A stretch of 64,000 bases of DNA from Nitzschia sp. DOCU1. Its lineage: Eukaryota > Bacillariophyta > Bacillariophyceae > Bacillariales > Bacillariaceae. This document shows positions 1-64,000 of the stretch, in pieces. The stretch spans positions 558,001-622,000 of the forward strand of contig OX595999.1 of assembly GCA_951394045.1 (NCBI GenBank), given 5' to 3'. Each line of letters begins with the position of its first letter. Position 1 is the first letter of the stretch. The position numbers were made by a program, and so were the translations under genes. Under the pieces are notes generated by a model. It saw nothing but the letters and a program-made list of their open reading frames with translations, did not search any database and was not told the DNA's origin.

Positions 1-726
1 ACTCCAGAATGGACTGTTAGTATCACAGCAGCTGGAGTGCAACCGAGTTCATTACAGCATCTTCACAGCAGTTGTCCAAAATGACAAGGCGAACGGCTAC
101 TTCTGCAATTCCTAGAAGAAGTTCGCTCTCTGTACTTGCATCAGGAAAATCGAGACCTTTTCCAAAGCTACCGTAGCTATTAATACCCGTAAATAATTTA
201 ATTCGAAAATCGGGCGCATCATCAATGGTCCTTCTTTATCACTTTCCATTCCGATGGGAAGTCCAACGGTGTAGCTTTTCCGAAAGTACAAAGCATATCT
301 ATCGCGACTACCGTATTACTTGAAAGATCGTATCCTACAAAACAAAATTCGCTTCTTTGCTTCCCATTTGGTGGACGGAGTTCTGAAAGCACGAAGTTTC
401 GGTTAGTGACTGAAACCAAGAATGAATTATTCGTCGGAGTTGGATTCGAGCGTTAAGTCCTGAGTCCCGGTGAGACGAATTACGACAACGACGTCGTCAT
501 TTCCGCTTTCCACATTCGCCCGTTTCTAAATAGGTGCAATTCCGTTCCGCTTTCCTTGTGCTTTTTGCTGATGTGGTGTGTGTGAAGTGGCAACACGTAC
601 CCATCGCTCAATTCCTCTTTCACTTTTGATGGCAAGACATCAACGGGTATCAAAGCTTTCAGAATCCTTTCTCGATTGGAACATCAACTCTTTCTATATT
701 CGAAAGTATAGAACAATCGATTAACC
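1..726. other. Left-edge region, no supported gene
   Basis: No convincing gene. A minus-strand open frame between about 454 and 222 has no ATG; its translation (for example SEFCFVGYDLSSNTVVAIDM) has a protein-like composition and could be a terminal exon of a gene whose start I cannot find. The rest is probably the 5' flank of the gene at 727. Confidence 0.3.
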
Positions 727-1158
727 ATGCCAGGAATCTACAGTCGGCATCAAGCACTGTTTCCCACAGCAGTGAGGCCATCAGGGAGTCAAGGCTTGGT
801 GGGAACTTCCTCTTCATCCTTGTATCAACGAAGGTTAAGTTCGAAGAGCAGTGGACGTACTAGCACCACCTCTTCAGAACGAAGCAGCGACATGCACGAT
901 TCGTTAGGCAGCAACTTTAGCATCCCTCGGAATAGCCGGACTCATAACTTTGTACTATCACCGAGAATGAGTTTTGCCAGCAGCACTTCCACAACCAATC
1001 AGCAACCCCAGTCATCACAGGTTCCATCAGACGATTGGGGATACTTTGTGGACTGCGACAATGATTTCACATTGCCCCCGCCCATAATTCCGACGAACGA
1101 GTCGGTTCCATCCATCATCCGAGAAGTATCGCATGAGGGATCCATTTTTGACCTGTAG
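727..1158 (+). CDS. Small Ser-rich hypothetical protein
   Basis: 143 residues from an ATG in good context (AACCATGCC). The first 100 residues are rich in Ser, Thr and Arg and look disordered. The C-terminal 45 residues are more structured, with an acidic/aromatic block DDWGYFVDCDND followed by a Pro stretch and the tail SIIREVSHEGSIFDL. I recognise no family. No signal peptide or membrane segment is visible. It is the first complete gene of the window and converges on the P450 gene, with about 290 bp between the two stop codons. Its reality rests on length, composition and the lack of a better frame on either strand; a transcript would settle it. Confidence 0.5.
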   Translation: MPGIYSRHQALFPTAVRPSGSQGLVGTSSSSLYQRRLSSKSSGRTSTTSSERSSDMHDSLGSNFSIPRNSRTHNFVLSPRMSFASSTSTTNQQPQSSQVPSDDWGYFVDCDNDFTLPPPIIPTNESVPSIIREVSHEGSIFDL

Positions 1159-1450
1159 TTAAAGCAGGCGGTAGAGTTAAGTGGAGGGATGTCCCCTACC
1201 GACGTTCGGTACAGGATGGGAACGAGGCCGTTGAGCTTCCAATTGTGTGGAAGTCAAGTTGCTTATTCCCCAAGAAACCCACACCGTTTCAACATAGAGA
1301 GATAGATTTCGTGATTGGTAACAATAGATAGATTGCCCGTAGATGAAAACGAACGATATGTTTACATCGGAACGATAAGGTTTCACTCTTCAGTTATGCC
1401 AATGGAAGAATTGCGTACAAAAATATCTTACAGGAGCTATTCATGGCATG

Positions 1451-3106
1451 TTATTGATCTGCACGTGAACTCAAGCGAAGCTTGCACCCATCGCTTGGAA
1501 TTGCCGTCAGTCGATAAGCCAGCGTGTCATTGGGGTTGATACATTCCATGTCATACTTCATGGCCAGGGCGGCCACAGCAATCTTGGCCTCGAGCATGGC
1601 AAAGTGCTTTCCAATGCAATCTCGAGGTCCCTTCAAGAATGGCATGTACGCCTTGGTATTGTGGATACGGCCGGGTCCGTCGTCCAGCCATCGTTCCGGT
1701 TCAAAGATATCTGGGTCCTGAAAGTTTTGCGGCAGCCGTTGCATAACATAGGGACTGATGTACAAAAAAGCACTTTTACCACCAATTGAGTATCCATTCC
1801 AAGTTTCGTTCTCATCCAGAGTCATTCGGGCTGTGGACCCCGGTGGATACATACGCAGTGTTTCGTTCAAAACGGCGGCCAAATAGGTGCACCCTTGTAG
1901 AGTTTCCATCACGGGTCTTGTTGTACCTGGGGATGATCCGTTCTCGGTAATAATCATTTTCTGAATGATAGGAGCCTTTGCGGATAGCTCCTCTCGAAGT
2001 CTTGCTAAAGGACCAGGATTCTGAGCCAGCAACCACGCAGCCCATGAAATGGTGCTAGCAGTTGTGTCGTGCCCGGCGAAATAAAAGGTTTTGAGTTGAT
2101 CGATGATAGACTTTCGATCTTCCGGAGCCAAAGATTTAAATTTCTCATCATCGGCCATTTGGATTTCCTTGGATGCTGCCCCAGCATGTGCCTTCCAAAT
2201 GGCTTGAATGGCAATCGAACAAATATCCTGACGACTTTTTGCGTTGGGGTCATCCAAACGCCGTTGCAGTAACTCTTCCATGGTGTTATTCAAGTTCCTC
2301 TCGAGCAGGTTGATCTCTCGATTTAGTTTCCAGTCCCAAATGACTCGAATCGGATCATTGATCCGCTGGGCGTTCAAAAGCGTCAAACGATTCAACATGG
2401 GACGGACGTGCTGGTTAGTCGCGGTAGTGGTGGACGTGGGCTCATCCCGACTTTCTCCCCAGTCTTCACCAAAGGCAAATTGCACTATCACGTCTGCAGT
2501 GAATGTTTGAGCGTGCTCCATCATGATGGAAATCTTGCCCTGTACAATATCGTTGTCCAATGCAGATAGAAATCGTCCCAGTTTCTCCCAAACTATGGGA
2601 GAAGCCACCTGTTGCAAATACGTCGGAGTAAATCCCGTAGCAAAGGTTTTACGCAATCGTTTCCAGTCGTCTCCTTCAAGAAGAATTAAACTGTTCTTGC
2701 CCAGTACAAGCTCCAAGTGTTGATATTTCTCGGCTTTTGGGAATTGTTTCGAGACGCAAATGGCATGCGCTAGTTCGGCATCACCGACACAAATTAACGA
2801 ATCCGCCGAAAGAAAGCGGGGCAACTTTACTGTCAAGAGGGTCGTTTGTAATTCCTTGGCCCAAGCCAAGATTTTGGGATCCAAGTGCTCGCCCTTGGCG
2901 ACATTGGGCAATTCGGCGGCGTTGCCACATAGCCAATGACAAGGTTCCGGATGGGGAGGCCGGCCAGGCTTTTTGTTTGGTTCTTGCTTTCCTCGTTTCA
3001 CCCACAACCAGACAAACGGGGTTACAACGCCCACTGCAGCCGCCACAGTTGTAAACCAAAAGACAGAATAGGAGGTAGAGTTCGAAGATGATTCACGAGA
3101 CATCAT
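1451..3106 (-). CDS. Cytochrome P450 monooxygenase
   Basis: 551 residues, the normal length for a eukaryotic P450, in one exon. An N-terminal hydrophobic segment (about residues 14-36) followed by a basic and Pro-rich hinge (KRGKQEPNKKPGRPPHP) indicates an ER-type membrane anchor. The C-helix WxxxR is seen as DDWKRLRK (146-153), the I-helix oxygen-activation motif as AGHDTT (344-349), the K-helix ExxR as ETLR (415-418), and the haem loop as FLKGPRDCIG with the thiolate ligand Cys497. The pattern is closest to the CYP4/CYP97-like clan of lipid or carotenoid oxidases, but I do not assign a subfamily or substrate. All catalytic motifs are intact, so an active haem oxygenase needing a reductase partner is expected. 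Confidence 0.95.
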   Translation of the reverse strand: MMSRESSSNSTSYSVFWFTTVAAAVGVVTPFVWLWVKRGKQEPNKKPGRPPHPEPCHWLCGNAAELPNVAKGEHLDPKILAWAKELQTTLLTVKLPRFLSADSLICVGDAELAHAICVSKQFPKAEKYQHLELVLGKNSLILLEGDDWKRLRKTFATGFTPTYLQQVASPIVWEKLGRFLSALDNDIVQGKISIMMEHAQTFTADVIVQFAFGEDWGESRDEPTSTTTATNQHVRPMLNRLTLLNAQRINDPIRVIWDWKLNREINLLERNLNNTMEELLQRRLDDPNAKSRQDICSIAIQAIWKAHAGAASKEIQMADDEKFKSLAPEDRKSIIDQLKTFYFAGHDTTASTISWAAWLLAQNPGPLARLREELSAKAPIIQKMIITENGSSPGTTRPVMETLQGCTYLAAVLNETLRMYPPGSTARMTLDENETWNGYSIGGKSAFLYISPYVMQRLPQNFQDPDIFEPERWLDDGPGRIHNTKAYMPFLKGPRDCIGKHFAMLEAKIAVAALAMKYDMECINPNDTLAYRLTAIPSDGCKLRLSSRADQ

Positions 3107-3469
3107 TTCATGTGACTATCGTACACAGATTTGTTTCTGCTGCATTTGCTGCTTCCGCGACTAAAAGATTGAGAGAAATGCCGACTCGGCGAGTGAGTCG
3201 ACCGAGTTTGTCTGTTAAAAATAATAGCTGCTCCTTTTGTTACAAGACCGCCTATGATACCACGACACATGACCAGGAGGGGGAACCAAAAGGCTCCTCG
3301 CTACATTTAGTCATGGCAACAGTATGGATGCCAAAATCCATCGGCAGAGCGCATCATCATCATGGTAGACATGGCGGCATTCCATAACGATCTCAAGTAC
3401 TACTACCGTTTGCTACGTTTACAAAACTACTATTACCAGCTCGTCCCTCCCTTCGTCTTTACAATGCAA

Positions 3470-4840
3470 CTATTGCAATGTTCTTCTGGCTTGTTTTTGA
3501 AATGGATCATGTCCACTCAAATAGGCTTCTACCTGACGAAACGTTTCATGACAAGCGTCTCGTGCGGCTTGATGTAATTGCAAATACGATTCGACATAGG
3601 GTGCCGCCTTGTCGAGTGGCAGCACGTCACCCAAATCCTTGCGCTCCACGTCTTTCTGTGGAAAGACTGACGCGCTCTCCGCAATCATAGAATCCAATAA
3701 AGATTTGGCTTCCTCCGAGTCTTTCGAGGATCCCCACCACAACTCCAACCATGTATCCTTCCATGTGCCAGCCGCGATATCCAAGCATCCAATCGTTCTT
3801 GGCGCAAATTGATGCATTTCATCGGCCATAATATGTAGCATGGTATTATGTAAATGAATCTCCGCCAAGTGATATGAAAAGGGCTTTGTGGGATTGTTCT
3901 TTTTTTGTACCGCTTGCAAATACGAAAACGCTCCATGCAGTTCATGCAGGGGCGGGCGGTAGAGAAAAATGTGACGACAATCCACTTGAGCGTCTTGACA
4001 AGTCGCATACCACAAATCCAAACTGGGAAAATCCAATCGATGACAATTTTGCCGAAATTGAGTAGGATAGGTCACCATGCCATAGTTGAGTTCAATCGTT
4101 TTTTCGGCTTGCGTTTCATTGTGAACGTCTCGAAACAAGATTGTATTAATGGGAATAGGAATCACAGACGAATATGGATCATTCTCATCTACCACCAGTT
4201 TTCCATTCGCATGAGCCTTATTGACAATCTCTTGAATCTCTTTTAAGAGTTTGACGATTTGATTGTGTAACGCTTGGGCATTGGCCTTGGTCTTGTCCAC
4301 TTGACAATGAGCATTCCACAAGCCGGGTTGTCGCAAGGGTTTTTTCGGATCGCCAGTGACAATATTTTGATACAAAAGTTGATGCAATTTCAACAGCTGT
4401 TTGGGGGCAATGCCCAAGTCGACCAAGAGTTGCATGGCCGGAGACTTGGCAATGGTTTTGCCCAAGACTTGATGGAGCTGTGCACCGTCACCCATGAGGC
4501 CCATGGTAAAGACAAACTGGACTCGGGGAGGACCTGGTTTGGTTGTTTGTTCTTGCAATCGTCTAGTTTTTGTGATTGTTGTAGCAGTCGTCGTGGGAAC
4601 TAATTCGGCTGTCCCTGGAAACCATCCGCTAGTCGTCGCCGACGCCAGTAGGGACGCTTTCAGGTCCGAGGCCGTTCCTGAAACAAAGGAAACTACCGAC
4701 GACGAGTCCAAAAATGACGGAAAGTTCGTCACGATCCAGCTCAAGCAAAGTCCAAGTAGGAGCCAAGCGAGACCTTGCCGGAAGGAAAGCACCGGGGATC
4801 CGTCCACATTTGTTTTCTTCGGCACATCCATGAGGGTCAT
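3470..4840 (-). CDS. Type II membrane protein, unknown (sulfotransferase-like layout)
   Basis: The upstream frame begins with TTG, so I place the start at the first ATG (4840), giving 456 residues. One hydrophobic anchor, GLAWLLLGLCLSWIVTNF, lies near the N terminus after a short charged tail, then a Ser/Thr-rich stem, then a soluble domain of about 330 residues: a Golgi type II layout. The domain opens with a beta-strand/loop VQFVFTMGLMGDGAQLHQV and later has HIFLYRPPLHELHGAF. These two elements sit roughly where a sulfotransferase fold would have its two phosphosulfate-binding elements, but no key residue is certain and this is only a structural guess. The gene diverges from the fused nuclease gene at 5436. 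Confidence 0.65.
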   Translation of the reverse strand: MTLMDVPKKTNVDGSPVLSFRQGLAWLLLGLCLSWIVTNFPSFLDSSSVVSFVSGTASDLKASLLASATTSGWFPGTAELVPTTTATTITKTRRLQEQTTKPGPPRVQFVFTMGLMGDGAQLHQVLGKTIAKSPAMQLLVDLGIAPKQLLKLHQLLYQNIVTGDPKKPLRQPGLWNAHCQVDKTKANAQALHNQIVKLLKEIQEIVNKAHANGKLVVDENDPYSSVIPIPINTILFRDVHNETQAEKTIELNYGMVTYPTQFRQNCHRLDFPSLDLWYATCQDAQVDCRHIFLYRPPLHELHGAFSYLQAVQKKNNPTKPFSYHLAEIHLHNTMLHIMADEMHQFAPRTIGCLDIAAGTWKDTWLELWWGSSKDSEEAKSLLDSMIAESASVFPQKDVERKDLGDVLPLDKAAPYVESYLQLHQAARDACHETFRQVEAYLSGHDPFQKQARRTLQ

Positions 4841-5435
4841 ACTTCCTGAAATCTCGAATATCTGCTTCTTAACTGGATTTCGTTCTCTTTTTTTGACAAC
4901 AAAAAGTGTCCTTTCTTGCAATTCCACAAACACAGATAGATTCACTGCTACTATTGATGATGATATAATGCTGGTTTGCAAGTTAAGATTAGACTCGCAG
5001 AGCTTACAGTAACTTCTGATCGAACGCAATCACTTCCCCTGCAAGCGACCCCGAAAATGCTGCACCGGCATCGTTTCCGTTGTGTGTGCAAAGTGTAGGG
5101 CCAGACCGTTGGAACGCCCCAAAAAAGTGAGAGACGCGGCGGCGGCCGGCGGACGCACGATGTGCCTACGTTTGAGTCCCATATGAGTGAGTCCTGTTGT
5201 GACGACGGATGGACGGATGGTGGGGCTTGCGCAAAAGAATATGTGACGTTTTTTTCGTGTCTCGCGCCATTGAGCCATCACTTTTCCGACAGGATGCCGA
5301 TCTCTGTTCCATCCATTCATTTTCTTCTCCCATCACCTTCCGACCGTACCAAATCACATCTGCCTATACCTTCCTTCTTCTTCTTCTCCATAGCTGAGTG
5401 TCAAACTACTCTTTAAAATACTGTTGGTGTGTGAC
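4841..5435. other. Shared 5' region of two divergent genes
   Basis: About 600 bp between the starts of the type II membrane protein (minus) and the NYN/phosphoesterase fusion (plus). It should hold both promoters. No TATA box or repeat stands out, apart from a pyrimidine-rich tract (CTTCTTCTTCTTCTCC) at about 5371-5390. Confidence 0.4.
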
Positions 5436-8400
5436 ATGATGAATTTGGTCGTCTTTTGGCCATTTCTAGCCTTGTGGGTCAATACTCGCGGCTTATCACA
5501 GCACCATGACCACCGCACCGGCTCCCTCGGTCGGCATCGCCTGGATGCCACCACCAACACAAGAAGAAGAACGACAAAGTTCGTTCCCCGGTCGGCGTTA
5601 CTGTCCACTCCCAGCAACTCTATCACCAGCACCACCAAACAGCGAGGATATCTGAAGAAAAAGTCGGATCCATTATGGTTCCAACGGATCGTCGTCGGCA
5701 GCAAGAACAACCAACACAATTTCATCATTTGGATTGATTTGGAAAATGTTCGCGGCAAAACTGGATTTGCCAAGAGTCATGAACAAGTCTTGGAGTTGAT
5801 AAAAGTTTGGATTCAGTACTACAAATTAGAACATCATGTGGTGGTTGTGGCTGATCATGGATCTGTCAGTCAAGCCATGTGGGATGAATCGCGGCAATTG
5901 GCTATAGTATTTTCAGGAAATCATGCCAAAGCGGACGATGTCATTGCAAAATTTGTCAATTTGACATTTTTACAGTCTCCGATTCATGGCCATTCAGTGA
6001 TTGTTACGGCCGATACGGAATTGCAAAGTCGATGTCGAAGAGCTTCCAAAGACAATTCGTATTTTATATTGGATCCTGCCACATTTATTGAAGAGTTGGA
6101 AGAAATAGCGGCTGTTGTGGAGCAGCGACGACAACGAGCCGACGAGGAATTATCGTCATCATCATCATCATCACCCAGCATCGTCAATGCCGCAGCAAAT
6201 GAAGCGTCGACCGTCGAGTTATCCTTACAAGAGAAATTACGACTGGGTCAATTGGATGAGGAGATTCGATTACGGGCACAGATTTTAGATGTGCAAGTGC
6301 GACTGGGAAGGGGGCCACGCAAAAAGATGTTGACCAACAAACGACGAAAAAAGTTACAATCCCAGTTGGATCATTTGACCAGTCAATTGGTAACTAAATT
6401 TGGTGGGTCGTCTGGCAGCAGTATATTGGATCAGGTTACGTCTTTGGACGACTTTGACCGAGGAAATATCTGGGGTGGTGTTGTAGATGGACAGGATTCG
6501 TCAGCATCAGCAGCATCGGATTCCACATTGTTGGAGCCTTCCGAGCGAGATCTCATACTGCAACGATGGAAGCAAGTTTCGACCCGAGCATCTCGAAAAG
6601 AACAGACGGGCGATCGTGTCGTCTTGGCAGAACAGCTACGGCGTCAATTATTGAATGGACATTGTATTCAAAACGTTGCACCCGACGAAAAGTTGGGGAA
6701 TTCGCCAGCCAAGGCTTTTGTAAGGTTTTTCAATCTACAGATGTTGGGTCTCGAGCATACGATCGTTCCAGATATCACCGATTATTCTTCAGAACCACAA
6801 ATTGTCACCGAGACCGACGTTTTGGAGGAGCAAGTACTACCGACTCGCACCACTTCCTCCCGCACCACTTCCTCCCAAGAGCTATTGCATGCCGAGCCTA
6901 CAAGTCACAACTCCCGTGAAAACTTTGATCCACTTCCAATTACTGCGGCCATTTCCGATACGCATACTTTCCAACAACAGATTGACCACAATATCAACTT
7001 TTTGGAAGAAGCTTCGACTCCGTTGAACATGTCCACCAAGGTACTATTGCAGAGCGAGCCTTCTCGAAACCCCTTGAAACACTTGGATGAACTTGAAATT
7101 GTGGCCATTTCCGATACTCATGGCTTCGAGGGCCAGTTGTTAAGAGACATCTCAAGTGACAATGGCGATATTAGTCATGGCGTCACTGAAATTCTTCCCC
7201 ATGGTGATGTTCTCTTGCATTTGGGAGATTTTTCCGCCGAAGGGTCTTCGGAAATGGAAGCGAAAGGTTGGACCGATCTTGACGCATGGCTTGCCAAACA
7301 ACCACATCCCATCAAAATTGTGCTTCGTGGCAATCATGATCCGTGGAATTTGGAATTTCAACAATCCGGAGCGTGGTATATTACAGAACCGACGACCGTT
7401 GCCTTGACAGAAAGTCTCTCGCTTGGTGTCATTCCCTTTGGATCTCCCCGCAAATTGACGGCTAGCAGCGGCGTTCCGACCAAGTGTGATATCTTGGCAA
7501 CCCATGTTCCGCCTCTGAAAACTTTGGACCGTACAGTTACTGGAAAGTCGGCAGGCAGTGGCTTTTTGAATCGAGTAGTTTCTAGTATGGGTCAGCATGC
7601 ACCTCGTTTATGGTTGTGTGGGCACATTCATGAAGGTAGAGGAGTGGCTGAGCGCCACTTTGGTGCTCACTCCACAATGGTCATCAATGCTGCCAACGCC
7701 AATAGGGGAAGGGCAACCCATCTTGATCATGGTGCCGTCGTGCTTAAGATCCACAAGGATCCTACGGACAAAGTACAGATTCTATCGATGGAGGACAAGA
7801 GCTTTGCGGAGAAGCTGGCGTTAAACGACCAGTTCTTTCTTGCCACACGCAACAGGGATGCGAGTTCAACTGAAACAATTGAAAATATGCTGTTGGCGGT
7901 CGATCTAGGTCTCAAATCAGGTGTGGCTCTCTTTGGGCGTCGGGGTAAATTGTTGCGGTATGAGCAGTTCCACTTTGAAAAGTCTTCGCTGGATAGCAGC
8001 GTCAAAAGACTCCTTGCTGAATGGGAACGAGAGCTAAATGAGGAACAAGGGGGTCAAAAGGAGCAGGAGGAAAAGAATCCGTCCTCTGCAAGAATCACTC
8101 ATGTTGCTATCGAAGGGGCCGATGGATATATGCTTCGCGCCTGGGCAGATGCTGCCTTGGATCTATCCATATTGAGGGTATCCCCAGAGGAATGGCGTGC
8201 GGAGTTGTTGCTGGAGAAGGAGAGAACATCGGGATCCAGTGCCAAAGCAGCATCCCGCTTGATTGCAAGACAGGTTGTGGAAGATTTTGGTGCAATGCCC
8301 CGTCACGTTGGCAAATTTCCAACCGATGTGGCGGAAGCAGTATGTTTGGGGCTTTATGTCAGCCACAAACTTGGGTGGGTTGAGCGAGCAGGTCCCGTCG

Positions 8401-8441
8401 TTCGCCGATACTCGAACGGCAATGTGATAGTCCCAAAATGA
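5436..8441 (+). CDS. NYN nuclease - calcineurin-like phosphoesterase - RuvC-like fusion
   Basis: 1001 residues from the first ATG (the open frame upstream starts at TTG). A hydrophobic N terminus suggests a signal peptide. Residues about 94-231 form a NYN/PIN-like nuclease domain: IDLEN with Asp101 and Asn104, KADD with Asp167/168, and VTADTEL with Asp193. A low-complexity, partly coiled linker follows. Residues about 553-775 are a calcineurin-like metallophosphoesterase with the full set of metal motifs: SDTHG (Asp560, His562), LGDFS (Asp598), GNHD (Asn633, His634), ATHVP (His690) and GHIHEG (His730, His732). Residues about 817-980 resemble a RuvC/RNase H-like fold, with LAVDLGLKSG (Asp823), IEGAD (Glu893) and PTDVAEA (Asp964). 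A degenerate copy of the first phosphoesterase motif sits about 52 residues upstream. Substrate is unknown; all three parts keep plausible catalytic residues. The gene ends 67 bp from the convergent rhodopsin kinase. Confidence 0.85.
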   Translation: MMNLVVFWPFLALWVNTRGLSQHHDHRTGSLGRHRLDATTNTRRRTTKFVPRSALLSTPSNSITSTTKQRGYLKKKSDPLWFQRIVVGSKNNQHNFIIWIDLENVRGKTGFAKSHEQVLELIKVWIQYYKLEHHVVVVADHGSVSQAMWDESRQLAIVFSGNHAKADDVIAKFVNLTFLQSPIHGHSVIVTADTELQSRCRRASKDNSYFILDPATFIEELEEIAAVVEQRRQRADEELSSSSSSSPSIVNAAANEASTVELSLQEKLRLGQLDEEIRLRAQILDVQVRLGRGPRKKMLTNKRRKKLQSQLDHLTSQLVTKFGGSSGSSILDQVTSLDDFDRGNIWGGVVDGQDSSASAASDSTLLEPSERDLILQRWKQVSTRASRKEQTGDRVVLAEQLRRQLLNGHCIQNVAPDEKLGNSPAKAFVRFFNLQMLGLEHTIVPDITDYSSEPQIVTETDVLEEQVLPTRTTSSRTTSSQELLHAEPTSHNSRENFDPLPITAAISDTHTFQQQIDHNINFLEEASTPLNMSTKVLLQSEPSRNPLKHLDELEIVAISDTHGFEGQLLRDISSDNGDISHGVTEILPHGDVLLHLGDFSAEGSSEMEAKGWTDLDAWLAKQPHPIKIVLRGNHDPWNLEFQQSGAWYITEPTTVALTESLSLGVIPFGSPRKLTASSGVPTKCDILATHVPPLKTLDRTVTGKSAGSGFLNRVVSSMGQHAPRLWLCGHIHEGRGVAERHFGAHSTMVINAANANRGRATHLDHGAVVLKIHKDPTDKVQILSMEDKSFAEKLALNDQFFLATRNRDASSTETIENMLLAVDLGLKSGVALFGRRGKLLRYEQFHFEKSSLDSSVKRLLAEWERELNEEQGGQKEQEEKNPSSARITHVAIEGADGYMLRAWADAALDLSILRVSPEEWRAELLLEKERTSGSSAKAASRLIARQVVEDFGAMPRHVGKFPTDVAEAVCLGLYVSHKLGWVERAGPVVRRYSNGNVIVPK

Positions 8442-8508
8442 AATTGCAGGAAAGCAGAATGGATCTTTAACCCAACTTGGCGCGCTTGATGTACATTAGT
8501 TTACTTTG

Positions 8509-11482
8509 CTATTGACTTTGCTTGAATCGTTCCGCCCAGAGCGGAGCAAGAATTTCTCTAACTTTCTCACGATCCATGGGTGCTTTTGGGAAGAAACCGT
8601 GCGTTCGGCTTAGATAAGTAGCTAGGTCACTTGTTGAGTCATTCGCTGATCGTACAAGAACAAAAACTCTCTTTTCATCCTCAGGAGGCAACGCAGCTAG
8701 GACGTCTTTCATCACTTGTGATCCAGACATAATTACCACTTCTTCCCCCTTTTCCCCGTAGTCGAGGTTTTCATCAACCATGACAAGGATCTTGCGGTCC
8801 GCGTTCTCTTTGAGGGCGTCTTTGATCAACTTTTCCAGCCCATAAATGTCAGACGGTTTTTCCCCCACAACCATCTTACGTTCATCGGGAATACCAACAA
8901 GACCCAAAATTCTGGACATTAACTTGCGCTGGATTTTTGAGTCATCAATCGCCAATCCCACTGTCTCGGGTGGGACTTCAAAGTCAGCAGAAATAATTTT
9001 CTCCGCGGGCTTCACCGCTTCAGTGGGACATTTGAAAGAAAATTGCGTCATATCTTTGTCAAAATGGATAGCGCAACTGCCTCCCATGGCCTTGGCACAT
9101 TTCTGGGCAATCCACGCTCCATCTCCCGATGAAATGTATCGATCTTTTATGCTAAGATCCTTGTGGAGCCTTGATCCTTGCTGAAAAACAGATCTACTGG
9201 CAGCGTCGCCCAGTTCCATAAGCTTCTCGTGTCCAGCACCAGGGTCGTTGATGACTTGAAGCTCAAACTCTTTTGTATCGGCATGGTATGCGACTAATGT
9301 CACTACCAAGCCGCCTTGGCTGCCGTATTTGCAGGCGTTTGATACGGCATTTCGATGTATGTATCGAAGCAACTGAGGATCCAATTTTAGACAAGGCATG
9401 TCTGGTTGAGCCGTTCGCACTGGGAATCTCACAGCATTCTTCCCTGTACTTCGGAGCAGATCTACAACGTCAATGCTCTCATACCTGGGATGGTAGACTT
9501 CGTGGATGACGTCGCGAGCCATAGCTTCAGCCAACACGGTATCCAAAACTTCGTTTAGATTACTGTCCAGCTCCACAAGGCGATTCCAGCAATCATTGAT
9601 GTTGTTCCCTACATCGAGAGGCTCATTCGACGTAGCAATGACCTCAGCGGCTGCGCCCCGTGCTTTCTGGATGTCACCAAGAGCATTTCTCAGACCATCA
9701 ATTAGTTCAATGCCAACAAGCAGGCCGTTCTTGACTTCATGGCGGACAAATCGAGTTTGCTGTGTACGGGTGGTCCAAAAGTGAGTTCACAATAGTTTTT
9801 ATAAGAAGACAAGAAGTGACCATAAAACTTACCGATTGGGACTCCTTTTGCCTGCGAAGCGCTTCTGCTTCTGCTTTGCGTTCCGCTTCGAAACGTCGAA
9901 ACCGTTCCGAGACGTCACGGACAATGGCGATCATGCCATTTTCGGCATGCGGCACAACCTTCATTTCACAATTGCATTGGGAACCATCCGATCGAGCAAA
10001 GTCGTATGAAAGAAGTGGAGAGGCGTCCTTGGGCGGGTTGGTGATGAAAGACCATGCTTCTTTGACCATACTAGAAGCAATTTCACCCTTGAAGGAATCC
10101 GGCTCCACTCGAGCCTCAACTGATGCCTCCTGAAATGACTCAAAGGCAACATCAGACGAGTCGACATGGTAGATTTTCTGAATTTTGCCAAGAGATCGTA
10201 CTGGTTCATCGTCGTGCAGGAGTAACTCGCTTTCAATTTCTCTTTCAAATTCAACCACCAGCGCTTTCTCTTCACCAGGCTTTGTGTGTGTTCGACCAGT
10301 CAAGAGCCCATCGAAAGCCGGTGAAAAAATAGTCAAACACTTTAGCTCGTGTTTGATAGATAAAACAATCATGTCCGAGCTGGAGCTCCACAGCACAGAC
10401 ATGAGCCGCCGAAGCTCGGCTAGCTGACGCTGCGCCAGACCTTCCGATTCAAAAACGGCCTTGTGCGTGTCCATAATTTGCCTCATATAAAGTGACTTTG
10501 CCATGACGTCGAATCCTGCATCGACGTACATGGCCAAAGAATAAGGTCGGAGGAAATGCCCAACAGGCAACACCAAATGGGCATAGGCATTCGCAGCGAA
10601 AGCAAACACCAGAGAGCTCCATACCAGAGCACATATCAACATCAGCTCATAAGAGTACTTGTGTCGATTGTATCGCTCCATCTCCGCGAATGAGCTCCCT
10701 CTTGGCGTGGCATAGAAAATCCTGTACTTGTAGTATAATCGGGGGAAGATTGGCACAAAGGTGACAACAGACAAGAACAGGGCGATTGACCAAGAGATGA
10801 TGCCCGGACAGAACGGAAAGACCAGCCCGAATATGCAGGAGACAGTCTGGCACAACGAGTATAGAACTGCAGCTCGCAATGCTTCCTTGGTTCGTGGAAC
10901 GTCCACAGCGTCACAGAGAAACGTCATAAGGCCAGCGCACGGAATCCACTCGCACCAGCGAACGAGAAAGACCCTTGAGTGGATGATTGGATCAACTTTT
11001 ACGACGGTAGGTGCAAAAGCGAGAATTCCGTTTGTAACCATGGAAATAATCATAACGACAAGGCCTGCATAGACGATTCCACTCATATCACCGACTTGGT
11101 GGCGGAAAAAGACAAAGGTAATTGCAACCATGAGCGTCGACATCGCCGCAACAGAGAAGGCAATGGTGGCCACTGTTCGTTCACCGTCTGGAAGATATTC
11201 CCATTCTTCCACTGGGGTGATTTTGTAAACAAAATAAAGGAGACCAAGAAAGACGGCGGCTGTCATGTTTGCGGCTATCGGGAACATCTTATTCACTTTG
11301 TAGGTGGAAATTAACGGCTTGTCGACATCCTCCATGGCGGCAACACCCGGCATCATCCTCCTTAGCTGCCACTGGGCAGGCATGAGAGCAAATCCAGTTG
11401 CATCGTCGCTCTGGGGGGCCTTGGAGGGATGTGAAGGCATTGGATTCACCTTATTGTCAATCGATCGCGATCCTTCGCACAT
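8509..11482 (-). CDS. Hybrid histidine-kinase rhodopsin, copy 1 (HKR1)
   Basis: Two exons: 11482-9833 and 9759-8509, joined across a 73-bp GT..AG intron in phase 0, giving 966 residues. About eight hydrophobic helices (66-88, 102-126, 133-157, 168-192, 201-223, 227-247, 278-303, 312-336) carry microbial-rhodopsin signatures. Helix C has RWCEW (Arg175, Glu178 at the counter-ion place of bacteriorhodopsin Asp85, Trp179). Helix F has WS (288-289). Helix G has DVMAK with Asp325 and Lys329, matching the retinal Schiff-base lysine. Residues about 355-510 are PAS-like, ending GMIAIVRDVSER. A coiled linker leads to the H-box FVRHEVKNG (His557), the N-box YIHRNAVSNACKYG (Asn691), the G1 box DPGAG (Asp722) and a G2-like SGDGAW. 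The receiver has Asp822/823, phospho-acceptor Asp879, Ser921 and Lys942. It is predicted to be a membrane photoreceptor kinase. The absorbed colour and downstream partner are unknown. Confidence 0.88.
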
Positions 11483-12513
11483 ACTTTCGACTGCGGTAGT
11501 TGGCGGGTAGTGTCTCGGCGCTGAAGCGATTTTGTGGCCCCTACGAACAGGAAGCGCTGCGAGGCGTTATGACTGCCCATGATGGAAACACGCTGCAGAA
11601 CAAAATCGATAAGTTCCGGTTGAAGAGATGGAGGCGGCAGATTGACAACCTCTATCATAAAGCGTATTTCTTGACACAACAGAAGCCTTAAGGCATATCA
11701 TCGACTCTCACTCTGTCTGCAACACAAGTGTTATTAAACATTCAGGTGGAGGACAAGAACTGGACTGAATTCCCTTTTTTAATGATTATGCCAGCGTTAA
11801 TGCGGAAGAAGGGAGCATTAGTTTTTCCTTCGATATGAACTATTTATTATTTAACGTCCTGGTCATTGACGTCCAAGACCGCATGGTGTGGAGAAAAATA
11901 TATTTAGGTTCGCCAATTTATTTAGGAAAGTTTCAGATGTCAATTGGAGTAAGGATATGCTGCGAAACCATTTTACAGCTGAAAAGAAGGCTTCTGTCTG
12001 TTCTTTTTGACGTAGAATTGATCAGCGTCTGTTCCTAAAACAGGACCAATCATGTATCGTACAAGATTTTTTACGAAAGGTCGCGATCACATTAAAATAC
12101 GACTGTAGATAGCGTGATACAAAAGTACAGTACTTACGCATAGTATTAGCTACTTTGTTGAAGGACCGTCTGTGATGCCGGAAACGTCCGAGAAACTACA
12201 GTGTAGCTACTCTGGAGAGAGTAGATTGCTTCATCGACGGCTCAATCGACTAGTAGCATCTGCGCAGTACTAGTAAGGTTCATACTTTTGTAGCCCTGTG
12301 GCGGCCGCTCAAGAAGAATCCTTGAGTTCGTCCTTCGATCCAGTACAATGGGGCAACATTTGAATGCTTGGTTCATGCCAGCACTTACGCCAATAAGGAG
12401 TTAGCGGTCAGATGAATGATGAACCGCCCGAGCTGCAAAGTCACAGTTTTGTAGACTTGCGATAGTTGAATGGCGATGGCTTAGGAGGAGCACATCTCGT
12501 GTCCGTCCCGATA
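11483..12513. other. Spacer between HKR1 and HKR2
   Basis: About 1 kb upstream of HKR1 and downstream of HKR2. No coding frame is convincing. It must include the HKR1 promoter. AT-rich stretches lie at 11820-11950, and near-palindromic TAC/GTA motifs such as AAAAGTACAGTACTTACG occur at about 12120-12140. Confidence 0.4.
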
Positions 12514-15488
12514 TCATCGTGGGTCCTTTTCAAATCGTTCAGCCCACAAAGGGGCGAGAATCTCTCGGACTAGGTCGCGATTCATCGGAGCCTTTGGGAA
12601 GAATCCGTGCGTGCGGCTCAAGTAGGTGGCCAGATCGGTCGTTGAGTCGTTCGCTGATCGTACAAGAGCAAATACTCGTTTCTCGTCCTCAGGTCGCAAC
12701 GCTGTGAGAATGTCTTTCATTACCCTCGAACCGGAAAGAACCACGACCTCCCCACCCCGGTTTCCGTAGTCAAGATTTTCGTCAACGATGGCTAGAACCT
12801 TGGCCTGCGGTCTAGATTTGAGAACATTGAGAATAATGCTTTCCATCTCAAAGACGTCAGATGGCTTTTCCCCGATTACAGTCTGCCGATCTTCCGCGAC
12901 ACCAACGAGTCCCAAAATGCGAGACAAAAGCTTCCGCTGGATTTTGGAGTCATCAATCGCAACCCCAATTGTCTCAGGAGGGACTTCGAAGTTCACCATC
13001 GTCACCTTATCGGTCGGGACAAGTGATTCCGCTTTGCACCTGAAAGAGAAAATTGTCAGATCTTTCTCAAACTTAATCCCGCAGCTGCCCTGCATGGCTC
13101 GGGCACATTTCTGTGCAATCCAAGCTCCGTCTCCAGAGGAGATAAATCGGTCCTTAATGCTAAGATCTTTGTGCAGCTGGCGCCCCTGTTCAAAAACGGC
13201 ATCGCTCGCTGCCTCCCCAAGTCCCATCAATTTGTCGTGGCCGGGGCCAGGTGTATTAAGCACTTGAAGCTCAAACTCTGAAGTGTCCTTGTGATACGTG
13301 ATGAGTGTTGGAACCATGTCCCCTTGCTTGCCATACTTGCAAGCGTTAGATACTGCGTTGCGATGTATGTAGCGAAGCAGCTGCGGGTCCAAACGAACAC
13401 GAGGCCTGTCTGCTTGCGTCATGCGTACTGGAAAACGTTCTACGTTGGAGCATGAGTTCCGAAGCAGGGCAACAACATCAATGTTTTCAAATCTCGGCTC
13501 ATACACTTCTTGAATCACGTCGCGGGCCATGGCTTCCGCCAGGACCGTATTCAAGACTTCATGAAGGTTACTGTCGAGTTCGCCAAGACGCTTCCATGCA
13601 TTTGAAATATTCGCATCGGGAGCAGAGCACAACGAACTGGGAGCCTTGCTGATCTCAGGCTCGTCGTCGTGTTTGGGAACAATACCAAGCGCATTTCGAA
13701 GGTTATCGATCAGTTCAATTCCAGCAAGCAATCCATTCTTAACTTCGTGGCGGACAAAGCGTGTTTGCTATGCGGGGAAGGAAATGACCAACGGGATTAG
13801 TGGTGGGACCGAGAGCGAGGTCAGTGTTACACTGACACACTTACCGACTGAGACTCTTTCTGCCGTTTCAATGCTTCAGCTTCTGCCTTCCGTTCGGCTT
13901 CGAAGCGTCGAAACCGGTCTGAGACATCTCGAACTACCGCAATCATGCCATTCTCAGAGTGTGGAAGGATTTTCATTTCACAGATGCATTTACTGCCGTC
14001 ACGTCGTTCAAAGTCAAAAGGCACAAGTGGTGAAGAATTACTTTTCCGAGTGGCGGATATAACAGCCCAGCCCTCGTTGAGTATTTGGAGAGCGATTTCA
14101 GCCTGAAACGATTCCGGCTCGATCTGAGACTCGACAGCGGCTTCATGGACGAACTCAAAGTTACAGTCTGAAGAGTCCACGTAATAGACCCTGAGGACCT
14201 TTCTGAGCTCGTTCGTCTGGCCATTATTCTCGTCATCAACGTTCCATTCCACTTCCATGACGAGGGCTTGTTGCTCGCCCGAGTCATTCTCCATCGGGGG
14301 CTTACCGGTCAACAGCTCAGAGAATGCTGGCGAAAAGAGAGTCAGGCATTTTAGTTCATGCTTGATCGAAAGCACAATCATATCTGAACTGGAGCTCCAC
14401 AATACAGACATGAGTTGACGTAGCTCGGCTAGCTGACGCTGCGCAAGACCTTCCGATTCAAAAACGGCCTTGTGCGTGTCCATGATTTGTCTCATGTAAA
14501 GTGATTTGGCCATGACATCAAAGGCGGTATCAACATACATAGCCAGGGAATAAGGCCGGAGGAAGTGGCCAGGCAGATACATTACGTGGGCGTAGGCATT
14601 CACAAAATAGGCAAACACCAGAAAACTCCAGAGCATGGCACATAGCAACATTAGCTCATAGGAGTACTTGTGTCGATTGTATCGTTCCATATCCGCAAAG
14701 GAGTTTCCCTTTGGCGTGGCAGCGTAGATCTTATACTTGTAGTACGTTCTGGGAAAAACTGGCGCCCAAGTGGCACAAGCCAAGAATATTGCAATTGACC
14801 AAGATATGATACCCGGACAATATGGAAAGATCAGACCGAATACGCAGGAGAAGGTTTGGCACAAGGAGTAAAGGATTGCTGTGCGCAAAGCGTTTTTCGA
14901 CCTTGGAACGTCCACAGCGTCGCAAAGAAATGTCATAAGGCCAGCACAAGGGATCCACTCACACCATCGAACGAGAAAGACTCGCGAGTAGATGATTGGG
15001 TCTTCCTTTACAACAGTGGGAGCAAAAGCGAGGATTCCATTGGTGGTCATGGAGATCGACATGACAACTAACCCAGCATAAACTATACCGCTCATTTTAT
15101 CTTCCTCGCGACCAAGGCCAAACTTGACACACACAGGTATGATAGACATGGCGGCGATTGCAAACGCTACGGTTGCCACTGTTCGTTCGCCATCTGGTAG
15201 ATATTGCCAGTCTTCAACCGGATTGATAGCATAAACCAGGCAGAGCAGAGCAACGCAGGCAGCTGCTGCCATGTTGGCAGCTGAGGAGAACATACGATTC
15301 ACCTTGTATGTGGCCATCATGGGCTCGTTGATGTTTTGATTCGCGCCCCCATTGTCGGGTATTCCCATTTTGTTCACTTGCCACATGGCTGGCATCAAAG
15401 CAAATCCACCAGAAGCATCCTGATTCCTCTTGGCGACGTCGGCTGTCAATGTTGAATCCTTGTCTGCAGATCGGGATCCTTCACACAT
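12514..15488 (-). CDS. Hybrid histidine-kinase rhodopsin, copy 2 (HKR2)
   Basis: Two exons: 15488-13845 and 13767-12514, with a 77-bp intron at the same phase-0 position as HKR1, giving 965 residues. The start is the ATG of MCEGSRS, shared with copy 1; the longer frame begins with TTG. The membrane part keeps RWCEW (Arg174, Glu177, Trp178) and DVMAK (Asp324, Lys328). It is followed by the PAS-like region ending GMIAVVRDVSDR, the H-box FVRHEVKNG and the N-box RNAVSNACKYG. The receiver keeps its DD pair (VAIDDSKIQ), IVDENLDYG, VRSAND and FFPKAP. The G1 box reads TPGPG instead of DxGxG, so the adenine-contacting Asp is missing (codon 13252-13254, Thr). Light sensing and phospho-acceptance look possible, but kinase activity is doubtful. 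The linker after the H-box differs from copy 1. The gene is a tandem duplicate in the same orientation. Confidence 0.87.
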
Positions 15489-16284
15489 AGTTACCGTCTC
15501 CAAATGATGAGCCTACTGCCGGTAGTAGATAAAGAAAGAATGGGCAACAGGAAAAGAGATTCTTCAATATGATGATGTACACAATGCAGTTGTTTAAGAA
15601 TGGAGATTGATGCGGTTTCGAGGAGAAGAGAGCAGTGAATTCACATCTCGCAGCGCAAAAGGCTCAATACAAGGCACTCTGCTTCCCCCCCCCCACGAAC
15701 GCAACAGCTTGCACAAAACTTCAACGAGCTTCTGTGGCCCATTGGGGACTAAAGTTCTTGGGACTTCGTTCAACCGCTAACCTGACAGATAGAAAAAGTT
15801 CTGAATTGCCAACTTAATTAAAGCTTTTAACAGTTCAGACAGCCGGCGTCGGTCCACGTCATGCATATTCATACCGATGTCCTTCAAACATGGCATATCA
15901 TTACGGCGAACAAGGCTTATATTAGAAGTAGGCAACGTCATCCGGATTATGGTTCGTCAATTTACGAATGAAGGTGCCCAATGACGCAGGCATATCAACA
16001 GTTTCTATGAATAGTGCTGACGGAAGACACGTCACCAAGATGACAGTACAGTTCGTCGATTTCCGACAGTAATTCCAGGCCTCTAATTAATGCCTCTCTT
16101 CACCGTCGGAAGCTGTGGACGATGCTGAGAAACGAAAAACAGCTGCGAGGAACAGATCCGACCAAGAACCCTTCAACAAAAGAGATCAAAAAGACCCCAT
16201 CCTCAAACGTACGAGACCATCAAGTAATAGTTGGTCAACATCCCGTCGACGAGGAAGAATGAACGCGTCTCACATCAATGCTCG
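15489..16284. other. Spacer between HKR2 and HKR3
   Basis: About 800 bp with no supported gene. It contains an imperfect palindrome CTACTGCCGGTAGTAG at 15513-15528, just upstream of the HKR2 start, and a C tract at about 15687. It must hold the HKR2 promoter and the HKR3 3' end. Confidence 0.4.
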
Positions 16285-19200
16285 TCAAGACATTTTCTGT
16301 CGTTTCGAGGGAGGCACGTCAAGACTGCCATTGCAATCAAAGAATCGCTCTGTCCACAAGGGTGCCAAGATCTCCCGGACTCTGTCGCGGTTCATTGGGG
16401 CTTTCGGAAAGAAACCATGTGTCCGTTCCAAGTAGGTGGTGACATCATCAGTCGAATCGTTCGCAGATCCGACTATTGCGAAAACGCGCTGCTCTAGTTC
16501 GTGGTCCAACGATGCAAGAATGTCTTTCATTATGCGTGAACCCGACAAGATCAAAAGCTCTCCACCTTGTTCTCCATAATCGAGATTTTCGTCCACCAGA
16601 ACAAGCACTTTGGAATGAGGATTCGAGACCAAAATCTCCCGAAGAATGCGTTCCATTTGCATGGCGTCTGAAGCATTTTCACCAATGACAGTCCTTCGAT
16701 CCTCGGCCACCCCCACGTGCCCCAAAATGCGCGAGATCAGCTTTCTCTGGATTTTGGAATCATCAATCGCCACGCCGAATGTATCGGGAGGGACTTCAAA
16801 ATCCGCTGCATTGATTCGGTCTGCTAAAATCAGTGGTTCGGCAGGACACGTGAACTGAAAAACTGTGCGGCCATCCTCAAATCGTATACAGCAAGAACCA
16901 CCCATGGCGCGGGCACATTTCTGTGCTACCCAAGCTCCATCGCCCGATGATATGAAGCGGGCTTTGATTTGAAAGTCTTCGTGTAACCGGCAACCTTGTT
17001 TGAAGACTGTATGATTGGCCACGTCCCCAAGTTCCATAAGATGTTCGTGTCCCGGCCCTGGAATATTGATGACTTGAAGCTCGAATTCCTTCCGGTCGTG
17101 GTGGAACGTGACGCAGGTATCCACTGGCTCTCCTTGCTTTCCATACTTACACGCATTGGAGAGCGCATTGCGATAGATGTAACGAAGTAGCTGAGGATCG
17201 AGCCGAAGAAAGGGCAAATCTGGTTGGGAGGCGTGTACAGGGAACCGATCGCCATTGGAGCCGTCTGTCTGCAACAACGACAGAACGTCAATATTCTCAT
17301 ATCTTGGATGGTAAACTTCATTAATGACATCCCGTGCCATTGCCTCAGCCAAGACAGTGTCTAAGGCTTCGTGCAAGTTGTTGTCCAGCTCTCCAATGCG
17401 CTTCCAACACTGAGCAAATCTCTGAACCATCGGTGGTTCTCCCCCTGCCTGATGAATGCCTTCCTGAGGACGAGATGCCGAACCAGTACTCGCCGGTTCA
17501 ACGTATGGAGTGCCTCCCTGATGACAATCCGCCAGATCAGTGCTTGCCGGTTTAACATGTGTAGTGCCTACCTGAGGAAAAAATGAAAGACCAGTGCTCA
17601 CTGGTTCAACAGTTGGAGTGCTGCAGATTTTCTCAATGTCATCGACAACGTTTCGCAGGCCATCGATCAGTTCAATGCCCACGAGCAGACCATTCTTGAC
17701 TTCGTGGCGGACAAAACGAGTAAGCTTCGTGGTAGAAGAAATGGAATGGGGGAAACGTTAGGCGTATTCGTGGTATCTTCCACAGCTATTTCCGCACCGC
17801 CTACTTCTTGCTTACCGACTGGGACTCTCTCTGTCGCTTCAGCACCTCCGCTTCGGCCTTGCGCTCGGCTTCAAAACGTAGATATCGCTCCGACACATCA
17901 CGTACTACGGCGATCATGCCGTTTTCGCCCTGCGGTAGAACTTTCATCTCACAGTTGCATTTGGCACCGTTTTCTTGTTGAAAGTCGAAAGATGCCAATC
18001 GTGATACGACGTTTTGCCGGGTCTCCAAAAAATCCCAGGCCCTACAGACCAGAGTACTAGCAATGGACACACTGTACGACTCTGGGTCGATCGTTTCGCC
18101 ATAGGAGGCTTGGTAGAAAGCTTCAAAAGCAAATTCAGATGCATCGATGAGATATGCTTTGCGAATTGGCCTACGGCTAACACCGTGCGATCCGCCTTGC
18201 AATGCCACTTCTTCCTCTGCTTCCCATTCGCACTCCGTTTCCAAAACCAATGCTGTTTGTAAATCTTGAGGCATTGTCGCTTCACCCAACAAGAATCCAA
18301 CCAAAGCTGGAGAGAACAAGGTCATACATCGAACCTCATGCTTGATGAACAAGATAATGAGGTCCGAACTTGTTGTCCACAGAACCGACATGAATTGTCG
18401 AAGTTCCACCAGCCGTCTTTGAGCCAGCCCTTCGGATTCGAATACAGCATGGTGCATTTCCAGGATTTGCCGGAGGTATAGAGATTTGGCTATCGCATCA
18501 AACGCCGCGTCAACGTACATGTTAAGCGAGCGTGGTCGTAAATAGTGACCTTCTGGCAGTACGAAGTGGACATAGCCGTTGATCACGAATGCGACAACGA
18601 GCACAGTCCAAAGCCACGTACATATAAACATTAGCTCGTATGCATGCCGATGCCGCGAATAGCGTTCCGTTTCCATAAAGGAGCTGCCCCGAGGCGTGTT
18701 GAGGAGTTTTCGTTGCTTCGAACTCAATCAAAAGAAGATCGGTATGTACATCGCAAAGGAACAAAACATTGAAATAGACCAGGAAATTATACCCGGGCAG
18801 AAGGGAAACACCAAACCGAACACACAGCAAGCAGATTGACATAGTGAAAACCCCACAGCTTTGTGCAAGGATTCTTTGGAGCGTGGCACGTCCACGCCGT
18901 CGCAGAGAAACGTCATCAGACCAGAGCATGGGATCCATTCGCACCATCGAATAAGAAAGACCCTAGTATGTATGAGTGGATCGATCTTCACCGGAGCCGG
19001 AGTGCACGCAAGCATACCATTGGTTATCATAGAAATAGCCATGATGACCAAGCCAGCATAGACAATTCCGGTCATGTGCCCAGATCGCTGGTGCCGCAGT
19101 ATGAATGTGGCGGCAACCGAGACGAATGAGATGCCGGCAATGAATGCCGTGATTGTAGCAGCCATACGTTCCCCTTCGTCAAGATTCTGTTTCTCATCTA

Positions 19201-19441
19201 CCGGGAAGATCTTGTAGACAGAATACAACAACACCAGAAATACGGTTGCCGCAATGTTTGCAGCAATTGGAAAAATTCGGTTCAGGCGGTAGGTTGACAG
19301 AAGACGACCACCCTGGATATCCTTTTCAAAAGGGGGCAGCGGGCCTTCCGTCCCATGCTCATCCTTCGAGCATTCCGTAACATTTGCTGACACCAGTGGC
19401 TCCACTTGAATCAAGCGATCGGACAACGTCGAATCGCACAT
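16285..19441 (-). pseudogene. Hybrid histidine-kinase rhodopsin, copy 3 (HKR3), one in-frame stop
   Basis: Exons 19441-17816 and 17724-16285, with a 91-bp intron in the conserved position. The start MCDSTLSD aligns with MCEGSRS of copies 1 and 2. Helix C RWCEW and helix G DAIAK keep the counter-ion Glu and retinal Lys. PAS, H-box FVRHEVKNG, N-box RNALSNACKYG and the receiver (IDDSKIQ, VDENLDYG, GSANDS, FFPKAP) are all readable. A single TGA at 18728-18730 interrupts the frame in the loop between two helices. HKR1 has CGA (Arg248) at that place, and the next ten residues are also diverged, while everything else stays open over about 1020 codons. The G1 box reads IPGPG, without Asp. The linker after the H-box is expanded by an 18-residue repeat. 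It may be a young pseudogene, a sequencing error or a readthrough gene; I list it as a pseudogene because of the stop. Confidence 0.75.
17449..17610 (-). repeat. Three 54-bp coding repeats in the HKR3 linker
   Basis: Three successive 18-residue units, starting VEPVSTG, VKPASTD and VEPASTG, lie between the H-box helix region and the ATPase domain of HKR3. The partial copy at 28.7 kb has a single unit (VEPASTG). The expansion keeps the frame. Confidence 0.8.
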
Positions 19442-20864
19442 TCCGCATATACTAGCTAGTGGCTGAGATATTGTATTTCTCACGGTGTGCGGACGATGAA
19501 GAGTATTGATGGCCAGAGTCTTGGGATTCCTTTGAATCGATGCTGCTTCCTTTGACGTGTCATGGCATAGTGAAAGATGTGCCGCTAAATATCCCCCGCA
19601 ATGGAAGAAAAGTGATAGTTTTTCCCCTTCGAAAAGGGGACATAGGGATATTCTTCGTGAACATATATGCCCCTCTACCTTTCGAGAGATAACGAGGCCT
19701 TCTTCTCTGTCTACGCGATCTTCGGAGATGATGGATTTGCTCATGACATCACTCGGGAACGGCCGGAAATGCAGAGTACGACGTACAGTAGTGTGTGCTG
19801 GAATATTTATTTATGGCAAAATAGCTTGAGAATAGCCACGAGGGTCTCTGTCTCATTTCAGCCGAAGACTGACTTGACTCGAGACATGCCGACATCATTT
19901 CTACACATCGTTTCTCAACAGCTGCAGTGGTGGGCTCTTTCTGATGCTGCGTAGTAACACTAGAACATGCAATTGGTGCTGCTCCCCCCCCTGCTACTGA
20001 AACAGAACCGGCGCTGCTGAAGGACAGCAACAAGAAGAAGAACAAGAAGAACAAACTTTTGCTGGTGGTGCTGCTGCTCGTCCTGCCGCCGCCACCACCA
20101 CGACAGCACCAGCAGGAACAAGAAGAGGACGAGCAGCAGCCCCAGAACTGGCAGCGAGTACTACTACCACAACCACAATGGTGCCACGCAGCGTTGTCCT
20201 TTTCGACAGTCAGTCTTCATGACCGTTAGCAACTTGTCGACGACAAAAGCCATACCCGCTCAGGCAGCTATCATTCTTGTTCTACCTTACAACATCAGTC
20301 GTGCAGTAAAACTGTCGGCGCCGCGTGCTCGGTCAGACTTGGACCTCGCGGCAGGCTACGTGGTCACCGTACTGGAATTCCGTAGCAATTCCGAGTGCGT
20401 CTTGCTTCACACACAAAAGCAAGAAACGCAACGTGGTGAAATCGCGATCAGCCTCACAAAGAAAACAGCTCTTCTCGATTGTCGTCCCTTCTATTCTTCG
20501 CTGGTTCCTGGATCTTCCAAACCCGGAGAGGACCCAGGCCTGCCACAATAGAACAAACAAGAATAACCAACATGCTTTACACACAAGTTCGCAGTTGACC
20601 AAGCTTCCGTTGAGTTCTTTTGTCATCGATCCTGGGACTTGATCTACACTTCCGCGTCATCGGCCCTCCAGACGCGATCAGTCGGCATAAACCCTTATGC
20701 CAAGACATGACTCGGAGACGGGTCTCACACAAACTCATCGTTCCCTTGTGTCATTTGATCACAAAACTTCTTTCAAAGTCTTTTGGCTTCAACGACATCA
20801 CAAGAGGCTACACTCCGCCCGCCTTTAAGATCCAAAGAAGCTACTTTCAAAACTGTTCATTACA
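19442..20864. other. Spacer with low-complexity tract
   Basis: About 1.4 kb between HKR3 and the LGDHP-motif protein. An open frame continues about 100 codons upstream of the HKR3 ATG without homology to the other copies. At 19980-20180 there is a GAA/CAG/CCN low-complexity tract, open in several frames, which I do not regard as a gene. An open frame of 110 codons at 20219-20551 (plus) has no recognisable features. Confidence 0.4.
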
Positions 20865-21431
20865 ATGGTTCACAAAATCAACAGCAAGATGACGCCGACG
20901 CCGTTGATGTCCCCACCGGCCTCTCCCCGGCGTGTATCCGATTGCGATTTGAAAATTCCCACTTTGAACGCAACGGACTGCATCCCGGAACTAGAAACTC
21001 CTACCATGGGTTCCAAAATTCGCCGCCGGGTATCAACTGCCGCAAACGAAACCAATCACCAGCAGCCCGTCAAGAAGAAGCGACGAATCAGCTTTGATCG
21101 TATCGAGATCATCGAATTGCCTATTGTGTTGGGAGATCATCCCTGTGTTCAGGATGGGCCACCCGTCTCCGTTTGCTGGATCCCCCAGTTGCGAATATCG
21201 GGTAGCTTGGATCGATTTGAACAAGCTCGTGAACCAACTCGTCGTCGATTTCCCGTTCGCATCTCCGCCAAGGTTCGCCGAGCGCTGTTGGCAAAACATG
21301 GATTTAGTCAATGCGAGATGGATCTAGCCACGATTGAAGCCAAAAAGGTCAAGTTGGAACGTTACTTTTCATGGTTGACACCGCCGGGTGCACGACTTGT
21401 GATTCCCGATGCAGCGGCAGTCGACGGATGA
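20865..21431 (+). CDS. Small nuclear-type protein with LGDHP..GPP motif
   Basis: 188 residues from an ATG. A Pro/Ser/Thr-rich N terminus is followed by a strongly basic stretch VKKKRRISF, which could be a nuclear localisation signal. Then comes the block IEIIELPIVLGDHPCVQDGPPVSV. I recall this pattern (charged residues, then ELPxxLGDxPxVxxGPPxx) from many small uncharacterised diatom proteins; function is not known to me. The C-terminal half has a basic helix-like segment EPTRRRFPVRISAKVRRALL, and an ERYFSWLTPP motif near the end. No membrane segment is seen. Single exon; it converges with the coiled-coil gene at 21720. Confidence 0.75.
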   Translation: MVHKINSKMTPTPLMSPPASPRRVSDCDLKIPTLNATDCIPELETPTMGSKIRRRVSTAANETNHQQPVKKKRRISFDRIEIIELPIVLGDHPCVQDGPPVSVCWIPQLRISGSLDRFEQAREPTRRRFPVRISAKVRRALLAKHGFSQCEMDLATIEAKKVKLERYFSWLTPPGARLVIPDAAAVDG

Positions 21432-21719
21432 AGTGGTTCTTTTTACAGCCCAAGCATCTACCAAGAGAAATAAACTTACGAGTAATGGAGCGTTCAAACG
21501 TGAAGAAAGTGGCCTATGAGCATGCTACACGGCAAATGCACTCGAAGCTTGGCAAATAGTCACTCAGGACGCCACGCTGCCGCTACTACCAACCCAGCCA
21601 TTGCCGTACCAACCAACCAAAAAGGAAATAATGCCCAAGAGCAAAACAAATAGTTCTAATTAGTTGAACGTGCATCCACTACCTCTAGTTATTCGTCAGG
21701 CCAAGTGCACACCGGCATT

Positions 21720-24632
21720 TCAATCATCGCTGAGCTGGGCAGTCGATACCGTCGAGTCGGATCGGAGTTTCAACATGGCTGCTTCGAGCTCCAGCACACG
21801 ACGCTGGCTTGCTAGCAACTGCGCTTTGGCTTCTCGTAGTTCGGCATCCTTTCTTTGTAGCAGCTCGTCATTGCTGGCTCTTGGCGACGTACTAGGACTA
21901 CTGATATCACGCAGTCGTCCCCTCAGTTCTTCAATTTCTGTACCCTTGGTCCAAGAATGATCCAGATCTTGAAGCGCCTTGCGTTGAGAGATCAAGACTT
22001 GTTTGACTTGATTCTGAAGACTGCGAATCGCTGGAGCTGTTGTGGCGAGCTGGCGGCGTGCCTTGACGAGTTCCTCGGCGTAAATTTCATGATTGACCTT
22101 GAAGTCAACCTCCAAATCTTCCACTTCGACAGCTACAAAAGCGAGTTCGGTCAACTGCACTTCGAGCCTTTCAATTTCCACCATTCGCTTTTCTTGTCGT
22201 CTGAAAATGTCCCTCATTTCCTTTTCAAATGCCTTTCGTTGTTGCGAGAGTCGCTGCTGCCATTCTTCTGGAGGTATTTTTGTGTCTTCTTCTAAGAGCT
22301 CGTATTGCAGCTTCAAATCTTCTAACTGCTCTAGAGTCTCTGCTTGTTTGGCTAGAGCCGCCAGTTTAGTCTTGGCCATGGCTTTTTGCTCCTTTTGTTG
22401 ACGCGAATGAAGCTGGGCCATGCGCTGTAACACCTGCACCGCTTTGGCTTGGACGCGTTCGTGTTCTTCAGGGGGTGCATGCGGCGACAAGGCCTCCAAC
22501 TCCTCAAGAACCTCATTAGCTTCATCGGGAGTGACAGCCATTTCCTCTAGGTGATTGTATTTACGCCTCCACTTTTGCAGCTCGGAATTTTGACGTTCCA
22601 CTTGATGCTGATAGGCGTCCAGCTGACCAGATAGATCCACCAACTGCTGGGCGTGCTTATTCTTGAACGTTTCTAATTCAAGCATATGCAACGTTTTTGC
22701 AGTTTTGAGACGCCGTTGCAATTCTTCCTGAGTTGCACCATCCAATGGTCGTGATGGCGAACTCTGATTGGAGGAATAATCAAAGGACGTAGTTGGTGTT
22801 TGTCCAAGCAGCGCATCGGTTCCAATCAAGCTACTGGTAGAGTTGGCACTTCGATGGGCTCGAAGCTGTTCTTGCAAAGCGTCGAATTGGGCTCTCGTTT
22901 GCTCGGACGAATCTTCGACTTTTTTCATGAGTTTGGCAATCATGCGTTGTAACTTTTTTCGTTCTTCGCCTGCATTCACAGTACTCGCTGCCGTGGTGGA
23001 ATTTTGCGGTAGTTCTTGGGAAGACTTTTGGTAATGCTTGGGAATTTCTGGACGAGCCGTGGCTGCCTTGGCGATTTCTGTGCGAAGATGGCGTTCTTCG
23101 GGTGTCTGCTCCTCGAGATCATAGTCTCGAGCGACCGAAGCCACCGCTTGAAAAGCCGCATCGGCGCGACTTGGCTTGGTTTTGGATGGCTTGCTGCTGC
23201 TGGGTTTGGAAGGATCCTTGAATGTCACTGTAGCGTTGTTGGAAATATCCTTGGGTGTAGCACGGGGCCTAGTAGTAGAAGAATGCGCTGGCTGCTGTCG
23301 TTGCGGTTGTGAAAAAGGCTGCTCCCCTCTCGAAGGCTGTCCTGGTGCTGTGGAATACTCGTTCTTAAGAGAGGTAGCAGTATGTTGTCCTTCACTGTGA
23401 GCAACGCCGCTTATTAGGCTTTCCACGTGATCCCCAGGTTCGTCAGCCATCAGTGGACGTTGTATGGTCGGATTACTAGAGTCATGATTGCCACTGCTTC
23501 TTGCTGTTTCTGCTTCCAACGCCGACGCTTCCTCCACTTCCAGTACATGTGCTTGCATTTCTAGCAATTGCATTTGAAATTCCTTCATCATTTGGTCATG
23601 AGTTCTTTGCAAGGTTTCATATCGCGTCTTGTACATTTCTAGCAATTGATGATCCGACATGGTTTTGGTTTTGCGTACAGGCGTTGGAACATGGTCTTGT
23701 TGCACATCATCCTCGTCCTCGTCGTCGAAATCGTCCCCGTCTTGATAGTCACTGTGTTGTTCTACATTATTATCATCGTCACTCACGGAAGGACGACGTT
23801 GAATAGTCGATGAGTCCACGTTTTGTTGCTTGTTACTGTTGGATCTGACAATGGGTGTTGTACGACTTTTGCTCGTGGAAATCTTGATGGGAGATGTTCG
23901 GTGCCACAATTCCTTGTCGACTCGATGATCCACATCCTCGGATTTTACACCTTCCAAACCTGGCAACAAAATGTCGGCAATGTGCATATTTAGTTCTTCA
24001 CAAAGAGACTGGGAAGTTGTAGTAGACGTATCCTGGTTGGAAGCACTACGCGGATAATTCGTTTTGGGGGGAGATTTCGGGGGTTGTCGTTCCGTGGCTT
24101 CTGAATCCTGGCTGTGGTTTCGTTGGTGTTTCTTCTTTTTGTCGCTGCTGCTGCTTTTCTTCTTGCTCCTCTTGTGATCGAGCACTTGATCTCGATAAAC
24201 CTTGGCCATTTCCAATTCCTTTTCAAGCCTAATTAGTTCTAATTTCATTTCGGCCACTTTGCGGATCGACTGCAAAATCGTCTTGCCTCGCAGGCTCGTA
24301 CTTTTGATGGGTTTCCCCAGAATGATACGTGCTAGACGATAGGCATCCCACAGTTGAATTCGCAACTCGACTTCATTCAGTTGTGAAGGATGTTTGTGAC
24401 GTTGTCTTCGTTTGGTAGCACCCGTGAATGCTGTGGACAGTGTATCATTATCTCCCCATTTTGTCGTTAACGTATCGGCTCCCATGCTGCTGGATGCCAC
24501 GGTGCTCGTGTTGCCCCAACCATCGTCCGATAGTTCTTCTTCATCGGTTACATCGGGGGGATCGAAAATGGAACGGGGAGGAGGATTCACGTCGGGATCA
24601 TTCGTGTAACCCTCTCTTGTGATAATCACCAT
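21720..24632 (-). CDS. Large coiled-coil protein with WDAxxLARxILG block
   Basis: 970 residues from the first ATG (MVIITREG; the frame upstream starts at TTG). The N-terminal 80 residues are acidic and disordered. A conserved-looking block follows: LRIQLWDAYRLARIILGKP and about 40 further helical residues. Disordered Ser/Lys/Gln-rich stretches with acidic patches (DFDDEDEDD) come next. The C-terminal half (about 560-950) is almost continuous coiled coil, rich in Gln, Glu, Leu, Lys and Arg. There is no motor, kinase or enzyme motif. The same block occurs in the coiled-coil protein at 51402-53024, so the two belong to one family. A structural or scaffold role is likely, but this is inference from composition. 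Confidence 0.85.
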   Translation of the reverse strand: MVIITREGYTNDPDVNPPPRSIFDPPDVTDEEELSDDGWGNTSTVASSSMGADTLTTKWGDNDTLSTAFTGATKRRQRHKHPSQLNEVELRIQLWDAYRLARIILGKPIKSTSLRGKTILQSIRKVAEMKLELIRLEKELEMAKVYRDQVLDHKRSKKKSSSSDKKKKHQRNHSQDSEATERQPPKSPPKTNYPRSASNQDTSTTTSQSLCEELNMHIADILLPGLEGVKSEDVDHRVDKELWHRTSPIKISTSKSRTTPIVRSNSNKQQNVDSSTIQRRPSVSDDDNNVEQHSDYQDGDDFDDEDEDDVQQDHVPTPVRKTKTMSDHQLLEMYKTRYETLQRTHDQMMKEFQMQLLEMQAHVLEVEEASALEAETARSSGNHDSSNPTIQRPLMADEPGDHVESLISGVAHSEGQHTATSLKNEYSTAPGQPSRGEQPFSQPQRQQPAHSSTTRPRATPKDISNNATVTFKDPSKPSSSKPSKTKPSRADAAFQAVASVARDYDLEEQTPEERHLRTEIAKAATARPEIPKHYQKSSQELPQNSTTAASTVNAGEERKKLQRMIAKLMKKVEDSSEQTRAQFDALQEQLRAHRSANSTSSLIGTDALLGQTPTTSFDYSSNQSSPSRPLDGATQEELQRRLKTAKTLHMLELETFKNKHAQQLVDLSGQLDAYQHQVERQNSELQKWRRKYNHLEEMAVTPDEANEVLEELEALSPHAPPEEHERVQAKAVQVLQRMAQLHSRQQKEQKAMAKTKLAALAKQAETLEQLEDLKLQYELLEEDTKIPPEEWQQRLSQQRKAFEKEMRDIFRRQEKRMVEIERLEVQLTELAFVAVEVEDLEVDFKVNHEIYAEELVKARRQLATTAPAIRSLQNQVKQVLISQRKALQDLDHSWTKGTEIEELRGRLRDISSPSTSPRASNDELLQRKDAELREAKAQLLASQRRVLELEAAMLKLRSDSTVSTAQLSDD

Positions 24633-25912
24633 CTTGTTAGGATTGCCAGAGAGGTACAATAAGAACCAAAATTGTGCACCACCAAAATCTGCGTTTTCTT
24701 GTTTGTTCTCTAACTTTAGAAAACTCCCAAAACGATGATAACAACGACCAGATTAACGTATCAAGACGATGCACTTGTGTGACAAATATCCCCTTTGTGA
24801 AGAGTCGGGGGCTGTCTTTTGGGTGCCTCTTGCTACTCTAGTAGATGTTAGATGGCAATGAAAGGATGTTGACTTCCCACTTCCTTCCACCATCGTCACT
24901 CAGGAGGGATGAGACCGGCCGTTGCGGGGAGTTTGTCGACCCGGCCGGCGCATTCGGGACCTTCCCGCGCCGAACCCAACGTTGCCGTTTGTGTTGAATT
25001 GGTACTAACACCAGTAGACATGCGCGGCTGTCATGATTGGTCCGTTGAATAGTCTTGTGCCAACCCAACGTATTAGCACACCCAACGAAAAATGTTTTGT
25101 ACGTAGACGACTCACTCGAACTCTAGCAAACTTGTTCCCCCCAGACTATTTACAAAGACAATGAGAGGACTACGACGATGCACACCCTGGAGTAACATCA
25201 TAAAGGACGTGTTGCTATCAAGGAATGGATGACGATGATAACGATAATTGCTGACTGAGGATGAGAGGCATCCAATGGTCAGCAAATGTTGCTGACTGTA
25301 CGACTACTGGGATTCCTTTGGAATCGTCCGAGTCGTCAAAAGGAATTTCCTCCGGGTCCGTAGACACGAATGAAACATGTCGCATGCGACACAAGAAGAA
25401 TGCCTGCGGCAAGACGAAGCCGCGGGCCATCTGCCGGCGGCCTTTCTCTATCGTCTTTGTGCGCGTCGAAAGCTCGTTTCGAACTAGGTAAGAAGCATAT
25501 GGACCCCTAATGGATTACCATAAGAATTTACATATTTAAATGATAGTAATTATGATTAATGTTGCAAAGGGGTTATGTTGTACCAGCTACAGTGGTTGTC
25601 AACCCAACCGATGATGGCCGGGAACCGATTTTTCGCCACGAGGTCCCATTTGTCAAATCGCTAAAGTTTATCGTTGTTGAAGACAAAGACCTCTTTGCAC
25701 TCACTCACCCAGAACAACTATCATTTCATAACTCACTTGTTTGCTTCCTACAAACAACCCTACAGCTTGTTGCAAGCACTCTCTGACAAGGAAGGAGTGA
25801 CTGTAGTAGCAGAGAAGTGATTGTTTTTGTTGATTTCTTTGAATCGCCACAAACTCAGTGAACCGGGAGAATTTGCTCAGGGAATTCTTATTTTACTTGA
25901 CACCCCGCAACG
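24633..25912. other. Divergent spacer, no supported gene
   Basis: About 1.3 kb between the starts of the coiled-coil gene (minus) and the RING gene (plus). Three open frames of 70-76 codons lack recognisable features. An AT-rich part at 25510-25570 may be promoter-proximal. Confidence 0.4.
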
Positions 25913-28150
25913 ATGAGCTCTGCTGCTGCTGCCACTACGGTACTCCCGCGATCTGCGTCTGCCGTGGCCGCACCCCGCATGCTGGGTGGTCATGAGGCTG
26001 AAATTATCATTCCTGGAAGTTTTGTCGTCTTGCAAGGAACGGCTGGAGATGGTGTGGCAAATACCATGAATGTTCCACCGCCTCCATTGGAATATGACAC
26101 GGACTTTTTGTTTTCAAGCGAAGACGAAGAAGATGATTTTATGGATGCCGAGTCCTCAGCTGGGTCATCCGATAATAGCGAATCCTTGTCGGTGACCATG
26201 GTGGAAACGAGCAGTAGTGCGCCCACCGCGACTACTAGAGGTACCATGATGACAACCACCACAAGAGCGCTGGCGCCCACAGTAGCCCGAAATACAGCAA
26301 CGCTAGGATCTTTAACAGGGGGTATGGTCGGTACACTACTGCCCCAGCGACGACCTGCAGCAGCAGCAGCAGCACAAACATCCTCTTCCTCCTTATCGTG
26401 TGAGGGGGCGGACTCGTTTGTGGTTGTCACGGATCATGAAGATGATGCTCAGGATGAGCCGCAGCAGCAGCAACACGAGCCATCGCGCAAGACGGCAGTG
26501 GCCAAGAAGCGATGCCCATCACAAGCAACGGCAGCAACAGCATCCACTGGCACTTGTCGCAGCAGTCCTTCCTCCTCTCGCCCTACTACTTGTCAACAGC
26601 AGCTTCCTCTTCATGCCCAAGAAGCACTCGAAGAATGGAATCAAAGCTGTCGTCAGCGAGAACAATTGAAACGAACAGAATGGCGAGAAAGTGCCGCACA
26701 AGTGTCTACATCCAATTTGGATCACATTTTTATTCGACGAGCCCAAGATTTCTGGTGGTTGACCGACCAGGGTCGGATTGCTATCCTTAGAGATCTTCCC
26801 ACCCAGTTAGGCAATGGCAAGGTCCTGAAAAGTGTCATTGGATCGTTAGCGCCAGGAAGTACGGTAGTTGCGACGGATATTGTCTATTTGGATTCCAAAA
26901 CGTTGCAACGAATCCAAGTCCCACCTGTGAGTGCCAGTGGAGGTTCGACAGTACCTCATCGCATTTATCCCCGCGCCAAACAAGGATGGATTTGTCTCGT
27001 CAAGGTCGACGGATCGTCTTCGTCGTCAGGACAACAACGAAGTGGCTATGTTACGCTTAATTTGGATGGATATCCACTATTGGCACCGGGCTTACCCTCA
27101 CTCTATACCGATCCAAATTGTTGGATTTGGAGAGTGACTTGTCCGGCAGGAGCCTTTGTACGAGAAGGCTTGGATTTGAATTCTCATCACATTGAAACTT
27201 TACCCTATGGATCCTTGGTACGAGTCACGCGACGGACCATCAATAGTCAAGGACTATGTCGATTACGTGTATCGGCTATTGTGGAAGATTACTCAACATC
27301 ACCCGTGACGACAACAACGACATCTGCCGCTGCTACGACGGCATCTTCTACTGCTTCTCCCATGAGTCGTCGACGCCCTTCTTCTTCGTCATCATCTTCG
27401 TCTCCTTCCATTCAACAACAACCTTCTTACTCCACACCACGTATTATTGATGGCTGGTGTTCGGAATTCCTCAATCCACTCTCTGGCAATCGAGGCACTG
27501 TCTTGGAACCACTCAGCTTTCCGGTACCTGCCATTTACAAGGTAACGATTCCTATTGGTGCCGTCATTCGATCCGATATTGAACTGTCGACACCCCAGCT
27601 AGGAACCTTGAGCCAAGGCTCGACGGCCAAGGTAGTCGGTCGGGCCTACTCGGAACATCCCGTGGAATGTTGTTTGGAACGTGTCCAATTAGCGGGAGGA
27701 GACGCCGGATGGATCTCTGTTCGATTGAATCGACCACCACCCCACGATGAAGTCATTGTGGAATTGGTAGACACGGACAGTACCTTTGATCCCGAAATGC
27801 CAGGACTATATCATTGGAAACAAATGCAACAACCGGATGATGATGTTCGAGAATTATCTTCGGTCGATTCAGATGCGGTGTCGAGCAACCACTCGGACAT
27901 TGCTGCTGTCAATAAGCGTTCCAGTTCCATGGGAAGTCCTCGAACAAATGTATCCAAATGCAATCCACCATCCAATAATGCATTCTGTTTGATCTGTTTG
28001 AATGAAGAACGAAATGCTACCATTGTTCATGGAGAGACGGGTCATGTCGCATGTTGTCTCATGTGTGCACGCATCTTGAAAGCACGAGGAGACAAGTGTC
28101 CCGTGTGTCGATTGCAAATTGATTTGGTCATTCAACACTTTTGGGCATGA
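25913..28150 (+). CDS. RING-finger protein with SH3b-like repeats (probable E3 ligase)
   Basis: 745 residues, single exon. The first 240 residues are low complexity (Ala, Ser, Gln, acidic patches). Residues about 265-600 hold three related beta-rich modules, each with a GAxVRxxxELxS...LxxGSxVxVxxR pattern ending in GW(I/C)S or GYV; this resembles bacterial-type SH3b domains. Poly-Ser linkers separate them. The C terminus (690-745) is a RING of the compact MDM2/IAP type: CLIC, then HGETGHVACCLMC, then CPVC, followed by LQIDLVIQHFWA. Zinc ligands C-x2-C, H, C-x2-C and C-x2-C are all present, so ubiquitin E3 activity is likely. Substrate recognition by the repeats is inference. The stop codon is the first of eight tandem TGA codons. 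Confidence 0.88.
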   Translation: MSSAAAATTVLPRSASAVAAPRMLGGHEAEIIIPGSFVVLQGTAGDGVANTMNVPPPPLEYDTDFLFSSEDEEDDFMDAESSAGSSDNSESLSVTMVETSSSAPTATTRGTMMTTTTRALAPTVARNTATLGSLTGGMVGTLLPQRRPAAAAAAQTSSSSLSCEGADSFVVVTDHEDDAQDEPQQQQHEPSRKTAVAKKRCPSQATAATASTGTCRSSPSSSRPTTCQQQLPLHAQEALEEWNQSCRQREQLKRTEWRESAAQVSTSNLDHIFIRRAQDFWWLTDQGRIAILRDLPTQLGNGKVLKSVIGSLAPGSTVVATDIVYLDSKTLQRIQVPPVSASGGSTVPHRIYPRAKQGWICLVKVDGSSSSSGQQRSGYVTLNLDGYPLLAPGLPSLYTDPNCWIWRVTCPAGAFVREGLDLNSHHIETLPYGSLVRVTRRTINSQGLCRLRVSAIVEDYSTSPVTTTTTSAAATTASSTASPMSRRRPSSSSSSSSPSIQQQPSYSTPRIIDGWCSEFLNPLSGNRGTVLEPLSFPVPAIYKVTIPIGAVIRSDIELSTPQLGTLSQGSTAKVVGRAYSEHPVECCLERVQLAGGDAGWISVRLNRPPPHDEVIVELVDTDSTFDPEMPGLYHWKQMQQPDDDVRELSSVDSDAVSSNHSDIAAVNKRSSSMGSPRTNVSKCNPPSNNAFCLICLNEERNATIVHGETGHVACCLMCARILKARGDKCPVCRLQIDLVIQHFWA

Positions 28151-28171
28151 TGATGATGATGATGATGATGA
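28148..28171 (+). repeat. (TGA)8 microsatellite forming eight consecutive stops
   Basis: Eight TGA triplets start exactly at the RING gene's stop and stay in frame, so any readthrough would meet seven more stops. Confidence 0.9.
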
Positions 28172-28636
28172 GGGGAGGAAACAAGCAAACAAGGACTCTT
28201 CCTTGTGTGTAGTATTAATTTTAGTACACTAGAACCACTCTACATATGAATGAATACGCAAGAAATCTACCTACTAACAGAGGTTGTAATCGACAACAAA
28301 TCTACGACTTAGCGGAGTGATATACCAGAGTAGAGTACAGACAGTCAGCATCAGCAGTAGTACTCTTTTCTTGCACGGATGGCCACATCCATCCAAGCAG
28401 CAGCAAAACAGAACGGCTACCTACTACCGGTATTGGTGAAACATTCTGGGACATCCTCCTCTAGCTACAGTATCTCTCTCTCTCTATCCATCGATCGTCT
28501 CTCTCTCTCTATCGATCGATCGATCGATAGAGAGAGAGAGAGAGAGCGAGAGAGGTGGCAAACTATCTACCGTACCAGGTAGTTAGCGCGTCGCTAAGAA
28601 ATCTATCGCAAGGCAAAATCTACCAGTTCGAATGGC
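28172..28636. other. Spacer upstream of HKR4 fragment, with simple repeats
   Basis: About 465 bp without a gene. It contains CTACTACCGGTA at 28421-28432, a CT/AG palindrome at 28498-28541, and TACCGTACCAGGTAG at 28568-28582. No promoter-like element is recognisable. Confidence 0.5.
28498..28541. repeat. 44-bp perfect palindrome (CT)n-ATCGAT-(AG)n
   Basis: A 13-nt TC tract, an 18-nt self-complementary ATCG repeat and a 13-nt AG tract form a perfect inverted repeat that could extrude as a cruciform or fold as an RNA hairpin. It lies about 95 bp before the HKR4 homology starts. Confidence 0.9.
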
Positions 28637-29980
28637 ACCACGAAGCTTACTCGTTTTGTCCGCCACGAAGCCAAGAATGGTTTGCTCGTGGGCATTGAAC
28701 TTATCGATGGCCTGCGAAACGTTGTCGATGACATTGAAAAAATCTTCAAAGCTCCAAGCGTTGAACCGGCGAGTACTGGTCTAGCGTCTGGTAATCAGCC
28801 ACAAGAAGAACCTTGGAAACGCATTGGAGAGCTGGACAACAACTTGCACGAAGCCTTAGACACCGTCTTGGCTGAGGCCATGGCGCGGGATGTCATTAAT
28901 GAAGTTTACCATCCAAGATATGAGAATATTGACGTTCTTTCATTGTTGCGGACAGACGGCTCCAATGGCGATCGGTTCCCTGTACGCGCCTCCCAACCAG
29001 ATTTGCCCTTTCTTCGGCTCGATCCTCAGCTACTTCGTTACATCTATCGCAATGCGCTCTCCAATGCGTGTAAGTATGGCAAGCAAGGAGAGCCAGTGGA
29101 TACATGCGTCATGTTCCACCACGACCGGAAGGAATTTGAGCTTCAAGTCATCAATGTTCCAGGCCCAGGACACGAACATCTTATGGGACTTGGGGACGTG
29201 GCCAATCATACAGTCTTCAAACAAGGCTGGCGGTTACACGAAGACTTTCAAATCAAAGACCGCTTCATATCATCTGGTGATGGAGCTTGGGTAGCACAGA
29301 AATGTGCCCGCGCCATGTGTGGTTCTTGCCGCATACAATTTGAGGATAGCCGCACAGTTTTTCAGTTCACCTGTCCTGCTGAACCACTGATGCCAGCTGC
29401 TCCAATAAACGCAGCGGATTTTGAAGTCCCTCCCGATACATTTGGCGTGGCGATTGATGATTCCAAAATCCAGAGAAAGCTGATCTCGCGCATTTTGGGG
29501 CACGTGGGGGTTGCTGAGGATTGAAGGACAGTCATTGGTGAAAATGCTTCAGACGCCGTGCAGATGGAACGCATTCTTCGGGATATTTTGGTCTCGAATC
29601 CTCATTGCAAAGTGCTTGTTTTGGTGGACGAAAATCTCGATTATGGAGAACAAGGTGGAGAGGTTATGATCTTGTCTGGTTCACGCGTCATGAAAGACAT
29701 TCTTGCATCATTAGACCAAGAAATGGAGCAGCGAGTGTTTACAATACTCCGATCTGCGAACGATTCGACTGAGGATGTCGCCACCTACTTGGAACGGACA
29801 CATGGTTTCTTTCCGAAAGCCCCAATGAACCGCGACAGAATCCGGGAAATCTTGGCGCCCTTGTGGACAGAGCGATTCTTTGATTGCGATGGTAAGCTTC
29901 TTGATGTGCCTCCCGCAAAACGACAGAAATTGTCTTGACGAGGATTGATGAGACGCGCTTCATAGTTCTTCGTCGACGGG
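28637..29980 (+). pseudogene. HKR4: partial duplicate of HKR3 exon 2
   Basis: A plus-strand copy of the kinase-receiver exon of HKR3, in opposite orientation about 11 kb away. Similarity starts 9 bp before the exon-2 splice acceptor (ACCACGAAG) and ends about 40 bp after the stop codon. Coding homology runs 28646-29938. It has FVRHEAKNG (Val of the H-box changed to Ala), the N-box RNALSNACKYG, a G1 box VPGPG without Asp, and a receiver with IDDSKIQ, VDENLDYG, RSAND and FFPKAP. There is no rhodopsin, no PAS and no in-frame ATG at the front. A TGA at 29522-29524 breaks the receiver where HKR3 has CGA. Apart from that stop the frame is intact and close to HKR3, so the duplication is recent. Probably non-functional. 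Confidence 0.88.
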
Positions 29981-30318
29981 CGTGGATGACTATGGTACCA
30001 GGTACGATAATTCGTCCTCACGATGGAGGCTCTTTCATCTTGACACACTCTTGACCGGATCTGTCGCAACGAAAAGTTGTCAACTGCAAATGCGGTACTT
30101 AGAATAGTTCCCTCCGGTAGTACAGAATGATGAGAGCTACAGTACTCTGCTATTGCCCATCAACTTCTGTGCGTAATGAAATATGGTACTATATTTGTTG
30201 CTCAACCATAGAGTAGTGGCAGCTACAGACTGCGCCCTGGACACATATTTTGTCTCAGATTTCACTACTCCTCAAAAAATTACACTCCAGTGTGCTCCAT
30301 GTATCCCGGTTTCGCTTC
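29981..30318. other. Spacer, no gene seen
   Basis: About 340 bp between the HKR4 duplicate and the 3' end of the first ABCG gene. It contains GGTACCAGGTAC at about 29994-30005 and CCGGTAGTAC at about 30114-30123, members of the dispersed TAC/GTA motif set. Confidence 0.5.
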
Positions 30319-32436
30319 CTACTTGGAACGACGAAGCAGGACATATGCTCCCACCAAGAAAAACAGATTCAGCACAAAACAGATTCCAATGTTGAAATAG
30401 TAGTTTGCAAACAGGCCTTCGATACCGACGCTTTCGTAGACGGATTCGCCTGGGAGCGGGCATTCGTCGACATCGCCAATCGCAATGGCCACTTCGTCTT
30501 GAGAGCAGGGAATGAAACGATCCTCGTATTCATTCACCAAAAGAGCTCCATAGCCATAGCGGCAGAATGAAAGATAGCTCGCCCACTTGATACCCCAATG
30601 CATGTTTGCCAATGGGATGTAAAAGCCACCAATGATGAAGAAGAAGAGAGTGATAGAGGGTGCCAAAAGCAAGGCAATTTGCATGTTTGGAAGGACAACG
30701 CTCATGAAGAATCCCATACTCTGTGCGCAGCTCAATGTAAGATAAAAGGCCAAGGCGAACTTGAAGAATGCGGCGACTTCCAGTCGCAGTCCTGCAGTAA
30801 AGTAGACAATGCAACCATAACATAGGGGCAGAAGAATGTTGTTGGTCATGTCCGCTGCAGTCTTGGCAAGGAAGAAAGGCAAGACTCCATAGAGCTTTTT
30901 GGCACGCTCTCTTCTGAGTAGGGCGCGATCCCGCTGGAATACGGAGATACTACCAGTAACAATGCTGTTACCTTGGGCAATCAACATGAAGAAATATAGC
31001 GAGTTCCGCTCAAAGATAAAAGACGTATTATCCGGCAACTGCCACCAAAAGTACGACGTGAAGAATATGTAGGCAAAGGTCAAGAGAATGGAAACTCGAG
31101 TAAACTTTTCGCCTCGCCGTTGCTTCATCGTACGACTTGCCAGAAGACGAAGTTGTACAAAAAAGGGTGATTCGAATTTTTTCGGGTGTTCTTTGAGCTC
31201 GGATAAGGTCGACATTTCGCGAGCCAATTTGGGTTGGGCATTTTTTGGAAGCATCTCAGTGACTCTTTTGAACTTTTCTCCATGCTCACACCATCTCGGT
31301 GCTAGTGCTGCATCCTTTCCTTTTGCCTGATCCAAAATTATGGTGTCCATCATCCAATCGGCGATTCCAGTCTCGGGGGGCAACTTTTCAACGGTCGGAC
31401 ATGTTTCCAGGTATCGTCGAGCTGACATTGCAGCACCGTCATACACTACCTTGCCCTTACTCAAAAGAAGAAGGTGATCCAACAGTTTGAAAATATCCGT
31501 GCGGGGTTGATGGATAACGACAGCAATGGAATGGCCTAATTTCGTCAGATCCTTCAGTGTGCGCATGAGAGAATACGCCGTCGTAGCATCCAAACCACTG
31601 GTGGGCTCGTCTAGAAGAAGCAAACTTGGTCGGACTACCAACTCTGCAGCCACAGCAGTTCGTTTTCGTTCTCCGCCAGAGATACCCGGTTGATTCGACA
31701 AGGCAGATCCAATCAAGTTATCTCGAATATGAGTCAATCCAAGCTCTTCCATGACATCCTCCACTAACTTGACCACCTCTTTGTCGGGTGTGGCATGTGG
31801 CGTTTTCAATCGAGCCGCGAAATAGATAGTTTCTTCAACAGTCAAATTGCTCAATAGCAAGTCATCTTGCCACACCACACCGACCATTTGCTTTGGAAGT
31901 CGGCCTTCTTCGCCGTTGACAATGATCGAACCTTCGATATCTGAAGGTTTGACCAGGCCAGCCACTACACTTGTTAGACTCGTCTTGCCACTGCCCGAAG
32001 GCCCAATCCAGGCGGTCAATCGGTACGGCGAAATCTTGGTAGACACCTTGTCTAGCACCACAATTCGTTCCTTGGTATTGGCGCCTTGCGCCGTCGCCGT
32101 CGAAGTGATGGGCTGATAGGTTAACTCTTGCAGTTGAACTTCCACCAGGGGAACGCTGCGTGACGCATTCATGAGCATCGACGACGATTTGGTGGACTTG
32201 ATCGTTATGGATGATGACCTCATTGTTGGATATGTCGATGATCCACTGTCAACGAGCGATGGAAATGTCGACGCCGTCACCTCGAGCGACTCGGAATAAG
32301 AGGTATCGGCGTTGGTCAAGGTGTCGCCGTCAGTGGAAGTCGACGGCAACGTTTCTTCGTTAGAACCTGACATTCCTCCTGACAGTGCTTCTGACATCGG
32401 GGTGTTGGAATAAATCATGGAGGTGTCGTCCGCCAT
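30319..32436 (-). CDS. ABCG-family half-transporter A
   Basis: 705 residues, single exon, in the ABCG (White/WBC) order of nucleotide-binding domain first and membrane domain second. After a Ser/Thr-rich N-terminal 95 residues, Walker A is GPSGSGKT (145-152), the Q-loop region reads VVWQDD, the ABC signature is ISGGERKRT (252-260), and Walker B with D-loop is LLLLDEPTSGLD. An H-loop His lies in AVVIHQPR. The C-terminal half has about six hydrophobic helices (from FTRVSILLTFAYIFFTSYFW to the final LNLFFLVGAYVLL). It should act as a homo- or heterodimer moving lipids or hydrophobic compounds. It diverges from a second ABCG gene about 950 bp away, a possible heterodimer partner. Substrate unknown. 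Confidence 0.95.
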   Translation of the reverse strand: MADDTSMIYSNTPMSEALSGGMSGSNEETLPSTSTDGDTLTNADTSYSESLEVTASTFPSLVDSGSSTYPTMRSSSITIKSTKSSSMLMNASRSVPLVEVQLQELTYQPITSTATAQGANTKERIVVLDKVSTKISPYRLTAWIGPSGSGKTSLTSVVAGLVKPSDIEGSIIVNGEEGRLPKQMVGVVWQDDLLLSNLTVEETIYFAARLKTPHATPDKEVVKLVEDVMEELGLTHIRDNLIGSALSNQPGISGGERKRTAVAAELVVRPSLLLLDEPTSGLDATTAYSLMRTLKDLTKLGHSIAVVIHQPRTDIFKLLDHLLLLSKGKVVYDGAAMSARRYLETCPTVEKLPPETGIADWMMDTIILDQAKGKDAALAPRWCEHGEKFKRVTEMLPKNAQPKLAREMSTLSELKEHPKKFESPFFVQLRLLASRTMKQRRGEKFTRVSILLTFAYIFFTSYFWWQLPDNTSFIFERNSLYFFMLIAQGNSIVTGSISVFQRDRALLRRERAKKLYGVLPFFLAKTAADMTNNILLPLCYGCIVYFTAGLRLEVAAFFKFALAFYLTLSCAQSMGFFMSVVLPNMQIALLLAPSITLFFFIIGGFYIPLANMHWGIKWASYLSFCRYGYGALLVNEYEDRFIPCSQDEVAIAIGDVDECPLPGESVYESVGIEGLFANYYFNIGICFVLNLFFLVGAYVLLRRSK

Positions 32437-33389
32437 GTTTGTGGTCGGTTTGCTGTTAGAAAGCTAACAAACAAAGACTGCTACCGCTTTCAACAACCGC
32501 TTTCAACCAAGTAAGCAACTCGAAGAACTTCTGACTGGAACGAAAAAGAAAACACGTCGAAAAGGCGATGCAGAGTGTGGAGGTGTGCTGTGTCGCGAAA
32601 GCGCCAATGAGCGATTACTGCCGGTATGGCAATACGTGAGGATAACGTCACAAATAGGACATGTCACACTTAAACCAATCGCAATTTGTTCATCGACAGA
32701 AGCAGTGGCTTGCTCGCATCGAAATGTAAATACCTCTAAATGAAATGCATTCAAAGGCTTTAAAGTAAATTCGTTGCCGGCTCTCGATCAATTAAAGCCC
32801 TTGGATATAAATTCAATGGAAGGTCGCAAGCGATGGTCGGTAGCGCTTCGCCGCCTTCGCCCTGCTCGTGCATTACAAAAAAGTGAACCTACGTGAGAAT
32901 TGGTGTTGGCGTGCTTGTCTCGCCTTGCTTAAATGAACATCATGTCGCAGTGAACCCCCAATTGGTTTTCCGACATAAAGAAGGCCTTTCCAGAAACATG
33001 CCCTTTATTGAAGGACTTTTTTGAAACACGAGCTTGTGCTGTGCCTGTTGTGAAAAAATAAGCGTTTTCTCCCTCCAATAGCGCTATGTGACGAGCTGTG
33101 GTGACGAGCGGACCTTATCACCAGCACCACCACGTCTACCGTTGATACCGGTAGTGCGCTGACATGGCTGAAAGCGCTTTGTTTTGAGAACTTCGTCTCA
33201 AGCCTGAGGGTCAACGTTTTACGTGTATCAAATATCCACCGTCGAGTCGTCAACCTTTCGAACATCTTCGAAGTACTAATTCTCTATCACCAAAGGTATC
33301 CACGCATCCTGAAATAGAAAGCGGCAAGCAAACGTTAGGAAAGCAACGCGAGATTGAGTTATATTTTCCCGAATTTCTGCACAACCAAC
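32437..33389. other. Divergent spacer between two ABCG genes
   Basis: About 950 bp that must contain both promoters. It includes ACTGCCGGTATGGC at about 32617-32630 and TACCGGTAGTG at about 33147-33157. No coding frame is supported. Confidence 0.5.
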
Positions 33390-35780
33390 ATGCCCCCTCA
33401 AATCGAATCGAGTCAACTTACCCCCAGCACCATGGTAGGAAAAGCAGGTGATGATGTTTCGGGGAAGGACGGACTGTTTCTGCGATGGAGTCGTCTTGTC
33501 AAGACGGTCCAAGTAAAGGAAAACAACGCCGGTTTGCTACGCGGTAGCATCGCAGCACCTAACGCCCAAGCCCTCCGAGACTTCCACAAGACGGGGCCGA
33601 CCACCAAGTTAATTTTGGATCAAGTGTCGGGATGTGCCGAGCCGGGTCAAGTATTGTGTATGATGGGACCGTCGGGTAGTGGCAAAACCAGCTTGTTGAA
33701 CGCGTTGAGTGGCCGAACGAATTACGACTCGGGAGTGATCAGCATTAATGGCAAACCCTTGAATAGCAATGCCATGAAGAAACGTCTCATGGCACAAATT
33801 GCATATGTCAAGCAGGCGGATATCTTCTTCACGCATTTGACGGTCCGAGATCAACTGGGTTACACGGCCTTTTTGAGATTGCCACAAGCCTGGAGCAGAC
33901 AAAAGAAATTGGATGAAGTGGAACGCATTATTAAGCTGTTGAGGCTTACCAAAGTGGCAGAATCCAAAATTTCTTTGTTATCGGGAGGAGAAAAGAAACG
34001 AGTCAATATTGGAACAGAGCTATTGACGGATCCCTCGTGTTTGTTATTAGATGAACCTACAAGGTATGTAAAGGTTGGTGCTTCTGTGCGCCAACGCCGA
34101 TTTATGTAGATCCCATTTCTGACTTTGTTGTCAATGTAAAGTGGTTTGGACTCTACAAGTGCCGTGGCCTTGATGCAAATGTTGCTGCAGCTCGCCCGAG
34201 CACAACACAAGACCGTCATTACCAGTATTCACCAGCCCAACTCGGCGCTCTTCCACTCCTTTGACAAACTCATCATGCTGGCAGAAGGCAATGTCGTTTA
34301 CTTTGGAAGCCCACGAGATTCCTTGCTATATCTACGCAATGTCGATCTAGCATGCCCTGACGGATACAATGCTGCCGATCATTGGATGGATTTGCTCGTG
34401 TCAGACTCCGCCATTGATGAATCATCTCGCAATTTCCGTACTACCGGCACCAGCAGTAGTGATACGTCCCCGGAACGAACTGAACGGACCGCCAGCATGG
34501 ATGGAACCAGTCGTAGTGCCGGGAGGTTGGAGGCGCTGGCGGAAGATAGTCCAGCTGAGATGGATGATTCGGCTGCTATGGTTTCAGGTAAAAGGAATGT
34601 CCGTTACGACAAGATCCGAGCTTTGAACTTGACGACTCGAGAGCGATTGATCCGGGCGTGGGACAATGACGCTATTGCCGATCAAATGGACCTGGCCACA
34701 GTGGACGAATCAGATGAGGATGCCACTGTCAGCAACAGCGCGGCATCCTTTAGCAAGTACAACACGTCCTGGGGGATGCAGTACAGGGTGTTGGTACACC
34801 GATCCCTCAAGAATAGTCGATCCGCGATTTTCACTCCTATCAACTTGATCAAAAGTGCGGCGCTCGGTCTTGTGTCAGGCGCTCTTTGGTTCCAGGTGGA
34901 CTACACCGAAGCGAATGTGTTTGACTTGAGTTCATTCTTTTTCTTCACCATGACGTACTGGGTTGTAAGTTCTTGCCCTTTGTTGTCGTTTGTCAACGTG
35001 TGAAATCAAATGCCGTCGCCGATTACTCACCATTATGGTTAATCGTCAGTTTGATAGCATGTTCAATGCATTGATGGCCTTCCCATCCGAGAGAGAAGTC
35101 ATTCTCAAGGAGCGCTCGAGTGGATCGTATCACCTCGGTGCATACTTTTTGGTGAGTAATCACAACACTGTGGAAGCTGCGGGACTGTTGTTACGCGCTG
35201 CACTCTGACGCCCTAACTTTCTTCACTTGGACAGGCCAAAACGACTTCTGAAATGCCCACTCGCTTGGCACTACCTTTCATCTACATGATCATTTCTTTC
35301 TGGATGTCAGGAGTTAGCAATCGATTCGATATTTTTATATTCACTACCCTTATATCCCTTTTGAGTGTGGTGGCCGGCGAAGCTATCGGTCTGCTGGTAG
35401 GCGCTTCGATCTACGATATGGAAAAAGCTATGACAACAATGACGGTTGTTTCTTTGGCGTTGATGCTCCTTGGAGGATTCTTCGTGGACAATGTGCCAGT
35501 CTGGCTCGACTGGGGAAAGTTCGCTTCGCCCTTCAAATACTCCTTTGATGCCTCCCGGCAACTGATCTTTGATCGCCCCGTACCTTGCGACGGGAGCGGG
35601 GCACTAGGAAGTCTTTGCAATGGGGCGAGTGATGGCACAGTGCCACCCGAAGACGTGATCGAGTTCTTGGGTATCCAGGGGAGTGTCGGCTTCAATGTTG
35701 CTCTCTTGCTGGTGATTGGCTTGGTTCCCAGATATCTTGCTTATCTTGCACTACGTGCCAAGAAAGAGGGAGGAAGATAA
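33390..35780 (+). CDS. ABCG-family half-transporter B, four exons
   Basis: Exons 33390-34063, 34142-34964, 35050-35151 and 35235-35780, joined by GT..AG introns of 78, 85 and 83 bp, give 714 residues. The ATG at 33390 is chosen because the longer frame starts with TTG. Walker A is GPSGSGKT (93-100), the signature is [12 protein letters not shown], and Walker B is LLLDEPTSGLD, the first intron splitting the Ser codon of that motif. IHQP follows. An insertion rich in Ser/Glu lies between the nucleotide-binding and membrane parts. The membrane domain has six predicted helices, among them [15 protein letters not shown] and [15 protein letters not shown]. Domain order and motifs are typical of ABCG half-transporters. 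It is clearly different in sequence and exon structure from the neighbouring ABCG gene, so the pair is not a recent tandem duplicate. Confidence 0.93.
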
Positions 35781-36021
35781 TTGCACAAACCAGAACACTT
35801 TGTAAATATAACATTTCTAGTTTTCTCCCGACCTACTTTTTCACTTCGCGACCTCAGCTCAGAAAAACTTTCGTACAACGAAGTCGCGCTGGTATCTCCG
35901 AAGTATCGCTAGACGTATTTTGAGAAGACAGTGGCCAAAGATTCTCACCATTACTCTCAAAATTAAAATTTATTGTTCACTACGGGGTGTAGTTAGGTAG
36001 ATTTCTCTAGCAGGAATAGGA

Positions 36022-37379
36022 TTATTGCGCGCTTTGCGCCGAAGGCTTGGCAGCATCCTCATTCTCGGCATTCTCTTTCTTTAGAGGTTCTTTTTCACTG
36101 TAAGTAGGCCAGTCAGTGTATCCCTTGGCACCAGTATGGTACCACCAGGTTTCATACGGTGCTGGTTCAGCAAGAGGCCAGTCGTTTGCAAAGCGTTCCG
36201 GGAGATCAGGGTTGGACATGTACAATCGACCAAAGCAGGCCATGTCCGCAGCACCGGAACGAATCATACCCTCGGCCACTTCCTTGGTAAGGCCAACGTT
36301 GCACATAATGATTCCATCGTAGTACTTGCGCAAATGTGCACAGGTTACAGCCTTGCACTTTCCGTGAAATCCAAAACCCAAGCCGTCCTTTGATGCAGAA
36401 GAAGTCAGTGAGAAACACGCAACATTAACCAACACATTCATAGTATAAACTCGCGAAATATCTTACCATGACATGCATGTAAGCCAAATCGTACTTGTTC
36501 ATTTCTTTTGCAACGTATTCGAACATCTCGAAGTTATCCTCAGATCCCATGCCACCAAAGGCACCGTTGGGGGAGATACGGAATCCAATTCGGTTGGACG
36601 GGTAAGCTCCGCTGGCAATGATACCCTCAACGATCTCCTTCAAGAAGCGCAGACGGTTCTCCAGGCTTCCTCCATACTCATCCGTCCTCTTGTTTGAGCA
36701 TGATTGCAAGAACTGGTCGACCAAGTAACCGTTGGCGCCATGAATCTCGACCCCGTCGAAACCAGCCTCCTTGCATCTTTTTGCAGCGTCGACAAAGTCT
36801 TGAATGGTTTTCTTAACTTCTTCTTTAGTCAAGGCATGGGGAACTTCAGGTTCAGTTTCCTGCATGTCGAGGTTCTTCACCTTTCCGACCATGGGGATAT
36901 TGGAGGCAGAAACAGTGCGCTTTGTGGTTGGGTGAAATGAGGAGTGGGCTGTGCGTCCCATATGCCACAACTGAAGATAAATCTTTCCTCCTTTTGCATG
37001 AACCCGGTCAACAACTTTCTTCCATCCCGCTGCCTGATCGTCGTTACGAATTTGGGGCGCATTGCGCCAACCAAAACCTTCTTCCGAAACCGCAGTTGCC
37101 TCAGTGATGATAAGCCCAGCAGTCGCACGTTGTTCGTAGTACTCTGCCTGGAGGTCGTTCGGAATGCTGCACGCGGGATCAAAAGGGTCTTCAGTTGGGG
37201 TTCCTCTACCAATCGAAGCCGAAAAAAGAAAATATTAGAAGGATGGATTGGGATCATAAAAGACAGCCACGGCGGGAAAAAGAACCTTACCTCGCACGCG
37301 TCAAAGGTGCCAACGAAAGCCGATTCGAGAGTTCCTGTCCACCGACAGTAATCTTCGAGAGAAGTTGGAGCTGGCTCAT
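36022..37379 (-). CDS. Old yellow enzyme / 12-oxophytodienoate reductase-like flavoprotein
   Basis: Exons 37379-37291, 37205-36467 and 36387-36022, with introns of 85 and 79 bp, give 397 residues, normal for the family. The N terminus NRLSLAPLTRARG is the classic OYE opening. KIYLQLWHMGR, VEIHGANGYLVDQF (the substrate-binding His and Asn), TDEYGGSLENRLRF and IGFRISP follow in the usual order, ending with GMIRSGAADMACFGRLYMSNPDLPERF for phosphate binding of FMN. It is expected to reduce activated C=C bonds with NAD(P)H, for example in oxylipin or xenobiotic metabolism. No targeting peptide is seen, so a cytosolic location is likely. The second AG of the first acceptor would give a frame with an immediate stop, so the upstream AG is used. 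Confidence 0.95.
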
Positions 37380-37979
37380 TGTGATGAAAAATGCGACGTG
37401 GTCGTGGTCTTAGCTAAGTATTGTTCTTGTCTGCGAGATGAGATTTGTGAGGTGATGGATGCCGACGTATATATTCGTTTCAACTTGTTAAGAGGCCTAC
37501 GCACGGTGTAATTTTGCTTTTTTGATGAGGTGGCATTGCAAGCGCAGGTTTTGATGGGCGACGACGATCAACTTGGATGTTCGAAGAGAAACAGACGAAG
37601 CCTTTGGAAAGAGTGTGAGCCGGCGGGCGCGGGGCTCTAATATATGTTGTGCCACGTTGTGGAATCCGATGACCACAACATGGGGATCTTTCCTTTTCGT
37701 CGAATAATGGGATCGTGGAACGAAGGATATATCGAAAAATGGAGATAGGGACTGTAAAACAAAATGATATGATGTACCTGGTACCAGGTAATAATACGTT
37801 GTGTGAAGGTATTATTATTAAAACGAATGGGCATATTTAGACAGGTAAGATGGCTGATTGTTTTTTGTCAACGATTCTCGGTCGTCGTCTCTATCGGTAG
37901 ATACCACTCCCGGTATTAGTATCTACACCTCTTTAAATTCTCTCGCTGTCTACTATTAGAGTAGAGATTGTAATAATAG
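37380..37979. other. Spacer with 16-bp palindrome
   Basis: 600 bp between the OYE start and the end of the truncated methyltransferase. AT-rich, no supported gene. It holds a perfect palindrome TACCTGGTACCAGGTA at 37775-37790 and further TAC/GTA motifs at 37890-37925. Confidence 0.5.
37775..37790. repeat. Perfect 16-bp palindrome TACCTGGTACCAGGTA
   Basis: One of the clearest members of the dispersed TAC/GTA palindrome set seen in spacers of this window. Confidence 0.85.
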
Positions 37980-38522
37980 CTACTTATTGAGACCTAAAAT
38001 TACTTTGCATCTCGCTTCTAGAAGTAAGCAGTAATAGCTTGCTTGCGAGCCGTCGTCATCGTCATGGAGATTTTCGTCATCCCGTCTCGCAATCTTGACT
38101 TGATCTGGGGACAAGTCGGTGGCGACCACGGTACTATCCGGGAACTGACGAGCAATCGTCTTGGCCGGTTCTCCCGGTCCGGTGGCCAAATCCAAAGCGG
38201 TGAATTTTCCATTCTTGGCCGAGGTTTTGGAATATTCATGAATCTTGTCGAGCATGGTGACCCATGGTCCTGATGGATGGCGATGATTCTCAGCTACAAT
38301 CTGATACACTTTGGACATTTCGGCATCAAATACCGGTTTGTTCGGTTCTTCAACCGAAGATGTCGACGAGTAGAGGCAGCTGCTCCTTGTTCTTGCCGCC
38401 AAGAACGCGGCCGCCGCATGGCGCGACGACACTGCCGCTACTGTTCCTCGATTGACAAATGCAGCAGAGGTAGCACCAAGAACTGAGGAGGAAAGACAAA
38501 ACATTGCAAAATTATACTTCAT
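37980..38522 (-). pseudogene. Truncated SAM-dependent methyltransferase with plastid-type presequence
   Basis: 180 residues. The N terminus MKYNFAMFCLSSSVLGATSAAFVNRG reads as a signal peptide followed by an AAF motif, like the ASAFAP motif of diatom plastid precursors, and then a basic Ala-rich transit region. The mature part reaches SAM motif I, ALDLATGPGEPAKTIA, and ATDLSPDQVKIAR. After an acidic run the frame leaves the family pattern and stops, so about two thirds of a class I methyltransferase is missing. Either an intron and further exons are unrecognised or the gene is broken; I saw no continuation on the minus strand as far as 37640. A copia element lies 28 bp upstream of the ATG, occupying the promoter region. 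Confidence 0.6.
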
Positions 38523-38550
38523 GGTTTTGTCACCACCGAATGACTATTTG

Positions 38551-38882
38551 TAACAAAGTAGATCTAGCTCTAAGCCTCGGTCAAGAGGCGATCTTCCACA
38601 GTAGTAGTTGTAACTATACTATTAGAAGATATTGTGTCTACATTCTCCGGATGTCCAAACTCATCGTACCGTTGCTCCAAGGCTAGCCGCACCGATGACC
38701 GAACCTTTTGACCTACGTCATTCAGACCACTATACAATTCTCCGAAGTACTCCATACTTCGACGTAGGTAGTAGCGTCTGCACTGGCGATGCAAATGACT
38801 CCCGTCTGACCGTTGGTCCTTCTACCATTCGACTTGGATCGAAGGGATCATCTAACTCGATCGAATCGGGCACCGTTCGTTA
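38551..38882 (-). repeat. 3' LTR of the copia element
   Basis: 332 bp, nearly identical to 44748-45079. The visible differences are T/C and A/G changes around 38811 and 38826. Confidence 0.95.
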
Positions 38883-38897
38883 CTCCCCGTGATCCCG
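38883..38897 (-). other. Probable polypurine tract
   Basis: On the minus strand the sequence just before the 3' LTR reads CGGGATCACGGGGAG, purine-rich and in the place expected for plus-strand priming. Confidence 0.5.
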
Positions 38898-38933
38898 CAC
38901 GATACTTCCAAATGAACCTGACAAACAACAATG

Positions 38934-41168
38934 TTAGCCTTCGTCAAGTTCGACGAGATCCGCAGTATCTCCTTCCCAAAACAACAATGCTCGCAGCGTC
39001 TTCCATACGTCGCTATATCCCCAAGCCTTCGAAAGAATATCCGCAGGGTTCTTCTTTCCTGGGATATGGAGCAAAGCAATGATGCCTGCTGCAACCGCTT
39101 CGCGAACACGATGGTAAGAAAGGATCACATGGCGTTTCGTGAGCTTGGCGGATGGGTTTGACGCACTATCGCACATCGTCTTGTTGTCCCCGAACATGAA
39201 TGATTTTCCTTGGACTGGGACACCTAGGTAGCGTAGCGTTGTCCTTAAGTCGATCACCTGTTCAGTAGCTTGACGACCCGACATGAATTCGCTGCCATAC
39301 GTAGCTGTCTCGACGAGCGGTTGCTTCTTGGAGAAGTAATCGATCGGAGTTTTGTTCACGAAGTGAAGAATCCCTGTGACGGACTTTCCTGTCGTCATAT
39401 CATGGCAGAGATTAGCGTCAAAATAAGTTGAAGTCACAACCGGCTTACCGAGCGGCTCTGGTGCATCTTCCGGGACTAGTTCTTGTACATCACCATACAC
39501 ACTGGTGGCCCAACTGTAGTCCGGGATCGGAACTGCCGAGAAATCAGGAATTCCCGTTCTGAAACGAATCGCGCCGTTTTGCATTTTCGCCAAATATCCA
39601 TAAACGCGTTTGATTCTATCAAGGTGGCCTTTCCTGGGCGAAGCTCGAAAACTCGAAAGCGTCATTACCGCGGTAGCGATATCGAAGCGACCCAACGAGA
39701 TGACCCATTGTGCAGCACCTATCATCAACTGATACTGTTTTATTCCTTCTGCGCCGAGCTCTTCTGAATCGTCAAGCTCTGGGTGATCGCCTTTCTCTAG
39801 GGGCGAATGGAACTTCTGGCTTGGCTTGGTGCCGAACAATCGCTCGTAGGTTTCGATCATTCGTTCAATATACCTTTTCGGCGCCATACATAGCACTCCA
39901 TCCGAATCGCGATAGAAGTCAGCCCCAAGATGGTAGCTAATCGGGCCCGTGCCTTTCAATTTAAACTTGTAGTGGTCGGATAAATCGTGGATAATTTCTT
40001 GATTCCGTTTCGACAAAATCGCGAGATCGTCAACATAGCGCACGATGTATTCCCAATGATCTCCGTTCTTGCGCATCCAAATATCGGCTTCCGCTCTCGA
40101 TGGCATGAATCCCATCTGCTTTAAAACCTCGCTGAGTCTTTCCCACCACATTTTTCCGCTTGTAAATAGTCCGTACAAAGCCTTGGATATGATGAGAGTG
40201 TGTCCCTCTCTATCTCCGAACTCGGGTCCGGCTATGACGTACACTTTCTTGTCCGTCTTCGCTTCGAGGTAGGCATTGCCTATATCCGTCGTCCAAACGT
40301 CAAGATTGTTCAGTTCTGCCAGGAATAGACAGAGTCTCAAACCTCTTAAAGAAACTACGCTTGAGTAGACCGACGAGATCGGTGTGGGGGCTTGGTTGCC
40401 GTTGGCGACCAGCCGCGCCTTCCTTCGGAGATCGTGCTTCACATCGTACACGATATGATAGTGGATACGTTTATATCCGCTTGGTCGGGCGCCCTTGCCA
40501 CAGTCCTTGAAGGTTTCGTATTCATCGATCTGCCCTAACTCCTTTAGTTCAGCCTGGCGCCACAGGTCGTTGCCGTTCTTACGGTCCAACTCCATAGCAT
40601 GTTCGTGGCTCCTTGGGACCTCTACTCCAAACTTGTAGAGAGGCGCGGTCCTAAACGACTTGAGTTTTGCTTGGTTGGCCAAACGGAGAAGCTTCTTTTG
40701 TCGCCGAGCAAGCCATGCAAACTGCTTCCATCCCTCGAGGTTGAGCAAATTATTTTCGCTTGCATAGATGGCGCAAGAGACTGGATCACTCTTCGAGATG
40801 ATCGACAGGGGTTCGTAGGTAACCTCCCCGTTTTCCCAGCTAACTCTCACATTCCATCGTGATCCCTTGTAGTTAGGGTCCGTACGAGTGAGGGGACCTT
40901 GGTGGGCATCGATCGATCGGAATTTCCAAACTTCATCCGTCCCGTCAGCCTCTTCGAGCTTATCAAGAATCTGATTATACGTCTTGATTTCCTCGTAGTT
41001 GCCGTCCGAACTAACTGCTTTGAAACGGATGACCACATCGTTTGCGTTGACTCTCCTCTCAATGTCGTCGAGTGCCTCCACGATTCGTAGTCGGAGGCGA
41101 GTACCGTCTTCAGCAGGAATCGAGAGATAAGTCCGACCGATAATATCCTCTGGGTCGATGATCGCCAT
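38934..41168 (-). CDS. Copia reverse transcriptase - RNase H
   Basis: 744 residues. The reverse transcriptase shows KARLVANGNQ, WTTDIGNAYLEAKT, LYGLFTSGKMWW and the catalytic YVDDL. The RNase H part shows the DAN (YFDANLCHD), TYGSEF and DNKTMCDSAS blocks and ends in HIPGKKNPADILSK. All core motifs are intact. The frame is the same as that of the upstream gag-integrase frame, from which it is separated by one TGA and four codons, so the ATG at 41168 may not be a true start: translation could come by readthrough or from a separate initiation. The N-terminal 110 residues probably belong to the integrase tail. Confidence 0.92.
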   Translation of the reverse strand: MAIIDPEDIIGRTYLSIPAEDGTRLRLRIVEALDDIERRVNANDVVIRFKAVSSDGNYEEIKTYNQILDKLEEADGTDEVWKFRSIDAHQGPLTRTDPNYKGSRWNVRVSWENGEVTYEPLSIISKSDPVSCAIYASENNLLNLEGWKQFAWLARRQKKLLRLANQAKLKSFRTAPLYKFGVEVPRSHEHAMELDRKNGNDLWRQAELKELGQIDEYETFKDCGKGARPSGYKRIHYHIVYDVKHDLRRKARLVANGNQAPTPISSVYSSVVSLRGLRLCLFLAELNNLDVWTTDIGNAYLEAKTDKKVYVIAGPEFGDREGHTLIISKALYGLFTSGKMWWERLSEVLKQMGFMPSRAEADIWMRKNGDHWEYIVRYVDDLAILSKRNQEIIHDLSDHYKFKLKGTGPISYHLGADFYRDSDGVLCMAPKRYIERMIETYERLFGTKPSQKFHSPLEKGDHPELDDSEELGAEGIKQYQLMIGAAQWVISLGRFDIATAVMTLSSFRASPRKGHLDRIKRVYGYLAKMQNGAIRFRTGIPDFSAVPIPDYSWATSVYGDVQELVPEDAPEPLGKPVVTSTYFDANLCHDMTTGKSVTGILHFVNKTPIDYFSKKQPLVETATYGSEFMSGRQATEQVIDLRTTLRYLGVPVQGKSFMFGDNKTMCDSASNPSAKLTKRHVILSYHRVREAVAAGIIALLHIPGKKNPADILSKAWGYSDVWKTLRALLFWEGDTADLVELDEG

Positions 41169-41180
41169 GGGCCAATCGCG

Positions 41181-44100
41181 TCAATGGATAAGATTAGGTA
41201 AAGCGTCGTTGGCTATCACCTCTTCGTTGCCACCAGGATCAAAAACCACATGGGGATTGCCGTCATCGTCAACCTCCCCGTTAGCCGGCTCGTTGTCATC
41301 TTGATTTCCAGCAGCGGGACGCTCAGCAACTGCCTCCTCTTGTGCCTCCGCAGTGGCTCGCCAATTAATGCCATCCGAAGCCAAGCGAATCCTAGACCTG
41401 TAGATAACCTGCTTAGTATCAGAGGTCAATATCTTGTAGGTCATAGGATGGCCTACAGTTTCCGAAAAACCAACGAAGCGACCTTCGATTTCATTTCCCA
41501 CGGATGGGAAGTTTCCTCCCCGCGCTTCGATCCGTTTTACGTAAACTTTGTCCCAGAAAGCATAACGTGTGATCATGCTTATATCCGGAGTATGGCCCAA
41601 CAATTTCTCATAGGGGGTTCTCCAATCCAAAGAACCTCGCGCCAACCTGTTATTAATAAAACAGACGTACTCCATGGCTAAGAGCCAACAATACGGAGGA
41701 GCATTCGTAGTATTGAGAACATGTTGCGTCGCCCTTTTGATAAGGCGATATTGGCGTTCCGCGGGGTTTTGGTGGTGTTGGTGGGGCTCACTTTGCCACT
41801 CATTGATACAGAGATGGCGTAGGAGATCCTTGACCCGCCTGCTGATTTCAGCTTTAGCACGGTCACTCACCAAGACATCCATGGCTCCCCTGCGACGGAC
41901 ATTATCTTGAAGAACACGTATGAAGTCTCCATCCATTTGCACCCCATAGATATCGGAGAACTTAGTGTCGACGCCACAAAAGAACTGGGCAGCACGACAT
42001 CCGCTATCAATCGCGGGCACATCGCTGTAGATCGTATCCGTGGCAACAGGTTCGTTGCGGCGGCAGACATTCAGAGCGGGGAATGGCGCGCGGATAGTGT
42101 TAGTGATGGGTCCTTCAATTACTCCAGATCTGGCATAGTGTGTAGTGGCTTGAAACGTCCGAGCAATCGTATCCTCGCTCGCGTTTAGAAAGAAACGACG
42201 GTATCGAGAATAATCGCGATCTGCCGGGCGGATTCGGCGCATTGCCACTTCCAGGGTCGTCATGCCGGGATAGAAACGAAAATCATCGAAACGAAAATCG
42301 TCATCAGGGTCAAGTTCAGATTTCATAAAATCTAAATTAGCAGTTAGGTGCCAATTTACGGAAATCGAGATCGGTTCTTCAGTAGGGTCAGTATCATCGT
42401 AGCGTAGCAAGAGAGGCGGTACATCCTCATCCTCTTGTTGGTACCACTCGTCGTTAGTGGACTGGGCCAGGTCATATTGGCTAGGGTCCCAATCGACATC
42501 AGAAGTCAAGACAACGTGCGGAAGGTCTTGCCATTCCTTGTCCGTGTACGGTCTCATCGGTAGGTAAGGAAGGCCATTCTTCATGTCAAGAGGCATTAAG
42601 TGGCCCTCGACGGTTTCAATTTCTTGTTTGCCTCCACAGGCAACGGCCTTGTCGTCCACACCCTGACCAAAAGTCTCCATTTGTAGCGACGAATGGATCG
42701 TACTGCTACCAGGAATCAGCGCATACTGGTGCATGATGAAGATGACCTCACCGCGTTTAGTCGGGGCTACGCCTCCAGCTGTCACAATCTTGAGGTCGTT
42801 TAACTCATGGTTGTTGAGTCCAGAAACGTTGACACGACGATCGGTAGTAGCGATCACGCTGACGTTGTCACCGGCAATACCGCCATTTGCTCCACGATCA
42901 ACCAAAGACATGGATGGAATCGTATTCGCGCGCGAAACCTTATAGTTAATGACATGGACATTAACAGATGTGTTTATCTTGAGGTTCTTCTTGTTCTTCG
43001 AACCCACCTTCTTCCAGTCATCGTTCTTCATGGCCGAAGAACCACTCGACATCATGTTGGCAATATCGAGAGGATCAACATTCTTTCTCGACGATGCCAA
43101 ATTGATGAGCCTATCAAGATCATAGGTCTCTTCTTGGCCAGTCTCGGTCTCACCTTGCTCGCCTTTGTCGGCGTCATCAGGCTCAACAGTTTCTTCTTGT
43201 TCAGAAACATTAGCACGACGGGCAGGAGGCTGAGGAGCACTTATCTTGCGGTTCTGGCTTGCAGCTGTGGCTTCCTTGTAGGCAAACAAGATAGCTCGCT
43301 TACCCTCGTCCGAGATCTGATCCCATGCCTTTTGGTCTTCGCTCCTTAGCTTGTACCAAACGTCCTTTGGCATCGCAGGGCGTCTAGGCTGAAAACGGTT
43401 CCTGGTCCCCGTATTGGTAACAAAAGCAAGGTATTCCATTTCGTCATCGAAATCACCGGGCCCATCGTCCTGAGTCTCTTCATACCCACGTTCATCCGAT
43501 GCATCGAACACGCCTGTGAAGTTGACTGAACGGGTGCGAACAGCATCGCGACGGGTATCAGCCTTCTTCTGGTCCAGCTTCATAGCCACGCGTTGAACGG
43601 AGTTCAAGTACTGTTCAAAACTACTCGATGTCATACCGGCGCCCATCTGATAGAAATCAAAATCATCCAAATGCGAAAACTCTTTGTGAGAGAAAAGCAT
43701 CGCTTGGAGCGCATCTTTCTTTTGATCATCAGTATAATAGGCTGAGGTAGGGGACAGAGCTTCATATCGTCGGAACAAATCCAACCAATTATTTAAGAAA
43801 GCGAGGTAGCTTCCATTGTAATCGGCAGGTAGACGAGTCTGGGTGATCTTGAGGTTCAACTGTCGGCGTTCCATGAGCGCTTTCGTGGATGATTCCACAT
43901 GCTCAAGGTACTCTTTCCAGACAGTTTGTGCGTCCCTTGTACTCTCATATTTCTTCACGAGAAATTGGCCTTGGGAAGTTAGCAACTTGGCGTTAAGGAC
44001 ATCATATACAAACTTTTGCTGTTCCATGTAGAGATAGAACTCGTCGGCGGTTTTCGGTTTGTACGTAGGATCGAAGATATTATCAACACCGTGGGAAGCG

Positions 44101-44708
44101 GCGGTAGACAACGTGGCGCGCTTCCACTCGTCCCATTTTGCTTCATCTTTCAATTCTGCATAATGTGTCTTGTCACGCTTAATTCCTTTCTTGAAATCAC
44201 TTGCAAGAGAATTTGCGGGTCTGTTCTGAGGGTTGGTCGCATTCGGTGGCGCACCAGGCGGGGGAGCGGTATTACTCGCACCCGAGGATGGCGGCTTTCG
44301 TGGCAACGGGTCATCGGGATCATAGATCGATACCCTGAATTCATCCCAATCATCTGGATTCACCAATGTGCTATCAGACCAATCAACCTTGCGTAACGAA
44401 TAAGACTGCAATAGGTGATAATTCCACGCCTTGAGAATTTTCACCATGTTGCGCTGCGGGAGCGGAATTGGCTTCGCTGCTCCGGAGTCCGTAAACGTTA
44501 AATTATCAACTTGTCGGTCCGTAAGGGCCAACAGATCAGACATGCTTTTAATCCCAGCGCCATCGAGCGCCTTCAACAAACCATCTTCGTCCTCCAAACC
44601 CAACACATCCTTCAACACACGTTCGAAGACCGCTCGGGTCATCGAGCGCGTCGTCGGCGACGGTTGCCCTCCTCCGCCGGGGTCACCGAGTCCAGCTCCA
44701 CCTGGCAT
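41181..44708 (-). CDS. Copia gag - protease - integrase
   Basis: 1175 residues from ATG 44708 (the frame upstream begins with GTG). The first 550 residues are gag-like: an acidic helical N terminus, a Pro-rich part and a capsid-like helical region, without any CCHC zinc knuckle. The protease active site reads LVDRGANGG, so the usual D-S/T-G is D-R-G. The integrase core has VATDTIYSDVPAID (first Asp), VLVSDRA (second Asp) and QNPAERQ (Glu), followed by NNRLARGSLDWRTPYEKLLGHTPD typical of copia elements. The frame ends LIH-stop at 41181, then continues in the same frame into reverse transcriptase. Confidence 0.9.
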   Translation of the reverse strand: MPGGAGLGDPGGGGQPSPTTRSMTRAVFERVLKDVLGLEDEDGLLKALDGAGIKSMSDLLALTDRQVDNLTFTDSGAAKPIPLPQRNMVKILKAWNYHLLQSYSLRKVDWSDSTLVNPDDWDEFRVSIYDPDDPLPRKPPSSGASNTAPPPGAPPNATNPQNRPANSLASDFKKGIKRDKTHYAELKDEAKWDEWKRATLSTAASHGVDNIFDPTYKPKTADEFYLYMEQQKFVYDVLNAKLLTSQGQFLVKKYESTRDAQTVWKEYLEHVESSTKALMERRQLNLKITQTRLPADYNGSYLAFLNNWLDLFRRYEALSPTSAYYTDDQKKDALQAMLFSHKEFSHLDDFDFYQMGAGMTSSSFEQYLNSVQRVAMKLDQKKADTRRDAVRTRSVNFTGVFDASDERGYEETQDDGPGDFDDEMEYLAFVTNTGTRNRFQPRRPAMPKDVWYKLRSEDQKAWDQISDEGKRAILFAYKEATAASQNRKISAPQPPARRANVSEQEETVEPDDADKGEQGETETGQEETYDLDRLINLASSRKNVDPLDIANMMSSGSSAMKNDDWKKVGSKNKKNLKINTSVNVHVINYKVSRANTIPSMSLVDRGANGGIAGDNVSVIATTDRRVNVSGLNNHELNDLKIVTAGGVAPTKRGEVIFIMHQYALIPGSSTIHSSLQMETFGQGVDDKAVACGGKQEIETVEGHLMPLDMKNGLPYLPMRPYTDKEWQDLPHVVLTSDVDWDPSQYDLAQSTNDEWYQQEDEDVPPLLLRYDDTDPTEEPISISVNWHLTANLDFMKSELDPDDDFRFDDFRFYPGMTTLEVAMRRIRPADRDYSRYRRFFLNASEDTIARTFQATTHYARSGVIEGPITNTIRAPFPALNVCRRNEPVATDTIYSDVPAIDSGCRAAQFFCGVDTKFSDIYGVQMDGDFIRVLQDNVRRRGAMDVLVSDRAKAEISRRVKDLLRHLCINEWQSEPHQHHQNPAERQYRLIKRATQHVLNTTNAPPYCWLLAMEYVCFINNRLARGSLDWRTPYEKLLGHTPDISMITRYAFWDKVYVKRIEARGGNFPSVGNEIEGRFVGFSETVGHPMTYKILTSDTKQVIYRSRIRLASDGINWRATAEAQEEAVAERPAAGNQDDNEPANGEVDDDGNPHVVFDPGGNEEVIANDALPNLIH

Positions 44709-44747
44709 CACTCACTTTTGCAGCCGTAGCTGTTGCGACTGTTAATC

Positions 44748-45079
44748 TAACAAAGTAGATCTAGCTCTAAGCCTCGGTCAAGAGGCGATCTTCCACAGTA
44801 GTAGTTGTAACTATACTATTAGAAGATATTGTGTCTACATTCTCCGGATGTCCAAACTCATCGTACCGTTGCTCCAAGGCTAGCCGCACCGATGACCGAA
44901 CCTTTTGACCTACGTCATTCAGACCACTATACAATTCTCCGAAGTACTCCATACTTCGACGTAGGTAGTAGCGTCTGCACTGGCGATGCAAATGACTCCC
45001 GTCTGACCGCTGGTCCTTCTACCGTTCGACTTGGATCGAAGGGATCATCTAACTCGATCGAATCGGGCACCGTTCGTTA
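44748..45079 (-). repeat. 5' LTR of the copia element
   Basis: 332 bp. On the minus strand it starts TAACGAACGGTGCCC and ends CTTTGTTA. I do not recognise a primer-binding site complementary to initiator tRNA in the sequence that follows (GATTAACAGTCGCAAC). Confidence 0.95.
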
Positions 45080-45080
45080 A

Positions 45081-45246
45081 TGTGGAAAAAATGGCCTGAC
45101 GGGAAGAAAGGTGATTTTCCGAAGTACAACGAACGACGGTGGTATCTATCGCTCTTTGTATGTGCCACGTTGCCCTGGTATCACGCACTTGGGGGCGATG
45201 TACGAAGAAGCTGGATATAAGGAACTACGTATGGAAGGTATGTAGG
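45081..45246 (+). pseudogene. Orphan C-terminal coding fragment
   Basis: Directly after the 5' LTR, one plus-strand frame reads coding-like to a stop, including RKVIFRSTTNDGGIYRSLYV and then HLGAMYEEAGYKELRMEGM-stop. It has no start of its own; upstream it meets the LTR. Composition suggests the tail of a real enzyme, but I do not recognise the family. Two other frames are also open here, so the call is weak. Confidence 0.3.
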
Positions 45247-45332
45247 CTCCAGTGGGGCATATTTTGACTGTGCACTTTGTGGCCGGACCATTTACGGTTG
45301 TTGAACTAAAACAAATAACCTTGTACTATTTC

Positions 45333-45348
45333 CTACTACCGGTAGTAG
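45333..45348. repeat. Perfect 16-bp palindrome CTACTACCGGTAGTAG
   Basis: The same core is found with small changes at 15513, 28421, 33147, 45799 and 63004. Confidence 0.85.
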
Positions 45349-45484
45349 CTGTAGCTTGTAGATTCTAGAAAAGGGTCCCAAACACTACCAGGTACAAATT
45401 TTTACTACTCTCGTGATGCACTTGTACATCGTTCCGAACGAGTAGTATCTTTCTTCTTACTGCTAAAACAAGGTTGACTACTAA

Positions 45485-45504
45485 TACTACTACTAGTAGT
45501 AGTA
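45485..45504. repeat. Perfect 20-bp palindrome (TAC)3 T A (GTA)3
   Basis: TACTACTACT joined to AGTAGTAGTA, continued to the right by further GTA triplets to about 45513. Confidence 0.85.
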
Positions 45505-45906
45505 GTAGTAGTAGAAGTACGCCCCCGGTACTAGTGTATGACGACGACGAGATGATTCATGGAAAGATCACCTACTGGTATCGGGTATCGCTTAACCTTC
45601 TGCTGCCTGCTTGTTGGTACTACTTCTTGAGAGATAGGACGAGCTCGCACATGCACATCAAATCCCGGCAGAGTACATTCTTGAATAACGATGCAACAGT
45701 CAGAAAATGGTTGGGCATCATGCCTTCTTGGACGCTACGAATGTGGCCAGCCTTTTTACGGAAAAGGTCAACTCTATCATACAGCGAAGTTCTAGCCTAC
45801 TACCGGCAGGTATACGATTGATTCGTTGCTTCTCTCGCTGTTGTAGTTGTACATCGTTTCAAACTATAAATTTCTCACATTTTAACGGTTATCAGATGGG
45901 AAAGAA

Positions 45907-47890
45907 CTATCGCTTGTTTGGTCCCTGGTCCTCCATCCCTTCCATTTCCATGAGTCGGCGTTTGAGGTTCATATTTGAACCGAGGTCCCCAGCTTGAGCA
46001 AGCAGAGCCGCGGAGTTTCCGAGGGATCCAGAAACGTTTCGTGCCATGTTTCCAAAGGAACGCGAGGCCAGAGCGTTGGCCAACTGAGAGTTGCCAGTAG
46101 CCTGGGCCAAGAGCTGCTGCTGAGCGAGCATAGCAGCTGCATCGCCTCCATTGCCCTGACCTCCCTGGCCGCCATTCTGTTGATGATGCATCAATGGGAC
46201 ACTAAGCAATGATGGATCTTGATGGGGAATGTAGCCATCAGCAACCAAGTTCAAAAAGTCCTCAACGCTACTGGAATTTCGTTGGTTAAGGCCTTCTCCC
46301 ATGCGCAAAGCTGTCAATCCAGTCGAGGAATTTTCTCGGAGGAGATTAGCCAGTGAAGCCGCGCTAGCCGCATTTCCACCCGATCCCCCCAAAAGACTGC
46401 TCATGCTGTTCCCATTCTGCATGTTTTGAAGCAAGCTTTGAATGTCTGCGTTGGACGACTTCCCGTCGTTATCACGTCCGTTTTTCACGTTGCCGTTGGA
46501 CAAACTCCTCAAGAGAGACTCCATATTGCCTGCACTCGCCAATCGCCTGGCCGCGTTGGACAAGCTCCCTGACGAAGCGTTCCTGTCTGCAGACCAGTTC
46601 TTCATACCACTGGATGGGATGTTGTTCGACATACCGCCGCCCGACTGGACAAGGTTGGCCAGATTGTCAATTGACTGGAGACTTTGGAAGTCAAGACCCA
46701 TCAAAGCATCTAAACTGTTCTTTCGCTCGATCATATTAGACAACGACCCTGTCGAAAGACCCCTCTCTTGAGCAAGCTGACTAAGTTGGTCCCTCGACAG
46801 GCCCTTGAGCATGTTGTTGATAGAATTTCCGCCTCCGAGTCCCATTCTAGCAGCTGTGAATGGATTGAAACGAACGTAATGTTAGGATAAAGATGAACTG
46901 ATGACAGCATTGTCCAGACATGCTTGCATATCATCGTACACGTACCTGAAGCATTTCGAGCCATTTGCGCCATGGAATTTTGGGACGCAAAGAAATTTCC
47001 GGCAGAACCTCCGCCCATACTCTGCAACAAGCTCTGCTGGCTAGCACGCCGCTGCAACTCTGCCATTGCAAACAAGCCAGCGCTGTCATGCGAGCTCATT
47101 GCCGAGTTATTCCTACTCTTGCTTGAGTTAAAACCTCCGAGCAAGGCCCGGCCGGCCGCTGCAGCGCGGCTATTGACAGCGCCTCCCAAGTTCGCTGCAG
47201 CCATGGCGGCTCCTGCCCCTTGCTTGTAGCCGAGAGGGGGTTGCAACCACGGTGGACTGGGTGGGTTCATGTTGCCTTCAAAGTCTTCCTTTTTCAGTCC
47301 GTCAGAGGGAACTTGTCCCCCTGCTCCAGTAGGCGGACCAGCACCGCCGACACCGGATGACTTGACTCTATTTGTCTGAGCCACGCGCTCTAGGAAACGC
47401 CTCTCCAATTCGCTGAGCTCTGCGCGAGATTTCTGGATTTGCTCGGGTGTCAATCGATTCAAGTCGGCGGTGCGCCTACGGAAGACTTGCTTTCCAATAC
47501 AATTGCTTCCGACAAATTTCTTTGAAATACGCATGGGATCACAATTCAACAGTTTTGAGAGAAACGTACGAAGAGTTGTTCCGTCGGTAAGTGGCAAAAG
47601 GCCAGCTTTGAATTCTTGGATCAAGCGATTTGCATAAGCTTCCTCTTCCGGCGTCCATTTTCTGAGAACATTCCAAAATGTGAGCTCACTGTTTCTGGTA
47701 CACAGACATGTTTTGGATCGAAAATTCTGCTTCAAAACACTTACCCACGTCGAAGCGGAGGACCCTTCTTCTTTCCTCCTCCACCTGCGTTAGGAGACGC
47801 GCCGTTTGGTTTCTTCATCATTTGCGGCACCATGCCATTTGAAACGGGCGCTACACCATCGGCTTCAGCAGCGCTGTGCGCCGCTTGCAT
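45907..47890 (-). CDS. Stramenopile RWTPEEE-domain protein
   Basis: Exons 47890-47745, 47661-46946 and 46853-45907, with introns of 83 and 92 bp, give 602 residues. After a basic Lys/Gly-rich N terminus, the block GKWTPEEEAYANRLIQEF and the next 55 residues (DGTTLRTFLSKLL, CDPMRISKKF, GKQVFRRR) match a conserved domain that I know from many diatom and oomycete proteins. The WTPEEE start is Myb/SANT-like, and a DNA-binding role is possible but unproven. The remaining 480 residues are low complexity, rich in Asn, Ser, Gly, Leu and Gln, with repeated SL(S/A)N and LL motifs, like a disordered transactivation or scaffold region. The start is the nearest in-frame ATG upstream of exon 1 and could be further up. 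Confidence 0.82.
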
Positions 47891-49077
47891 AAGCAAGGAA
47901 GGTACTCTGCGCGCAACAAGAATTCGTAGGGAGATCCATTGTGAGGTATTGTTTCATCAACATGCACCCAAAGAACAAAAAGATCCAAAAGATCGACCAA
48001 AACAGCGACAGACGACCGATGGAAGAATATTTTCAAAAACGACAGCGAAACCGAAGCGTAGCAAACCCCAGCACGTAGCAAGAGGAGGTAAATACGACTG
48101 GGGTGCTCGACTTTTGTTTCGAAAAAGCATGATGAATAGACATGTGCGACCTACCCGTTGTCCATTGTGTCAAGTCTTTTCTTTTCGAATGAAGTTGAAC
48201 TCTTGTCACGTGGGGGGTGATGTTCAATGTTGTTGAAGAGGAGGAGGCGATGTTAAACTATGTAATAGTGTGAGCTTCAAATTCAACACGAGGAATTTGT
48301 GTTGCCCTTCAATCACCGCACACGCCTTTTTGGTTGAGATTTCAACGTGCCCTTTCGTACAATTCTACAGAGAATCCCGTACACCATTCCGTTGTGCGGG
48401 CTTCTTCCGGCATTACTTCCGATAACAATCGCAATTGATACTTTCGGGCTTTTTCAACAGAACGCGAAAAGGTGTTTCTCCGAGGAAGAATAGTCGATTC
48501 GACAGAAGGAAAGAACAGTCTTACGAAGGTTATTTAATTGAAAAGATCAACCTTAAGCAATAGATTAGTCGACAATTGTTATTTGTCACGAATATTAACC
48601 AAAACGTCAGAGAGCGAAACTATGGCCCACTTCGAAGAAAAGTACAGTACAGTAGTTTCCAAATGAAGTTGCACAGCGAATCATGGCGAACGAACTTTTC
48701 AAATACTTTACACATAAGTAGCATGCAATATTTATGAGAAAACGGAAAAATGGTTTGGTGGCGTCTGGTATGTTCGTTAGCCAGTCTGGTAATTATGCGA
48801 CACTGTTATCTTTCTGTAACAGGTAATATTGTATGCTAGTACTTCTCCTTGCACATAAATGACGGCGAAGGCGGTTTGAGCCTCAACCGGTTTTAGTCAT
48901 ACCAGTCCTCTATTCTCCGACACAACCGACCCGGTGCAGATCCACCACCGCAGCGGGTGCCTGCGGCCGCGGACATACGGTGATCTCCCTGCTGCTGCCG
49001 AGAATCCAAGATATTCATTTTATTGTTAGCATTTCCGATGGCTGAAAGGCAGGTTCCGAGAGGCGTGAGTTGAAAGT
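47891..49077. other. Spacer, no supported gene
   Basis: About 1.2 kb between two divergent genes. The plus-strand frame running from 47616 to 48236 is antisense to the gene at 45907-47890 in its first half and featureless in its second half. The part from 48240 to 48860 is AT-rich. Confidence 0.5.
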
Positions 49078-51316
49078 ATGGAGAATGGACTCCGAAAACG
49101 GGCTACTGGGAGTTTTGTCAAGCAAGCGTCGCTGGAGGGGCCAAAGACCGACGGAACAGTGAGAAATGACGGCGGTTCGACGAGGAATCTCGTTTCCAAT
49201 GATCGGTGGACGAGAGCTGGGACGTTGCTTTTGGTGATCATTCACATTCTGGGCACGCTGATTTTTGTGGCTGGGTTTGTTTGGAGGACAACGCTGCACA
49301 CAGGCACCGAATGCGAAATGACGTATTCCTACCGCAATTTCCTGGAAATTGATACCACACTTTTTAAACGTCCTTCTCGAGCATCAGACGCGTACAAGCT
49401 GTATAAATTTGTGGACGGAAGAGATCCACGCTACCAGCGTCTATTGCGAGAAACTCAGCCTCTGCAAGGAAATTCTCACTGTGGGGGTGCCAATGCTACC
49501 ATTGTTCTATACATCCCGGGCCACTGGGGCTCCTATACTCAGGCCCGATCGGTAGGAGCTCATGGAACGCAGTGGACAGCATCACACGAAAATACGCGAG
49601 ATGGGCAGCTACGAATGATCGATGGTACTTGGCACGGCAAGGCACATAGTCTGGAAAATTTCATCTATGAGGTTTATGCAGTAGATTTTGCTGACCAAGG
49701 AGGTGCATTGCATGGACGATTTTTGGAGCTACAGAGCGATTTTGTAGCACAAGCTGTTGGAATGCTATCAGTAAGTACTACACCACCCACGGAAGAATCG
49801 ATAAATTCTTTTTGCTTCAGTTTTTCTGACTCTGGACACTTGTTCTAGAAGACCTGCAGTGTCGATGCAATCCTGGTGGTAGCACATTCCATGGGAGGCT
49901 ATGTGGCTCGACTGACTCCCATCCGGCATCCCGACACGCGTCGATTGATGCCCAATATATTGACCCTGGCAACGCCCCATGGAAATCCATTGTATGCGTT
50001 TGATGAAACAATACACAAACTGCACAAGTCGTTACTAAACAATCAACACGATGCCAGCAGCACTTTGCTTGTATCGATTTCGGGTGGCGTTCGTGATGAA
50101 ATGATTGCACCAAAATCCTGCGAGGTGTCGCCGGATATTGATCACACTTCCCATTCGGTACGTATGGGTGTTTTACTTTGTCGTCGTTGTAGCTTTTCCC
50201 CGGCTTACACTGACGATTCTGTAGTACTTGACTACCAACCTCATGTCGAATGGACGGCTTGGGATGGATCATCGAGCCATCGTTTGGTGTCATGGCGTCT
50301 TGGAGCAAGTGCGCAAATTGATTTGGAACCTTTCAACAGCAGACTCCAACGAGGATTTAGAAAAGCGATCGGCAAAAGTTGTCCACGCCTTGGGGAACAT
50401 GTCCTATCATGATGCAAGCGACAAAATGGCGGCGACGCTCAACGAGGAGTACGGGACATTTAAATCGTTGGCCATGGAATCGGCCATGCTGTACAATCTG
50501 CCGCTTTTATACGGGCTGTATGCCACGGTGGCTGGACTGCATTGGGCTTTAGTGGGTGCTAGGATTGTCGACAGCCCTATCTACAGGCTGATCATGGCCA
50601 TTGGCATGGGATGGGTTTGGTCGGATGCGTCCAAGTTTGCGGTCCTCATTTTGGCTCTAGTCGCCCATTCGATGCTTCAAGTGGTGATGTATGGTCTTGA
50701 TTTGTTGTCACCTAGGACTGCTGCTGCTACCAACCGACGGCTCGTTTGGATAATTTCGTTCTTGGTGACTCTCGGAGTTGGAACACTTGGTTTTTTGTTG
50801 ACCTTTCGAGCATCCTCAGCAACAGCAGTCTCTCTCATGGATCTATTGGGTTGCATACTTTTTGTGGCTGGAATTGTGTCCCTTTACATGGCGTGCTTTT
50901 GGTTGGTGGGAGGAGGAGACTGTGCTATTACCCAACAATACCGCAGCGCGTCCAAGGATATCGCTTTTGTGGCGCTGGTAATGTTGACCGCTCCAGGAAT
51001 CTTGGCGGGTACCCTCCTGTTGATGAAATGGGAACAACGCGTGGAAGCTCGATCTTGGATAATATGGGCTAGTTTGGTTCTTCCTGTGCTCGTTGTTTGT
51101 CTCTTGAAGAAAACAACAACCATGATTCGACCTGTGGGGCTAGATGAGAAGACAGAAGGGTGGAAGTTAGTTGCCATCCGGTTGCTTTCCGTACTTTGGG
51201 CATGTCCTGATTTGGTGACCAGAGGAAATGCATTTCGAGTGAGCTACATGGTAGTAGGAGTAGCCTGGACCGAGTTGCTAATCGACTATCCAATCCAAAG
51301 GAAAACTCAAGACTAG
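49078..51316 (+). CDS. PGAP1: PGAP1-like GPI inositol-deacylase
   Basis: Exons 49078-49770, 49849-50157 and 50225-51316, with introns of 78 and 67 bp, give 697 residues. One N-terminal membrane segment (about 46-66) is followed by CEMTYSYRNF, the family's typical luminal start. Then come IVLYIPGHWGSYTQARSVG and the lipase elbow VVAHSMGGYVAR with the likely nucleophile Ser245. ATPHGNP and MDHRAIVWCHGVLEQV carry the other conserved blocks, the last containing the likely catalytic His. The C-terminal 270 residues hold about eight hydrophobic helices. The family removes the inositol acyl chain from GPI anchors in the ER, which is needed for ER exit of GPI proteins. A candidate GPI-anchored protein is encoded 4.5 kb downstream, though proximity alone means little. 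Confidence 0.92.
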
Positions 51317-51401
51317 TCACCGTGAAAAGACACTCTAAATTTCTGTCTATGTAACTTTTTACCCCCGAAGACATAGTTCCCTCGACCCGGGGCCTCTATG
51401 A

Positions 51402-53024
51402 TTAAAGCCAAAGGAGACTCTTGGCCATGGAAAACAAACTCTTGCTCTCATTGGGTGCTACCTCATCATCCTTTGTCCTTTTCGTAGCGAGCTTGCTGGG
51501 TGGTGTTCCTGACGATGAGTTTGTCGTGGCATCCGTGGCAAAGGACAAGCCTTCGCTAAGAACGGTGTCATCGGTGGCAGTCGCTTTGCTGAGATCAATA
51601 TCGTCGTCCTCATCATCTTCGTCATCAGTGGATGTACTCGGTGAGAGCTTGCTTGGAGAAAATTGGCTGTTGAGTGCTAATAGCACATATTGACGATTTG
51701 TGGCGTCAAGAGTGTCCATCACAGACCAGTCTTCTTGACTCTTTTCCATTTCTCCATCGGATGAATCATTGTCCGAATCAAAAACAAACAAGTGATCATC
51801 TTCGTTCGAGCCCAGTTTCTCCAGCTCTATGCTAACATCAAGCTTGGACTTGTTGTTGTTATTCATTGGCACCGAGGATGCGCTGATATCCGAGCCCATC
51901 TCATGGATATCGCCACTAGAGCCTGGGAATGTGTTCGACCCGACAGTCTGAGTGGCCACTGGAGTTTGTTCTTCCTGCTGCCTTTGCCGGACGGAGCGGT
52001 CCAGCCGGAAGAGACGCTGCAGCTTTTTCCTTGTGAACCGCAGGAGTCTCACAGGAACAGTGCGGCGCTTTGGCTCGGGGGTGGATGCCAGCATCGCTTC
52101 GAGCTGCACCCGGGACGTCTCGGCCAGTTCGAGCCTTCTCAGGAGCTCCTGTTCTCTTTGTCGGACTGCTTCTAGTTCTAACACTGCCCGGGCAAGCTCT
52201 TCTTGTGATTTCTGTTCGGCAAGCTTGGACGCTTCTAGCTCTTTCTGTAGGGCTTCCACACGAGCCTTACTAGGAAAAGCCTCGACAATTTGGACCAACT
52301 TGGCTAGCTGGTCACGAGCCCTCTTGGCAGCGTCCGCGACGTCTAGTCCGCTAGGATTCAATGCCTTCATAGTATCCAGCCGGACATGGAGCCGTTCCAG
52401 ATCTGCTTGACAGGCCTGCACTTGAAACTCGTGATGATCATTGAGTTGCTCAAAGGTGGTTTGCCACTCCACGATGCACTGTTCCATATCACTCAGCAAT
52501 CCTACCCCGATGGATTGGCTTTTGGTGGGAACAATTCTCATAATCTCTTCCTCCAGATTTGCTTCCGGATCAGGGACATCATCCATTGAAGCATCGGGAT
52601 CGGCAACGTGGCAATCCTCCTCCTCATCGTCGTCTTCATGTTCTGACACAAACATAATCTCTCCTTCTTCATCGTCCAAGTGAAGGCCGAAACTGGACGA
52701 TTCAGTGCTGCTACTTTCATCCGCATGCTCTTCCACATAATTCAAGTCGGCCATGGTTTCTAGACGCCGTGCAATGTAATTCTGTGAGCATTGAGTGGCC
52801 ACCAGAGCTTGCTTGGTGAGTCGCGATTCTCGTTGGAGTTGTTCTAGCTCTTCCTTCATGGCCGCAAAGGTTCGAATGGCTTGCAACATGTCCGTGCCAG
52901 TCAGCTCGGTGGCGTCTCTGCCGAGAATCGTCCGAGCGAGTTTTTGAGCATCCCATACTTTGGATCGGAGAGCAATCCACTCCTCGCGGGAGGAAGGACT
53001 TGGAGAATAAGGAGAGTCGGACAT
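51402..53024 (-). CDS. Coiled-coil protein with WDAxxLARxILG block (second family member)
   Basis: 540 residues, single exon, ATG preceded by a CAT-type triplet run. After 15 residues comes EEWIALRSKVWDAQKLARTI followed by LGRDATELTGTDMLQAIRTF, which aligns with the block near the N terminus of the protein at 21720-24632 (shared WDAxxLARxILG, then a helix with LQxIR). An acidic Ser-rich stretch, two coiled-coil regions (about 185-330) and a long acidic, disordered C-terminal third with DDEDDEDDD follow. A short basic stretch RLLRFTRKKLQRLFRLDR lies between. No catalytic motif. Single-exon, cytosolic or nuclear; role unknown. Confidence 0.85.
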   Translation of the reverse strand: MSDSPYSPSPSSREEWIALRSKVWDAQKLARTILGRDATELTGTDMLQAIRTFAAMKEELEQLQRESRLTKQALVATQCSQNYIARRLETMADLNYVEEHADESSSTESSSFGLHLDDEEGEIMFVSEHEDDDEEEDCHVADPDASMDDVPDPEANLEEEIMRIVPTKSQSIGVGLLSDMEQCIVEWQTTFEQLNDHHEFQVQACQADLERLHVRLDTMKALNPSGLDVADAAKRARDQLAKLVQIVEAFPSKARVEALQKELEASKLAEQKSQEELARAVLELEAVRQREQELLRRLELAETSRVQLEAMLASTPEPKRRTVPVRLLRFTRKKLQRLFRLDRSVRQRQQEEQTPVATQTVGSNTFPGSSGDIHEMGSDISASSVPMNNNNKSKLDVSIELEKLGSNEDDHLFVFDSDNDSSDGEMEKSQEDWSVMDTLDATNRQYVLLALNSQFSPSKLSPSTSTDDEDDEDDDIDLSKATATDDTVLSEGLSFATDATTNSSSGTPPSKLATKRTKDDEVAPNESKSLFSMAKSLLWL

Positions 53025-54185
53025 GATGATGATGAGGAGGAGGAGGATGGGAGAGGTGCGGAAATGTGGAGAGGAAAGGGTCGAAGAACTTTGCCGTGAT
53101 GGATCGGAATTTTACCACCAGCGGGGGCAATCCAAGACGCTAGAGAGTAAGACAAACGATACTGCTGTGTCTACAACGCCAGAGATAACAACAACGTGCA
53201 ATGATGATGGTCGGATGCTGTCAAATAGACAACGGGAAGGTGAGTGTGATGGTTGATGGCTCCAATCAAAACACAAAATCTCACAGTTGATCGTTATCTT
53301 CCATTGCGGCGCGCCCTGCTGCCATGGCTTTGAGTGGGGAGGCCGCCCCGCCGCCGTTGACGGCTCCGCCAGTCCTGTTGGGCGAAATTTCCGCGAAACG
53401 ATGCGGGCTCGTTTCCATTAAGAACGCGGACATACCCATGACAACGACAATACCGAAGAAATATCTTACACGATTTGATTGGTGGGAATAGCGGGCGGGC
53501 GCGTGTGTTTCGATCGATTTGAAAAATTTGGGGAATAGGGAATCTCTTTGTTAAGAAATTTTTGGCCATGCGCCATATGATTCGTGTCATGCTTCGCACG
53601 ATCGCCTACCGTATTGCCCCATCGTGCGTACGTACGTGCCAAAAGCGAACAGATAGCGAGAGAAAGTTCAATTTCGGAGCATGGGCAGGCTGTTCTAGGC
53701 CTATGGAAAGTCCCCATCATGACTCAAGTCCACCCCATCTATTTAACGCCCAAGAACTTTCCTATTCCCATCGTGACATCAGACTGAACCACTCACTCGT
53801 CCCCCACATCATCACCATCATGCCAGAGCACAAGATTTTCTGTGGGGCACGAGTGTCTGGCCCGTCGACCGTTTGTACCATTTCCGCTTTGGGCCATTTC
53901 GCTTTCGGAACGTAGTGATCCTACTGGGAAGTAGGGGGCGGGAAGCATGCGAATTTGGCGCTTGAGAACCAGTTTGGTTGATTGATTGGCCTGTAGAAGT
54001 ACGTCAATTTTGTACCAGAGAACACAATATGGGAAACCCGCTCTCTCCTGTCCCAGTTTTCTTCGACGGCTTCCGTTCGATCGTTGTTATTGCGGCAAAA
54101 GCCTCAAAAAGCGCATTTCATTGTCAAAAGGCGAACGCCTTCGTAACTACATTGTAACACTTTCATTTGCTTTACTGCAGCTCTC
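53025..54185. other. Divergent spacer, no supported gene
   Basis: About 1.2 kb between the starts of the coiled-coil gene and the DUF6824 gene. A plus-strand frame of 117 codons at 53562 has no recognisable features. A short CGTACGTACG palindrome lies at about 53626-53635. Confidence 0.45.
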
Positions 54186-55235
54186 ATGCCATCAATGAAC
54201 ATGGATAGAACCGTCGCAAGGGATAGGACCACCGGAGACATCGAGGATGGTTATCTTTTGTTGATGCTGAAAGGTAGCAAGGTTGACAAAGAGGCCTTGG
54301 CAAAATCGACCTCGTCCCGATCAAAATCGTCGGGTAGACCTAAATGTCCTCCAAAGGCAATGGAGACGACAATGAGAGAGCGGGAGATTCTGTTCCATGA
54401 CAGACTCCGTGAGTATAAGCTCTTGGAATTGTTGCGCTCACAAAACGAAGAACGCATGCGCTATCTGTATCCTCGTACGAGCCTGAATTCGGGCCTCGTG
54501 GTAACCAGTATGGAGCTGCGCAATTATCTCAACAACCTGGCGGTTGCTAATGGTGCTCCTGGCAATTCCTTGTCGTACCACCTGGGCTCGGATGAGCTGC
54601 TGCATCGACGAGACCTGTTCCAGCAAGGTTCCGCCGCAATCCGAGCGGCAGTCGCTGAAGCCGCTGTCAGCCGCCAGCTCGGGCTATTGCGCCCGCTGAG
54701 CACGCTCGAGAGAGCCACCAAGCCCAAGACGAACGTGTGTATTACCCCACCCCTTCCGTCCTCTCCCATCGCCAATCGCGATTCTCAAGATTTTTCTTCT
54801 TCATTGACTTCGTTACCCACTCTGGTACCGACCAGTGATAAGATCCCACTTCCGCAGTGGTTCAAGGAGTCCAAAACCACGGTGGTGATTGGAAAGGGCC
54901 ACTTGCCCCGAAAGACCCCCGGCAACCATTTGCTTCGAAAGATGGTAACTGAGAGGCTCGATGACTATCGACAAACCAACCGAAGAGGCCGAGCACTCAT
55001 TGTCTCGGACATTTACACTGCCTTCCAGTTGCTCAACAAGGATGGAAGGTACTTTGGTAACTTCACCGAAGACGGGGAATGGTATGAAGCCAAGGAGCAC
55101 TCCGCTCGAGATAAGATTGCCGCTACTTTCAGAGACTGCCTCAGTCATCTCTACAAGTCGAGCACCAAGAGTAAGGTCGATAAGCGACGAAAGAGAAAGG
55201 CTGAGGCAGCTCGAGAAGAGAGCGACAGCAACTAA
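54186..55235 (+). CDS. DUF6824 diatom protein
   Basis: 349 residues, single exon. The C-terminal 115 residues carry the DUF6824 pattern widespread in diatoms: TTVVIGKGHLPRKTPGNHLL then RKMVTERLDDY, a helix ending SDIYTAFQ, GRYF, DGEWYEAKEHSARDKI and a last helix AATFRDCLSHLY. The usual DVL(C/L)GRG opening is changed to VVIGKG. A basic tail KVDKRRKRKAEAAR could be a nuclear localisation signal. The N-terminal 230 residues are less conserved, with a helix-rich part REREILFHDRLREYKLLELL followed by a Ser/Pro-rich linker. The family's function is not established; many members combine it with basic tails, and a nuclear role is often assumed. Confidence 0.85.
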   Translation: MPSMNMDRTVARDRTTGDIEDGYLLLMLKGSKVDKEALAKSTSSRSKSSGRPKCPPKAMETTMREREILFHDRLREYKLLELLRSQNEERMRYLYPRTSLNSGLVVTSMELRNYLNNLAVANGAPGNSLSYHLGSDELLHRRDLFQQGSAAIRAAVAEAAVSRQLGLLRPLSTLERATKPKTNVCITPPLPSSPIANRDSQDFSSSLTSLPTLVPTSDKIPLPQWFKESKTTVVIGKGHLPRKTPGNHLLRKMVTERLDDYRQTNRRGRALIVSDIYTAFQLLNKDGRYFGNFTEDGEWYEAKEHSARDKIAATFRDCLSHLYKSSTKSKVDKRRKRKAEAAREESDSN

Positions 55236-55809
55236 GAAGCATGCTACATCCATGGCTGGCGATTGCGCTGCATTCGGCTCTGCTTGCTTGCCTAAAAGTA
55301 CCAAGGATCAAGTCGTTCCTCGTAGATGGTACACTCGTGTGCATACAACTACTATCGCTGCATATTAATGCAGCAAGGAATAGCTGGGTTTGTCGGGGCA
55401 CAAACCAGGCACAATTGTCCCTCGCGGACGTGCGTGCCATCGACTTTCTATACTACGCACTTTTTGTATAATTGCATACTAGCGCGCTACATTTGCTACA
55501 TATTGCGATTCTCTCAAGTATGTAGTGTCGAAAGATTGAGTTGTGAAAGTCATGAGCCACTCCGGATGGATTCAGTCATAGCTCACTAATACAAAAACTA
55601 GCCGTCGGAGCTACTGGCCTGGTAGTCTACAATCCCACAACAAGAACAACAAAAGTTGGCATCATTATTCTTTCTAAGCGATGGTTAATATTACTCACTG
55701 TGCCATAATATCCAACAACAAGCGGCATTCATTGTTTGGGCTTACTCCATATATAGTAGTTCACAATAACGAGCACCACAACCCCTACGATGATGCTGTC
55801 TTACCTCAG
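55236..55809. other. Spacer between convergent genes
   Basis: About 570 bp, AT-rich, holding the two 3' ends. No gene seen. Confidence 0.5.
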
Positions 55810-56985
55810 TTAAACCTCAAAAACGCATGCCGTAAGCATCATGGCTCCTAGCGCGGCTCCCAGGAAGGAAGCCAATGAGGTAGAAGTATGAACGGCACCA
55901 TCAGCAGCAGGGGGCTCTGTTGCTGTTGGGGAAGGGGGGTCTGTTTTGATGGCATCAAGAGGAGGGGCAGATTCCTCAGGGGTCGAACCATCCGTTGTCG
56001 TAGAATCATCAGGGGTTGAACCTCCAGTAACATCAGGGGTCGAACCATCATCGGTGACAACATCATCATCAGTAACGGCATCATCAACAGGACATCCATC
56101 GACATCTGAATCCCATTCCTTTGAAAAAAAGAGTTCCAACTTTGAAGTGGGCCACTCTTTCACGCAGGTGCTTCCGACTTGGGTTCCGGTTGCTTGGTCA
56201 TCAAAGTTCTCACAGTCGAAATCGAAACAATATCTATTCGTATCTGTGGAATTCACCCCAGTATAATTCGCCATGGTGCAAGAGTTGCAGTAGGTGTCAC
56301 CGAGCGCCATGGTGCAAGTCTCTGCGTATCCGTATTGATCGTAACTGTACTTGAAACAGACCGGCGGAGGGTTTTCTGCAAAAACCGGTTTATAAAAGAA
56401 AGAAGCACAAACCTCAAAGTCTTGAGATTTATATCCGTAGTACGTGATATTTCCTTCCATTACCACGTTGAAATTGTAAGAGAAGCAAAACTTGGTCTCC
56501 GCTAACATGTCTTGGCAATAACAGTTCTCCTCACCAACATACGAGCAAGACAATTTACCCATGTATGTCGTTGGGTCAACTTGGCTGCAATCACACTCGC
56601 CACCGATGTAGCTAGCAAAGTAGTCGCAATAGGCCTGAAGTCGACGGTCCGTTCCATGATGTTCCCCTTCGACTGTAGAAAAGTCACCAACAGCATCGTT
56701 CGATTGATAGGCCAACAAACCGACATCTGCTTCCACCGCGTCTTTGTTGTTGTTGACATGATCATGCTTTTGAGCAATGCTCAATGGATTCAATCTATTC
56801 TGTTCTGCTACCAGGTTTGTTGTTTGGCCAGTGTAGGAGGAGAAGAGTTCCTGGCCAAGCCTGCGGATGCGCGCTTGTCGTCCTTGCTTGCCAAACAACC
56901 GCTTTCCCGCACGGGCAGCGTCCGTCCTCGTTGAACTACCAGACAGGATCTGGGCCAAGATGGCCGATGACACAACCAGTTTCAT
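55810..56985 (-). CDS. Cys-rich secreted protein, probably GPI-anchored
   Basis: 391 residues from the ATG at 56985, chosen because MKLVVSSAILAQILSGSSTRTDA is a signal peptide; the upstream frame starts with TTG. A propeptide-like basic stretch (RAGKRLFGKQGRQARIRRLG) is followed by about 190 residues with some 20 cysteines (for example ECDCSQ, NCYCQDM, YCNSCTM) and several N-glycosylation sites. A Ser/Thr/Pro/Asp stalk with repeated GSTPD units comes next, and the C terminus is a hydrophobic segment SLASFLGAALGAMMLTACVF after a small-residue region: a typical GPI-attachment signal. It is likely a cell-surface or frustule-associated protein. No known domain is recognised. Confidence 0.8.
   Translation of the reverse strand: MKLVVSSAILAQILSGSSTRTDAARAGKRLFGKQGRQARIRRLGQELFSSYTGQTTNLVAEQNRLNPLSIAQKHDHVNNNKDAVEADVGLLAYQSNDAVGDFSTVEGEHHGTDRRLQAYCDYFASYIGGECDCSQVDPTTYMGKLSCSYVGEENCYCQDMLAETKFCFSYNFNVVMEGNITYYGYKSQDFEVCASFFYKPVFAENPPPVCFKYSYDQYGYAETCTMALGDTYCNSCTMANYTGVNSTDTNRYCFDFDCENFDDQATGTQVGSTCVKEWPTSKLELFFSKEWDSDVDGCPVDDAVTDDDVVTDDGSTPDVTGGSTPDDSTTTDGSTPEESAPPLDAIKTDPPSPTATEPPAADGAVHTSTSLASFLGAALGAMMLTACVFEV
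55976..56046 (-). repeat. GSTPD minisatellite in the stalk of the surface protein
   Basis: Three copies of TCAGGGGTYGAACC start at 55976, 56009 and 56033, spaced 33 and 24 bp, all in frame, coding GSTPD/E units. Confidence 0.8.
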
Positions 56986-57334
56986 GGTCTGCCGTTCTTG
57001 TTGATCGCAAGGTAACGTTGACTGCTGCAAATGTTGGGAATGAAAAGGGCATCTTGCTTCTTTGCACCGCCACCATTTCGGCGATTTTAGGAAGCGAGAG
57101 ATATTCTGTGGTGGTGTCATAGTATGTGATGCACCTCTTCCGAATGGGAATTGACATGCCAAGGCGAACCTGGTAGCGTACTATTACGTATAGTACTGGT
57201 ACTCCTATTGAGTACAGGCCGGTACATAGCGGTTTTGGCGAAGGTGGGGAGCGTGGCGCACCCATGTCTCGGCCAGTCACGTTTGAGTCGTGGGCTGGTG
57301 GAGAATCTTCGTTTGCGTTTGTCGCGATGACGAA
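56986..57334. other. Divergent spacer with TAC/GTA motifs
   Basis: Between the surface protein and CDP-DAG synthase starts. It contains CGTACTATTACGTATAGTACTGGTACTCC at 57177-57205, in two overlapping palindromic halves. No gene. Confidence 0.5.
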
Positions 57335-59002
57335 ATGACGACGATGAAGTTGCGTCGTCTTTCTACAGCACATGTCATACTTTTTGGCCAGACGCCCGAC
57401 CTATCCTTGTTTCTATCATCATCTTTTCAGACGACGATTGCTTCCCAAAACATGGCATCCTCTGGAATGCGGCAACGCCGCAAGCAGCAGCAGCAGTTGG
57501 ATCCCCTAGGAGAGGACGACTTTGCTGTTGACAATCACGAATCCGTGACTCAACTGCCCGTTATGGACTTGATGAGCGGTGAGGAGATGACAGAACGAAC
57601 TCCCATCCCCACGGCGGATTCTACCAAGGAATTACCCAAGCAAAAGTACGCAGTGAATCCAACGTTGTCATCATCTTCTACTTCGAGCATCGCAATGTCG
57701 GGCAAGGAAGTCGCCAAGGACGAATCTAGAGCCAGAAAAATGATGACTCGGGTCCTAAGTGGGGCGGGAATGATTGGGGTATTTTGTACTTGTGTTTATA
57801 GTGGGCATCTCTATGTTTGTATGATTGTGGCCTTGTCCGAGTTTTTGTTGTTTCGAGAGCTCGTCAAGGTCCGCTACAATGCATACTACTCCACCATTCA
57901 AGATACGATTCCCCTCTTTCGAACGACACAGTGGATGTGGTTCTTTGTCGCCATCTTTTATACCTACGGAGACTTTGTGAATGAGGTCATTCAAAACAAT
58001 GCTCATTTGCACTATATGGCGCCATCAGCGCAGCATCTCTTGACCTATTGTGCCTTTGCCTTGTATAGTGGAACTTTTGTTTTGACGATTGCCACCATGC
58101 AGACCGGCCACATCAAGTTTCAGCTGAATCAGTTCTGTTGGACAATTGTCGTGCTATGTTTGACTGTGGGTCAAATGAAGTATATCATGCACAATATCTT
58201 CAATGGCTTGTTCTGGTTCACCTTTCCTTTTCTGCTGGTCGTGGTCAATGATATCATGGCGTACGTCTCTGGAATTACATGTGGACGCAAATTTATTCAG
58301 CGACCATTCATCAAGTTTTCTCCCAACAAGACATGGGAAGGTTTTATTGGAGGGGGTATATTTACAATGATTGCCGCGTGGTATCTGAGTCGAGCTTTGG
58401 CGCAGTACCCTTGGATGACATGTCCAACCAACGAATTTCGACTAGCGCCGCCTCGACTGGAGTGTGAGAACCATCACATCTTTCTACAGGCACAGTCCGT
58501 CATTCCGGATCAGATCTTTGAAATATTACCTATTCAAATTGTCAAATTGATCCCGGGTATTGTCGAGTATTGTTCAGTCAAGGACTTGACAACTGGCGTT
58601 GTAAAGGCTGGCTTGGAGCGATGCATTTCAGGAGAACCCACCCATACCTTTCATCATGTTGAATTCGTGTTGAAGAATGTCTATCCCATTCAGATTCACG
58701 CCTTGTGGCTGGGATTCTTCGCCTCTGTGGTGGCGCCGTTTGGAGGTTTCCTGGCAAGTGCGATCAAGCGAGCGTATGGAATCAAGGATTTTGACTCGCT
58801 TATTCCCGGGCATGGAGGCGTAACGGACCGGTTAGACTGTCAATTCCTCATGGCGCTGTGTACTTGGGTGCACTACAATACATTTGTCAAGCTGGCCACA
58901 GTCAGCGTACCCAAACTCATCTACATGTACCAAATGTTAAGCGACGCGGAAAAGAAAGCATTTGTCGAGAGTCTCAGAAAGTCTATGCATGTCCGAGTCT
59001 AG
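57335..59002 (+). CDS. CDP-diacylglycerol synthase (phosphatidate cytidylyltransferase)
   Basis: 555 residues from the first ATG (the frame upstream begins with GTG). The N-terminal 125 residues are polar. About eight hydrophobic helices follow. Family motifs are clear: CGRKFIQRPFIKFSPNKTWE with GFIGGG after it, and the C-terminal signature SAIKRAYGIKDFDSLIPGHG followed by GVTDRLDC, which contains the metal- and CTP-binding Asp residues (KDF, DRLD). The enzyme makes CDP-diacylglycerol from phosphatidic acid and CTP, the precursor of phosphatidylinositol, phosphatidylglycerol and cardiolipin. The long form with LIPGHGG is the eukaryotic ER type. An alternative start is MASSGMRQRRK about 40 codons later. 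Confidence 0.95.
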   Translation: MTTMKLRRLSTAHVILFGQTPDLSLFLSSSFQTTIASQNMASSGMRQRRKQQQQLDPLGEDDFAVDNHESVTQLPVMDLMSGEEMTERTPIPTADSTKELPKQKYAVNPTLSSSSTSSIAMSGKEVAKDESRARKMMTRVLSGAGMIGVFCTCVYSGHLYVCMIVALSEFLLFRELVKVRYNAYYSTIQDTIPLFRTTQWMWFFVAIFYTYGDFVNEVIQNNAHLHYMAPSAQHLLTYCAFALYSGTFVLTIATMQTGHIKFQLNQFCWTIVVLCLTVGQMKYIMHNIFNGLFWFTFPFLLVVVNDIMAYVSGITCGRKFIQRPFIKFSPNKTWEGFIGGGIFTMIAAWYLSRALAQYPWMTCPTNEFRLAPPRLECENHHIFLQAQSVIPDQIFEILPIQIVKLIPGIVEYCSVKDLTTGVVKAGLERCISGEPTHTFHHVEFVLKNVYPIQIHALWLGFFASVVAPFGGFLASAIKRAYGIKDFDSLIPGHGGVTDRLDCQFLMALCTWVHYNTFVKLATVSVPKLIYMYQMLSDAEKKAFVESLRKSMHVRV

Positions 59003-59185
59003 AAGGCGAAAATGAGTGCAATCATTTCATTAGTCAGACCTTTGATAGAATCTAGCTACATTAGGAGTACTAGTCGCTCGCGAATCTCAAATTTCCCACC
59101 GTAGCGTTGCTGCCTCAAGTCGGTTCAAATGAAACCAAATTTGCTAGCACGAATGACAGGCGACCATTTCATGCGTTGTGGAAGA

Positions 59186-60016
59186 TTACATTTTCGTGTG
59201 CACAAACGTGGCACCGACAATGACTGGATCACCTTTAATAATCTTGCTAATCCGCAAACTTCCAGGGCCGGCATCTTCCAGATAGAGTTGTTGGTAGAGA
59301 TTGGGAGGGGCCTGTTGCGCTTCCACGTTGCGGACATTGACGGCTCGAAAATCGGCGTCACTGCCCGCATCTACAAGGGTTTTCCTTCCAGCTACTAGCG
59401 GTGACTCCACCTCTAATCGAAAGGGTGGCCGAATCCGCAATGTGTTGGGATCGTCTTCTACGATCCCAGAGGAGAGCCACGTTTTAGTCGGGCCCAAAAT
59501 TCCGTCAGTTAAAAGTTGTGCGATTCGTCCTTCACCTACAATGGGAGTTGCAGCAGATCCGGCCAATTGGTAGGACGTTGGGCGTAAAGGTGGGGGAAGT
59601 TGTAGCAGAGGCGAAAACTTGTCGTCCTTGATGGACCAAATCAATTTCCATTTGCCATCTATCCGGTCCGTGAGGGATTTGCTGCTTTGTTGGGGTTGAG
59701 TGGCAATTAATTTCTCTATGTAATTCAAAACCGTGTCATCGCTGGCCTTGGACTGGATAGCTTTCAACAAAGCTTGTCGTTCCGAGGACGAAGGTAGCTC
59801 TTGTGCAAAGGCCGGTTTGCTTTTGGAAGTCAGACAGAACCCGCTTGTTGTGGTCGCAATGCCCACGGAGACAATTCCTTGCTCAAGCCACTGTCGGCGC
59901 CCAATGACGGAGCCATTCGCGTGCTCCACTGGGGTTCTCTGGCTGAGTTGCAAGGCAAGGGCAAACCTTGTGTCAACAGACAATATCAAAGTCGATAAAA
60001 GGAGAAAAGATATCAT
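59186..60016 (-). CDS. PAP/fibrillin plastid-lipid-associated protein
   Basis: 276 residues from the ATG that begins MISFLLLSTLILSVDTRFAL, a good signal peptide; an in-frame ATG 59 codons upstream would bury it. The PAP/fibrillin domain follows: LLKAIQSKASDDTVLNYIEK, then DGKWKLIWS, a run of beta strands (GRIAQLLTDGILGPTKTWLS, TLRIRPPFRLEVES) and the closing LYLEDAGPGSLRISKIIKGD. The order and the GKWKLIWS motif match the lipocalin-like fibrillin fold, which binds lipids in plastoglobules and thylakoids. The presequence fits import into a complex plastid, though the phenylalanine usual at the cleavage site in diatoms is not obvious. Confidence 0.82.
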   Translation of the reverse strand: MISFLLLSTLILSVDTRFALALQLSQRTPVEHANGSVIGRRQWLEQGIVSVGIATTTSGFCLTSKSKPAFAQELPSSSERQALLKAIQSKASDDTVLNYIEKLIATQPQQSSKSLTDRIDGKWKLIWSIKDDKFSPLLQLPPPLRPTSYQLAGSAATPIVGEGRIAQLLTDGILGPTKTWLSSGIVEDDPNTLRIRPPFRLEVESPLVAGRKTLVDAGSDADFRAVNVRNVEAQQAPPNLYQQLYLEDAGPGSLRISKIIKGDPVIVGATFVHTKM

Positions 60017-60780
60017 GACGAATGAGTCGTGAGTGCCCTTTCGAAAACCAATACTATTTCCGGTCGAATTTCCTTCTTGTCGCGACGAAATGGCTTTGAG
60101 TAACAAACTTGCCGCTTTGCCAGTACTGGTAGTTTGTCGCCTTCCATGGTCGGCATCTTTCCACTTGCGGTGGAAGGTCCCTTTTCTTCTCATTCGTTTT
60201 TCTCACTGTTTCGACCAATGACGTGTTCATCAGTCACGAATTGGTTCAATCATGGACTGAAAGAACTTTGGGTCAGAAGTCCGTTTGCTCCAGTTAGTCA
60301 ATTCTATCACAACGTCGTCGTCTCGTCGACAAGCGGTATACAGGTCGTATTGGTCATCTCTACTAGTAGTACGGATGATGACCCTACTGTCCAGAATTGC
60401 CTCTCCTTGAAAGGAGTGTTTTGTCGGTAATCAGCGTCCTAGCATTAAAAAGCGCCATCCAAGCTTGCTGTCGAGAGCCGAAAAGCAAAAACCAGCGGGT
60501 TGGTGGATGAAACGCCTTGATTTGCAAGCCACTTTGTGTCGCGACGAAGCAGTGCAACGCTTGCGGGATCTTCATAACGCCGATGACTAGAGCTGCCAAG
60601 ACACGGAAGAAAGACTGGTGAAACACGCAGCCTACCCGAGTAACAAATTGACAAGAACTCTGGAGGACATCAGCGAGGAGAATGTGGCCTAGTAAAGCAA
60701 GTATTTGTTTTTTGCCTCGTTCCGTTCAAGAGTTTTGGTAGAAATGATATCTCCCCGCATTCCTTTAACTTGTTTGGTGG
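60017..60780. other. Spacer, no supported gene
   Basis: About 760 bp between the fibrillin gene start and the MYND gene end. Short open frames are featureless. GCCAGTACTGGTAG occurs at about 60119-60132. Confidence 0.45.
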
Positions 60781-62778
60781 TTAGTGCACGAGCCCAGCGT
60801 TGCTGATTCTCATTAGCGGAATAATTGCAATCTTTTGCTTCGCTGTTTGACGCCACTTCTTCCAATGCTTGCTTAGCTTGTTTCCGTTACTCTTTTCCAG
60901 CTTGTTCAGATTCTCAATGAATTTAGTCAGCCAACGTTGTGCCTCTTCCGTCGCCCCCACGTCAAAATTGCTATAGCCAAGTTCAAACTGAATCGTGAGC
61001 CAATGATCAGTGTCCATGAATAGCTTCGCACCATTGTCGATCAGTTTTGCAATGTCATCAAAAGCTTGTTTGTTAATCGGGTTCATTGCATCCGCTGGTG
61101 ATTGGCACGAATACGCACGGTTCATCAGTCGAGCCTGAAAGATGTGGCACATTGCGATTCCAAAGGTTTTTCGATCGATTTCCATATAATTCTCACACAA
61201 GACTTGGCCGTTGGTGGGTAAATGGGCGACTGACTGTAAGGCCCTGAGGCGATTCTTGTCTGCACGTTCAAGGTAGTCGGGCCCGAGAAGCTTGCTGATT
61301 TGGGGCAACGAGTCCAACGATAAGATCAAGGGGTGATCTGCCGACGGGCACTTTTTAATGGCAGCTATAACCGGAGAAAAGTCCTGAGCGTCAAGACTGA
61401 AATCAAGGAAAAGTGCCATGACAAAGTAAAAAACTGCGTCCATTGGATCGTCACACTTCTTCCCTTTGGCCCACAATTCGTAGGGATCCAACTTTACATC
61501 TAAAGGCGGTAACTTCCGGAGAGCCTCCACTTTGGCAGTCTCGATCTTTTGTTCCTTCTTGGTCTCTTTGCGCAAATCCTTGGCTGGCTGGCACTCTTGT
61601 TTGTGACCAGCTTTCCAGGCCGCCTTTTGGCACTCCTTGGAACAGTACCGAACAACCTTGCAAGCTGAACAGGTTTTCGGGTCACTGCATAGTATGCGGC
61701 AATGATGGCATTCTCGTTGGTTCAGCATATTTGGAAACTGCATTCCAATCATGGTTTGGACGATGTGACGCGATTCCCACTCTATCCGTCCCCGCACGTG
61801 TGGACTCAGGGAGTTGTACTTGGCCTCTGCACTATTCCAAAATTTGTCCACCTCTGTCTTCTGGTTGTTCATGACGTAGATCAAGCAGAGTTGGTATTCA
61901 GTCACTACAAGGTGGCCGAATTCAAGAGGACTAATCCGGTCTCGAAATCTCTCCACATTGTTCAATACACGCAGCAAGACTTTTTCGGCTTCGTCCATTC
62001 GGGCCAAGTTGAACAAGACCTTTCCACGCGAAGACTCGACCTCGAATCGATCAAACGAGTCTTCTTCAGTCAACTTCGCAGCCTGGCTCAAGGCCTCAAA
62101 GGACATACTGGTGTTACCCAGCGACATGTAGGAACTGGCCATGGCGTTGGGAAGGCGCCAGTCACGGGGACGGACTCGAATGGCCTGTTTAAAGTGAGCA
62201 ATGGACTGCTCCTTATCGACGGGACGAATCAGGCAAGCTTTCACGGCATGAGCAGTTGCCTTTTGAGTGGGGTCTTGGCTAATACTCCCCAGAATATTCT
62301 CCAGTGCCTGTGATAGTCGCGGGTAGGCCCCCTCTATGCTCACCTTGCCACTGGGCAAGAAGACGGAGCGGACTGTCTTGCACTTGTTTCGCAACAGAGG
62401 GTCTTCTACCTTGGACACGATGTCCCAATCCGAATACCACACCATACCCGCTTCATAGGCTTCAAGGGCCAGCCATTCTTCAGGGACCTCTGCGTACTCG
62501 AGGTTCTCCGTCATTTTTTCATACGCAATATCGCCATCATCTCTTACTCCTTCCTCATGCTGCAGCCGAAGGCGGGCCAAATCTCGAGAAAGCTGATCGG
62601 CTTGCAGGTTGTCGAGAATCGCCTGTGCGGCTCGACGTTCCATCTCAATACGTTTCTCCCGTTCGGGATCATATGCGTCCATCGTATTTACTACCATGTT
62701 GTTTGGAGGACTGTTAGTCCCAAATGAAAGCGACCCAACCTTCCCATCTTTGTTTGTTGGAAGAGCGAAACCACCCAT
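60781..62778 (-). CDS. MYND zinc-finger protein with TPR-like helices
   Basis: 665 residues from ATG 62778 (the frame upstream starts with TTG). The N-terminal part contains acidic helices and an EWLALEAYEAGMVWYSDWD segment. Residues about 190-340 look like helical TPR-type repeats (ACLIRPVDKEQSIAHFKQAI, ASSYMSLGNTSMSFEALSQA, LARMDEAEKVLLRVLNNVER). A canonical MYND finger lies at about 356-394: CHHC, CSACKVVRYCSKECQ, HKQEC, with all zinc ligands in place. Further helices follow, including a last TPR-like unit ELGYSNFDVGATEEAQRWLT. MYND fingers bind proline-rich peptides, so this is likely an adaptor. No SET domain is seen, so it is not a SMYD methyltransferase. Confidence 0.88.
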   Translation of the reverse strand: MGGFALPTNKDGKVGSLSFGTNSPPNNMVVNTMDAYDPEREKRIEMERRAAQAILDNLQADQLSRDLARLRLQHEEGVRDDGDIAYEKMTENLEYAEVPEEWLALEAYEAGMVWYSDWDIVSKVEDPLLRNKCKTVRSVFLPSGKVSIEGAYPRLSQALENILGSISQDPTQKATAHAVKACLIRPVDKEQSIAHFKQAIRVRPRDWRLPNAMASSYMSLGNTSMSFEALSQAAKLTEEDSFDRFEVESSRGKVLFNLARMDEAEKVLLRVLNNVERFRDRISPLEFGHLVVTEYQLCLIYVMNNQKTEVDKFWNSAEAKYNSLSPHVRGRIEWESRHIVQTMIGMQFPNMLNQRECHHCRILCSDPKTCSACKVVRYCSKECQKAAWKAGHKQECQPAKDLRKETKKEQKIETAKVEALRKLPPLDVKLDPYELWAKGKKCDDPMDAVFYFVMALFLDFSLDAQDFSPVIAAIKKCPSADHPLILSLDSLPQISKLLGPDYLERADKNRLRALQSVAHLPTNGQVLCENYMEIDRKTFGIAMCHIFQARLMNRAYSCQSPADAMNPINKQAFDDIAKLIDNGAKLFMDTDHWLTIQFELGYSNFDVGATEEAQRWLTKFIENLNKLEKSNGNKLSKHWKKWRQTAKQKIAIIPLMRISNAGLVH

Positions 62779-63163
62779 TTTGCGTGAGGACAAAAAAGAA
62801 AGATATCGGGTACGCGGGCTATCTAGCGAGAGGCTGTTCTCGGATCTCGGCGGCAGGATTTTTTCGATTGGCCGTTTCTTGACCGTTATCGTGGGCGGTC
62901 GAGAACCGGCCAGGCGCGTGTCGACTCCTCCGAACGAACTAAGAACTACGGGTTTACCGGTAGTACGACTATCATACCTGGTACTGCTCCGTTTGCAGTT
63001 GGAAGAAGTTTACTACTGGTAGCTACCGGTAGGTAGAGGAGAGCCACCACGGGAGTTGACAATGAATATAGCATTTCCTTATCTTATGGCTTGGCGGCCT
63101 CTAAGGTTCCCAGCTGTCCTTTTTTCGCTAGTTCGTGCAATGTTTCGTCTATCACGGAGCAAA
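62779..63163. other. Spacer with dense CCGGTA motifs
   Basis: About 385 bp upstream of the MYND gene and downstream of the DUF2202 gene. It holds TTTACCGGTAGTACG (62954-62968), ATACCTGGTACTG (62974-62986) and TACTACTGGTAGCTACCGGTAGGTAG (63010-63035). No gene seen. Confidence 0.5.
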
Positions 63164-63913
63164 TTAGAGACCAAGGATCGCAGCAACGTCGTCATCATCC
63201 AGCACTTCTGGAACGTAGGATTCGCCGGAACTATCAAGGACCCTGACAAAGGCACGAAAATGATTCTCAGAAGCACGCAAGAGTCTTCCATACAAAACCT
63301 GCAGCTCAGGCGCGGCTGGCTTTTGCTCCATCAAGGCCTTAATATCAAGCTCTTCAAAGTATGCACCGACCTTGAGTGCTTCGGCCACAGTTTTCGATCC
63401 CTGGTCGTTCAATTCGTCGTACATCTCTTGAATTGTTTGATTTTGGAATTGTCCGGGAGCAAGGCCGTCGACAGGATCATCAATGTCGTTAAGTTCCAAC
63501 ATACTCAACACCATATCCATGTGATGTTGCTCAGAGTTGGCAATGTTGTCGAAAACGCGGATTTTCCATTTTTCGTTAAATGTTCGGTACAAGTCTCGAG
63601 CAAACTTTTCTTCTTCACGCATATATTTCAGGACTTCAATCTCTTCAGTAGTGAGGGTAGACGGAGAATTGATAAACACGTTGCCAGCACCGCCGCCGCC
63701 ACCACCACCACCGTAGCCACCGCCGCCACCGCAACCACCAGCAGCGCCACCATGACAACCACCACCGCCATTGGGCTGCTGGGCTGGCTGGTGCAGCCGT
63801 TGTTGTTGCTGCTGGTTTTGTTGCTGCTTTTTCCACCAGAGGCCGCGCCTTAATCCTTCTCCCTGTGCCGAACAGAGTATCACAGCACCAACGACGAAAG
63901 TAATAAGCTTCAT
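63164..63913 (-). CDS. Secreted DUF2202-like ferritin-fold protein
   Basis: 249 residues. MKLITFVVGAVILCSAQGEG is a clear signal peptide. A Gln-rich and then Gly-rich low-complexity stretch with GGGGCHGG and GGCGGGGG follows. From residue about 85 the sequence matches the DUF2202 ferritin-like pattern: LTTEEIEVLKYMREEEKFAR then DLYRTF, FDNIANSEQHHMDMV, VGAYFEELDI and RASENHFRAFVRVL. The Glu residues in EEEK and EQHH, together with EELDI and the final ENH, are placed like di-iron ligands. Function is unknown in the family; metal binding is inferred. A secreted form with a Gly-rich spacer suggests a cell-wall location. Confidence 0.85.
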   Translation of the reverse strand: MKLITFVVGAVILCSAQGEGLRRGLWWKKQQQNQQQQQRLHQPAQQPNGGGGCHGGAAGGCGGGGGYGGGGGGGGAGNVFINSPSTLTTEEIEVLKYMREEEKFARDLYRTFNEKWKIRVFDNIANSEQHHMDMVLSMLELNDIDDPVDGLAPGQFQNQTIQEMYDELNDQGSKTVAEALKVGAYFEELDIKALMEQKPAAPELQVLYGRLLRASENHFRAFVRVLDSSGESYVPEVLDDDDVAAILGL

Positions 63914-63940
63914 GGTGACGATAAAGACTTGAATCGTATG

Positions 63941-63961
63941 TTGTTGTTGTTGTTGTTGTTG
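63941..63961. repeat. (TTG)7 microsatellite
   Basis: Seven TTG triplets; on the minus strand (CAA)7 in the 5' leader of the DUF2202 gene, 27 bp before its ATG. Confidence 0.9.
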
Positions 63962-64000
63962 GTTTGTAGGTCTCGCAATTTTGTGAGCAGAAAAATGTGA

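Follow-up and report, generated by a model that had tools for sequence, protein, structure and literature searches.

A tandem trio of diatom genes predicted to encode divergent histidine-kinase rhodopsins

Histidine-kinase rhodopsins are described mainly from green algae. Do diatoms encode them as well? The window analyzed here (64,000 nucleotides of Nitzschia sp. DOCU1, contig OX595999.1, positions 558,001 to 622,000) holds three tandem minus-strand genes, A, B, and C, with a common domain order of membrane domain, PAS-like linker, and histidine kinase with receiver. We judge it probable (roughly 0.78) that A and B, like C before its interruption, encode divergent histidine-kinase enzymerhodopsins that feed a phosphorelay. 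Their fold, retinal binding, and light control are predicted from sequence. The locus has the following features:

8509-11482, minus strand: gene A, 966 aa, intact (exon 1 11482-9833, exon 2 9759-8509)
9833-11482, minus strand: gene A exon 1, 550 codons, rhodopsin-like membrane domain and PAS-like region (open frame, homologues, splice junction in common)
10448-11305, minus strand: gene A residues 60-345, with eight peaks of family-averaged hydropathy interpreted as TM0 plus helices A-G
10946-10960, minus strand: gene A RWCEW, residues 175-179, helix C motif (hhalign pairing with bacteriorhodopsin R82-W86; conservation)
10496-10510, minus strand: gene A DVMAK, residues 325-329, helix G motif with candidate retinal lysine K329 (hhalign pairing with bacteriorhodopsin D212-K216; conservation)
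9760-9832, minus strand: gene A intron, 73 nt, GT..AG (sequence; relatives run on uninterrupted here)
8509-9759, minus strand: gene A exon 2, putative H-box (RHEVKN, H557), ATPase domain, and receiver
9022-9381, minus strand: gene A HATPase_c, exon-2 residues 127-246 (Pfam)
8521-8973, minus strand: gene A receiver domain, approximately exon-2 residues 263-413 (hhalign)
12514-15488, minus strand: gene B, 965 aa, intact (exon 1 15488-13845, exon 2 13767-12514)
13845-15488, minus strand: gene B exon 1, 548 codons, spanning the membrane domain and PAS-like region
13768-13844, minus strand: gene B intron, 77 nt
12514-13767, minus strand: gene B exon 2, encoding kinase and receiver
16285-19441, minus strand: gene C, 1021 codons with one internal stop (exon 1 19441-17816, exon 2 17724-16285)
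17816-19441, minus strand: gene C exon 1, interrupted (frame unchanged on either side of a single TGA)
18728-18730, minus strand: the in-frame TGA of gene C (codon 238; corresponds to A residue 248)
17725-17815, minus strand: gene C intron, 91 nt
16285-17724, minus strand: gene C exon 2, open throughout, encoding kinase and receiver
28639-29938, plus strand: orphan copy of the gene C kinase exon with its own in-frame TGA at 29522-29524 (homology to gene C)

The first-pass annotation had proposed three consecutive minus-strand genes, each with RWCEW and D(V/A)xAK, and the genes and motifs are all present. RWCEW starts at residue 175 in A, 174 in B, and 165 in C, and the helix G motif reads DVMAK at 325 in A and at 324 in B, and DAIAK at 315 in C. 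Each gene has one short intron at an identical position. The one-intron model is supported because relatives P0003, P0005, and P0006, the last derived from MMETSP transcripts, are continuous across the splice junction (...QKESQS followed by QTRFVRHEVKN). Exon 1 and exon 2 each show 68% identity between genes A and B. Among A, B, and C, dN is 0.21-0.38, against a dS of 1.9 for A-B exon 1 that is saturated and not computable for the other five pairs. Together with the A-B identity and the near-invariance of the motifs in 47 aligned sequences, these values indicate that the trio is not a product of chance. A second gene pair is located on another contig of the same genome.

Database searches recovered 47 relatives, and the motif residues are near-invariant among 47 aligned members, a count that leaves out fragments P0021, P0023, P0042, and P0044. 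The helix G lysine (K329 of A), W288, and an aromatic residue at 176 are each kept in 47 of 47; the arginine of helix C, E178, W179, and an acid at 325, four residues ahead of the lysine, are each kept in 46. P0025 has Q replacing R and P0047 has A replacing E. The helix G lysine motif is visible in three of the four omitted fragments, and P0023 has RWCEW without helix G. Family-averaged hydropathy peaks at A residues 79, 116, 145, 180, 216, 237, 289, and 324, all above 0.9, with the helix C motif on the fourth peak and the lysine on the eighth. By hydropathy, the eight peaks match the TM0+7 layout of enzymerhodopsins.

As judged by family profile, the membrane domain is homologous to type-1 rhodopsins. 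The top three of 177,635 PDB sequences matched by a 41-sequence family profile are type-1 rhodopsins: 7pl9 ("Rhodopsin", E = 6.6e-5), 7cj3 (0.0038), and 7d7q (0.0083). The fourth match is unrelated (0.19). In hhalign, 44 membrane domains (47 less P0016, P0036, and P0045, which have 250 or fewer residues of the membrane domain) aligned with 27 rhodopsins, two of them the wrongly cut ORFs L081 and L082, over 217 columns with a score of 42.2, or 51.9 when swapped. Two hundred shuffles had a mean of 15.2 and a maximum of 23.4, and the reversed control scored 15.2. As a further control, ten sense ORFs of silicon transporters scored 17.5 and 17.2 against the rhodopsins and 26.3 over 53 columns against the family; because the last exceeds the shuffle maximum, short local scores in the mid-twenties are not evidence. 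Helices A-G align collinearly, with R175 of A opposite R82 of bacteriorhodopsin, E178 opposite D85, W179 opposite W86, D325 opposite D212, and K329 opposite K216. Thus, the helix C and helix G correspondences read from the letters by the first-pass annotation are reproduced above the shuffled, reversed, and transporter controls. W86 and W182 of bacteriorhodopsin are pocket positions, and W182 is paired as well, with W288. Unlike rhodopsins of the bacteriorhodopsin type (PF01036), the diatom proteins are only 13-14% identical to known rhodopsins in hhalign, fall below the Pfam cut-off, and have E at position 85, no acid at 96, and, in 21 of 47 family members, glutamate at 212.

Narrower searches were negative. 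Single-sequence Pfam and PDB searches with the membrane domain of A found no rhodopsin, and PF01036 had no match in A, B, or C at E<=10; it matched 2 of 23 and 2 of 41 family members, all below the cut-off (best E = 0.038). Early PDB profiles of 25 and 23 sequences had S-layer proteins as best matches (E = 0.06, 0.18) and reached the rhodopsin phosphodiesterase only at E = 0.62-0.72 and 9.3. A first hhalign comparison of a narrower family with haloarchaeal rhodopsins alone failed, and a scan of viral contigs with bacteriorhodopsin found nothing. The PDB and hhalign tests turned positive because a second subfamily and bacterial rhodopsins were added. When rhodopsins are compared one at a time with the family profile, only five of 27 exceed 23.4, and the score of bacteriorhodopsin is 12.6. 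The shuffles compare profile with profile and do not calibrate single-sequence scores. The best are bacterial (Pantoea 49.7, Salinibacter 43.8, Methylobacterium 34.5).

Three other readings bear on these data. The proteins could be opsin-derived receptor kinases that no longer use retinal and instead sense a ligand, pH, voltage, or the state of the membrane, with the lysine and acids serving as structural salt bridges. The very low identity to known rhodopsins, the loss of the helix C acid in one member and of the arginine in another, and the lack of a PF01036 pump match in the genome, where the controls were equally silent and absence is not implied, would all fit. We nevertheless regard this reading as unlikely, given a lysine and W288 without exception, W179 in all but one member, and carotenoid oxygenase genes at five loci in the genome. 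Far less probable is a membrane sensor kinase of the Bax1-I/YccA or another helical family that resembles rhodopsins by chance. Other families do match the first helices below the cut-off, as weakly as rhodopsins or more strongly, including YccA (E = 8.1e-7 in P0003, residues 36-119 only) and DUF350 (E = 6.5e-4 in the first piece of gene C). But the YccA matches span approximately 85 residues ahead of the helix C motif, whereas the rhodopsin alignment is collinear over its full extent and above 200 of 200 shuffles, and the three best PDB matches are rhodopsins. A comparison with Bax1-I scored 10-15, using fragmentary ORFs of a single gene, and says little.

The least credible reading, to which we give hardly any weight, has the rhodopsin working mainly as a light-driven pump or channel for ions, with a secondary role for the kinase. 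It draws on the top PDB match, 7pl9, which we take to be bestrhodopsin, in which a rhodopsin is joined to a bestrophin channel. In bacteriorhodopsin, D96 is the proton donor position; by hand count its place falls on L189 if helix C is ungapped or on M186 in hhalign, neither acidic. According to PMC12558739, enzyme rhodopsins have neither pump nor channel activity.

For a histidine-kinase rhodopsin, the catalytic parts must lie on the same chain. A rhodopsin-like domain, kinase, and receiver do so in the models of A and B and in the continuous relatives P0003, P0005, and P0006. The PAS, HisKA, HATPase, and receiver domains claimed in the first-pass annotation hold to different degrees. With Pfam at E<=10, HATPase_c is matched in exon 2 of all three genes, above the cut-off of 26.4 bits in A (27.9) and below it in C (26.1) and B (17.6), and HisKA and Response_reg have no match there. 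The candidate phospho-accepting histidine is placed by motif, a RHEVKN box present in A-E without a Pfam HisKA match. The receiver is supported by profile-profile comparison with 20 receivers (score of 34.3; maximum of 22.6 in 100 shuffles), for which the test set was reduced from 15 to 12 by leaving out P0025, P0034, and P0035. Exon-2 residues D272, D273, D329, S371, and K392 are invariant in eight kinases. P0045 is outside the kinase set, as it does not fit the H-box pattern used for picking. A PAS module in the A-C proteins is weakly supported, by PAS_4 matches below the cut-off in relatives P0009 and P0010 (E = 0.01 and 0.02).

We propose that a divergent type-1 rhodopsin, preceded by one additional helix (TM0 plus A-G), forms the N-terminal domain. 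Retinal would be attached as a Schiff base to Lys329 of the last helix, and Glu178 on helix C and Asp325 on helix G would act as its counterions. Light would isomerize the retinal and move helix G, and the movement, passed through a helical linker and the PAS-like module, would set autophosphorylation of the histidine (H557 in A) with ATP held by HATPase_c. The phosphoryl group would then pass to the C-terminal receiver (Asp879), HPt proteins, and response regulators; we infer this direction and these targets. HPt was found in two places in the genome, along with 51 matches to receivers. A genome search for Brp/Blh gave no match, and with its control equally silent, absence is not implied.

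The proposed proteins resemble green-algal histidine-kinase rhodopsins (Chlamydomonas HKR1, Ostreococcus Ot-HKR) in domain order, with rhodopsin, histidine kinase, and receiver following one another on one chain, and in having eight predicted helices, the number that a passage of PMC12558739 gives for enzyme rhodopsins. They differ in their diatom host, in the PAS-like module between the rhodopsin and kinase parts, and in having no cyclase after the receiver by Pfam. The matches 7cj3 and 7d7q, named "Phosphodiesterase" in PDB, are presumably rhodopsin phosphodiesterase (Rh-PDE). Their alignment runs from the leading helix to the helix C motif, where RYAEW faces the diatom RWCEW, but their enzyme is a phosphodiesterase, and with the widest profile the match extends over only approximately 110 residues, at E = 0.004-0.008. 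The better match 7pl9 has RVYAVRYMEW against the diatom RVFLVRWCEW and includes the leading helix in one of two matched stretches, but lacks a kinase, and the stretches singly have i-Evalues of 0.0087 and 0.36.

More tentatively, at somewhat less than even odds, these genes may represent an old, separately evolved class of histidine-kinase enzymerhodopsins in diatoms, and perhaps in other algae from which the more divergent metagenome relatives would come. It would comprise two deep subfamilies, with the usual aspartate or with glutamate (FE..SK.WY) as helix G counterion, and tandem arrays could be color- or sensitivity-tuned sets feeding one phosphorelay. Profile libraries would have missed the class because each member alone is too divergent. 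Among the open-access titles and abstract openings listed in literature searches, we found no description of histidine-kinase rhodopsins of diatoms or ochrophytes. If our reading is correct, diatoms, a major group among ocean algae, would gain a light input that can be tested directly and a role for their receiver and HPt genes, and optogenetics would gain a kinase-coupled rhodopsin. It would also imply that Pfam-level screens can overlook entire rhodopsin lineages. The genome also has Silic_transp genes, which fit a diatom origin.

The TGA of gene C falls within the membrane domain and is absent from the first-pass annotation. Twelve in-frame GT..AG pairs of 27-129 nt surround the TGA and would leave the frame open, but removal of the TGA by a further intron is unlikely because each candidate deletes codons common to C, A, and B. 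No membrane exon was found beside the orphan kinase copy on the plus strand, which matches gene C in two blocks at 93% and 91% identity.

The family represented by tandem genes A, B, and C is best read as a retinal-based light switch of a histidine-kinase rhodopsin (HKR) that feeds a phosphorelay (probability of about 0.78). The first-pass annotation placed three consecutive minus-strand genes of this kind at 8509–19441, and gene models, a common intron position, and continuous relatives bear out this arrangement. The genes are spaced ∼4 kb apart, all on the minus strand, and alike in layout, with an exon 1 of ∼1.6 kb (membrane domain and PAS-like part), a single intron of 73–91 nt at the same place, and an exon 2 of 1.25–1.44 kb (kinase and receiver). 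Joined A (966 aa) and B (965 aa) are without stops and intact, whereas joined C (1,021 codons) is broken by one in-frame TGA in the membrane domain. Three relatives show no break at the splice junction (...QKESQS/QTRFVRHEVKN): P0003, P0005, and the MMETSP transcript–derived P0006. The source assembly has 63 contigs and 52.1 Mb. Family loci are as follows:

8509–11482, minus strand: gene A
12514–15488, minus strand: gene B
16285–19441, minus strand: gene C
28639–29938, plus strand: orphan duplicate of gene C's kinase exon (sequence match to C), carrying an in-frame TGA of its own (29522–29524)
L103 (a locus on contig 9) 892–4415 and 5636–9072: genes D and E, a second tandem pair of the family (genome search)

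Profile comparisons argue that the membrane domain is very probably homologous to type-1 rhodopsins. Profile A3 (41 sequences, both subfamilies) matched 11 of 177,635 PDB sequences at E ≤ 10. The best three were 7pl9 "Rhodopsin" (E 6.6e-5; two stretches separately, i-Evalues 0.0087 and 0.36), which we take to be bestrhodopsin, and 7cj3 (E 0.0038) and 7d7q (E 0.0083), presumably rhodopsin phosphodiesterase; the fourth was an antibody chain (E 0.19). Alignments center on RV..VR[YW].EW; for 7cj3 and 7d7q, they start one helix ahead of helix A. For scale, bacteriorhodopsin as query matches 186 of the same sequences at E ≤ 0.001. In hhalign, 44 family domains were compared with 27 rhodopsins (14 haloarchaeal rows including bacteriorhodopsin, nine from plasmid records, and four cut from one Halobacterium genome). 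The alignment ran from helix A through the whole of helix G (217 columns) and scored 42.2 (probability 62, E 7.7e-5); swapping roles gave 51.9 (probability 88), and with A and bacteriorhodopsin as masters, scores were 38.6 (218 columns) and 43.9 (185 columns). The proposed correspondence to bacteriorhodopsin was reproduced, with R175, E178, and W179 (gene A numbering) paired with R82, D85, and W86, D325 with D212, and K329, the candidate retinal lysine, with K216; W288 paired with W182. These scores exceed those of 200 column shuffles within hydrophobicity classes (mean 15.2, SD 2.5, maximum 23.4) and of the reversed profile (15.2). For ten silicon-transporter ORFs, comparison with rhodopsins gave 17.5 and 17.2, and comparison with the family gave 26.3 over 53 columns. 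Each subfamily alone scored 30–36 over 180–220 columns. Taken singly, five of 27 rhodopsin rows exceeded 23.4 (Pantoea, 49.7; Salinibacter, 43.8; Methylobacterium, 34.5; Sphingomonas, 27.8; Haloarcula, 24.0), whereas bacteriorhodopsin scored 12.6. The link is therefore real at the profile level, and bacterial rhodopsins contribute most of it.

Single members are too divergent for the curated rhodopsin profile. PF01036 had no match to A, B, or C at E ≤ 10 and matched, under cut-off, two of 23 members in one set and two of 41 in another (best E 0.038, 13.9 bits vs. 24.6 required, profile positions 9–185 of 224). Some members fit other families equally well or better, all under cut-offs. YccA matched six of 23 (best E 8.1e-7), covering, in the five members with coordinates, ∼85 residues ahead of the helix-C motif; in a rescan of ten, A, P0002, P0003, and P0004 matched, and P0006, B, P0001, P0007, P0008, and P0024 did not. 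DUF350 matched the first piece of C (E 6.5e-4).

Among 47 aligned sequences (43 of the 47 database proteins plus A, B, D, and E), K329, W288, W231, and D164 are invariant. R175 and E178 are each present in 46 (exceptions, Q in P0025 and A in P0047), position 176 is W in 46 and Y in one, and W179 is replaced once, by F. Position 325 is D in 25, E in 21, and Q in one; most of the second subfamily has E at this D212 place, which appears to be unusual among type-1 rhodopsins. Natural helix-C variants include RYCAW in P0047, without the acid, and QWCEW in P0025, without the arginine. The D96 place is L189 when read gap-free and M186 in hhalign, so members are unlikely to act as pumps. Family-averaged hydropathy has eight peaks above 0.9 (residues 79, 116, 145, 180, 216, 237, 289, and 324), and two more of 0.67 further on; RWCEW coincides with peak four and K329 with peak eight. 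The eight are interpreted as an extra leading helix, TM0, plus helices A–G, the same layout as that of enzyme rhodopsins in PMC12558739.

In the signaling half, the claimed HATPase and receiver domains held up, whereas the PAS domain stayed under cut-off (PAS_4, E 0.01 and 0.02 in P0009 and P0010). Exon 2 carries an RHEVKN box, weak NCBIfam matches to hybrid kinases, and HATPase_c at 27.9 bits in A, 26.1 in C, and 17.6 in B (cut-off 26.4). In hhalign, the last 150 residues scored 34.3 over 108 columns against 20 same-genome receivers (100 shuffles, mean 12.9, maximum 22.6). Exon-2 residues D272, D273, D329, S371, and K392 (A 822, 823, 879, 921, and 942) are invariant in eight aligned kinases; matches of the kinase-half profile to kinases and receivers in PDB were all weak (best E 0.058). 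The ATPase D-box, usually D.G.G, is N.PG.GH throughout alignment A4 (eight kinases) and NEPGMLH in P0039. HPt occurs at two places in the genome, and receivers account for 51 of the matches listed, so the parts of a phosphorelay are at hand. Retinal might come from the products of RPE65-family genes, which are present at five loci.

Most likely, light would act on retinal at K329 and shift helix G; its extension through a linker helix (YMRQIMDTHKAVFESEGLAQRQLAELRRLMSVLW) to the PAS-like module would then switch the kinase, probably as a dimer. In HKRs, light inhibits the kinase, according to PMC12558739. A search of open-access titles and abstract openings found no description of such a family in diatoms or ochrophytes; diatom xanthorhodopsins are already known (PMC10627834), and that paper mentions enzymerhodopsins in a reference title.

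A database search with exon 1 of A yielded 23 relatives (37–71% identity); P0024 and P0025 came in through a profile search, and gene E as query yielded another 22, for a total of 47. Within the genome, exon 1 matched five genes: A, B, C, D, and E. D and E have 27–29% identity to the query, RWVEW and EVISK where A has RWCEW and DVMAK, and an intron ∼16 codons further downstream. Between exons 1 of A and B, dN is 0.21 and dS is 1.9, and dS was not computable for the other five exon pairs among A, B, and C, so the copies are old and have experienced purifying selection. A tree of 45 membrane domains joins B to P0001 (99/96) and next to P0024 (95/92), pairs D with E (98/92), and leaves A and C on an unresolved fork. 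Since B is more closely related to a copy found elsewhere than it is to A, the A–B duplication probably predates this species. P0024 has 75% identity to A over exon 1, yet its membrane domain clusters with B and P0001; this may stem from gene conversion or from uneven rates.

The TGA of gene C is codon 238 (18728–18730), corresponding to A residue 248; that residue is the same in all 23 aligned relatives. The TGA may reflect a pseudogene, an extra intron (twelve in-frame GT..AG pairs span the stop), an allele, or an assembly error. The kinase exon of C is open. The orphan is a younger copy of this kinase exon (93% identity over 1,126 nt and 91% over 146 nt; dS 0.21), and a genome search with exon 1 found no membrane exon beside it. 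Just before it, at 28470–28560, a TCTC/GATC run followed by a mirror GAGA run forms an inverted simple repeat. Elsewhere in the window, the 1,176-aa frame at 41181–44711 has no Pfam match at E ≤ 0.01 and lies beside an RVT_2 reverse transcriptase (38934–41168, minus strand), the remains of a copia-like retroelement. In the assembly, Silic_transp (PF03842) has 18 exon matches (best E 8.2e-181), which marks the source as most likely a diatom. A 1,005-aa open frame at 5424–8438 (plus strand) encodes, on a single chain, a calcineurin-like phosphoesterase together with a weak NYN (YacP-like) domain.
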